Shown here in pieces: positions 1 to 47,562 of a stretch of DNA of 47,562 bases; positions within the stretch are counted from its first letter, which is position 1; every line of letters begins with the position of its first letter. The notes beneath the pieces were generated by a model. The model did not search any database and was not told where the DNA came from. It saw nothing but the letters and a program-made list of their open reading frames with translations. The DNA lies in contig JACQGL010000088.1 of assembly GCA_016199525.1 (NCBI GenBank), forward strand, positions 1 to 47,562, given 5' to 3'. Source of the DNA: Armatimonadota bacterium (GTDB taxonomy: Bacteria; Armatimonadota; SYMT01; JACQGL01). Position numbers and translations under genes: made by a program.

Positions 1-26
1 CGGGCAGATAGTCGGGTAACCGCCCT

Positions 27-1712
27 GTGCGGGCAGGAGGCAGTCAGATGAGATCCTTCATGCGCCGGGGGAGCGCGCTCGTGACCGCGCTGATTACTTT
101 GTTCCTCCTCTTCAGCCTCGGATCATCCATGCTGTCCCTGGGGGTCACGGCGCTGCGGCGGAGCCACTTCGACCATCTTCGCACGCGCGCGCTGGGCTTG
201 GCGCAGGCGGGCGCGGAAACCGCCATTCACTTCCTGCGAACCACCGCTCCCGACGGCAGCACGGATGGATCCTGGCGCACGGATGCGCCCTACCAGGGCA
301 CAGTGAGCGGGAGCGGTTCGTTTTCCGTTACCGCCCGGGATGGCACGGGGGCCAACGCGGGTAAGATCATCCTCACGTCCACCGGCACGGCGGCGGAGAG
401 CGGCCGCTCCATCAGCCGCACGCTGCGCGTGGTGATCAAGCTGGACCGGGAGAACGTGAACGTTTGGAACAACGTCGTCTTCGGAGGTGTGGGCCAGTCC
501 GGGCGGGCCATCGCGGGAAATGTGGTCTTCCGTGGGAATGTGCATCTCCTCGGTGACGGCGAGCCCTTCACCGATCTCGATGGCGATACGCGCTGGGATA
601 GCGGCGAGCCGTTCACGGACCAGAACGGGAACGGTGTCTACGATCTGGGAGAACCTTATACAGACACTGATGCCGACGGCCACTATGACAGCCGTGAGCC
701 CTACGATGACGTGAACGGGAACGGCACGCGCGATCCGGCATTGACAGTGACGGACCTGGCTAGCGAGATAACGGGGACGGCCAGCACGGGGAACAACTAC
801 GAAGGAATGAGCGCCGAGGTACGCGATCTGGTTCCGCCGTTGCCCCTCGTCCCCTACAACGACGAGACGGTGCAGAGCCTGTCTGCCAAGCTGCGGGTGA
901 AGCATGGGCGAGTGAATGTCAGCGGCACAGCGACCGTCGGCTTCCCCGATCTTCCTGGCGGTTCTCCGCTCGTCAAGGAAACGATGGACGGCGTGTGGGT
1001 TACGGATGGTTGGGGCGGCAACCAGGGCGCGAACAACGTCTACTCCGACAACGGCACGCGGCAGAAGTACAACCTGGGCGATGCAGTCCGCTTTCCGGCG
1101 CTCACCGATCCGGTGGAGCGGGATGGCATTGCTTACGCCAGCCACATGGACTACTACGAGGCGCAGGCGCTGGTGATTAACAGCTCGCTCGCGCTGAAGG
1201 TGGGGGTGGCTTACGGGCCGGTGAGCGACGGCCGCGGCAACTCCCTCTACGTTGATGCGACCGGCGCCATCTCTATCCAGGGAATGGTCCTGGTCCACGG
1301 CGATATCAACCTGAACCGGGGAACCCAGGGGAACCAGCAGCGGTTCTACTACAGCGGCCGCGGCTCGTTGATCAGCACCGGGTACGTATCCGTACATACC
1401 GATCTTGTGCCGGTCGACTCATTTCCGAGGGAGCACGCGCTGGGGCTGATCGCCCGGCGGCAGATGAACATCGCCACCGGCGGCGGCGACTCGCAGCTCA
1501 CTCTCCTGGGGGCCTTTTACGCCCAGGAGAAAGTCACCAGCGCGAAGCAGAACACGATCGCAGGCACGTTCGTCAGCAGCTACTTTGAGGTAGCGAATGT
1601 GCCGCACATGTACCAGGTGCCAGACCTGGTGCGCTATCCCCCGCCTGGCCTGCCGGGTGACTGGGACATCTGGATAACGGCTATCCGCATCGACAGCTGG
1701 CGGGAAGTCTAA
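27..1712 (+). CDS. PilX-like / type IV prepilin-like N-terminus secreted protein with acidic DxDxDG-type repeats
   Basis: ORF 561 aa; N-terminus RRGSALVTALITLFLLFSLGSSMLSLGVTALRRS resembles a prepilin/PilX N-terminal helix; tandem GEPFTDxDGDxxxD repeats. Confidence 0.6.
   Translation: MRAGGSQMRSFMRRGSALVTALITLFLLFSLGSSMLSLGVTALRRSHFDHLRTRALGLAQAGAETAIHFLRTTAPDGSTDGSWRTDAPYQGTVSGSGSFSVTARDGTGANAGKIILTSTGTAAESGRSISRTLRVVIKLDRENVNVWNNVVFGGVGQSGRAIAGNVVFRGNVHLLGDGEPFTDLDGDTRWDSGEPFTDQNGNGVYDLGEPYTDTDADGHYDSREPYDDVNGNGTRDPALTVTDLASEITGTASTGNNYEGMSAEVRDLVPPLPLVPYNDETVQSLSAKLRVKHGRVNVSGTATVGFPDLPGGSPLVKETMDGVWVTDGWGGNQGANNVYSDNGTRQKYNLGDAVRFPALTDPVERDGIAYASHMDYYEAQALVINSSLALKVGVAYGPVSDGRGNSLYVDATGAISIQGMVLVHGDINLNRGTQGNQQRFYYSGRGSLISTGYVSVHTDLVPVDSFPREHALGLIARRQMNIATGGGDSQLTLLGAFYAQEKVTSAKQNTIAGTFVSSYFEVANVPHMYQVPDLVRYPPPGLPGDWDIWITAIRIDSWREV
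558..737 (+). repeat. Four tandem about 15-aa (45 nt) calcium-loop-like repeats
   Basis: GEPFTDLDGDTRWDS / GEPFTDQNGNGVYDL / GEPYTDTDADGHYDS / REPYDDVNGNGTRDP read from translation. Confidence 0.8.
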
Positions 1713-1913
1713 TCAAGGGTCCCTGCGGCGAACTCAAAGAGCACCGCACGTCACCATCCGCTCGGGGTAGCCCCTTCCTTTCCCGGCTCGCGCCGCCCGG
1801 GCGTCCCTCCCGCCGCGAGCTCCGAGGCCGGTTTGGCCACTGTCCGACGCGGGTATCCCCACCGGTGGAAGCCAGGGTTCCCCCCGGTGGCGTGCGGCGG
1901 AACAGAAGTCCCG

Positions 1914-3971
1914 ATGTCCGAGGCTCATAGACACCACCCGGCGCATGCCCATCCGGTCGCGACGGGAGGGCCGGAACTGGGCGGCCTGCGGAGGGCGCCC
2001 CACGCCGCTGCGCACGAGGTGCACACCGCCGAGGCGTTCCGCCGGCGGTTCTGGATCTCCCTGGCGCTCACCCTACCGATTCTCCTCTACGCCCAGCCGC
2101 TTCAACAATGGCTGAGCTACCGCGTCCCGCAGTTTCCCGGCGCCGAGCATGTGCCCTTCGTCCTCGGGACAGTGCTCTTCTTTTACGGCGGCGCTATCTT
2201 CCTGCGGGGCGCGGTGGACGAGCTGCGCCGCCGCCTGCCGGGGATGATGACCCTGGTCGCCCTGGCGATCACTGTCGCCTACGTTTACAGCGTGGCGGTG
2301 ACCCTGTTCGTGCCCGGGGAGCCTCTCTACTGGGAGCTGGCCACCCTGATCACCGTCATGCTGCTGGGCCACTGGATGGAGATGGAAGCAGTGGGGCGTG
2401 CGCGGGGTGCGCTGCAGGAGCTGGCCCGTCTCCTGCCCGACACCGCCGAACGCCTGGTAGATGGGCAGGTGGAACGCGTGCCGGTAGATGCTCTGCGGGC
2501 CGAGGACGTGGTCCTCATCCGACCCGGGGGCCGGGTGCCTGCGGACGGCACGGTGGTGGAGGGGGAATCCAGCGTTGACGAAGCAGCGATCACGGGGGAG
2601 TCCCGCCCTGTCCCCAAAGCTCCCGGGGATACGGTGATCGGCGGCACGGTGAACGGCGAGGGCGCGCTCCGCGTGCGCATCACCCGCACCGGCGCCGAGA
2701 CCACCCTCGGCCGAATGATGCACCTGGTGGAGGAGGCGCAGGCGTCCCGCACCCGCACCCAGGTGCTGGCCGATCGCGCTGCCTCCTGGCTTACCCTCAT
2801 CGCCGTGGTTACCGGTACGCTTACCTTCGCGCTCTGGGCGATCTCGCCGCGGCCGCTGGGGTTTGCGTTCGAGCGGACGGTTACCGTGCTGGTGATCACC
2901 TGCCCACACGCGCTAGGGCTGGCCATCCCGCTGGTGGTCAGCATCTCCACCGCGCTGGCGGCGCGGAATGGGCTGCTGGTACGGGATCGCTTGGCCCTGG
3001 AGGCGGCTCGGGACATCGACGTGGTCCTGTTCGATAAGACCGGCACCCTGACGCGCGCCGAGCACCGCGTCACACGCATCTATCCCGTTGGCACGACGGA
3101 TCCTAACCAAGCGCTGGCGCTGGCGGCGGCGACGGAGGCTAATTCGGAGCACATGCTGGCCCGCGCCCTGGTGGAGAGCGCACGGGAACGTGGGCTTGCC
3201 ATCCCGCCGGCAGAGGAGTTCCAGGCGATCCCTGGCCGCGGCGTCCGCGCGCACGTCGGCGGCCGTGCCTTCCACGTGGGCGGGCCGCGGCTGCTGGAGG
3301 GGCTCGGTGTCTCCCTCCCACCCGAGCTGGAGCCTGCGCTAGCGACGACTCAGGATGCGGGCGAGTCACTCGTCTATCTCCTCGAAGACTCGTCCGTGCG
3401 GGCGGCGTTTGCCTTGCGCGATGTGGTGCGCGAGGAATCCCGCGAGGCGGTACAGGCGCTTCACGCGATGGGCGTGCAGGTGGCCCTGATCACCGGCGAT
3501 AGCGAAGCGGTGGCCCGCAGGGTGGTCACCGAACTGGGCATCCGGGAGTACTACGCCCAGGTGCTGCCGGAAGAGAAGTCCCGCAAAGTGGCGGAGCTGC
3601 GCCGGCAGGGCCGCCGCGTAGCGATGGTCGGCGATGGGGTGAATGATGCGCCCGCGCTGGCGGCAGCGGATGTGGGCATTGCCATCGGCGCAGGGACCGA
3701 CGTGGCCGTGGAGGCAGGAGGCGTCATCCTGGTTCGGAACGATCCTCGCGACGTGGCCCGCATCATCCAGCTGAGCCGCGCGAGCTACCGCAAGATGCTC
3801 CAGAACCTGGCCTGGGCCACCGGCTACAACATCATCGCCCTGCCGCTGGCGGCGGGGGTGCTGGCGAACCAGGGGATCGTCTTGCCGCCTGCGCTGGCGG
3901 CGGTGTTCATGTCCGCGAGCACCGTGATCGTCGCCATCAACGCGCAATTGCTGCGCCGGGTGCGGCTGTAG
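1914..3971 (+). CDS. Heavy-metal translocating P1B-type ATPase, CopB-like (CPH motif)
   Basis: DKTGTLT phosphorylation motif, [14 protein letters not shown], membrane CPH motif ([15 protein letters not shown]); short His-rich N-terminus [10 protein letters not shown]; start ATG chosen inside ORF 1833..3971. Confidence 0.88.
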
Positions 3972-4001
3972 GAGAACCCGGCGGCCGGTCCGGCCCGGCC
4001 C

Positions 4002-4481
4002 CTACTGCGGCACGAAGTAAACGTCCGTGGGCTTGAACTGTGGCTTGCGACGGAAGCGCGCCCGCACGGGCATCCCCACGTGGATCTCCTCTTGTTCCGC
4101 GCCTACCAGCCGTGCCAGCAGCAGCGTGTCCACCCCGTCGAACTCCACCAGCACCAGATGGAAAGGCGTCTCCTTCAGGAACGCTTCCCCACCGTAGTAG
4201 CAGGTGGTCCAGGTGTGCACGCGCCCTTCGAGGGGCAGCTCCACCCAGCGCGTGGGGTTAGGGCAGTACATGCAGTGGGCGCGCGGCGTGGCGTAGGTGT
4301 ACTGGCAGTGATCACAGCGGCTCCCCATGAGCCTGCCCTGGGAGAGGCCAATGAAGAAGGGGGAATCCTGCGCGTAGGAGTGCTCGTAGTCGATCTCGTA
4401 GTGATCGCGGATAATGAGCGGGTCCACCGAGTAGACTTCGGTGCCGTGCTCCGGTTCCGGCAAGCGAGCGGATCGGTTCAT
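4002..4481 (-). CDS. Zn-ribbon/OB-fold (DUF35-type) protein
   Basis: C-x2-C...C-x2-C ribbon (SRCDHCQYTYATPRAHCMYCPN) followed by OB-fold-like segment; start at MNRSARLPEPEH within ORF 4002..4907. Confidence 0.75.
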   Translation of the reverse strand: MNRSARLPEPEHGTEVYSVDPLIIRDHYEIDYEHSYAQDSPFFIGLSQGRLMGSRCDHCQYTYATPRAHCMYCPNPTRWVELPLEGRVHTWTTCYYGGEAFLKETPFHLVLVEFDGVDTLLLARLVGAEQEEIHVGMPVRARFRRKPQFKPTDVYFVPQ

Positions 4482-4633
4482 CGGGCTATTCCCTTCTCTC
4501 TGCGGCGACTTCACCCACCAATGCGGGGCAACTGCGCGCCGGGCAGCATCCACCCTCTGCAGAACGCCAGCGGGGCCCCTGCCAGCACGGTTGGGCGGAT
4601 CTCCTGAGCTCCAGGAGACAATGCCGGGCCGTT

Positions 4634-5356
4634 TCAGAACCAGCCGCCCTTCCTCCGGCCGCCGATCTTCTGCGCGCGGGCGGACGCGTCGATCAGGCTG
4701 ATGATGTAGGCGAGCAGGCCGAGGAGGAAGAGGAAGGGGCCGACGCCCGATTCGTCGATGAGCGTGTTCCGCGGCTGGATGCCGCTGAAGACAAGGAGCA
4801 CCCCCAGTAACGGCCCGAAGCCAAACCACATGCCGACCACGAAGGTGATCGCCAGCACCGCCCCCTTGAAGTACTCCCGGTTGTAGAACTGTCCCAGTCC
4901 CGCGCACAGCAGCGACAATAGGAGGGCGATCAGCGCATTCCGCTTGCGCTCGGCGGCGCCGGTATCGCCTCCGGCGAGGAGCATCTGCGCGGCGAGCCGT
5001 TCCTGCTGCCGCTCACTTATTTCGAGAACCACCTGGGCGAGCCGCTTCTCGGCGGTCGGCATCCCCGGCTGAAGTTCCAGCACTCGCTGGAAACACGCGC
5101 GGGCCTCTTCCAGGCGGCCCTGATCCTGGAGCAGCTCCCCCAGCATCTGCAGGACGTCCACGTCGTCCGCGGCCAGATCCAGGGCGGCACGGCAGCGGGC
5201 TGCCGCCTCCTCAAACTGCGCCCGCATCCGGAAGAGGTGCGCCTCGCGTAACAGCCGGGCAACACGCTCGCCGCTTGAATCCTCAAGCCGCTCCATAACA
5301 TTCCTCGGCGTGGGAATCCCCGGTATTCGGCGCACGGCGACGCCGCTGGGTTCCAA
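4634..5356 (-). CDS. TPR-containing membrane protein with C-terminal TM segments
   Basis: TPR-like repeats (AAARCRAALDLAADDVDVLQMLGELLQDQGRLEEARACFQRVLELQPG) followed by hydrophobic C-terminus (LGQFYNREYFKGAVLAITFVVGM). Confidence 0.6.
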   Translation of the reverse strand: MEPSGVAVRRIPGIPTPRNVMERLEDSSGERVARLLREAHLFRMRAQFEEAAARCRAALDLAADDVDVLQMLGELLQDQGRLEEARACFQRVLELQPGMPTAEKRLAQVVLEISERQQERLAAQMLLAGGDTGAAERKRNALIALLLSLLCAGLGQFYNREYFKGAVLAITFVVGMWFGFGPLLGVLLVFSGIQPRNTLIDESGVGPFLFLLGLLAYIISLIDASARAQKIGGRRKGGWF

Positions 5357-5365
5357 GTGACTGGC

Positions 5366-5725
5366 TCACGCCGTAGCGGGGGCCTCGGCCTCCACCGGGC
5401 GCACCACACGTGTCCAGAATTCTTCTAGCCGATAGTAGACCCGATCGTCCGGATCGAAGAGGTGCACCACCACGTCGCCGAAGTCGATCAGCACCCACCG
5501 CGCTTCGTGGTAGCCCTCGCACCGAATCCCCTTGATGCCGCGTTCCTTCATCATCTCCAGGATCCGATCTGCCACGGCGCGGATGTGAATGTTCGAGGTA
5601 CCCGTGCAGATCACCAGACGATCGGTCATCTGTGTGCGGTCACTCACATCCAGGACGCGCACATCGAGCGCCTTCCGCTCGTCCAGGGCCTGAAGGATGA
5701 CCGCCAGCTTTTCCTCGGTGCTCAA
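5366..5725 (-). CDS. rsfS: Ribosome silencing factor RsfS
   Basis: DRLVICTGTSNIHIRAVADRI...GYHEARWVLIDFGDVVVHLFDPDDRVYYRLEEFW typical of RsfS/Iojap; adjacent to nadD. Confidence 0.92.
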   Translation of the reverse strand: MSTEEKLAVILQALDERKALDVRVLDVSDRTQMTDRLVICTGTSNIHIRAVADRILEMMKERGIKGIRCEGYHEARWVLIDFGDVVVHLFDPDDRVYYRLEEFWTRVVRPVEAEAPATA

Positions 5726-5754
5726 CTAAGCCCTCCTCGGAGTTGGCCGCCGCG

Positions 5755-6354
5755 CTACGCCGCCCGGTACAGCCCGTACTTATGGATATAGGCCGCCACC
5801 GCGTCCGGCACCAGATAGCGGATTGTTTCTCCCCGGCTCAATCGCTGGCGCAGGTCGGTGGCGGAGATATCAACCCCCGGTACCACGAAGGGGCGCACGC
5901 GCTCCAGATAAGCGCGCGGCAGGATGGATTCCAGGCGGCTGATGTCGTACCCGGGACGGTTCGCCACCGCCAGCGTGCAGAGCCGAATCAGTTCTTCGTG
6001 GCGATACCAGGTGGTAAGTTCCAGAACGGAATCCGCCCCCATGATGAGGAAGATCTCCGTTTCGGGGCCGTGCTGCTCCCACAGGGCGCGGATGGTGACC
6101 ACCGTGTAAGAGGGTCCCTCGCGCTCCAGCTCCATGCGGGAGAGATCGAAGTGGGGGTTATCCGCTACGGCAAGCAGGGCCATCGCGTAGCGGTCTTCTG
6201 CGCTGGCGCAAGGCAGCTGGGCCTTGTGGGGCGGCTGTCGCGCAGGCACAAACAGCACGCGCTCCAGTTGAAACGCCCGCCAGGCCTCCTCGGCAATCAC
6301 CAGGTGCCCGAAGTGAATGGGATCGAACGTCCCGCCCATCAGGCCGAGCCGCAC
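5755..6354 (-). CDS. nadD: Nicotinate-nucleotide adenylyltransferase
   Basis: GGTFDPIHFGHLVIAEEAW nucleotidyltransferase motif; C-terminal ISATDLRQRL; GTG start at VRLGLMGGTFDP. Confidence 0.92.
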   Translation of the reverse strand: MRLGLMGGTFDPIHFGHLVIAEEAWRAFQLERVLFVPARQPPHKAQLPCASAEDRYAMALLAVADNPHFDLSRMELEREGPSYTVVTIRALWEQHGPETEIFLIMGADSVLELTTWYRHEELIRLCTLAVANRPGYDISRLESILPRAYLERVRPFVVPGVDISATDLRQRLSRGETIRYLVPDAVAAYIHKYGLYRAA

Positions 6355-6611
6355 GTCCTCACCTCCGCGCCGTGCCAGTGCCTCGGTACACGATTCACTG
6401 GAGCGCGCACGGCCCCCTCCTCGCACGCCCGAGCGCGTGGAGCTTCCTGTTTGAAACTACCCATGCAAGTCGATTTCCGGCGAGATCGCGGCGGCCAGAT
6501 CGTCCGTTGCCCCGCAGGATCGTGCCACCGCATTGCCGCCGGTGGGGCGCTTGCCGATCGGAACAGGGCCGCGGGACGGTTCCCCAGATGGCGGGCACGG
6601 GAAAGACAGCG

Positions 6612-6639
6612 GGGCCCGCTCCCCGAAGGGAACGGGCCC
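6612..6639 (-). terminator. Strong GC hairpin with UUCG-type loop, possible terminator of the minus-strand sigma/small-ORF unit
   Basis: GGGCCCGTTCCCTTCGGGGAGCGGGCCC on the minus strand, just after the stop of ORF 6664..6966; no long U tract. Confidence 0.45.
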
Positions 6640-6663
6640 GGTGCCTGGACGGGAGATCCCCGC

Positions 6664-6966
6664 CTAATTGCCCAGCGAGGAGCCTGCGGCGAGGAGGATG
6701 TAGTCATCACAGATGAGCGAGATCCGACGGAGCATGTTCCGCTCTATGGCGCCCAGCTGGCTTTCCAGCTGGGAAGGAGTCAAGCGATCCGCTTCACTAC
6801 GCAAGGCGGCGGTAGCCCGGTAGCCTTCTTCGAAGACGCGGACGATCTCTTCGATTGCCTCGCCGCTCGCCGAGGAGCGGAGGCCATTCGGCCCACGCAA
6901 CTCCGTGGATTTCATCGTCACCCCGCCCGGTCCGTTACCGGCCTCTGTCAATCCGCGTAGCTCCAC
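6664..6966 (-). CDS. Small conserved-looking protein downstream of sigma factor, function unknown
   Basis: 100-aa ORF overlapping the end of the sigma factor ORF; helical, charged composition. Confidence 0.5.
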   Translation of the reverse strand: MELRGLTEAGNGPGGVTMKSTELRGPNGLRSSASGEAIEEIVRVFEEGYRATAALRSEADRLTPSQLESQLGAIERNMLRRISLICDDYILLAAGSSLGN

Positions 6967-7667
6967 TCGAAGATATCCACGTCCACCATGGAAACCTTCC
7001 GCTTGATACGCATCAGAGCGTTATCAACAGACTTCGTCTTGCAGTGGAGCTCCCTGGCGATTTCCCGATAGGATTTACCCATCTGGTAGCCGGCCAACAC
7101 CTTCCACTCAAATTCGCTGAGCATCTGGTGTAGGAGGGACCGGAGGTGGCGGCTGTCCTCTCGCTTGAGCAGAACTTCCTCGGGGTCCATGTCGTCCCCC
7201 GTCTGGAGGACATCCGCCATGTTCCACTCGGAGGACTCTTCATCTCCGGGGACTTCCAGAGATAGCGATTGGTTGAGCGGCAGTTGCTTCTGGCGTGTGG
7301 CCGCTTTAATGGCCGTAATGATGTGCCGGTGGATGCAGACTTTGGCAAATGCGGGAAAGGATGTGGCCTTATCGTGGCGATAGTCCACGATGGCCTGCCA
7401 AAGCCCAATCATACCTACCTGGAGCAGGTCTTCCCGCTCCGCTCCCACCAGGAAATACGACTTAACCTTGGAGCGCACCAAGTTACGGTACTTATACAGG
7501 ATGTGTTCCGCAGCATCCTGCCGACCGCCCTGGGCAAGTGATACGAGTTCCGAGTCGGCAAGGGCATCGTACTTCCGGCTCAAAACCGCCTCATCGCATG
7601 GATCGAATAGTTCCCTCATCCCTGTCTTTGGAACGGTCTCATCCAGGCGTGGGAAAGAGGTCTGCAC
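6948..7667 (-). CDS. RNA polymerase sigma factor, SigH/Spo0H-like
   Basis: Region 2 (LYKYRNLVRSKVKSYFLVGAEREDLLQVGMIGLWQAIVDYR) and region 4 HTH (YQMGKSYREIARELHCKTKSVDNALMRIKRK). Confidence 0.9.
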   Translation of the reverse strand: MQTSFPRLDETVPKTGMRELFDPCDEAVLSRKYDALADSELVSLAQGGRQDAAEHILYKYRNLVRSKVKSYFLVGAEREDLLQVGMIGLWQAIVDYRHDKATSFPAFAKVCIHRHIITAIKAATRQKQLPLNQSLSLEVPGDEESSEWNMADVLQTGDDMDPEEVLLKREDSRHLRSLLHQMLSEFEWKVLAGYQMGKSYREIARELHCKTKSVDNALMRIKRKVSMVDVDIFEWSYAD

Positions 7668-8322
7668 GGACGTACATCCAGGTTCTCGCCGAAGTGGGAG
7701 GGGGGCGAGCGTACGGTGCTAGATCCGAGAGTCCTCCCGAAGGCTTGGGGAAAGGATCCTCCCTGCAAGCTTTCGGAGGGGGTTCGGAACTCCCTGCTAT
7801 TCCATCTTCGTACGGGAGCCGGCTACGCTCGCCAGGCGAGGGCGCACAGGCCCGTGCGCCAGGACCGATGGCAGCCCTCCGAAGTTACCGCGCCACAGAC
7901 ATCGCTTCCGGACTCCCTCAAGGGAGCAACTTTCTGGCGTGGGGCGACAGAGGAAACAGACACACTCCTTGTGGCCCGAGCCCTGGTTCGGCCAGCCAGG
8001 CCGTTTTCTCCTACTTATTCGGCAGATTACGGCGGCCTTCCTGCGGGCAGGCGAAGAAATTGCGCAACTTTTCCCGAGCGGCCGCGCCCATATATGTGTT
8101 GCGTGTGAGCCGTTTGGATGAGACACAATCCCAAGCAGCGGTCTATTCTCAACCTGACTTGGTAAGGTGACATGGGTGGGAATGGCCATCGGTCCGCCCG
8201 GCGTAAAGCCGCGGCCGTGACGCCACATCTGCTGGCGTGTGCGGCGGCTGCCGGCCCGTGCCCGGCTGGCGTCTGGGCCTCGCCCCTAGAACACTTGCCG
8301 GTAACCGCCAGGATGTGCGCCG

Positions 8323-8348
8323 ATTATAATTCTATAACTATAATTATT
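8323..8348. promoter_or_regulatory. AT-rich element with repeated TATAAT and partial dyads upstream of the kor genes
   Basis: ATTATAATTCTATAACTATAATTATT in an otherwise GC-rich leader. Confidence 0.5.
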
Positions 8349-8590
8349 CGTCTTCCCGGACCGTCGTACAGCGCCCGAGCCGGTGTCGGAGCGAACGGCC
8401 AGCGCGCCGAGCCGCGCAGCGGGCTCGCCGCCGGTCGGCGGGCGGGTGATTCGTGTCCGCCCCGCGGCAACGCACGCGACGGCGACGCGCCCAGGAGCTC
8501 TATGAACCACGTCGTGCGTATCCCCCGCACGACGTGCCTGGCGACATCGATTAGCGCGGCGGCGCGCCGCGAACCCCTGAGGAGTGGGGA

Positions 8591-10606
8591 ATGGAAACGG
8601 TCAATCACAAGCCCAAAGAGATCACCATCGGCCTCGCCGGCGCTGCCGGCGATGGTCTGGACAGGACGGGCTATAACCTGGCCAACGTAGCATCACGGCT
8701 GGGGCTGCATGTTTATGCTTACAACAGTTACCAGTCGCTTATTCGGGGCGGCCACACCTGGCTGCGCCTGCGCATCTCGGAGCGGAAGATTCACACCCAG
8801 GGCGACCACGTCAACGTTGTGATCGCCCTGAACCAGGATAGCATCGAACGACACGCGCGGGCGATTGAGCCGGGCGGCGTGCTGTTATTCAATGGGGATC
8901 GCCTGCGCTGCGATCCGGCGCTGCTGCCGGAGGGCGTGCGGCTTCTGCCCCTACCGTTCAATGAACTGACCGGGGGCCTGGGCAAGCTGTTGCCTGTTAT
9001 GCAGAACACGCTGGCCGTTGGCGCCCTGATGCACCTGGTCGGCCTGGATTTCGAGGTGCTCCGTGGCGTGATGGCGGACACCTTCGGACGCAAAGGCGGC
9101 GAGATCATCGCGCAGAACGTAGCAGTGGCCCAGGCCGGGTTTCACTACGCCCGCGCGCATAGTGAGCCGATCATCGCCGGATGGAGATCGAGCCGCCCCC
9201 GGCTCCCTTTCCTGACGGGTAACACGGCGTTCGCCATGGGCGCCGCGGCGGGCGGCTGCAAGTTCTACGCGGCCTACCCGATGAGCCCTGCGTCGGGCAT
9301 CCTGCACTGGTTTGCGGAACACGGGCCGAAGATCGGCGTGGTGGTGAAGCAGTGTGAGGATGAGCTGGCCGTAGCCAACATGATAATTGGCGCCGGCCAT
9401 GCGGGGGCGCGAGCGATGTGCGCCACCTCGGGGGGCGGCTTCGCGCTGATGACCGAGGCGATCGGGATGGCGGGGATGATCGAGGCACCGGCGGTGTTCA
9501 TCAACGTGCAGCGCGGCGGGCCTTCCACCGGCATCCCCACCAAGACTGAGCAGGGCGATCTGAATCAGGTGTTCGGCGCTTCCCAGGGCGATTACCCCCG
9601 CGCCATCATCGCTCCCGCCACGCTCAAGGAGTGCTACTACTCCGCCGCGGAAGCGCTGAACCTGGCGGAGCAGTTTCAGCTCCCGGTGATGATCCTCTCC
9701 GATCTGCTCCTGAGCGAGCACCGCGAGACCCTGGAACCGGACGACCTGACCCCCGAGGTTCCCATTCGGCGGGGTGAGCGGCTGCGGGAAGCGCCTGCCC
9801 CGGGGCTGAATGGCAAGGGTCCGTTCCGGCGCTACGCCTTCACTCCATCGGGCATCTCGCCGCGGCTCCTCCCGGGCACCCCGGGAGCCATGTACGTTGC
9901 TCCCACCGATGACCACGACGAGCAGGGCATTCTGATCAGCGACGAGCACACGAACACGGCGCTGCGCCGCAAGATCCAGGAAAAGCGCATGCGCAAGATG
10001 GAGGCGCTGCTGGCGGAACTGCCCCCGCCCGTGCTTGAAGGGCCGGCGGATGCCGAGATTACCCTCATCGGTTGGGGATCTACCTGGGGTGTGATTCACG
10101 AGGCGATCGAGCAGCTGGCGGAGCAGGGGATTCGCGCGAACCACCTGCATATCAACTACCTGGTGCCGTTCCACAAGCGGGAAGTCACCGAAATTCTGCG
10201 GCACTGCCAGCGAACCGCCGTGGTGGAGAGCAACTACACCGGCCAGTTCGCTCGCCACCTGCGCGCCGAGACCGGCTTCTCGGTGGACGCCGTGATCACC
10301 AAGTACGACGGGGAGCCGTTCGACCCGAAGCATGTAATCGAGCCGGTCAGGGCCATCCTGGAAGGCCGGCTGCGGGATCTGCGGGTTACCGAGGAGGAAG
10401 CGCGTGAAATTGCTTACCACTACAGTCGCATCTACCTGGGTGACAAGGCCCGCCCGGTGCGGTTTGAACGCGCGCCCGCTGATGGCTACGGCGAACCGCT
10501 GTGGCATGTCCAACTAGCCGACCGAAAGAGCGGCTTGCCACTGGGCGACCTGATCATCGGTCAGGAGACCGGCTCGACCTACGCTTGGCAGGTACACGGA
10601 GAGTAG
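8591..10606 (+). CDS. korA: 2-oxoacid:acceptor (ferredoxin) oxidoreductase, fused gamma-alpha subunit
   Basis: N-terminal gamma-like domain (GLAGAAGDGLDRTGYNLANVASRLGLHVYAYNSYQSLIRGGH) and alpha-type domain (QCEDELAVANMIIGAGHAGARAMCATSGGGFALMTEAIG); RBS GAGGAG. Confidence 0.88.
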   Translation: METVNHKPKEITIGLAGAAGDGLDRTGYNLANVASRLGLHVYAYNSYQSLIRGGHTWLRLRISERKIHTQGDHVNVVIALNQDSIERHARAIEPGGVLLFNGDRLRCDPALLPEGVRLLPLPFNELTGGLGKLLPVMQNTLAVGALMHLVGLDFEVLRGVMADTFGRKGGEIIAQNVAVAQAGFHYARAHSEPIIAGWRSSRPRLPFLTGNTAFAMGAAAGGCKFYAAYPMSPASGILHWFAEHGPKIGVVVKQCEDELAVANMIIGAGHAGARAMCATSGGGFALMTEAIGMAGMIEAPAVFINVQRGGPSTGIPTKTEQGDLNQVFGASQGDYPRAIIAPATLKECYYSAAEALNLAEQFQLPVMILSDLLLSEHRETLEPDDLTPEVPIRRGERLREAPAPGLNGKGPFRRYAFTPSGISPRLLPGTPGAMYVAPTDDHDEQGILISDEHTNTALRRKIQEKRMRKMEALLAELPPPVLEGPADAEITLIGWGSTWGVIHEAIEQLAEQGIRANHLHINYLVPFHKREVTEILRHCQRTAVVESNYTGQFARHLRAETGFSVDAVITKYDGEPFDPKHVIEPVRAILEGRLRDLRVTEEEAREIAYHYSRIYLGDKARPVRFERAPADGYGEPLWHVQLADRKSGLPLGDLIIGQETGSTYAWQVHGE

Positions 10607-10707
10607 CCGCTTCCCATCCGACGGCCCGGCCGCCGGTCAACTTTCCTACATCTATCACGCTCGCCCTGCGGGGCGAACCCGGATTGAAAAAGGAGGACGC
10701 CAGCACA

Positions 10708-11631
10708 ATGGCAGTCGTGGAAGAAAAAACGGTCAGGGACCCGATAGTCTCCACAATCATCGACGTCCAGACGCTGAAAGATCTTGAAGGGCCGGTCGAT
10801 CCGGACTGGTGCCCAGGCTGCGGCGACTTCGCCGTGCTCAAGTCGCTTAAGGAAGCGCTGATCGAGCGGCACATCCAGCCCCACCAGGCCCTGATCGTGT
10901 CGGGCATCGGCTGCTCGTCAAACCTGCCGGGGTTTATCAACGCCTATGGGATTCACAGTCTGCACGGCCGGGCGCTGCCGGTGGCGACCGGAGTCAAGCT
11001 GGCGAACCACCATCTGCACGTGATTGCCGTGGGTGGGGATGGGGATGGGTACGGCATTGGCCTCAGCCACCTGATCCATGCGGCGCGACGCAACCTGGAT
11101 CTCACTTACATCGTGATGAACAATGAGATCTACGGTTTGACCACCGGCCAGGCATCCCCCACGTCGATGCTGGATATGCGCACGAAGAGCACGCCGTTCG
11201 GCTGCGCCGAGATGCCCATCAACCCCATCGCGTTGGGGATCGTTTCCGGCGCTACCTTTGTAGCCCGCACCTTCTCGGGCGATCAGAAGCACATGGCGAA
11301 GATCTTCGCGCAGGGCATCGCCCACCGCGGCTTCTCGCTGATCGACTGTATGAGCCCATGCGTGACCTTCAACAAGGTCAACACTTACCCCTGGTTCAAG
11401 GAGCGCTGCTATCGGGTAGAGGACGAGGCGAACTACAACCCCTACGAGCTGATGATGGCCATGGAGAAAGCCTACGAGTGGGGCGCGCGCATACCGCTGG
11501 GCGTGATCTTCCGGGCGGAGCGGCCGACCTACGAGGACAGCGAGCCGGTCCTGAAGCAGGGACCGGTGGTTGATCAGCCGATGGGTATCACGCGGGAGAT
11601 GTTCGACCAACTGCTGGCGGAGACGATGTAG
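10708..11631 (+). CDS. korB: 2-oxoacid:ferredoxin oxidoreductase beta subunit (TPP-binding)
   Basis: DWCPGCGDFAVLKSL, GIGCSSNLPGFINAYGIHSLHGRALPVATG, GGDGDGYGIGLSHLIHAARRNLDLTYIVMNNEIYGLTTGQASPTS; RBS AGGAGG. Confidence 0.92.
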   Translation: MAVVEEKTVRDPIVSTIIDVQTLKDLEGPVDPDWCPGCGDFAVLKSLKEALIERHIQPHQALIVSGIGCSSNLPGFINAYGIHSLHGRALPVATGVKLANHHLHVIAVGGDGDGYGIGLSHLIHAARRNLDLTYIVMNNEIYGLTTGQASPTSMLDMRTKSTPFGCAEMPINPIALGIVSGATFVARTFSGDQKHMAKIFAQGIAHRGFSLIDCMSPCVTFNKVNTYPWFKERCYRVEDEANYNPYELMMAMEKAYEWGARIPLGVIFRAERPTYEDSEPVLKQGPVVDQPMGITREMFDQLLAETM

Positions 11632-11675
11632 CCATCTGCAGCGCCGGTTCCCGCCCGCACACGGGCGCGTGCATC

Positions 11676-13343
11676 TCAAGGGGCCGTGGCCGTAACCAGG
11701 GACGCGCCCGGGCGGCACGTTTCGCCGTGTGGCGCTTGGGATACCGGGGGACAGGATCCGGACGAGCCACTCTGGCTGAACTCGATCCGCAGTACCGTCA
11801 TGTCCACGCGCACGCCCGGGGACAGCCCACAAGCGGCCCGTAGTGAGAAGCTCCCATCCATCCGGACCTGCGTCTCCGGCAGTTCCAGGAGGCGTTCATC
11901 CGTGAGGGAGAGGTGCAGCCGCACGTACATCCCGGCCAGCTCCGGGCGCACGGCGGCACGGAGGACGAGGCGCCGGTAGGCATCCACGGCGGGCGGCTCC
12001 AGCCAGGCAACCGGCGTTTCATCGGCGTGGGAACAGCAAGATCCCGGATGCTCGGGGGGCAGGCAGAGAACCTGGGACCAGAGCGCGCGCCACTCCGGCG
12101 CCGGGAGGGCGCGGGCTGCCGGCCAGGTGATGACCCTGCCGGGCAGTGGCCTGGCCCCCAGCCTGGAGGCGCAGAACCGGCACGTGCGGGCGTGGGCTTC
12201 CCATCCCGCAGCCAGATCCCGCGGCAGCAGGCCGTAGGCCGCCGCCACCACGTCGGCGCGAGACATGCAGTCCGCCCCCGGCAGCAATCCAATCCCGCGG
12301 GGGAGAGGGAGGCCGCTGGGAAGCAGGAGGGGGATTTCTTCCGGCAGAACGATCTCCGCGCCGGGACGCGCCGCGCGCTCCAGCACCCCCGCCTCCAGCA
12401 GAAGGGCCCGCAGGCGCCCTTCGGCGCGCCGCAGCCGGCGACACACGGCGGCCTCCGAACTCAGGCGGCCCAGCCCCTCTCTCCGAACGATCTCGGCGAT
12501 CTCCGCCAGGCGACGCTGATCGAGGTAGCGCAGCTCGAGCAGCCGCCGATCCAGCCGGCCGAAACGCGGCGATCGCTCCTCCAGCCGGTTCAGACATGCC
12601 CGCACCAGGCGGCGCAGTTCATCCCGCAGGAGCCGCGCTTCCGGGTCCCCCTCGGCGCTCGGATCGACCAGCGTCGCGGCATCCTCTTCGCCCGCTCCGG
12701 CGGTATCGGTCAGAGAAACTACCACAGCACCCACCCACGCGCGGACGTCGGCGCGCGCCAGGCGGATGACTTCGCGAATCTGTGGTGCGGCCCCGGGGAG
12801 GGAGGCGCGAAGGAAATCACGGCAGCTCGACTGGAAGAAGCGGCGCCGCAGGTCACGCCAGGCGGGAGCTGCCAGTTCTGGAGGCAAGGCGAGGAAGTAC
12901 TGCTCCCAAAGCGGGGCGTAGCGTGTCCAGCACTCCTCCCGTGTGGCGCGCCACCACCACTCCTGCGGCCGGCGGTGCCGTCGCGCCAGGCCGCGCACGG
13001 TCCATTCCACATGCCGCGCCACCCATGCCCGGAGGCGCGGCCCATCTTCCTCCAGGCGGCCCGTCAGCACGAGCCGTAAGAGGCTGGCAAAAGCGCGGGC
13101 GCCCGCCTCCCCGCCCACGTCCGCCGCTTCCGTCCCCAGCTGCGCCAACGCGCCCCCAAACTTCGCCACCGCCAGATCGGTCGCCAGGCGAACCAGCGCC
13201 GCCGCCACACGCTCACGAAGCGCCCGGTCGGCGGCGGTCTCTGCCTCGCCCGAAGAAGCCTGGCGTTGGTAAGCAGCAACCAAGGCGCAGAGCCGCGCCC
13301 CGGTCAGGTTCAGAGCGATCCCGTTATCACCTTCCAATTGCAT
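11676..13343 (-). CDS. Sigma-70-like protein with C-terminal ZAS/zf-HC2-like zinc motif
   Basis: Sigma region-like central part (RRLLELRYLDQRRLAEIAEIVRREGLGRLSSEAAVCRRLRRAEGRLRALLLE) and HARTCRFC (H-x3-C-x2-C); start chosen at MQLEGDNG. Confidence 0.55.
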   Translation of the reverse strand: MQLEGDNGIALNLTGARLCALVAAYQRQASSGEAETAADRALRERVAAALVRLATDLAVAKFGGALAQLGTEAADVGGEAGARAFASLLRLVLTGRLEEDGPRLRAWVARHVEWTVRGLARRHRRPQEWWWRATREECWTRYAPLWEQYFLALPPELAAPAWRDLRRRFFQSSCRDFLRASLPGAAPQIREVIRLARADVRAWVGAVVVSLTDTAGAGEEDAATLVDPSAEGDPEARLLRDELRRLVRACLNRLEERSPRFGRLDRRLLELRYLDQRRLAEIAEIVRREGLGRLSSEAAVCRRLRRAEGRLRALLLEAGVLERAARPGAEIVLPEEIPLLLPSGLPLPRGIGLLPGADCMSRADVVAAAYGLLPRDLAAGWEAHARTCRFCASRLGARPLPGRVITWPAARALPAPEWRALWSQVLCLPPEHPGSCCSHADETPVAWLEPPAVDAYRRLVLRAAVRPELAGMYVRLHLSLTDERLLELPETQVRMDGSFSLRAACGLSPGVRVDMTVLRIEFSQSGSSGSCPPVSQAPHGETCRPGASLVTATAP

Positions 13344-13436
13344 GCCGGGGAAGATAGGAGAGCCAGTCTTCGTTGCGAAGGGCGGGCTGTTCCTCGCCAC
13401 CTGGTTTATCGAGCGGGCTGGTGGTGGATGATCCGG

Positions 13437-16400
13437 TTATTCTTCTTCATCCTCCGAACCCGCCACGTCATCGCCCAGGAGGGCATCGGGATCAAGGTCA
13501 TCGACCCCCTCCTCCTCAGCGTTCTCCGGGACCTCCTCGTCCTCCTCATCTTCGCTATCCGCATTAGCATCCGCATCGGCGTCACCGAAACCTTCCGCCT
13601 CGGCGGTAAGGGCGCGGGAGCCAACCGTGGCGGGGAGGATTTCCTCAGGGAGGGCCTCCTCCTCTGTGTCCGTCAGCGGCGCCGGCTGGGTCAGGGCGCG
13701 GATAGTCGCCTCTGCCTCCGCGCGCTGCGCGCCGGAAACATCCACTTCCTGGAACGATAGCGGCCGTGGCAGCGCCTTGAGCACCTCGTAGGTGCCCGCC
13801 TCGGTCTCCACCGCCACATCCAGGCTCCGGTAGCGTGGTAAGCCGGTTCCGGCAGGGATCAGCCGCCCGATGATCACGTTCTCCTTGAGCCCCACCAGGC
13901 TGTCGCGCTTCCCGCGTACCGCGGCTTCGGTGAGCACCCGCGTGGTCTTCTGGAATGAGGCTGCGGAGAGGAAGCTATCCGTCTGGAGAGATGCCTCGGT
14001 AATTCCCAGCAGCATCCACTCTGCCGTGGCCGGCTGGCCCGCGCGCTCCGTTCCATCCGGGAGCCGGACGATGGTGTTCATGAGCCGGCGGTTCTCATCC
14101 TCGAACTCGAACTTATCCGCCACCCGCCCGGGTAGGAAGTCGGTATCGCCCGGATGAATGACCTTGCGCTTCTTGAGCATCTGCCGGACGATGATCTCGA
14201 TGTGCTTATCGTTGATATCCACGCCCTGGTTCTTATAGACTGCCTGGATCTCGCGGACCAGGTACTCTTGCACCCCGCGCACGCCCTGAAGGTCCAGGAC
14301 CTTCTGCGGATCAAGCGGCCCCTCCGTGAGCCGGTCACCCGCACGCACTTTCTGGTGGACGGGAACCCGAATCCGGCCCGCCCGTAGCGGTTCCACGGGG
14401 GGCGTCACCTGCGGGTCCCGCGGCCTGCCGCCGCCCGCGGCCCAGATCAGCCGCGCGATTTCTTCGGTGATCGTCTCGTTGCGGCGCACGAGGACGTTCC
14501 CGTTCTCGTCAATCAGCTCGTCCGCCGCCACTTCGCCCACCAGATCGTGCGGGTTGGCAGCCTCCTTCCAGCTGCGCGTCTGCACCTCCAGGTAACCCCG
14601 GTAGGGGACCAGGTAGCTCTTGCGGAGCTTCACGCTCAGGAAGCCAAGGTCGCGGATGCGCCGCGCCAGCCGTTCGTTGATGGTATCTCCCGCCTTAACC
14701 ACCACTTCGCCCGTGGTGTCGTCGATGATGTCTTCGGCGGCCACCTCGCCAGCGATGCGCTCCGTCTTCTCCGCCGGCTCCTCGGTGTGGATGATCACCT
14801 GGCGCATGCCGCGCGTGTCGATATCTTTCACTACCCCGTCCACCTCGGAGATGATCGCCTGTCCTTTGGGCTTGCGCGCCTCAAACAGCTCCACCACGCG
14901 CAGCAGGCCGCGGACCTGTTCCTCGAGCACTTTGAGGACCGCCTGGATCGCCTTCACGCGCTCCCGCTCCGCGTGCTCTTCGAACTCGATGATCCCCTGC
15001 TCGATATCGCTGTGGATCAGGCGCAACGTTTCCTGCTTCTTCTTCTTGACGTCCGCCACGCCGGTGAGGTACTCGGCAGCAACCCCACCGGTGTGGAACG
15101 TGCGCATAGTAAGCTGCGTCCCGGGCTCGCCGATGGACTGGGCGGCAATGATCCCCACCGCCGTGCCGACCTCCACCAGCTTGCCGGTAGCCATGTCACG
15201 CCCATAGCACTTGGCGCAGATCCCCTGGCGCAGCTCACAGGCCAGGGGGGAGCGGATGCCAACCGTCTGGATGCCCGCGGCCTCGATAGCCACCGCCGCC
15301 TCATCGGAGATCTCCTGCCCCTCCTCCACGAGCACCTCGCCCGTGTCGGGGTGAACAATGTTCTCCAGCGCGTAGCGGCCCCGGATGCGATCTGCCAGGC
15401 ACTCTACCTCTTCGTGGTGCTCCACGATGCGGCTGACGTAGATGCCGTTGCGCGTTCCGCAATCGAGGTCGCGAACGATGACGTCCTGGGCCACATCCAC
15501 CAGGCGGCGGGTAAGGTAACCTGCATCCGCAGTGCGCAGCGCCGTATCGGCCAGTCCCTTGCGCGCACCGTGAGTAGATACGAAGAACTCCAGGACGGAG
15601 AGGCCCTCGTGGAAGTTCGACTTGATCGGCAGGTCCTCGATCAGGCGGCCGAACGGGTCGGACATCAGGCCGCGCATCCCGGAGAGCTGGGTGATCTGCC
15701 GCCTGGAACCACGGGCGCCTGAGTTGGTAATCAGGTAGACCGGGTTGAAGCGGTCGATGCTCTCCATAATCGCATCGCCGACGTTGGCAGCGGCTTCCTG
15801 CCAGTAGTCGAGGACGCGCTGCCGGCGCTCTTCCGCAGTAAGGAGCCCCCGCCGGAAGGCCAGGTTCAGCCGCTCCACCTGCTGCTCGGCATGGCGGATG
15901 ATTTCGTGCCGCCGGGCGGGGACGTCCATGTCCGTCATCGAGATGGTCACCCCCGCCTGGGTGGCGGCGCCGAAGCCTAGATGCTTGATGTCGTCCAGCA
16001 GCTGGATGGTGCGCTCCACGCCGCACTCGCGATAGCATAGGGAGACCATCGTGGAGACATCGTTCTTGACCAGCGGGCCCTTGAGGAACAGGTCCCGATA
16101 GCGCATCCGCTCCGGCAACACCTCGTTCAGGTAGAGGCGCCCGGCGGTGGTATCGATGATCCGGTTCTCGACGCCGTCCTCCGCCCGCACCGACACGCGG
16201 CACTTGATCGGCGCCAGCGTGTGCAGCAGCCCCAGCTGATGGGCGGTGAACGCTTCGTCAGGGTGGGAGAAGATGCTCCCCGCACCCCTGGCGTCATCCC
16301 TCTGCTCCGTCAGGCAGTAAATCCCGAGGACGATATCCTGCTGGGGAGCAACGATGGGGCCGCCGTGCGCGGGTGAGAAGAGATTCTGCGTGGAGAGCAT

Positions 16401-18167
16401 CAGCACCCGCGCTTCTGCCTGCGCCGTCTCCGATAGAGGCACGTGCACCGCCATCTGATCCCCATCGAAGTCGGCGTTGAAGGCGGGGCAGACCAGCGGG
16501 TGCACCTGGATCGCTTTCCCATCCACCAGCACGGGCTCGAACGCCTGGATGCCCAGCCGGTGCAGCGTGGGAGCGCGGTTGAGCAGCACTGGGTGCTCGG
16601 CGATCACACGCTCCAGCGCATCCCACACCGCCGGGTTCATCCGGTCGATCATCCGCTTTGCCGTCTTGATGTTGCTGGTTACCTGGGTTTCCACCAGCAT
16701 CTTCATCACGAACGGCTTGAAGAGTTCGAGGGCCATCTCCTTGGGTAGGCCGCACTGGTGCAGCTGCAGGTGCGGACCCACCACAATGACGGAGCGGCCG
16801 GAGTAATCTACGCGCTTGCCGAGCAGGTTCTTGCGGAAGCGCCCCTCCTTGCCTTTGAGCATATCGGAAAGGGAACGCAGAGGTCGGTTGTTGGAGCCGA
16901 CGACCGGCCGCGTGCGGCGGCCGTTATCGATGAGCGCATCCACCGCCTCCTGGAGAAGCCGCTTCTCGTGGTTGACGATGCTCTCCGGCGCGCGGATCTC
17001 GACAATCTTCTTCAGCCGGTTGTTCCGGTTGATAATCCGCCGGTAAAGGTCGTTGAGATCTGAAGTGGCGAACCGGCCGCCATCCAGCTGGACCATAGGC
17101 CGCAGCTCGGGCGGGATGACGGGAACCACATCCAGGATCATCCACTCGGGCCGGGCCTTGGATTTGAGGAAGGCATCCAGCACCTCCAGCCGCTTGATGG
17201 CACGCAGCCGTCGGGGGCCCTGGGTCCCAGCAATTTCCGCCCGCAGTTCGCGGGCCAGCTTGTCCAGATCGATCTCGCGTAGCAGATCCTTGATTGCCGC
17301 CGCGCCCAGGCCCGCCTTCACCCACTCGGCAGTGTCCTTGTTCACGCGCTGCTGGAGTACCTCCAGTAGCTTCTCGAGCGTACGATACTGCTCTTCGGGG
17401 ATCAGCTGCCGCTTCTCCACGGTTTCCAACAGCTTGAGCCCGTCGTGGACCTCCTGCTCGCGCTCGCGGGCAGTGCGCTCCTCACGCTCGCGGGCCTGTT
17501 CCAGCTCCTTGGCCAGCCGGGCGCGGGTTTTCTCCCGCTCCGCTTCCATCTCTTCGGGAGACATCTGCTCGGCGGGGACCATCCCCTCCTCATTCGGCTC
17601 CTGAAGCGCGGCCATCTCCTCCTCCAGCCGCTCGGCGTACTCGCGGGGGAGATTCTCAATCGTTTCCGCCGTCTCCCGGACAATCGCATCCAGCTCCGCC
17701 TGGGCGGCCAGCCGAATCCCGTCCATCTCCTCATTGATCCGGCGACGATCTACGTGGGTGATGACATAGCTGGCGAAGTAGAGAACCTTCTCCAGCGGAC
17801 GGGGGCTGATGTCCAGCATAAGCGACAGGGGGCTGGGTACGCCCTTCAGATACCAGATATGGCACACCGGCGCCGCCAGCTCGATGTGCCCCATGCGTTC
17901 CCGCCGCACCTTGGAGCGCGTTACCTCTACGCCGCAACGGTCGCACACAATGCCCTTGAACTTGACCTTCTTGTAGCGCCCGCAGTGGCACTCCCAGTCC
18001 TTCACCGGTCCGAAGATCCGCTCGCAGAACAGGCCGTCCCGCTCCGGCTTGAAGGTCCGGTAGTTGATGGTTTCTGGCTTCTTGACTTCGCCGTAAGACC
18101 ACTTGTGGATCTCCTCGGGAGAGGCGATGCGAATTCGGATAGCTTCGAAGGTGCTTACGTCGGCCAT
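13437..18167 (-). CDS. rpoC: DNA-directed RNA polymerase subunit beta'
   Basis: [16 protein letters not shown] catalytic motif, N-terminal zinc ribbon [47 protein letters not shown]; acidic C-terminal tail. Confidence 0.98.
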
Positions 18168-18243
18168 GTATCTGTTGCTCCGTTCTGCCAAAGGTTGATG
18201 AACGTGGTTTACTGTGGTGGCAACCCCCCACAGCGCCCGCGCG

Positions 18244-21200
18244 TTAATCGTCCGTGCGGCCCATTTCCTCTTCCGGCGCGTAAGGCAGCGGCCCCGTATG
18301 CATAATGCTCCGGATCTGCCGCCGGCGTGCGGCCTCGGCGCCATCGCCGTATTCCTCTTCCTGGTCGCGGAGGTCAATCGGGTTTCCATCCCTGTCCTCC
18401 ACGGTGACCAGCAGTCCCAGAGACTGCAGCTCGTTTACCAGGATGCGGAAGCTCTCCGGGATGCCAGGAGCAGTAATCGTATCGCCCTTGACGATGGCTT
18501 CGTAGGTCTTCACGCGGCCCAGCACGTCGTCACTCTTGATGGTAAGGATCTCCTGAAGCGTGTAGGCGGCCCCATAGGCCTCCAGCGCCCAGACCTCCAT
18601 CTCGCCGAACCGCTGCCCGCCAAACTGCGCCTTTCCGCCCAGCGGCTGCTGCGTGACCAACGAGTACGGGCCGGTGCTGCGTGCGTGGATCTTGTCATCC
18701 ACCAGGTGCGCCAGCTTCATCAGGTAGATCAGGCCCACGGTGACCGGAGCATCGAACGGTTCGCCGGTACGTCCGTTGCGGAGATACATCTTGCCGCTGT
18801 TCTCGTCGAAGCCAACCCGCTCCCAGAGGTTCCGACGGACCCGATCCACCACCGCCTCCGGATCGACGGGAGGCAGCTCGTGCACCTCGTCCTCCTCTTC
18901 CACGAGGAGCGGCTCGCCTTCTACCGGCGGCATGCCCAGCCGCTCACCCAGCCGGTAGAGATCTTCCGGGGCGAGCGCGCGCATGGCCACCTGCAGCTCT
19001 TCCAGCAGATCGTCGGTCGTCGCCGAAGGCGGCGCTTTCATCTCGAGCTGGAGTTCGGTCTGGATGTACTCGCGCAGCCGGGTGGCGCGCAGATAATCCC
19101 CCAGGCGACCCAGCTGCTTGACGATATCTGGCTCCTTCGCCCCCATGAAGATGGGGTTGACGAATTCGCCCCCCAGGTACCGCGCCACGAGGCCCAGGTG
19201 AGTTTCGAATACCTGGCCGATGTTCATCCGGCTGGGAACGCCCAGCGGGTTCAACACTACGTCCACGGGCGTGCCATCCGGCAAGAACGGCATATCCTCT
19301 TCGGGCACGATCTTAGAGATGACGCCCTTGTTGCCGTGGCGGCCCGCCATCTTGTCGCCCTCCATCAGCTTGCGCTTCTGAGCGATGTAAACGCGGGCCA
19401 GCATGTTCACGCCCGCGGGCAGTTCATCCGCCTGGATGCGCTCCAGCTCGCCGCCGCACTCGTACCGGTCGCACACGGTGCGTTCCGGCTTCTTGCTGAA
19501 GCCATAGATTTTCCCGCACTCACGGCACTTGTACTTGAAGCGCGAGAAGCGCTTGATATCGATGATCTTGCCCTTCTCGCCGTGCGGCACGCGCAGGGAC
19601 ACGTCGCGGGTTTCTTCGGCCTTCTTGCCGAAGATAGCGATAACCAGCCGCTCCTCGGGTGTAAGCTCGCCCTGGCCCTTAGGGGCAACCTTACCGACGA
19701 GAATATCTTCCGCGTGCACCTCTGCGCCGACGCGCACGACGCCGTCCTCGTCCAGATCCTTCAGCGCATCCTCGCTGACGTTGGGGATATCGCGCGTGAT
19801 CTCTTCGGGTCCGAGCTTGGTATCGCGGGCCTCTGTCTCGTACTTCTCGATGTGGATTGAAGTGTAGACGTCATCCTTGACCATCCGTTCGGAAACCAGG
19901 ATGGCGTCTTCGTAGTTGTAGCCCTGCCACGGCATGAAGGCGACAAGCACGTTCTGGCCGAGGGCCAATTCGCCGCTCGCCATACTGGGTCCATCGGCAA
20001 TCACCGTTCCCGCGCGGATGCGCTCTCCCTTACGCACTACCGGTTTCTGGGTAATGCAGGTGGCGTTGTTGGAGCGGAGCATATTGAGGAGCCGGTAGGT
20101 ATCGGTGAACGGCTGTCCTTTCCCGTCCTTCTCCCGCGTGCGCACCACGATCTTCTCCGCGTCCACATACTCCACGCGGCCGTCCCGCCGGCAGACAACG
20201 GCGGCTCCTGAGTCACGCGCCACCTTCTTCTCCACGCCCGTCTTCACGCGCGGCGCATCTGACCGCAGCAAGGGCACCGCTTGCCGCTGCATGTTCGAGC
20301 CCATCAGGGCGCGGTTGGCGTCGTCATTCTCCAGGAACGGGATGAGCGCCGTGGCCGGCGAGACGATCTGCATCGGCATGACGTCGATGTAATCCACCTC
20401 TTCCGGCTGGACAGTTGGGAACGTCCCCTGGTGGCGGCAGATAGCGGGCCCGACCAGCCGGCGGTTCTCATCCACCGGCGTGCTGGCGGGCGCCAGACGG
20501 TAGCGATCCTCCTGGTCGGCGGTCAAGTAATGGATCTCGTCCGTGACCACTCCGCCTGCCACCTTGCGGTAAGGCGCGAGGATGAAACCGAACTCATCCA
20601 CGCGGCCGGCGATCGCCAGGGAACCGATGAGGCCGATGTTCGGGCCTTCCGGCGTCTCGATCGGGCAGACGCGGCTGTAGTGGCTGTGGTGCACATCGCG
20701 CACTTCGAGCTTGGCGCTCTGCCGCGAGAGGCCGCCGGGGCCGAGGGCGGAGAGGCGCCGCTTGTGCGTCAGCTCCGCCAGGGGGTTCGTTTGATCCATG
20801 AACTGCGAGAGCTGGCTGCTCCCGAAGAAGCTCTTGATGCTGGCGGAGATTGGCTTTACCGAGAGCACCACCTGGGGGACAATATTATCGGCGTCCGCTG
20901 CCGTCATTCGCTCCCGGGCTACCTTCTCCATGCGCAGGAACCCAAGCCGCATCTGGTTCTGGAGCAGCTCCCCCACGCTCCGGACGCGCTTGTTCTCCAA
21001 GTGGTCGATATCGTCGCGGGTGATGTAGCGCTTTCCCTGCTTGGCAGCTTCTTCCGGGGTCAGACCCACGCTCTCGGCGAAGTCGATGATGTACTTGATA
21101 ATCGCGACAATATCCGCCTGGGTGATGGAACGGGCGGCCGTGTGGCCCAGCTCGGGGCGATCATCCAGGGGCAGGCGGTAGGGACCGCCGTAAAGCGTCT

Positions 21201-22374
21201 TGTTGATCTTGTAGCGACCCACGCGCGCCAAGTCATAGCGGCGCAAATCGTAAAAGATACTGGAGAGCAGACCACGGGCGCTCTCGTGCGTGGCGGGATC
21301 GCCCGGTCGGATGGTCCGGTAGATGTCCGCGAGGGCGTCTTCCGTGTCGTGGATGTTGGGCTCGGCGTCTACAGTGGCCTCCACGTAGCGATGCGGCTTA
21401 AGCAGGGTGAGGGAGGGCAGGCCGAACCCTTCCACCCGGCGCGCCATGTCCTGGCTGATCTTCTGGTAGGCCTTAACGACCACCGTCCCCGTCTTGGGGT
21501 TAATAACGTCCTCCACCGGCCGCCGGCCGACGAGCTGGTCCCGCTGGGGCGCTTCCAGCTCCTCCGTCTCTGCAAACAAGTTAAGGACTTCTGTGGTGGT
21601 GCTGCAGGGCGTAGGAGGAATGGTCACCTCCACTTCACTCATCCCGGCGCTTTGAAGCAGCACCACCATCTCCGGGGTGATCTCGTGACCCGCCTCGGTA
21701 ATCAGCTCTCCCGTATCGGGGTGGGCAACGCGCGCGGCGGCTACACGACCGGTTGCCTCGGCGACCGGAATCCGCTCGTAGCCGAAGTTGCGCGCCTGCT
21801 CGAACGCTCCCAGGGCGCGCAGCAGGGTAGTCAACGAGAACTTGCGCGTCTGCCCGATCCGCACCCACAGGACGTCGTTGGCGTCCGTATCCACCTCCAG
21901 CCACGCGCCCTCACTGGGGATCAACGTCGCCGTAAACAGGATACGGCCGCTGAAGTCGATGTTGTCATTGAAGTAGACCCCCGGTGAGCGGGCCAGCTGG
22001 CTCACCACCACGCGATCCACCCCGTTAATGACGAACGTGCCGCGGTTGGTCATCATTGGCAGGTCGCCAAGGTAGACCTCGTTTTCGACTTCCTCGCCCG
22101 TCTGGTGGTTGCGCAATAGCACGCGCGCCTTGATCGGGCGCTCGTACGTCATGTCCCGATCACGGCACTCTTCTTCGGAGTACTTCGGCTTATCCAGGTG
22201 GTAGTCGATCAGCTCCAGCGAGGTATTGCCGGTGAAGTCCTCGATGGGCGAGAAGTTATGAAACAGCTCGCGCAGGCCGCGGTCCAGGAACCACTGGAAG
22301 GAGTTCAGCTGGATCTCCACCAGGTTCGGGATGGCGGCCAGGGAATCCGAGGTCTTCAGGGTTAGTGCTTGCAT
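18244..22374 (-). CDS. rpoB: DNA-directed RNA polymerase subunit beta
   Basis: Canonical motifs [81 protein letters not shown]. Confidence 0.98.
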
Positions 22375-22990
22375 CGCAGTCAGCTGTCCTCCCGGGTGAT
22401 GCGTTCCCGACGAAGTCGGGACGGCGGAGCGAACCTTGACGGATAACGAGTGGGAAAAACGGGGTGGTGGGACCTCCGGAGCAACACGTTGGCACTACCT
22501 GGCGTCAGGGCGGCCCCAATAGCGATAGCCTGTGCTGGCTCTAGCCGGCACGCCAGTACACAAAGGCGCAAAACATTAGTGTAGCGGATTGCGAGACCAG
22601 AGTCAACAATTTTGCGGCGGCTGGCAACCAAGCGCTTTGGCCGCAGCTCGGGCCTGGGACCAGGTAACTAGCAGCGAATAGCGCCGCAGACACGAGGCCT
22701 AAACCACCGGCCCACACCTTCAATGACGCCGTTGCGGAGGCAAGTCTAGTGGCGGGTGAGAGGTGGTGAACATCCGGCCTGAGCAGGGCCGTGAGAACCA
22801 GGAGGAGGTCGTCATGATGGCAAGTTCCGACCGGCAAAGGGCCCCGTGGCGCACCAGAGGTGGCGCTCCGCTCCCCAAGTGGGATAGCACAATAATCGTT
22901 TCGGCGTCGCTCGCTGAAGTGTATCAGTTCCTGTCTGCGAAGCCAACCCCCTCCCGGAATCGTAAGAGTTCACGAACGATGAGCGCGGCT

Positions 22991-24374
22991 TTAGCCCCGT
23001 AGCATGGCGCAGCAAGCTTCGAAGGGGTCTCGGCCCTGTAAGCGCCAGGTCTCAAAGAGACTGAGCAGCGCTGTCTTCGTCCGACTGCCTTTGGCGGACC
23101 GGGTGCCGCCGCTCACCTTGCGAGCGACCACCGCCGGTCGGATACCGCGCTCCGCCGCATTGTTGTCGCTGGGAACCTCGGGGCGTTCGATGAAGACGAA
23201 CAGCTCCATCACGAAATCGTACAACCTCTTGGCCAGCAGCCGCAGCGGTCCTTCCCGAGCCCGATACGGCTCCGCCAGTTGGTGCGCGGCCCGCCGACAG
23301 GCCCCGAAAGCTTTCGGGGCAGGCTTCGGCGGCGTTGTTCCGCCCGCGCTGTGTCTTCGGGTGCCAGTTCTTGGCTCGCTGGTAAAGCCGGTGCACTCGC
23401 TGCGCCCAACGCTGGACCACCCGGTGGTGGGGGTGTGCGGCCATCACTTCCCGCACATCGCGGAGGAGATGGACCCAGCAGCGCTGGTGCTCCCCCAACT
23501 GCCAGTGGTAGGCGCTCAGAAAATCGCTGACGAGCACCCCAGTATACTCTTCGCCGAGCAACCGCTTGGCTACGTCGCTTCCCCTACCGGGGTGATACTC
23601 GTAATAGCGTACGCTGGGCGTACAGCAACTCCAGAGCCAGCCGTTCTTCCCAGCCTCGCGCCAACCCGTCTCGTCCATGTGCACGTAGGGTGCCTCGCGG
23701 CAGGCCTCTCGCAAGGCCGCCACCGTCGCCGCCCCGCGCACGGCGGTGGCAGCCAACAGGTCCACCCATTCCCCCACGCTCACCCGCACCCCCTACTGCA
23801 CCCACACCAGGGCACAGATAGTCCGCAGCGGCACTCGGCCGGCGACGTGCAACGTGGAGATCCAACTCTGGAACCCGATCCCAAAGCGCCGCTTTCCGCT
23901 GACTCCCAAGTCCGCCGCCGACACCTGCGGCAGGAGCCGTTGCTTGCCTACGCCGCACCAACGCCCCATCATCCGGTGCTCGATGATCCGGAGCTGCGCC
24001 AGCGGCACCTCCAGCACCTGCCGGGTCGAGTGCACCCAGCCACCGGTCAGTTTCCGGCCGCAGTCCGGGCACCGCTCCACGGCATGCGAGATCTGCTCCG
24101 TGACACGCTCGGCCGGCTCGCGACGCCGGCAGTCGGCGCCGTCCCGCTTCTTGCGCGGCGGCCGCGCTTCCGGCCGCGGGGGCCGGTTCGGCTTCACCCA
24201 GGAAGGAGGCGGCTTTTTGCCGCCGCGCAACTCTTCCAACTCGCGGCGCAGCGCTGCCGCTTCAGCCTGAGCAGCAGCGAGGGCGTTGCGAAGCTCCGTC
24301 ACCTCAGCACGAAGCGGGTCGATGATCACCCACAACTCGTCAGCAGTTAATGTCGGCCGGCTCGGCGGTTCCAT
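22991..24374 (-). pseudogene. IS66-family transposase with in-frame stop and frameshift
   Basis: N-terminal part 23793..24374 ends VWVQ* and continues in the same frame as GVRVSVGEWVDLL (23052..23789); C-terminal catalytic part RPEVPSDNNAAERGIRPAVVARKVSGGTRS (22991..23224) is in a different frame. Confidence 0.85.
23299..23323 (-). repeat. 25-bp palindromic repeat copy A (inside the transposase pseudogene)
   Basis: Minus strand CCTGCCCCGAAAGCTTTCGGGGCCT, identical to 40886-40910 on the plus strand. Confidence 0.9.
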
Positions 24375-24439
24375 AACCTAAGAATCGGACGTTATACTCA
24401 TCTGATTCAGTCGGTTTCTCATTAAAGCTGAACTCTTAC

Positions 24440-24775
24440 CTAACCATATGGGATCTGGGCGCAGTGCTCGCGGTCGGCCTCATTGTCCACGCCGCCATCT
24501 CCATCTTTTGGGGAGTGGTGTACAACATAGGGCTGGGCTGGCGGCTGGGGATGAACGCCACCTGGCAGGCGCTGGCGGGGATGGGGTTCGGCCTGGCGAT
24601 CTGGCTGGTGGATTTCTACATCCTGGCGCCCTTGTTCTGGCCGTGGTTCAAGGACGCGAACCCGATCGCGCAGTTCATCATCCATGTCTTCTTCTACGGT
24701 CTGCCACTGGGGCTGGCGCTGGCCGCCTTCTGGGTACGACAGCCGGTAGCGTGCCGCCGAGCCGTAGCCGCTTGA
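24440..24775 (+). pseudogene. 5'-truncated small membrane protein abutting the IS66 end
   Basis: Open frame TIWDLGAVLAVGLIVHAAISIFWGVVYNIGLGWRLGMNATW... begins at the IS boundary without a convincing start codon/RBS. Confidence 0.55.
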
Positions 24776-24926
24776 TGCCGATCGGGACGTGATCGGGAGC
24801 GAACCTGGCCGGAATATCCGATGGCCCTGGGGACCGCCGGGCGGCGGGTCGCTTCCCCAGCCTCCGAAACGGGCCATGGGCGACTGGGGAAGCGACCCGG
24901 CAGCAGCCATATTGGCCGCACAGTAG

Positions 24927-25739
24927 CTATTCTTGCACGGTACTCCAGTATTCCGCTTTCGCCCGCTCGGATCGAGCCCGCTCGGTATCGCCTTTCTTCT
25001 CGTAGTACCGCGCGAGCTTCTCGTGCGCTTCTGCTTTCAGCGCGGGAGTGGTCGCGGATTGGATGGCGTCTAGTACCAGCTGCTCCTCGAAGTCCGTCGG
25101 CTGTGGGGGGAATCCCGAAAGGTCGAATACGTCGACGTTCGCCGGAATCTCGGCGGGTTTGGCGGTTGTGGTGCCGCCCGGCGCTTTATCCTCTCCCGCA
25201 GGCCGGGGATCTTCCCGATGCACAACTCCCTTCACCCGGTACTCAAAGACGCCACGGCGTCTCGCCGGCCCTTTGGCAGGGATCACAATCGAGCCAAATT
25301 TCTCACGACTGCCGAAGTAATACATCCAGTAGAGGTCGTAGCTCTGGCCCCGTTTGAAGGCTGTATAGAAGCCCCCGTCCTTGTCCACGAACGGGGCGCG
25401 TTCCACGCTGTCCGCCTTCTCGTTCCGGCACTTGATCCGGAGATCCGGCAGTCGCTTCTTGGGGAAGGGATTTCCCTCCGGAAAGACGATCTGGCCTGCG
25501 AATTCCACGTAATCCGCTGGCAAGCGGCGTGTATCACGGCGTCCGGTCAGTGACCGCATTAGCGCCTGGTTCGCGGCGGTGTTTCTCATTTCCGCAAACC
25601 ATTTATCGCTGCCCACGTAACCCCCATAGATACCGTTGGTGGAATTCACATCCGCCGCCACCAGCCGCTCCGCAGTAAGAGCGCCGGCGCCCGTAGCGAT
25701 GACTATACCCAGAAGCATGCTGGCCCAATGGCTCCTCAT
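24927..25739 (-). CDS. Secreted protein of unknown function
   Basis: N-terminal hydrophobic signal (MRSHWASMLLGIVIATGAGALTAERLVAA); conserved-looking globular region. Confidence 0.6.
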   Translation of the reverse strand: MRSHWASMLLGIVIATGAGALTAERLVAADVNSTNGIYGGYVGSDKWFAEMRNTAANQALMRSLTGRRDTRRLPADYVEFAGQIVFPEGNPFPKKRLPDLRIKCRNEKADSVERAPFVDKDGGFYTAFKRGQSYDLYWMYYFGSREKFGSIVIPAKGPARRRGVFEYRVKGVVHREDPRPAGEDKAPGGTTTAKPAEIPANVDVFDLSGFPPQPTDFEEQLVLDAIQSATTPALKAEAHEKLARYYEKKGDTERARSERAKAEYWSTVQE

Positions 25740-26048
25740 CCTGATGACCTCCGTGTGTGCATATTGGGGAGGCAGAACGCCTCCATGCCGCGCGCGGCAA
25801 GATCACGGTAATCTCGATCTGATACCGTCTCCCCCATAGTGCGGGCAAGGCGCGTGCCAATTGCGCCCGTTTCGCGGGTGATTCTGGTCGTCTTCGGTAG
25901 TCGCAGATCATCGCGGGCTGGCTCCGGGGAACGCAGGCGGTGGCGTCGGGATCAATCTCCCCGGGATGCAAGCCGAGGGCCATCCGGCTCCAGCGCAGAT
26001 GGCCCTCGAGGTTTTGCAGACTCGGAACTGCTTCTGGTTTATGCCTGC

Positions 26049-27281
26049 TCAGGCGGCCTGGAAGAATTCGGCGATCTCCTGCTGGTAGGGGAAGCTGCCC
26101 GGCTGGTAGGTGCACCAGGGCTCCTCCGCGAGCAGGTCGCCGGTAGCGTTGCAGGCCCGCGAGCGCGATCCCCCGCACACGGTGCGGAACTCGCAGCGCC
26201 CGCAGCGGCCCTTGAGCAGATCGGGGTTGCGCAGCGTCTGGAACAGGGGCGAGGTGCGGTAGATGTCCGGCAGCGGTTGCAGCCGCACACTTCCCGCTGC
26301 CTGGGGCAGAAAGCCACTGGGATAGACGGTGCCCACGTGAGAGATGAACACGAACCCGCGCGCGGCGTTCACATCCAGGGGTGCGCGCCGCATACGCGCC
26401 GGGGTGTTGAAATCCACCTCCGGCACCAACTCCTCCAGGCGGGCGCGCAGGCGACGGTAGGTTTCGCCCAGACCCATTATGCCGACGGCGTCGGGAATGC
26501 CCCGCTGATCCAGGATACGCCGCTGAATGACCACGCGGCGGAAGTGGTGGGCCTCGGTGGTCTTCAGAGAAATCACTTTGCCCGCATCGTAAAGGAAATT
26601 GAGCACGTCCTCGAATTGTTCGGGCGATAGTTGAGGCAGTGTCCGCCCGCGCCCCGTGGGTACCAGGAAGAAGACGCTCCATGTCATGGCACCCAGTTCC
26701 CGCACCATACGCAGGATGTCGGGCAGGTCGTCCAGATTATGAGGCGTGGCCGTCGTATTGATCTGGAGTTTGAAGCCGAGTTCCCGCGCCGCCTGCCAGC
26801 CAGCGATGGTCCAGTCGAACACGCCATCCACCATGCGGAATCCGTCGTGAACCGCCGGGCGGGAGCCATCCACGCTCAGGGAGAGCGCCACCGCGCCCGC
26901 TTCCCGCAGGCGCCGCAGGTTTTCGACGGTCAGCGTAGGGGTCCCCGAGGGGGAGACGGACACTGGCAACCCCACTTCGGCGCCGTGGCGCACCAGCTCG
27001 AACAGGTCCGGCCGTTTGAACGGATCGCCGCCCGTCATAACGAACAGCGGCGGCGGCGGACCGAACGAGGCGATCTGCTCCATCAGCCGGAAGCCTTCCT
27101 CGGTGGTCAGCTCATCCGCGCTCCGGTGGGGCTGGGCCTCGGCGCGGCAGTGGCGGCAGGCGAGATCGCACGCCTGGGTTAGTTCCCAGATGACGATGAA
27201 TGGCCGCGTGCTCAATTCGTAGCGGGTATGCCGAACTACGTTCCGAGGGTTCTGGCTATCAGCCATCAGTCGTCGCTCCAT
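26049..27281 (-). CDS. Radical SAM/SPASM domain protein (TIGR04053-like)
   Basis: CxxxCxxC motif in WELTQACDLACRHCRAEAQP; C-terminal SPASM-type cysteines CGRCEFRTVCGGSRSRAC. Confidence 0.85.
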   Translation of the reverse strand: MERRLMADSQNPRNVVRHTRYELSTRPFIVIWELTQACDLACRHCRAEAQPHRSADELTTEEGFRLMEQIASFGPPPPLFVMTGGDPFKRPDLFELVRHGAEVGLPVSVSPSGTPTLTVENLRRLREAGAVALSLSVDGSRPAVHDGFRMVDGVFDWTIAGWQAARELGFKLQINTTATPHNLDDLPDILRMVRELGAMTWSVFFLVPTGRGRTLPQLSPEQFEDVLNFLYDAGKVISLKTTEAHHFRRVVIQRRILDQRGIPDAVGIMGLGETYRRLRARLEELVPEVDFNTPARMRRAPLDVNAARGFVFISHVGTVYPSGFLPQAAGSVRLQPLPDIYRTSPLFQTLRNPDLLKGRCGRCEFRTVCGGSRSRACNATGDLLAEEPWCTYQPGSFPYQQEIAEFFQAA

Positions 27282-27548
27282 TGTCGGCTCCCCTCTATCC
27301 CCTGCGGGAGAGAGCATTGGCTAGGCCACAGATAGGGCAGGAAACATCGGCCGGTGGAGGACCAAGTCGTCCGTCCCCGCCGCGCGGTTCATCCCCCGGC
27401 ACGTCCGGCGACTGCTACACAGGGCATTCCCTCCGCTTAAACAGGATACCCGCTTTGCTCGCCCGCTCCGCGCCCCGTCGCCCGCGGTGCCCCGCCCGGC
27501 GTGCATCTTGGCATCACCCATAGCTTCACCGGAATCTCCTTTTCCCGG

Positions 27549-27564
27549 CGTGACTCAGGTCACG
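27549..27564. promoter_or_regulatory. CRP/FNR-family-like operator
   Basis: CGTGACTCAGGTCACG, matching GTGA-N6-TCAC, in the intergenic region between the divergent radical SAM and cupin genes. Confidence 0.5.
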
Positions 27565-27649
27565 GACCCGGTCAGGCAGAGGGGTTACGCTGTAGCATAG
27601 GTATCCTGAGGTTGCGGCGTCACCTGCTTGCTCTGCTCAGTTAGCAGTC

Positions 27650-28105
27650 TTGTGCGGTAAGGGGGGGCTGGTGTTCTCGGGCCGAACGCGCACAGAACGG
27701 GTGGAGCGATTGGGAGGAGGAACCTACTGCGTCTTCCCGCTCCAGGATTATGTTCGCGCGCTGCGCGAAGAGCCGGAATACGGCAAGCACGGTGAGAATG
27801 GCATCACCCTGGTGAAGATACCCGGCCTGCGCGTGATGCTGAAAGTTCTGCGTGGCGGAGCAATGCTGGCGGAGCATCGCGCGCCAGGGCCGGTAACCGT
27901 GCTCGTGCTGGAGGGCGAGGTTCGCTTCCACACAGAGGAGGATGTGTTTCGCATCCACCAAGACGGCGTGCTGGCCCTGCCCGCCGGCTGCTCCCACGCC
28001 GTGGAGGCCATGAGCCCCAGCGCGTTCCTGATCACCATCGCTCCCGAAGGTCCGGTGGACGCTGCGCTGCACGATGGACGGCTTCCAGGAGACCCCCACC
28101 TCTGA
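27650..28105 (+). CDS. Cupin-domain protein
   Basis: Cupin-like pattern GGAMLAEHRAPGPVTVLVLEGEVRFHTEEDVFRIHQDGVLALPAGCSHAVEA. Confidence 0.65.
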   Translation: MCGKGGLVFSGRTRTERVERLGGGTYCVFPLQDYVRALREEPEYGKHGENGITLVKIPGLRVMLKVLRGGAMLAEHRAPGPVTVLVLEGEVRFHTEEDVFRIHQDGVLALPAGCSHAVEAMSPSAFLITIAPEGPVDAALHDGRLPGDPHL

Positions 28106-28316
28106 CGACTCCATCGGGATGCCGCGGGCGCTGACCGTGGTGGAGGCGGAGGTGCGCGAACGCCGCTTCCCGCCGTTGTCTACGGGCCTGGCTGGGCGCC
28201 GTTCCGCGACGCTCGACCCGCTCCCTGGGGTGAGCGCAGACCGCTGCCAGTCCCGATCCGCTCCGGGCGGGCAGCTCCTGGTGAAGAGCGGTTACGCAGA
28301 GAACGAAAGAGCGATC

Positions 28317-28796
28317 ATGCCGGAGAAGACCCTTATCGGCGAATTCCACGCGGACCACGCGAAGGTGGTGCAGGCGCTCATCGATTTGCGCAGCGCCATC
28401 CAGGCGCGCGATCCCGCGCGTATCCGAGCCACCCTGAACGAGGCGAACCAGCTGGTTGGGCCTCACTTCAAGTTCGAGGAACTGTACCTTTACCCGAGTC
28501 TCGTAGAATTCATCGGAGAGGCCGGAATGAAGCGGCTGCTTACGGAGCACGATGGTGTCTTCCGGAGTGTGGCCGCCCTGGTCGATCTGGCCGCGAAACC
28601 TGCCTGGAGCGACGCCGACGCAGAGGCGGCGGCGGCAAACCTGGAGCTGATTCGGGAGCATCCCGTCACTTGCGACGGGCTGTCTTTATACATCGAGAGG
28701 CTGCCAGAGGCGGTTCAAGCGGCGCTCCTGAGCCAGATGGAAGCGCAGCGGCGCGAGGGCACCGCCCTTCTGCAGTATCGGAAAGAGCGCCTCTAA
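28317..28796 (+). CDS. Hemerythrin-like (HHE) domain protein
   Basis: EFHADHAKV...HFKFEELYLYPSL...LLTEHDGVFR...REHPVTCDG metal-ligand spacing. Confidence 0.75.
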   Translation: MPEKTLIGEFHADHAKVVQALIDLRSAIQARDPARIRATLNEANQLVGPHFKFEELYLYPSLVEFIGEAGMKRLLTEHDGVFRSVAALVDLAAKPAWSDADAEAAAANLELIREHPVTCDGLSLYIERLPEAVQAALLSQMEAQRREGTALLQYRKERL

Positions 28797-28998
28797 TCAG
28801 CTTCCTTCGTCGCCCCGCGCGGGTCAGGTGAAGCCGTAAGGCGTGCGGCGCTGCGCGACCTCTCCTCGCTGGTGCGGGGATCTGGCAGCCCGGAAAGAAG
28901 GAGCGATGGCCCTGCTGCCCTCTTCGGAGGGACGGCGGGGTTTGCCTTATCGGATCCTGAGACAGGCCTGTTGGCATCCATCTCAAGGAGGTGCCTCG

Positions 28999-31260
28999 AT
29001 GGCGGAGAGCAAGAATCACGGAGCCAGGCGAGTGGATCGGGCCGTTGAGTGGCGATCCAGACTGGCGTTTGCCACCGCAGGCGTGTTGGCGTTTCTCACG
29101 CTGACGGGGCTGTTCATCTGGCTGCTGCGTTTCGGCGTGTTTACGCAAGTCAGCGTCCTCGTGCACACCGCCATTGGCCTGCTCTTCTTCGTGCCGGCAA
29201 CCTGGTACTGCGTGCGCCACTGGCTGGTATACCGCCGCCACCCGTTCGCCCACATCAAGCTATTGGGCTATCTGGGCGTGTTCGTGTTGCTCGCCTGTGC
29301 CATCTCCGGACTGGTGCTGACCTGGCAGCCGCTGTTCGGCATCAGGATCAGCTACTTCTGGCGAGGGGTACACCAGTGGACCACCGTGGCCCTGATCGCC
29401 TTTGCCATCCCACACATTCTCCTTATCGTGCAGCGCGACGCCCGCGCGGCGATGACTGAGGCCCTGGCTTCCGTCTCCGCGGCAAAGAAGCGCTTCGGCT
29501 GGGGCACCCTGGGTTGGGTGGTCGTTGGCTTCGCGCTCGTGGTTCTAGGATGCTATGCCTATATGCCGCCACGGCTGATCACCAAGTTCCCCCCGGACTA
29601 CGACCTCTGGCAGCCGCGCAATCCCCTGTATGGCAAGAACCTGCCTTTCGCTCCCAGTCTGGCCCGAACAAAAGACAACAAGCCAATCGACGCACGACTG
29701 CTGGCGGGGTCAGAGGACTGCGGCACCGCAGGCTGCCACGAGCAGATCGTGAACGAGTGGCACCCCTCGGCGCATCGTTACAGTGCCCTGGACAAGGCCT
29801 TCCAAGCCATCCAGTTGACGATGGCCAAGCAAAACGGCCCCACCTCGACGCGCTACTGCGGCGGCTGCCACGACCCTATCTCGCTGTTCTCGGGCACCAA
29901 GAATATCTTCACTGATGAAGCCCAGCTGACGGCGCTGCACGGCTACCGGGAAGGGATCTCCTGCCTTTCCTGCCACTCCATCCGGCAGACCGACATACGT
30001 GGCAACGCCCAGTTCGTGGTCCACGCTCCCCCCCGCTACATCGGGGAACTGGAATACGACGCGGCAACGCTGGAATACGAGAAGACGAAGAAGGATAGCT
30101 GGGAGAAGGGTGCCTGGCATCTGGCACGAGACTTCCTTATCCGCGCTTATCCCCGGGAGCACGTAGCCAGCCTGTCGAAGGTGATGTTCAAGAAGCCGGA
30201 GTACTGCGCCGCCTGCCACAAGCAGTTCGTGGATGAAGAGGTGAACAAGGTAGGGTGGGTGCAGCTCCAGAACCAGTTCGACAACTGGAAGGCAAGCAAG
30301 TGGGCGCACCACCGTGAGGATCCCCGGCGCACCACCGAGTGCCGTGAATGCCATATGCCGCTGGTCCCCTCCCACGATCCGGCGGCGGGGGATGCGTATG
30401 ACTACAACCGCTCTCCCAACGATGGCAAACACCGCTCGCATCGCTTCGTGGCCGCCAACCAGCTCATGCCCGGTCTCCTCGAGCTGCCGGGTGCGGACGA
30501 GCAGGTGCGGCTGACGGAACAGTGGCTGAAGGGTGAGTTCCCAATCCCCGAGATCGAAGATAAGTGGCGCAAGGCCGGCGTCCCGGCAGTCTCCATTCAG
30601 CTGATCGCGCCTCCAACGGCACAGCCTAGCCAACCCGTCCATCTCCGGTGCGTCATTACCTCCAACAAAGTCGGGCACGACTTTCCTACCGGCCCTCTGG
30701 ACATCATCCAGGCGTGGGTGGAGGTGGTAGTGAAAGACGAACAGGGCAAGGTGGTCTACAAGACGGGAACGGTAGATAAGGAGGGATTCATCAAACCGGG
30801 CTCCTTCATCTTCAAGGCAGAGCCGGTGGATCAGAGCGGAAACCTGATTGATCGCCACAACCTCTGGGAGATGGTGGGGGTGAGGAATCGACGGGCGTTG
30901 TTCCCGGGCTTTTCGGATACGGCGGAGTTCTCCTTCCTCTGCCCCGAACTGCGCACCGACCAGCGTAAGATCCTGCCGGCCGAGAAGCACTATACCTTCA
31001 AGGCGCCCAGTACGGGGAAGCTGCTGGTGACGGCCAAGTTGTGCTACCGCAAGATCGACCAGTTCCTGCTGAACTTCCTGCGCAGCGTGGGCTTCTTCAG
31101 CGAGTTCAAGGGTAAGCACCTGACCTCACCCATCACGGATATGCACGAGCAGCAAGCCGTCATCGAGGTGGGGTCGGGCCGCCTGGTGAGCGCTCCCGCA
31201 CCCTCAAAGGGTGTGCGAGAGCCGGGCCGACGGGCGTCTAGAGGCGTCTCTGGGGGTTAA
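28999..31260 (+). CDS. Membrane-anchored multiheme c-type cytochrome
   Basis: Several N-terminal TM helices; heme motifs CGTAGCH (CX4CH), CGGCH, CLSCH, CAACH, CRECH; RBS AAGGAGGT before ATG 28999. Confidence 0.85.
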   Translation: MAESKNHGARRVDRAVEWRSRLAFATAGVLAFLTLTGLFIWLLRFGVFTQVSVLVHTAIGLLFFVPATWYCVRHWLVYRRHPFAHIKLLGYLGVFVLLACAISGLVLTWQPLFGIRISYFWRGVHQWTTVALIAFAIPHILLIVQRDARAAMTEALASVSAAKKRFGWGTLGWVVVGFALVVLGCYAYMPPRLITKFPPDYDLWQPRNPLYGKNLPFAPSLARTKDNKPIDARLLAGSEDCGTAGCHEQIVNEWHPSAHRYSALDKAFQAIQLTMAKQNGPTSTRYCGGCHDPISLFSGTKNIFTDEAQLTALHGYREGISCLSCHSIRQTDIRGNAQFVVHAPPRYIGELEYDAATLEYEKTKKDSWEKGAWHLARDFLIRAYPREHVASLSKVMFKKPEYCAACHKQFVDEEVNKVGWVQLQNQFDNWKASKWAHHREDPRRTTECRECHMPLVPSHDPAAGDAYDYNRSPNDGKHRSHRFVAANQLMPGLLELPGADEQVRLTEQWLKGEFPIPEIEDKWRKAGVPAVSIQLIAPPTAQPSQPVHLRCVITSNKVGHDFPTGPLDIIQAWVEVVVKDEQGKVVYKTGTVDKEGFIKPGSFIFKAEPVDQSGNLIDRHNLWEMVGVRNRRALFPGFSDTAEFSFLCPELRTDQRKILPAEKHYTFKAPSTGKLLVTAKLCYRKIDQFLLNFLRSVGFFSEFKGKHLTSPITDMHEQQAVIEVGSGRLVSAPAPSKGVREPGRRASRGVSGG

Positions 31261-31434
31261 CTCAGAACGCACGCACAGCACCCATCCAGTTGACCATCCA
31301 GGGCCGTTGCCCTGATCAAGAGCATCTCAAGTTTCGCGAGTCCGTTTAGCGCAGCGGGGAATCCGGCCCCCAGCCGGGTTCTCGTATGCAAGACCACGCG
31401 CAGATAATTCTTTTTGCCTGGCCCGGAGCGAGTG

Positions 31435-33222
31435 ATGGTGAATAGGAAATTCACGCGCCGGCAACGGCTGTTGTTACGCACCGGCATTCTCGCCTTCCTC
31501 GTGCTGGCGATCGGAGCAGCGGCGGTGTTCTTTCGGCCTCGGCCGCCCCAATACAACCCGGGCGGCGAAGTGGAAGGGCTTACCGCGGAACTGGAGCGGT
31601 CCATCCCCCCGGATCGTCCGCGGGTGAGTTTTGCGGAGGTATCCGCCGAAGCGGGCATTAACTTCACTCACTTCTACAGAGAGCGCTCTACGCAGCTCCC
31701 CGAAGACATGGGTAGTGGCGCCGCCTGGGGTGACTATGACAACGATGGTGACGAGGACCTGTTCATCGTCAACATCTGTGGTCCTCTGACGCTGAGCAAA
31801 GAGGAAGCCTCCCGATCCCCGGCGACGTGCCACCTATATCGTAATGATGGTCACGGGACGTTCACGGATGTATCGCAGGAAGCGGGGCTGCAACTGCGTC
31901 TCTGCGGTATGGCGGCGGCCTGGGGAGACTACGATGGCGATGGCTGGCTGGACCTGATCGTCACTTCCTACCCTGATCTCTTCCTGTTCCGGAATGACCA
32001 CGGCCACTTTGTCAATGTCAGCCGCGCTTCAGGGGTCGGCCGGTACAAGGGCTTTTGGACGGACGCATCGTGGGCTGACTACGACAGGGATGGAAACCTC
32101 GATCTGTACGTGTGCGGCTACGTTCAGTATCGCGCCAACCCGGCGGATTGGAACAAGGTCTCCATCCAATACTCCGCCGAAATCCCCTTCACCCTGAACC
32201 CCTCCTCCTACCCACCGGAGCGGAACCTGCTGTTTCATAACCGCGGCAATGGCACGTTCACCGAGGTCGCCCGGCAGGCCGGGGTGCAGAACACCACGGG
32301 ACGCAGCCTCTCGGCCGCCTGGTGCGACTTCGATGAGGATGGCCGGACCGACCTGTACGTAGCCAATGATGTGTCCGACAACGCGATGTACCGAAACCTG
32401 GGGAATGGTAGGTTCATCGACATCTCTCACGCCGTCTGGGTGGCGGACTACCGGGGGGCAATGGGCCTGGGCGTGGGGGATTGGGACGGGGACGGCGACC
32501 TCGACATCTTCATCACTCACTGGCTCGCGCAGGAGAATGCCCTGTTCAACAATATGCGCATCCCGTTCCGTGGCTCCAAGCCAGGCAAGACCGTGTTCGT
32601 GGATGTGGCGGATCAGCAGGGGCTGGGTCAGATCGCCCTGGAGGTCGTCGGTTGGGGTACTTCTTTCTTCGACTACGATAATGACGGTAAGCCTGACCTG
32701 TTCGTCGTCAACGGCAGCACGTTGCAGGATGAAAAGGACAAACGGCAGCTCGCCCCGATGCGCCACTTCCTGTTCTGGAACAAGAACGAAGTGGAGGGTT
32801 TCTTCGAGGTGGCGCTGGCTAGCGGACCGATCTTTAAGCAGCAGACAGTGGGCCGTGGAGCAGCGTTCGCAGACTACGACGGCGATGGCGACGTAGACAT
32901 CTTCGTGGTCAATTTTAATGGACGCGGGTGGCTGCTGCGCAACGACGGGGGCAATCAGAACCGCTGGCTGAACGTGAAGGTACGGGGCAGGAAGAACCGG
33001 TTTGGCGTCGGAGCAATAGTGAAGGTGATCACCGGCGATCGGGCGCAGGTGCAGCAGATCGGTTCCCAGTCCTCCTATCTATCGCAAAACAGCCTCACCG
33101 CTCATTTTGGCGTGGGCAAGACGGAGGTTGTGGATCGGGTGGAAGTGACGTTCCCCGGCGGGAAAGTGGTGCGGCGCGAAAGGGTGAGCAGTAACCTTAC
33201 CATTACTGTAGACGAGACCTGA
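31435..33222 (+). CDS. FG-GAP/VCBS repeat protein with ASPIC/UnbV C-terminal domain (CRTAC-like)
   Basis: Repeated AWGDYDNDGDEDLFIVN / AWGDYDGDGWLDLIVT units; C-terminal NRWLNVKVRGRKNRFGVGAIVKVITG...SYLSQNSLTAHFGVGK. Confidence 0.88.
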   Translation: MVNRKFTRRQRLLLRTGILAFLVLAIGAAAVFFRPRPPQYNPGGEVEGLTAELERSIPPDRPRVSFAEVSAEAGINFTHFYRERSTQLPEDMGSGAAWGDYDNDGDEDLFIVNICGPLTLSKEEASRSPATCHLYRNDGHGTFTDVSQEAGLQLRLCGMAAAWGDYDGDGWLDLIVTSYPDLFLFRNDHGHFVNVSRASGVGRYKGFWTDASWADYDRDGNLDLYVCGYVQYRANPADWNKVSIQYSAEIPFTLNPSSYPPERNLLFHNRGNGTFTEVARQAGVQNTTGRSLSAAWCDFDEDGRTDLYVANDVSDNAMYRNLGNGRFIDISHAVWVADYRGAMGLGVGDWDGDGDLDIFITHWLAQENALFNNMRIPFRGSKPGKTVFVDVADQQGLGQIALEVVGWGTSFFDYDNDGKPDLFVVNGSTLQDEKDKRQLAPMRHFLFWNKNEVEGFFEVALASGPIFKQQTVGRGAAFADYDGDGDVDIFVVNFNGRGWLLRNDGGNQNRWLNVKVRGRKNRFGVGAIVKVITGDRAQVQQIGSQSSYLSQNSLTAHFGVGKTEVVDRVEVTFPGGKVVRRERVSSNLTITVDET

Positions 33223-33342
33223 CACGGGCTGTGGAGGGAGTATTGCCGGGCGCGCCGTGTGTGGCTGGTGCGGGAGGTAGGGGTCATAGACGGCCAGAAT
33301 CGGGCGGTTCAAGGCCTACACGCTTTCCAATAAGGGGCAACG

Positions 33343-34215
33343 ATGTCTTCGCTCCGCATCTCCGGCATTGTATTGCTGCTAGCGTTTCTAGGTGTGGCGG
33401 CGCTCAGAACAGTAGCGATGCGCCGTGAGCAGCAGGCGACGCAGGTCGAAGCCGCACAGAAGGAGCGCGTCCGCGAGTTCTGGAATACCTACCGGAAAGC
33501 CAGCCAGGCGCTGGCGACTAATGATCTGCAGGCCGCCATTCCCCTTTACCAAGCGGCACTCTCCTTGAAGCCCGACCACGAGGACTCGCTTTACTACCTG
33601 GGTAACTGCTACTTCCAGTCTGGCCGCTACCAAGAGGCGCTCTCGATGTACGAGCGCCTGATCACCGTCCATCCTCTCGGCTCCTCCAGAGGCTATATGC
33701 AGCGGGCTCTCGTGCATGCGTGCCTGGAGACGAGCGCTCCTTTCGACCTCCAGAAGGCGGAACGTTACTTTCGCGAGGCTCTTCGCGTCGATCCGGACAG
33801 CGGGGCCCAGATGGGCTTAGGAGAGGTGGCTGTACTGCAGGGCGCGTGGCCGAAGGCATGGGACGCGTTGCAAGTAGCCAACGCCGACAACGCGATGAGT
33901 GTGGCCGCCCCTTATCTGCTCGGCTACCTGCGCTGGCGAGCAGACGAGCAGGCAGAGGCGTGGCGCTGGTTTCGCCTGGCCGTGCAGCGTGTGGAAGTGA
34001 AGAAGCCGCCTGTTGCATGGTCCGAAGAAGGTAACGTGAAGGCGGATCCAAAACTGCGCTGGCAGGCTCTGGCCCGGCAGAGCGTGTTCGGCAGCCATTG
34101 GCTGCGACTACTGGATTATGTGAAACAGCCTGATCTCTCGCCCTCTCTTATGGAGCGCGAATACCAGAGGTTACAGGGCGTCCTTACCGCAGCTCAAAAG
34201 CGCGTGCGGGGCTAA
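33343..34215 (+). CDS. TPR repeat protein
   Basis: N-terminal TM segment and TPR units (AIPLYQAALSLKPDHEDSLYYLGNCYFQSGRYQEALSMYERLI). Confidence 0.75.
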   Translation: MSSLRISGIVLLLAFLGVAALRTVAMRREQQATQVEAAQKERVREFWNTYRKASQALATNDLQAAIPLYQAALSLKPDHEDSLYYLGNCYFQSGRYQEALSMYERLITVHPLGSSRGYMQRALVHACLETSAPFDLQKAERYFREALRVDPDSGAQMGLGEVAVLQGAWPKAWDALQVANADNAMSVAAPYLLGYLRWRADEQAEAWRWFRLAVQRVEVKKPPVAWSEEGNVKADPKLRWQALARQSVFGSHWLRLLDYVKQPDLSPSLMEREYQRLQGVLTAAQKRVRG

Positions 34216-34237
34216 CCGAACCGGGAATTCGCTGCCG

Positions 34238-34271
34238 CAATGCTTGTGGGTTCGAGTCCCACCTCGCCCAT
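34238..34271 (+). other. 3' tRNA fragment (T-arm plus 3' acceptor strand), candidate att site
   Basis: GTGGGTTCGAGTCCCAC T-arm followed by CTCGCCCA; no GGGCGAG 5' acceptor strand found at tRNA distance upstream. Confidence 0.7.
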
Positions 34272-34304
34272 AGGCACGAAACGTGAGGTGTCTTACGGCA
34301 TTTG

Positions 34305-34360
34305 GGGCCTTCCGCGAGCGGTTTGTTAACCATTTGCTAACCAATTTTCGCGGAAGGCCC
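34305..34360. repeat. 13-bp inverted repeat enclosing short direct repeats next to the tRNA fragment
   Basis: GGGCCTTCCGCGA (34305-34317) / TCGCGGAAGGCCC (34348-34360); loop contains GTTAACCA TTT GCTAACCA. Confidence 0.75.
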
Positions 34361-34383
34361 TGCTAGACCAGGAACAGGCGTTC

Positions 34384-35586
34384 CTACGCCTCGCGGATGA
34401 GGGCTGACGGAACCGGTAGAGCGGGTCTCGTCGGCGCCATTGCCGCGCCGAGGGCCGCATCCATCCGCCTCACCGCATCCTCTTGCATTCCTGGCAAGAC
34501 GTGGGAGTAGGTGTCGAGGGTGATGGCGACCGTGGCGTGTCCCAACCGCTCGCTCACGATTTTGGGGTGTACCCCCTGGCGGAGGAGCAAGGTGGCGCAG
34601 GTGTGCCGGAGATCGTGGAGCCGCACCCGTGGGAAGCCTGCCACCCCGCGCACAAGGCTGACAAACCACTTGCTGAAGTGATCGGGGTGGATGGGCTGCC
34701 CGTCCGGCAGGGCGAAGACGAGATCGCTGTCGCAGTAGTCCTTCCCGAACAGGCGGCGCTCGTCCGATTGCGTGCGGCGGTGCTCCCCTAGCGCCCTGAC
34801 GGCAAAGGCGGGCAACGGTGGGAGACGCCGCCCCTTTTGTGTCTTCGGCGGCTTGAACGCGAGACCCGCCTTGGTGGCCTCCAGGGACCGGCACACCGTA
34901 AGCCGACCAGCCTGGAGGTCTACGTCCGACCAGCGAAGCGCCAGGAGTTCTCCGCGCCGCACCCCGCTGGCGACGGCAAGCACGATAGGGGCAAACATGC
35001 GGCTCCCGCGCGCGTGGAGAAATAGCTGCACCGTCTCCGCCTCATTCAAGGCGCGCATCTCCACGCGCGCCCTTTGGGGTGGCTCCACACTGTCACACAC
35101 GTTGCGAGGAAGTAGCTGCCACTTGACCGCCTGCTGGAGCGCCTCCCGTAGGATTCGGTGGTGCAGAACGACTGTGGTAGGTGAAAGCCCGCCCTTCCCG
35201 TGCAGGCGGCCCTTCTGGAGGGCGCGCGCATGGCAAGCCTGGATGTGGAGGGGTTGAAGCTTGCTTAGAGGAATGCTCCCGAGCGCGGGAATCAGATGGG
35301 CGCGGATGATCTCGCTATAGCGTTCAAACGTCCTGCCCGCGACGTTGACGCGGGCGTAATCCTCCAGCCACCGAACGAGGAACGCCCCCGTGGTGAGCCG
35401 CGAGGGGTTAACGAACCCCCCGTTCTGCACCTCGGCCAGGACGCGGTTCAGCTCCGCCTGCGCCTGGCGCTTCGTGCCTTTGACGGTTAGTGTCTTCTGT
35501 TTCCGCCGGTGCGTCACCGGGTCGCGCGGCAGTTCGATCCAGAGTGTCCAGCTCCCGGGGGAGCGCTCTTTCATGGAGCCTTTCAT
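34384..35586 (-). CDS. Tyrosine recombinase / phage integrase
   Basis: Catalytic pattern SGVRRGELLALRWSD ... LHDLRHTCATLLLRQGVHPKIVSERLGHATVAITLDTYSHV; start MKGSMKERSPGSW with upstream AAGGAAA. Confidence 0.93.
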   Translation of the reverse strand: MKGSMKERSPGSWTLWIELPRDPVTHRRKQKTLTVKGTKRQAQAELNRVLAEVQNGGFVNPSRLTTGAFLVRWLEDYARVNVAGRTFERYSEIIRAHLIPALGSIPLSKLQPLHIQACHARALQKGRLHGKGGLSPTTVVLHHRILREALQQAVKWQLLPRNVCDSVEPPQRARVEMRALNEAETVQLFLHARGSRMFAPIVLAVASGVRRGELLALRWSDVDLQAGRLTVCRSLEATKAGLAFKPPKTQKGRRLPPLPAFAVRALGEHRRTQSDERRLFGKDYCDSDLVFALPDGQPIHPDHFSKWFVSLVRGVAGFPRVRLHDLRHTCATLLLRQGVHPKIVSERLGHATVAITLDTYSHVLPGMQEDAVRRMDAALGAAMAPTRPALPVPSALIREA

Positions 35587-36539
35587 TCGTCTTTTCCTTT
35601 CGAGTGGCCCGTTGCCCCGCTTCGCAGCTTGCGCCCCCGGAAGCGGTTGCCGCACGGGATGGAGCAGAACTTCTTGTCTGACCTGGTAGGACGGAAGAGC
35701 TTGCCGCACGCAGGATCCCGGCAGACGCGCGTCTGCTCTTGGGCGGCGTCGCGCAGCAGCCCCACGGCGGCGAGCGAAAGGAGGGATGGAAAGGCCCACC
35801 CGAAGGCGATGCCGTTTCCGTGGGGAACGGGAATCGGGTGGGCGCGAGAGAGATAGAGGTCCGCATCGGCGAAAGGCCATCCATGGACCCACAGGCGGAA
35901 GTCCCCGAGGGCGCGTTCAATCGCCTCTGTGGTCTCCGCGTAGTCCCTCCAGAAGTCTTCCGAGTTCAAAGACGGGTAGCGGCGGCTTCGCCCGTCCAGG
36001 GTAGGGAAAAAGGGCGCGTACGCGTTCTCCAGCGAGCGTTCCCGCCAGGTACCCGACAGCTCCTGCCACAGAACAACTCCGGCCCGCTCGCCGTTCAGCG
36101 TGAGCTGCGCGAGTTCTTTCATGGAAGCGACGCCCACGCGCACAAAGTTGTGCCGCTCCACGGCAATCAACGGCCCCTCTCCGGTGTTCTCGCCTGGAAA
36201 GGCAACCTGCTGGCAGGGTTCGCCTGATTCGTAATGTACCCGCGTCGGGCGGAACCGCGCTTCGATTACGTGGTGCCGCAGGATGCCGAGCGGCCCCCGC
36301 TGGCTGTAGAACGCCTGGAGGGCGTTCGGATCGCGCGTGTTGAGGTCCAATAACTCCCGCCACAGAGGCGCAGGGCGGTCGTGCCCGCTCTCGGTGAGTG
36401 GGTCGTATACCTCTGGTCGCGCTCCGGGGATGGGTCGCAACCACTCACCGTACCACTCGTGCGGTGTGCGAACCCATCTACCGGTCAGCCGCACGGTAGG
36501 CGCTGCCACCTCCCCGGGCGACGGAGTAACGTTTTTCAT
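35583..36539 (-). CDS. CGNR zinc-finger domain protein
   Basis: C-terminal CRDPACGKLFRPTRSDKKFCSIPCGNRFRGRK; ATGA overlap with the integrase start. Confidence 0.75.
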   Translation of the reverse strand: MKNVTPSPGEVAAPTVRLTGRWVRTPHEWYGEWLRPIPGARPEVYDPLTESGHDRPAPLWRELLDLNTRDPNALQAFYSQRGPLGILRHHVIEARFRPTRVHYESGEPCQQVAFPGENTGEGPLIAVERHNFVRVGVASMKELAQLTLNGERAGVVLWQELSGTWRERSLENAYAPFFPTLDGRSRRYPSLNSEDFWRDYAETTEAIERALGDFRLWVHGWPFADADLYLSRAHPIPVPHGNGIAFGWAFPSLLSLAAVGLLRDAAQEQTRVCRDPACGKLFRPTRSDKKFCSIPCGNRFRGRKLRSGATGHSKGKDE

Positions 36540-36626
36540 AACGTGATAATCATATCATCAACGGGTTAGAACGTCACATAATGATTCTGGGGGGGGCGAT
36601 ACGCGCTACTTCAAGGAGGAAGAAAG

Positions 36627-36821
36627 ATGGATTTGAACGCGCAGAGGGTGTTGACGGTTGCCGAGACGGCTCGCGAGCTGCGCCTCGGTCGCTCAGCGAC
36701 CTACGAGGCCGTAAAACGCGGCGAGATTCCATCCGTTCGCATCGGTCGCCGAATTCTCATACCGGTGGCCGCGCTGGAGCGCCTCCTGGCCGAGGCAGGC
36801 CGCGCGGAGGGGGAGCGTTAG
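36627..36821 (+). CDS. Excisionase/HTH_17-type DNA-binding protein
   Basis: VLTVAETARELRLGRSATYEAVKRGEIPSVRIGRRILIPVAALERLL. Confidence 0.85.
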   Translation: MDLNAQRVLTVAETARELRLGRSATYEAVKRGEIPSVRIGRRILIPVAALERLLAEAGRAEGER

Positions 36822-36823
36822 GC

Positions 36824-37369
36824 GTGAGCAGCGCCCCATCCGAGATGCTGCTTGCCGCTCTGGAGTACTTGCGCCTGGGCTGGCACCCTATCCCGCTCTG
36901 CTGGCCGGGCGAACACTGCCGCTGCGCCTGCTACAAGGGCCACACCGACCCCAAGGACGTGGGCAAGGCGCCGCTCCTGGGCAGCGGCTACGAGCGGCTG
37001 ACCGTCACCGAAGCCCTAGCACGGCGCTGGTGGGGAGAGCGCTGGCCGGAGGCGAACGTCGGCATCCTGCTCGCGCCGTCGGGGCTGGTGGTGATCGACC
37101 TGGACGGGCAGGCGGCCATCGAGGAAGCAACGGCCTGTGGCCTGCCCGCACGCGGGCCGGTCGCGCGCAGCGGGCGGACGGATGGCGGCGAGGGCCGGCA
37201 CCTCTACTGCCGCCGCCCGGAGGGCTGCCCGGTCACCAGGGCATCGCACAGGGGGAGCTGCCGCCGCATCGAGGTCCTTTCCGCCGGGTATGCGGTCGCG
37301 CCGCCGTCCCGTCACCGGAGCGGACGCCGGTACGAGCGGCTGGTATCGCCCTGGAGGGATGAGGAATGA
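36824..37369 (+). CDS. Small bifunctional primase/polymerase (prim-pol) domain protein
   Basis: GWHPIPLC...KAPLLGSGY...NVGILLAPSGLVVIDLDG...SGRTDGGEGRHLYCRRP; GTG start just after the HTH stop. Confidence 0.8.
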   Translation: MSSAPSEMLLAALEYLRLGWHPIPLCWPGEHCRCACYKGHTDPKDVGKAPLLGSGYERLTVTEALARRWWGERWPEANVGILLAPSGLVVIDLDGQAAIEEATACGLPARGPVARSGRTDGGEGRHLYCRRPEGCPVTRASHRGSCRRIEVLSAGYAVAPPSRHRSGRRYERLVSPWRDEE

Positions 37370-39303
37370 CCGCCGCCCAGGCCCGAACGCTGCCGGACGC
37401 GCCCGAGTGGGCGCTCCAGTTCCTTCGCGAGGTGGGGCAGGCGAGCGGAGAGGCGGCGGTGTTGCCTGCGGAACTCCCCCGTGTGGACGTGGCGACCCTA
37501 AATGTGTCAGAGCGGATCAGGCGCCTGATCCGGAAGGGGCCGGCAGCGGAACCGGAGCGGTGGGAGGACAGGAGCGACCCGCAGTGGTTTGTGGCCCGGG
37601 AGATGATTGGCGCCGGCTACGACGATGCCACCATCGCCGCCGTGATGCTTGACCCGCAGAACAAGATCGGCGCGAAGGCGCGGGAGCAGGGGCGCACGTG
37701 GCTGGCAGGAGACATCGCCCGCGCGCGCCAGAAACCGCAGGAGGCGAGGGTGCAGATGCCCATTTCCGGCAAGGGAGAGGACGTATCCGAACTGCGACCC
37801 GAGGAAGCCGGCAGGAACGGCTCCGAACCGCCGCCCGATGGCCCGCCCGACCGGGGCGACGATCCCCATTTCACGGACACGGGCAACGCCCTGCGCCTGG
37901 TGGCGCGGCACGGGGAGGACCTTCGGCACTGTGAGCTGTGGGGGAAATGGTTGATCTGGGATGGTCGGCGCTTTGCGCCAGACGAGACGAACGGGATCTA
38001 TCGCCTAGCGATGGAGACCGCGCGCTCCCTCTACGCCGAGGCCGCCGTAGCGCCCGATGGCAAGGAGCGGCAGCAACTCGCCGCCTGGGCGATCAAGTCA
38101 GAGCAGGGCCAACGCATTCGGGAGATGATCGGCCTGGCGCGGGCGAAGATGCCCATTACCCCCAGCCAGCTCGACCGCGATCCCTGGCTCTTGACGTGCC
38201 TGAACGGAACAATCGACCTGCGGACGGGTGAGCTGCGTAAGCACCGACGCGAGGATCTCATCACCAAGTTGGTGCCGGTGGGGTACGACCCCGAGGCGAC
38301 CTGCCCGACGTTCGATGCGTTTCTGCACCGGATCTTGAATGGCCGGGAGGCGCTGATCGCGTTCCTGTGGCGCGCCCTGGGCTACTCGCTCACCGGCATC
38401 ACGCGGGAGCGCGTGCTCTTCGTGGCGCACGGCACGGGGAGGAACGGTAAGACGACACTCTTCGAGGCCGTCAACAGCCTTCTGGGCGATTACGCCCTCC
38501 GCACACCGGCGGAGACGGTGCTGATGAAGAGGGAGAGCGCCATCCCCAACGACGTTGCCGCCCTGGTCGGTCGGCGCTTCGTGTTCGCATCCGAGACCGA
38601 GGAGGGCAAGCGCCTGGCCGTCTCCCAGGTGAAGGACCTGGTGGGCGGGGACACGATATCTGCGCGCTTTATGCGTGCGGAGTGGTTTCGCTTCAAACCG
38701 GAATTCAAACTGTGGTTGGCGACCAATCACAAGCCGGTCATCCGGGACAGCAACCGGGCGATCTGGGACCGCATACGGCTCATTCCGTTCACGGTCCGGA
38801 TACCGGACGGCGAGGAGGACAAAGGCCTCCCCGCCAAGCTGCGGGCCGAACTCGCTGGCATCCTGGCCAGAGCGGTCCGGGGCTGCCTAGAGTGGCAGCG
38901 GGATGGCCTAGCGGAGCCGGAGGAAGTGCTCGTGGCTACACGCGAGTACTGGGAGCAGGAGGACGTGCTGGGCGCGTTCCTCTCCGAGTGCTGCATCCGC
39001 TCGCCAGAGGCCCGGGCGGGCGCGACCGAACTCTTCCAAGCATACGTCGCTTGGTCTGGGGACAAAGCCACGTCACAGAACCGCTTCGGCAGGCGGCTGC
39101 GGGAGGCTGGGTACGAGAGCCGGAGAGCACCCTCTGGCCGCTCCGAGTGGCGGGGCATTGGCCTGCTCTCCGAACCTTTCGAGCCGAAATCGTATTACCC
39201 GCATCGCGCGCGCGTAAAGCTCAATACGAAAACGGTCCAGAAGGTTCGGAAGGTTCGGTACGCGAGCGTGAGTCGGCCTGTTGGAGCTGCGGCGAGGAAG
39301 TGA
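37366..39303 (+). CDS. Phage/plasmid SF3 helicase (D5/P4-type primase C-terminal domain)
   Basis: HGTGRNGKTTLFEAVNSLLGDYA Walker A; KLWLATNHKPVIRDSNRAIWDRIRLIPF; ATGA overlap with prim-pol. Confidence 0.9.
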   Translation: MTAAQARTLPDAPEWALQFLREVGQASGEAAVLPAELPRVDVATLNVSERIRRLIRKGPAAEPERWEDRSDPQWFVAREMIGAGYDDATIAAVMLDPQNKIGAKAREQGRTWLAGDIARARQKPQEARVQMPISGKGEDVSELRPEEAGRNGSEPPPDGPPDRGDDPHFTDTGNALRLVARHGEDLRHCELWGKWLIWDGRRFAPDETNGIYRLAMETARSLYAEAAVAPDGKERQQLAAWAIKSEQGQRIREMIGLARAKMPITPSQLDRDPWLLTCLNGTIDLRTGELRKHRREDLITKLVPVGYDPEATCPTFDAFLHRILNGREALIAFLWRALGYSLTGITRERVLFVAHGTGRNGKTTLFEAVNSLLGDYALRTPAETVLMKRESAIPNDVAALVGRRFVFASETEEGKRLAVSQVKDLVGGDTISARFMRAEWFRFKPEFKLWLATNHKPVIRDSNRAIWDRIRLIPFTVRIPDGEEDKGLPAKLRAELAGILARAVRGCLEWQRDGLAEPEEVLVATREYWEQEDVLGAFLSECCIRSPEARAGATELFQAYVAWSGDKATSQNRFGRRLREAGYESRRAPSGRSEWRGIGLLSEPFEPKSYYPHRARVKLNTKTVQKVRKVRYASVSRPVGAAARK

Positions 39304-39392
39304 GTACGCGCAGCCAGAGGACCTGTTCCGCCTGCGGCTGGCTGATCTGCGGCAACTGCGGCGCGTGTGAGAAGGGCTGCGAGCGTCGGTGA
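39300..39392 (+). CDS. Cys-rich 30-aa microprotein (possible zinc ribbon)
   Basis: GTG overlapping helicase TGA; VSTRSQRTCSACGWLICGNCGACEKGCERR. Confidence 0.4.
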   Translation: MSTRSQRTCSACGWLICGNCGACEKGCERR

Positions 39393-39642
39393 TCCCGTGA
39401 CCGAAGAGCGGTCCCCTGAGCAGCCCGACGGACCGTGAGCACTCGGTGCCTGGGTCACCGGGCGGCCGCGAAGCGCACGCGGGTGCGGCGTGCTCTGGGG
39501 AGGCGCCCCTGGCCGCCCTGCGGAGCGGTGGTTTGCGGTATGAGCCGTTACGACATAAACGACCGATTGCGGGTGCTGTTTGGCAGCCCGGATGGAGAGG
39601 AGTCACCTCGTGAATAGCTGCGAACTGAAGAAAAAGGATAAT

Positions 39643-39846
39643 ATGCCGAAGTATCGCATTATAAATGGAGACGCGGACGATGTGGAGTACTGGGTAAACA
39701 GGCTCGCCGCCCAGGGATACATTGTCAGCCACATCGCCGCGTGCAACCCCCTCCAAGTGGTGGTGCTGCTGGCCCGTACGGGCAAGTCGCCGCCTCCCGC
39801 TGCGGAGAACGAGAGCGGCGGGCGTGTTACGAAACCGGGGGAATGA
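39643..39846 (+). CDS. Small protein of unknown function
   Basis: MPKYRIINGDADDVEYWVNRLAAQGYIVSHIAACNPLQVVVLLART; AAAAAGGA upstream. Confidence 0.55.
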   Translation: MPKYRIINGDADDVEYWVNRLAAQGYIVSHIAACNPLQVVVLLARTGKSPPPAAENESGGRVTKPGE

Positions 39847-39849
39847 ACA

Positions 39850-40176
39850 ATGCCACGACCGCGAGAGTACGCGAGCTCTGCGGCGAGGCAGAAAGCCTAT
39901 CGCGCACGCAAAGTGCAAGGGGCAGCCTCGGCGGCTACGCAACGCCCGCCACCCACCGCCCCTCGGTCAGCGGAACGGCCTCTGACGCGGCAGGCACGGC
40001 TGCAAGCGCTGGCCGAGGAGATGCGGGCTGTCGCCCGCCAGTGCTCGCACTGGCGGTACGAGCTGGCCGCGCTGGGGCTGACGGGCGACGGGTTTGAGCA
40101 GTTAGCGGAAGAGTTACGGCACGGGGCCGAGTGCGTGGCACGGCAGGCAGTGGTCGGAAGTAAGTGTGCGAGGTGA
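39850..40176 (+). CDS. Small basic protein of mobile element, function unknown
   Basis: ORF MPRPREYASSAARQKAYRARKVQGA...; 3-bp gap after upstream gene. Confidence 0.5.
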   Translation: MPRPREYASSAARQKAYRARKVQGAASAATQRPPPTAPRSAERPLTRQARLQALAEEMRAVARQCSHWRYELAALGLTGDGFEQLAEELRHGAECVARQAVVGSKCAR

Positions 40177-40221
40177 ACCCAAGGATTCCGGCCTTGGCGG
40201 CCAGAATGACCTAAAGTAACT

Positions 40222-40545
40222 ATGCAACAGGACGCGATCCGTGCCGCTGTGGCAGCGGCGCGGTGGGTGATGACGCACCATGCCCTGCAGCAATCTGGAA
40301 GCCGCCGCATGGGAAGCGGGGAAATAGCTCACGCCCTGGCTGGATGCGAAGTGCTGGAGGACTACCCGAACGATCCGCGTGGAGAGAGCGCCCTGGTACT
40401 CGGGTATACGGCTGCCCACCGGCCCATTCACGCCGTCTGCACGTTTGACCCGAGCGGGTCACTGGTTATCATCACCGTCTATGATCCGGGAATGCCGTGG
40501 TGGCTGGATGAACGGACCCGTGCGCCGGGAGGAGGGACGCCCTGA
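40222..40545 (+). CDS. DUF4258-like protein, candidate toxin
   Basis: AARWVMTHHALQQSGSRRMGSGEIAHALAGCEVLEDYPNDPRGESALVLGYTAAHRPIHAVCTFD...VIITVYDP. Confidence 0.75.
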   Translation: MQQDAIRAAVAAARWVMTHHALQQSGSRRMGSGEIAHALAGCEVLEDYPNDPRGESALVLGYTAAHRPIHAVCTFDPSGSLVIITVYDPGMPWWLDERTRAPGGGTP

Positions 40546-40787
40546 TGGTCACTCGCTGTTACCTGTGTGGGGGGCAGATAGAACGGCGGCGGGTAACGGC
40601 TGAAATCCGCTGGGGTGAAGAGCTGACGCTGGTGGAAGACGTTCCCGCCTGGGTGTGCGGGAACTGCGGCGAAGCCTACTTCGACGCGGCTACCTGCACG
40701 GCACTGGACCGGCTGCGCCAGGACCATCCCCCGGCCCGCCGCAAGGTGGAAGTCCCCGTTTACGCCTTCTCTGGCGCTGACTACTGA
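40545..40787 (+). CDS. YgiT/MqsA-type zinc-finger antitoxin
   Basis: CYLCGGQIERRRVTAEIRWGEELTLVEDVPAWVCGNCGEAYFD; TGATG overlap with the DUF4258 ORF. Confidence 0.8.
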   Translation: MVTRCYLCGGQIERRRVTAEIRWGEELTLVEDVPAWVCGNCGEAYFDAATCTALDRLRQDHPPARRKVEVPVYAFSGADY

Positions 40788-40855
40788 TCTGGCCGCGCTG
40801 CTGCACAGACGCCCCCGCCCGTGCGGGCCTTACCGCCGCGCGCGCCCGCAGGTGA

Positions 40856-40869
40856 GCGTTACGTAACGC
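40856..40869. promoter_or_regulatory. Perfect palindrome GCGTTACGTAACGC
   Basis: Exact 14-bp dyad; near copy GAGCGTTACGGAACACACC at 40948-40966. Confidence 0.7.
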
Positions 40870-40885
40870 ACACCACCAGGAGACA

Positions 40886-40910
40886 CCTGCCCCGAAAGCT
40901 TTCGGGGCCT
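40886..40910 (+). repeat. 25-bp palindromic repeat copy B
   Basis: CCTGCCCCGAAAGCTTTCGGGGCCT, identical to the minus strand of 23299-23323. Confidence 0.9.
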
Positions 40911-40919
40911 TCGGGAATT

Positions 40920-40931
40920 CCCCACGTGGGG
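40920..40931. repeat. Perfect palindrome CCCCACGTGGGG
   Basis: Exact 12-bp dyad. Confidence 0.8.
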
Positions 40932-41008
40932 GCGGACGCGAGCGCCGGAGCGTTACGGAACACACCGACAGCGTGCAGCGAGCGGGCGTAAAGGGGGACG
41001 GCCTGTGC

Positions 41009-41395
41009 ATGACATCTCGGGAGATTCTGACGCACGGTCGCGCCACGGCGGCGGCGATCCGACGGCGGCTCCCATCCGGTCGTCAGCGGCAGATCGTGAG
41101 CGTGATGCTGCTAGCACCGCTGGGTGACCTGACTTACCCGCAGATAGCACGTTTCCTTGAAATGAGCCTCGGCACGCTTCACACCCACCTTCGCCGACTG
41201 AAGCGGCGCGATCCCGAGCTGCACGCGTGGTTGATGAACCTGCGCCGCGCGCAGGCCGAGGCGCGCCACGCTGCTGCGCGGGAGCGGCAGAGGCGCCGCA
41301 AACAGGAGTGGCGCCGAAGGCGACGTGCCGCCGCCCTGCACGTCCCTACCCGCCCGTACGGGGGGTCGGACGCCCGTATGGGCGTAAGGTGGTGA
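41009..41395 (+). CDS. Sigma-region-4-like HTH protein of mobile element
   Basis: LPSGRQRQIVSVMLLAPLGDLTYPQIARFLEMSLGTLHTHLRRLKRRDPELHAWL, basic tail. Confidence 0.6.
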   Translation: MTSREILTHGRATAAAIRRRLPSGRQRQIVSVMLLAPLGDLTYPQIARFLEMSLGTLHTHLRRLKRRDPELHAWLMNLRRAQAEARHAAARERQRRRKQEWRRRRRAAALHVPTRPYGGSDARMGVRW

Positions 41396-41495
41396 CCGCA
41401 TACCCACAGCTTTTTATCTTTAGAGCGGCCCGAAAAGCGTTCGGGATAGGGGCCTACGGATAACCACGCCACCCTCCGTACCGATCCCTCGCCGG

Positions 41496-41849
41496 ATGGG
41501 CCAGGAACCCGTACGGGCTGCCTGGCTGCCCCTTATTGGCGGCGCAGAGGCGCGGACCTATGCCGAGGCGGCGGTGGTGATGGGCCCGTACGGGCTGCAC
41601 ACGCACCTGCGGCGGCGGCGGTTCCCGGAAGCCTACGCGGCAGTGATGGAGGTCCGGTGGGCGCAATTGGCGGAGCGCCACCGGGAAGCGGAGGCGCTCG
41701 CGCGGGTGGAGGCGCACAGCAGGGAGTGGTTCCTGAGGCAGCGGAATCGGCGCTTCTACTACCGGTTCGGCTACTGGCCGTGGCAGCGGCGGGGGCGGGG
41801 CAGGTCGGCGGAGGCAGGGCTGTGTGCGCTGCTGAGGCGGTTGGGGTGA
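41496..41849 (+). CDS. Second small HTH-like protein sharing LHTHLRR signature
   Basis: ARTYAEAAVVMGPYGLHTHLRRRRFPEAYAAVMEVRWAQLAERHREAEALARVEAHSREWFLRQ. Confidence 0.5.
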   Translation: MGQEPVRAAWLPLIGGAEARTYAEAAVVMGPYGLHTHLRRRRFPEAYAAVMEVRWAQLAERHREAEALARVEAHSREWFLRQRNRRFYYRFGYWPWQRRGRGRSAEAGLCALLRRLG

Positions 41850-41854
41850 GGTGG

Positions 41855-41987
41855 CTAAGCGGATCCGTCGAGTGAGGCCGCACTTCCGAGGCGGCCAACA
41901 GCCCACGGAGGCCGGAGTCATTCGTGCGAAGTCACTCCGCGGGACCGCTTAGACGGCTCATCCGCTGCAGCCTCGGAGTGCGGCCGT
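41855..41987. repeat. Intergenic cluster of related imperfect inverted repeats
   Basis: CTAAGCGGatCCGtcGAGTGAggcCGCAC (from 41855) versus the complement of 41912-41952 (CTAAGCGGtcCCGcgGAGTGActtCGCAC), and a third related arm CCTCGGAGTGCGGCC near 41971-41985. Confidence 0.65.
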
Positions 41988-42144
41988 GACAAGCGATCTG
42001 GGGAGTGCCATCCCGCCGCTGGCAAAACGGGCGACTGGATCGGCTCGGGGAGGGCCGCCTTACTGGCAGGCGTGGAGCGTGTTCACGGACCCGGAGGCGG
42101 AGGGCGGCGAGCCGCGGCTATATGGCGCCGGGAGGGAGTGGTAG
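41986..42144 (+). CDS. Small hypothetical protein (GTG start)
   Basis: VTSDLGSAIPPLAKRATGSARGGPPYWQAWSVFTDPEAEGGEPRLYGAGREW; not in supplied ORF track. Confidence 0.3.
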   Translation: MTSDLGSAIPPLAKRATGSARGGPPYWQAWSVFTDPEAEGGEPRLYGAGREW

Positions 42145-42159
42145 GGGGCGCCGGCTCGG

Positions 42160-43575
42160 TCAGTGTTCAAGGGCCTTCTGCACGAGCGCGCGCATCTCGC
42201 CGATGCGACCCTCCATCTCGTCGGGCACCACGGCATACACGCGAACGGCGTACAAGGTGTACCTTGACAGGACCGACATCAGCGAGTTTTTGAGCGCCAC
42301 GATGGGGACGAGCGGGGTGTCAGGCGCTCTCAAGATGTGGATCTCTTCCTCGAACTTGCGGCGGACCTCCTCCACGTCGCCCGCGGTGCCGTGACCGTCC
42401 ACGGTGTCCCTGATTGGGGCGTAGGGCTGGATCTTCGTCAGCGCCGTGAGCGGCTTGTCCCAGACGTAGATAAGCTTCGGGTCAAGTCCGAGCGTGTCTG
42501 CCCACTGGTCCCGCTTGTCGCGGGCCGTCTTTAGAAGCAACCGCGAATGCTCCGGTTTGATCAGTTCGTCGATCTTCTCCCAGGCGCCGAGGAGTTTGGG
42601 AGGCCGGCGCTCCAGAATGGCATCGCACTTGAGCTTGAGCGCCGGATCTGAGGTGTCGCCCCGGAGCTCTGCGATCCGCTGCGTCACGAACGTGTCGTCG
42701 AACCGAGACCATTCGCGCGACCTGATGTATCCGGTGACGTCTGCGGCAGAGAACGCCAGGCCTCCGGCCTCGAGGAGAGCGGTGAGCACATCCTTCAGCA
42801 CCAACTCCAGTCCGGCCACGGTCTTCTGGTAGGTTATCTGCTGGTAGTCGAAGTACCGGCAGAGCAGGAAGTGCTCGGCGGTGCGCAACGCCTTCTCACG
42901 AAAGCAGATCCGGTCATCGGCAAAACAGATCTGGGTCAGGAGATAGCCGAGATCAGCGGATCCATAGGGCAGGCCGGTGTGAAGCGCCGTGCGCAGCAGG
43001 TAGTCGATGCGGTCAGCGTCAAGGTCCGAACTCACGAGGCTGCTGAACCGAAGCGCCGGATCCTCGCGCATGAACACGTGGGAGACCTTGGCCGGGTCGA
43101 ACCCTCCCCCCTCCAACGCGGACCGAATCTCAGGGTCCTCCTTGACGACCTCCTCACCAGCGCGCTCGTGCTTGAAGAACAGGGGGCGCGTGCCAGCAGG
43201 CGCGCTGGCTCCAGTGAAGAGCATCTTGGAGAAGTGGTTCGCGATGGCCTCCTCCATCGCGTGAGAGAACGCGTAGTGACCCACGTCGTGGAGCAGGGCG
43301 GCCAGGCGGTACAGCTGCTTCTCGTGTGCGTCAATGGTGACTGCGCTGTTGGCCTCCAATGCATCGAGCATCCGCCCGGCTACGTGACACGCTCCGACGG
43401 AGTGGCTGAACCGGGAGTAATCGGCCCCGGGGAACACCAGGTGAGCGAGCCCAAGCTGTCTAACCTGGCGGAGCCGCTGGAAGGAACTGGTTTGGAGGAT
43501 CGCAATCTCTAGCTCGCTCACGCCGATCGTACCGTGAACGGGATCTGCGATCCTCTTGAAGTTGAAGGCGGACAC
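42160..43575 (-). CDS. HD-domain phosphohydrolase (SAMHD1/dGTPase-like superfamily)
   Basis: DPVHGTIGVSELEIAILQTSSFQRLRQVRQLGLAHLVFPGADYSRFSHSVG ... LAALLHDVGHYAFSHAME ... SSDLDADRIDYLLRTALHTG. Confidence 0.88.
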   Translation of the reverse strand: MSAFNFKRIADPVHGTIGVSELEIAILQTSSFQRLRQVRQLGLAHLVFPGADYSRFSHSVGACHVAGRMLDALEANSAVTIDAHEKQLYRLAALLHDVGHYAFSHAMEEAIANHFSKMLFTGASAPAGTRPLFFKHERAGEEVVKEDPEIRSALEGGGFDPAKVSHVFMREDPALRFSSLVSSDLDADRIDYLLRTALHTGLPYGSADLGYLLTQICFADDRICFREKALRTAEHFLLCRYFDYQQITYQKTVAGLELVLKDVLTALLEAGGLAFSAADVTGYIRSREWSRFDDTFVTQRIAELRGDTSDPALKLKCDAILERRPPKLLGAWEKIDELIKPEHSRLLLKTARDKRDQWADTLGLDPKLIYVWDKPLTALTKIQPYAPIRDTVDGHGTAGDVEEVRRKFEEEIHILRAPDTPLVPIVALKNSLMSVLSRYTLYAVRVYAVVPDEMEGRIGEMRALVQKALEH

Positions 43576-43587
43576 TGCGGTCTTGTC

Positions 43588-44076
43588 TCACTGGAGCAGG
43601 CCAGCCCGTTGCAGCGCCTCCTCGGCAAGCTCCATATGGGGCGCGAGATGTGGCTTCTTCTCGCGCAGGACTGCTTCCGCCCTTTCGTGGGAGTAGCGGG
43701 ACACCCGTCGGAGGAAATGGACGGAGGCGACGAGTTCGAGCCAATCCTCCTGACCGAGATTGAAGGCCAATGACGTGAGCAGCCCAGCGACCCGCTGGAG
43801 GCGGTCGCGGACATCAGGGTGCAGCTGCTTGCCTTCGGCGCCGGGATCGTCGGAAGCAATAGCCTCGGCGAGGCTGTAGTAGTCACGGGTAAGCGCGGGG
43901 CTGTAAGGTCCCATAAGGTACCAGCTGAACCGGTACCCCAGGTCCACGCCCGTAAGCTGGCCTAGATAAACGGCCTTCTGGATCAGCTTACGGTCGTCTA
44001 CGGAGTTGATCTCCGCAGGTACTCTGAGTTCGTCGAGGAGGAGCTTCAGAGCGATCAAGCGTGCTTCCATCAGCAA
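43588..44076 (-). CDS. Small protein with Panacea/DUF4065-like pattern, partner of the HD gene
   Basis: RLIALKLLLDELRVPAEINSVDDRKLIQKAVYLGQLTGVDLGYRFSWYLMGPYSPALTRDYYSL; stop 12 bp before the HD start. Confidence 0.55.
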   Translation of the reverse strand: MLMEARLIALKLLLDELRVPAEINSVDDRKLIQKAVYLGQLTGVDLGYRFSWYLMGPYSPALTRDYYSLAEAIASDDPGAEGKQLHPDVRDRLQRVAGLLTSLAFNLGQEDWLELVASVHFLRRVSRYSHERAEAVLREKKPHLAPHMELAEEALQRAGLLQ

Positions 44077-44131
44077 GACCCTCGCTGCTCTGATAGGGCC
44101 GGCTTGGACCGGGAAGTCCGTCTAGAATCCT

Positions 44132-44163
44132 TGATAGTACCAGTATACCACGGCCTCGGGCAA
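44132..44163 (-). promoter_or_regulatory. Candidate sigma-70-type promoter for the small protein/HD pair
   Basis: Minus strand TTGCCC - 18 bp - TACTAT in the 136-bp gap downstream of DUF499. Confidence 0.3.
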
Positions 44164-44212
44164 AACGCACATGAATGTTTGGCGGTTCCATGCAGAGGTC
44201 TCTCCGAGCGGG

Positions 44213-47059
44213 TCACTCGCCGACGCTGAAGTCGAGGCCGAGTTGGCGCGCCGCTTCCTGCATGGCCTTGATGGCCGGGTCGTCGTCGGCCGGGGCAGAC
44301 TCCGGATTCGGCTCCATCTCGAAACTGACGCCGATCTTGAGATTCCTCAGGTTCATGCGGGCAGCCGGACTGATGAAGCAGCGGAACAGCTCGCCGTAGT
44401 TCTCGATGGATACGTTCCCGCTGACAGTGAGCCGGCCAATCCGGGCGGAGCTGGCGGGGACCGCGGCGGTGCCGCGGGGAGCGGGCGCAGTGGCGCCTGG
44501 TCCGCCTGCGGACGGGTCGGCGGCTCCGGGCACTCCTGACGGCGAGGGGCCGACCGGGGCAGCGGGACCGGCCGCCGCGAGGGTGGGCGGCAGCTCGGGC
44601 GCAAATGGTGCGATGATCCATACGCCGTCTTCAGTGGCGTCGAAGAACGGTTCCCGGCGGCAGTAGCGGGCCTGGAGCGTCGAAGGACTGGTGCCCCGCC
44701 CGATTCCGATGACGCCGTCTTTGCACGCCTGGATGATACCCGTGACGACAGCATCCCGGCCGGCGATGAGTGGCTTGTCGGTGAAGCGAAGGAAGGCGTC
44801 GATGGCGTCCTTTACCCGGATGCCGCCGTCGGACGGCACTAGTCCGGCTTCCTGGAGCGTGACCGAGCCGACGCGCCGCAGAATCCACTCCTCGTCCTCG
44901 ATCAGGGTGGTCCACAGATAGGCGAGGTGGTCGGCGATGGCGGGACGGGCGTCCGCCAATTGGCAGCCCTCGGGTTCCTGCCCGCAGATCCGCAACGCCA
45001 CGGTGTAGGCAGGCCCGATGGCGGCGGCGTAATCGCGCTTCGCCTTCTCGATCCGTTGCTTCAGGTCGCCTCTCTGTTCCTCATCCAGTTGCGCGCCGAA
45101 CTCAAACTGAATGGCCTCCAGGGCGGCGTGTTCCCGGCGGGCGCCCGCGAGTCGGGACACCCCCTGCGTGGTCCCCGCCAGGAAAACGAGGGTGTTCCGG
45201 TAGGTGCGCTCCCTCCCGCCACAGCGCGCACTGAGAGTGAGGACATGCTGCCGAACCGCCTCCCGGCTATCGCTGTCCACGCCCCAGCCGAGCGAGGGTG
45301 GCAGGATGAGCAGAGTGAGACTGCGCTGCTCCGGCAGGTCTGGCTGGGGATCGACCAGGATGCGCCACGAGGCTCCGCCCGGAGCGCTCCCTCGCTGCGC
45401 CACGGCCCGAAGGTCTTCCAGGATCTCGCTATCGAAGCTACGGCTCGCGGCCTGCTGGCGGTACTGGACCAGCAGCTTGTTGAGGTTGGGCCGGGTGGCG
45501 AACCAGTACCGCTTGCCGATGGCCCCCGCGCTGGTAGCGTGGAGGTAGAAACACCGGTCCTCCAACTCCAGCAGCGCGCCGTCCAAGTAGCCCCAATTCA
45601 CGCCGATGCGGCCGCAGGCTGCCTTTAGATCGCGGGAGCTGTAGCCGCTGCGGTCCGCCTGCCCGCCGAAGGAGGCGAGCAGGATCGCGGAGGCCAGGCC
45701 CCGACCGATCCCTTCGCGGCGATAGTCGCCTCCGCGCTCCTCATCGAAAGCTGCCGCGTTCGACCTGTCCCCGATAAGGTCTGCTGCGGCGACCGAGCGG
45801 TAGGCGGGCCCCCACAGGCGGGTGAGAGCGCCCATGAGCGGGTCGAGCGACCACCGGATGTGGCAAGGCTGGATGAGGTACTGCGTTTGGGTGTTGCCGT
45901 CACGGCGGTCCCAGAGATCAGCCACGATGCTGGCGAGGAGGCGAAGCACGCCGCGCGTCCGCTGGAAGTCGGGGTGGCCGCCCCAGCGCGTGTACAGGGT
46001 GTCGATCAGCGAGGGGTGGAACGGGAAGGCGCGCTCGATCTCCTGGGCGTAAGCCGGCCGGGAGGTTTCGGGAGGGACCTCGCCCGAGTGGGCGGCATAG
46101 AGGGCGGCGTACGCCTGCGCCAGTCGGCGGGGGTAGTCCTCTTCGCCTGGCGTGGTGATGCTCTCGAACAGCCGGGCGCGGACCACATGGTAGATCTCGT
46201 CGTCTGCCACCGGGTTCACGTCCGATCCCAGGCGCTGGAACCGGCGCTCCAGCGTGGTGAACGCCTCCTGGCCCGCCTCGCTCTGCGCCACCTCGTACTT
46301 GCTGGCGGGAAGCGTCGCGACTACCACGGCGCCGGGAACCTGCTGGACGGCCTCCGTAAGCTGCTGGATGAAGGAGATGGTTTGGTCGGCGAGGGTGGTG
46401 TCGCCAACGGGGACCGCGGCGGCGCCCACGCAGTAGTCAGCCAGCTCGTCCAGCAGGATGAGGCACGGGGCAGCGCGCCGTAGGACCTCGACGAAGATCC
46501 CCTGTGGAACACGCTGCGTCTCGTCGTTGGCGCGCACCAGATCGTAGAGGGGGACGCCGCCGAGCTGGAGGGCCAGCTCGCCCCAGGGGGTGCGGGTGTG
46601 GACGCCCTCCGGGGTCCGCCGGCCCTGGGTCGGGTCGCACATGCCGTTGGTGAAGACAGCGACGCCACGTACCTCCGTGGGCAGGCGGTCCTCAATCACG
46701 CGGCGCAGGTCCGCAGCCGCCGGGTGGCTGCGGAGCGCCTCAGCATTGCGGGCCAGGTGCCAGAGGGCAACCAATGTATGCGTCTTGCCCCCGCCGAAGG
46801 CAGTCTGGAGGCTGATGATGCGGTCGCCGCTGTCGGTATCGCCCCACAGCGCGCGGGCCACCCGGGAGAGGATGGTGCCGAGGCCCACCGTCATATAGGT
46901 CTTCTGGAAGAACTGAGCGGCGTCGCGGTAGACCTGGGGAGCGGTCTCCTGGACTACCGCCCAGAGGTTGGCGGCGAAGACCGACTCGTCGAGGCGGCCC
47001 TTTCGAATGTCTTCGTGGGGCGTGGCTATGGCATACCAGGGCTTCAGCTCGCTGCTCAT
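44213..47059 (-). CDS. DUF499-type AAA+ ATPase
   Basis: PWYAIATPHEDIRKGRLDESVFAANLWAV...LQTAFGGGKTHTLVALWHL (Walker A), APCLILLDELADYCVG (Walker B). Confidence 0.85.
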   Translation of the reverse strand: MSSELKPWYAIATPHEDIRKGRLDESVFAANLWAVVQETAPQVYRDAAQFFQKTYMTVGLGTILSRVARALWGDTDSGDRIISLQTAFGGGKTHTLVALWHLARNAEALRSHPAAADLRRVIEDRLPTEVRGVAVFTNGMCDPTQGRRTPEGVHTRTPWGELALQLGGVPLYDLVRANDETQRVPQGIFVEVLRRAAPCLILLDELADYCVGAAAVPVGDTTLADQTISFIQQLTEAVQQVPGAVVVATLPASKYEVAQSEAGQEAFTTLERRFQRLGSDVNPVADDEIYHVVRARLFESITTPGEEDYPRRLAQAYAALYAAHSGEVPPETSRPAYAQEIERAFPFHPSLIDTLYTRWGGHPDFQRTRGVLRLLASIVADLWDRRDGNTQTQYLIQPCHIRWSLDPLMGALTRLWGPAYRSVAAADLIGDRSNAAAFDEERGGDYRREGIGRGLASAILLASFGGQADRSGYSSRDLKAACGRIGVNWGYLDGALLELEDRCFYLHATSAGAIGKRYWFATRPNLNKLLVQYRQQAASRSFDSEILEDLRAVAQRGSAPGGASWRILVDPQPDLPEQRSLTLLILPPSLGWGVDSDSREAVRQHVLTLSARCGGRERTYRNTLVFLAGTTQGVSRLAGARREHAALEAIQFEFGAQLDEEQRGDLKQRIEKAKRDYAAAIGPAYTVALRICGQEPEGCQLADARPAIADHLAYLWTTLIEDEEWILRRVGSVTLQEAGLVPSDGGIRVKDAIDAFLRFTDKPLIAGRDAVVTGIIQACKDGVIGIGRGTSPSTLQARYCRREPFFDATEDGVWIIAPFAPELPPTLAAAGPAAPVGPSPSGVPGAADPSAGGPGATAPAPRGTAAVPASSARIGRLTVSGNVSIENYGELFRCFISPAARMNLRNLKIGVSFEMEPNPESAPADDDPAIKAMQEAARQLGLDFSVGE

Positions 47060-47075
47060 GGGTGATCTCGCTACT

Positions 47076-47144
47076 CTATCGTCGCGGATGATAGCCTATC
47101 GTCTCGACGATAGGCTGCGGCGTTGATCATTAGAACGACGATAG
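47076..47144. promoter_or_regulatory. Operator cluster of CTATCGTC half-sites upstream of DUF499
   Basis: CTATCGTC-GCG-GATGATAG (47076-47094), CCTATCGTC-TC-GACGATAGG (47095-47114), half-site GACGATAG (47137-47144). Confidence 0.7.
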
Positions 47145-47151
47145 ACGACTG

Positions 47152-47562
47152 TTAGGACGCTTGGCCGGGCTCAAACACCTCGTAGTAGGTCCAGCGAGGT
47201 GGGGTACCGCGGCGGCGCAGCTTCTTCTGTTCACACAAGCGCCGGAGCAGGCGACCAGCCTGCTGGCCGGAAAGCCCGCACAGATCCATGACGTGTTTGC
47301 GCTCGATCCGTCCGTGTGCCTGCACGTACTCCAGGACCAGGCCCTCCTGCCGCAGGCGTGACAGGCCATGGGTACGCACGTAGCCCGTGGACTGCCCGAG
47401 CCGGCGGTAGACGGCGGCACTGAGATGGTACTGGCGCCCACGGCGGGTCCCTGCCGCTTCCACCAGGCCGCGCTCCGATAGGCGTTCGAGGACACGGCGG
47501 CCATCAGCCGTCCCCTTCTGCGTGAGGCGCCCCGCCGTCTCCGCATCGATCCGGCGCTCGAG
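47152..47562 (-). CDS. C-terminal fragment of a winged-helix protein (AlbA_2/RecG-like C-terminal type), cut by window edge
   Basis: Frame stays open to the window end (LERRIDAETAGRLTQKGTADGRRVLERLSERGLVEAAGTRRGRQYHLS...RKHVMDLCGLSGQQAGRLLRRLCEQKKLRRRG). Confidence 0.5.
   Translation of the reverse strand, partial: LERRIDAETAGRLTQKGTADGRRVLERLSERGLVEAAGTRRGRQYHLSAAVYRRLGQSTGYVRTHGLSRLRQEGLVLEYVQAHGRIERKHVMDLCGLSGQQAGRLLRRLCEQKKLRRRGTPPRWTYYEVFEPGQAS

Follow-up and report, generated by a model that had tools for sequence, protein, structure and literature searches.

The HD phosphohydrolase gene and the small gene beside it form an autonomous two-gene module that occurs independently of DUF499. 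By its adjacency to restriction-type defence genes, which exceeds the background, this pair is a restriction-associated accessory module. The original prediction had combined four neighbouring genes, coding for a winged-helix protein, a DUF499 ATPase, the small protein and the HD enzyme, into a single new defence system. Such a four-gene system is not supported; what stands out is the unit of HD enzyme and small protein, which recurs as an accessory of restriction-type defence. The literature searched yielded no description of this pair, which does not prove that none exists, and a DISARM/YprA preprint does not contain the queried terms on the pair.

The four genes are situated at the right end of the window, by which we mean the whole stretch of 47,562 nt that was analysed. 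The window is a complete contig (C49) of an assembly comprising 266 contigs and 3.74 Mb. Consequently, the sequence upstream of position 47562 cannot be read in the source genome. All four reading frames were confirmed to be intact and to lie on the minus strand. The gene identities proposed earlier were found to be correct, with the Panacea label of the small protein being weakly so by sequence.

The DUF499 gene and the probable end of an Hma locus

The DUF499 gene (44213..47059, minus strand) encodes an AAA+ ATPase of 948 aa, which matches the Pfam family DUF499 at 2.5e-27 and the HmaC model of PADLOC at 8.6e-125. A Walker A motif (GGGKT) is found at residue 89, and a Walker B-like motif is also present. 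The contig ends 503 bp upstream of this gene. In between lies a gene which is open at its 5' end (47152..47562, minus strand) and codes for the C-terminal 136 aa of a HATPase_c_4/winged-helix protein of the SLFN_AlbA_2 type. This fragment matches a 285-aa protein of genome G043 at 8e-29, which is classed as HATPase_c_4/winged-helix by a Pfam search. In G043 the respective gene sits between the helicase and the methylase of an Hma locus.

Hma systems are the DUF499-centred BREX-related (BR) Type-1 systems (PMC12839542). In the loci of relatives the HmaC-type proteins are accompanied by an SNF2-type helicase and a DUF1156-type N6 methylase. Based on the HmaC match and the winged-helix match to G043, the simplest reading of the region from 44.2 to 47.6 kb is that it represents the 3' terminal part of an ordinary Hma (DUF499 'BREX-related') locus; the methylase and the helicase would then be located past the contig end. 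The HmaC ATPase of the window has the fitting length and domain order, and the accessory gene corresponds to that of the G043 Hma locus. In contrast, the HD pair after HmaC is unusual for Hma, and the comparison covers the HmaC and winged-helix end of the locus only.

A genome of the same order (G001) contains helicase and methylase fragments together with a DUF499 C-terminal piece that is 57% identical to the protein of the window (L033, contig G001:C61). This locus, which also carries an AAA_21/DUF4276 gene pair, is a decayed Hma locus. In the window's own genome there is a further DUF499 gene of the HmaC type (L034, contig C222), with 32% identity to that of the window. The end of a methylase gene lies upstream of this second DUF499 gene, and no HD pair was detected there.

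The HD protein and its small partner

The HD gene (42160..43575, minus strand, GTG start) codes for a protein of 471 aa, which matches the Pfam HD family at 6e-9 and has 2hek, EF1143 (2o6i/3irh/4lrl) and SAMHD1 as relatives in the PDB. Both the H..HD..D metal site and the homology across the catalytic region, as found in enzymes of the SAMHD1/EF1143 kind, are present. The metal-site residues H58, H96, D97 and D188 are intact and are conserved across 42 paired HD homologues, except for two frames without the N-terminal part. The protein is probably an active phosphohydrolase; we infer dNTPs as its substrate and predict a dNTP triphosphohydrolase activity. The substrate varies among HD dNTPases.

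HD dNTPases are already known as separate effectors of phage defence. In Clover the HD dGTPase becomes toxic when the partner is missing (PMC12265719), and this system is the nearest functional precedent for the pair. Like the dGTPase effectors and CloA of Clover, the protein of the window is a SAMHD1-like HD enzyme whose metal site is intact and which has a partner gene of its own; it matches the antiphage dGTPase models weakly. Whereas the partner in Clover is the nucleotidyltransferase CloB, the HD enzyme of the window is accompanied by a 162-aa protein with a DarG-CTD-like fold, and the pair is not a Clover system.

The small gene (43588..44076, minus strand) is separated from the HD gene by 12 bp, as had been noted before, and from the DUF499 gene on the same strand by 137 bp. 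Its open reading frame of 162 aa starts from a TTG at 44076. The homologues begin at the ATG at 44070, which is probably the true start of the gene. The YwgA-like small protein of the window has no Pfam match, and among ten homologues a single one matches PF13274 (SocA_Panacea), with a marginal E value of 0.0075. Since the small protein gave weak DarG matches, a structure prediction was made. The AlphaFold model has a pLDDT of 91, and in the PDB it is clearly matched by Foldseek to the DarG chains of the DarTG complex 7yk3 alone (probability 1.00, TM 0.56/0.49). At the sequence level the likeness to the C-terminal domain of DarG is weak; from the model the small protein is predicted to adopt the fold of this domain. 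By sequence, the designation 'Panacea-like' can be retained in a weak form.

In DarTG, it is the C-terminal domain of DarG that binds the DarT toxin and thereby blocks it. The likeness of the pair to DarTG and Panacea (SocA) systems (PMC8832971) lies in the fold predicted for the small protein, which corresponds to the DarG chains of 7yk3. The pair contains neither DarT nor a macrodomain, its partner is an HD enzyme, and it does not belong to the DarTG systems. HD partners are not mentioned in the Panacea paper. Relatives of the small protein were absent from the plasmids and IMG/VR contigs searched, and a Foldseek search against viral models yielded no convincing match.

Occurrence and neighbours of the pair

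A first search in 151 relatives revealed four homologues of the small protein, all of which adjoin an HD homologue and none of which adjoins DUF499. The wider search comprised 292 Armatimonadota genomes as well as 301, 268 and 268 genomes from the phyla of the Sphaerobacter, Planctomycetaceae and Egibacteraceae matches and yielded 46 usable loci, including the window. Both genes are present in 42 of these loci, and three of the remaining four are cut at a contig end. DarG-like matches of 340-390 aa were left out of this count, as were the small genes of L063 and L121, which are without an HD gene in the short remaining flank.

The pair was found alongside HmaC at two of about 76 HmaC places in the 292 Armatimonadota genomes, namely in the window and at a DUF499 fragment in G074. 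The link between HmaC and the pair is thin, as there is one case in the phylum besides the window and this case concerns a truncated DUF499 (P about 0.01, a figure that ignores island clustering and shared ancestry). In view of this co-occurrence, and of the second HmaC without the pair in the window's own genome, a single new four-gene DUF499/HD system is not supported. A DUF499-specific subtype was likewise rejected, the pair being mostly free of DUF499.

On the HD tree the gene order changes once, the order small-HD being found in the window's clade (L064 is convergent) and the order HD-small elsewhere. Priestia carries a Bacillus-type chromosomal pair in housekeeping surroundings, both genes of which match the profiles. 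By synteny we take this pair to be ywfO-ywgA. Both of its genes are alike to those studied here, but the context is a housekeeping one there and a defence context in our loci. In a rough control with nine HD homologues on plasmids or a prophage eight were found to be without the small partner, and the stretches examined around the nine contain no annotated RM gene. Two of the nine, both alphaproteobacterial, lie near Shedu or ABC-three-component genes. A recurring cluster of radical SAM, 3'-5' exonuclease, AAA ATPase and HD genes without the small partner was observed on the alphaproteobacterial plasmids L216, L220 and L221, once near Shedu, and is possibly a separate HD-based defence locus.

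A gene of an RM, DISARM or Hma system is situated at a distance of at most 1.5 kb in 16 of 45 loci, the window being left out. One match was obtained with the same gene panel in 40 control stretches of the same genomes (479 kb), and 0.75 loci are therefore expected (P 2e-16). The gene panel was built partly from the positive loci; after removal of the loci from which it was derived, 10 of 39 loci remain compared with 0.65 expected (P 2e-9), both Poisson P values being indicative only as they ignore the clustering of defence genes in islands and the shared ancestry of the loci. The assemblies are fragmented, and the gene caller was a simple one. DrmA is present in 16 of the 292 genomes, and four pairs adjoin it versus 0.003 expected under the assumption of 4-Mb genomes and about 18 DrmA places, and in one of the four the small gene, situated at a contig end, stands for the pair. 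For about two thirds of the pairs there is no recognised defence neighbour.

The key partner genes were checked by PADLOC or Pfam. In four loci the pair lies between core genes, and in these operon-internal cases the genes are separated by few bases or overlap. The order is DrmD-DrmMI-HD-small-DrmA-DrmB in the two DISARM loci L060 and L102, HsdM-HD-small-HsdS-HsdR in the type I locus L118 (HsdS assigned by eye), and methylase-HD-small-type III REase in the type III locus L108. Further arrangements are HsdM..HsdR-HD-small (L170 and L172), HsdM-S-R-small-HD (L059) and HmaA-type helicase-HD-small (L169, with McrBC-like genes upstream by eye). In relatives, the same pair is hosted by DISARM, type I and type III RM loci, whereas in the window the host locus is probably Hma. 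In L065 from Planctomycetaceae (2261-9483), which was left out of the count, TIR-NACHT and a SLATT-type membrane protein are encoded directly upstream of small-HD.

About 10 changes of the defence context have to be assumed on the HD tree. The closely related loci L059 and L099 differ in that type I RM lies alongside the former and DISARM alongside the latter. It would appear from this that the pair moves from one defence system to another. The earlier suggestion of a sensor/effector-like pair in defence holds in so far as the small gene and the HD gene are found together across several phyla and occur in or beside type I, type III, DISARM and Hma loci above chance.

Possible roles of the pair and the presumed integrated element

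We see about an even chance that the genes in question represent two units, i.e., the 3' end of an Hma locus and an autonomous small/HD module which is repeatedly recruited by restriction-type loci and likely constitutes a restrained dNTPase effector. The HD enzyme would act as a dNTP triphosphohydrolase whose activity comes at a cost, and the small protein would bind the enzyme directly and keep it restrained. The restraint could be lifted upon engagement or failure of the partner restriction system, or when a phage product disturbs the pair. The freed HD enzyme would then starve phage replication as a second line; in the window the pair may be coupled in this way to the Hma locus. Such a mechanism fits the stable pairing, the HD metal site, the antitoxin-type fold and the operon-internal position.

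Three alternatives were considered. The pair could be an ancient housekeeping regulator of the nucleotide pool that is found in defence islands merely because mobile DNA builds up there. Housekeeping contexts in many genomes, the Bacillus-type chromosomal pair and the integrase and primase near the pair of the window point in this direction, but in DISARM, type I and type III loci the pair is embedded among the core genes of one operon, and random insertion would tend to break such operons. We regard this explanation as rather unlikely. That the winged-helix protein, DUF499, the small protein and the HD enzyme form one integrated defence system, a dedicated Hma subtype, is in our view improbable. 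DUF499 and the small gene do lie 137 bp apart on one strand, there is the second adjacency in G074, and in the planctomycete G701 an HmaA-type helicase lies directly upstream of the HD-small pair; yet the low count at HmaC places, the mostly DUF499-free occurrence and the pairless second HmaC of the same genome argue against it.

We give just as little credence to a role in sanitising, in which the HD enzyme would destroy modified dNTPs that phages use for restriction-resistant DNA, with the small protein tuning it. Methylation-based systems as partners would be explained by such a role, but the antitoxin-type fold of the partner is explained equally well or better if a toxic enzyme has to be restrained.

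The reading as two units with a restrained dNTPase can be taken further. Only tentatively do we propose that the pair is a general, exchangeable second-line effector which arose from an ancient nucleotide-pool regulator and is repeatedly incorporated into the operons of defences based on methylation (type I, type III, DISARM and Hma), with the small protein directly restraining the dNTPase and sensing engagement or failure of restriction. If one HD family with an antitoxin-fold partner is indeed repeatedly built into restriction operons, nucleotide depletion would be linked to restriction-modification, and this would suggest how restriction systems cope with phages escaping cleavage. For the YwgA-like proteins this would provide a role that can be tested, namely the regulation of the adjacent HD enzyme.

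The original prediction had also placed the defence genes as cargo in an integrated element, and the existence of such an element is supported in part. The left part of a presumed element was found at 34384..39303, comprising a tyrosine integrase domain (PF00589, 34495-35001, minus strand), an excisionase-like HTH (HTH_17) and a primase module with Prim-Pol and D5_N primase-helicase domains. Because a repeat scan of the window revealed no att-like repeat and the right end is outside the contig, the defence genes are putative cargo; promoter and terminator scans of the window were uninformative. Following the primase module, a DUF4258 gene and, immediately after it, a gene for a small CxxC protein were observed, the latter resembling by eye a YgiT-type antitoxin. 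The region 34384-40787 is read as an integrated element with a possible toxin–antitoxin pair.
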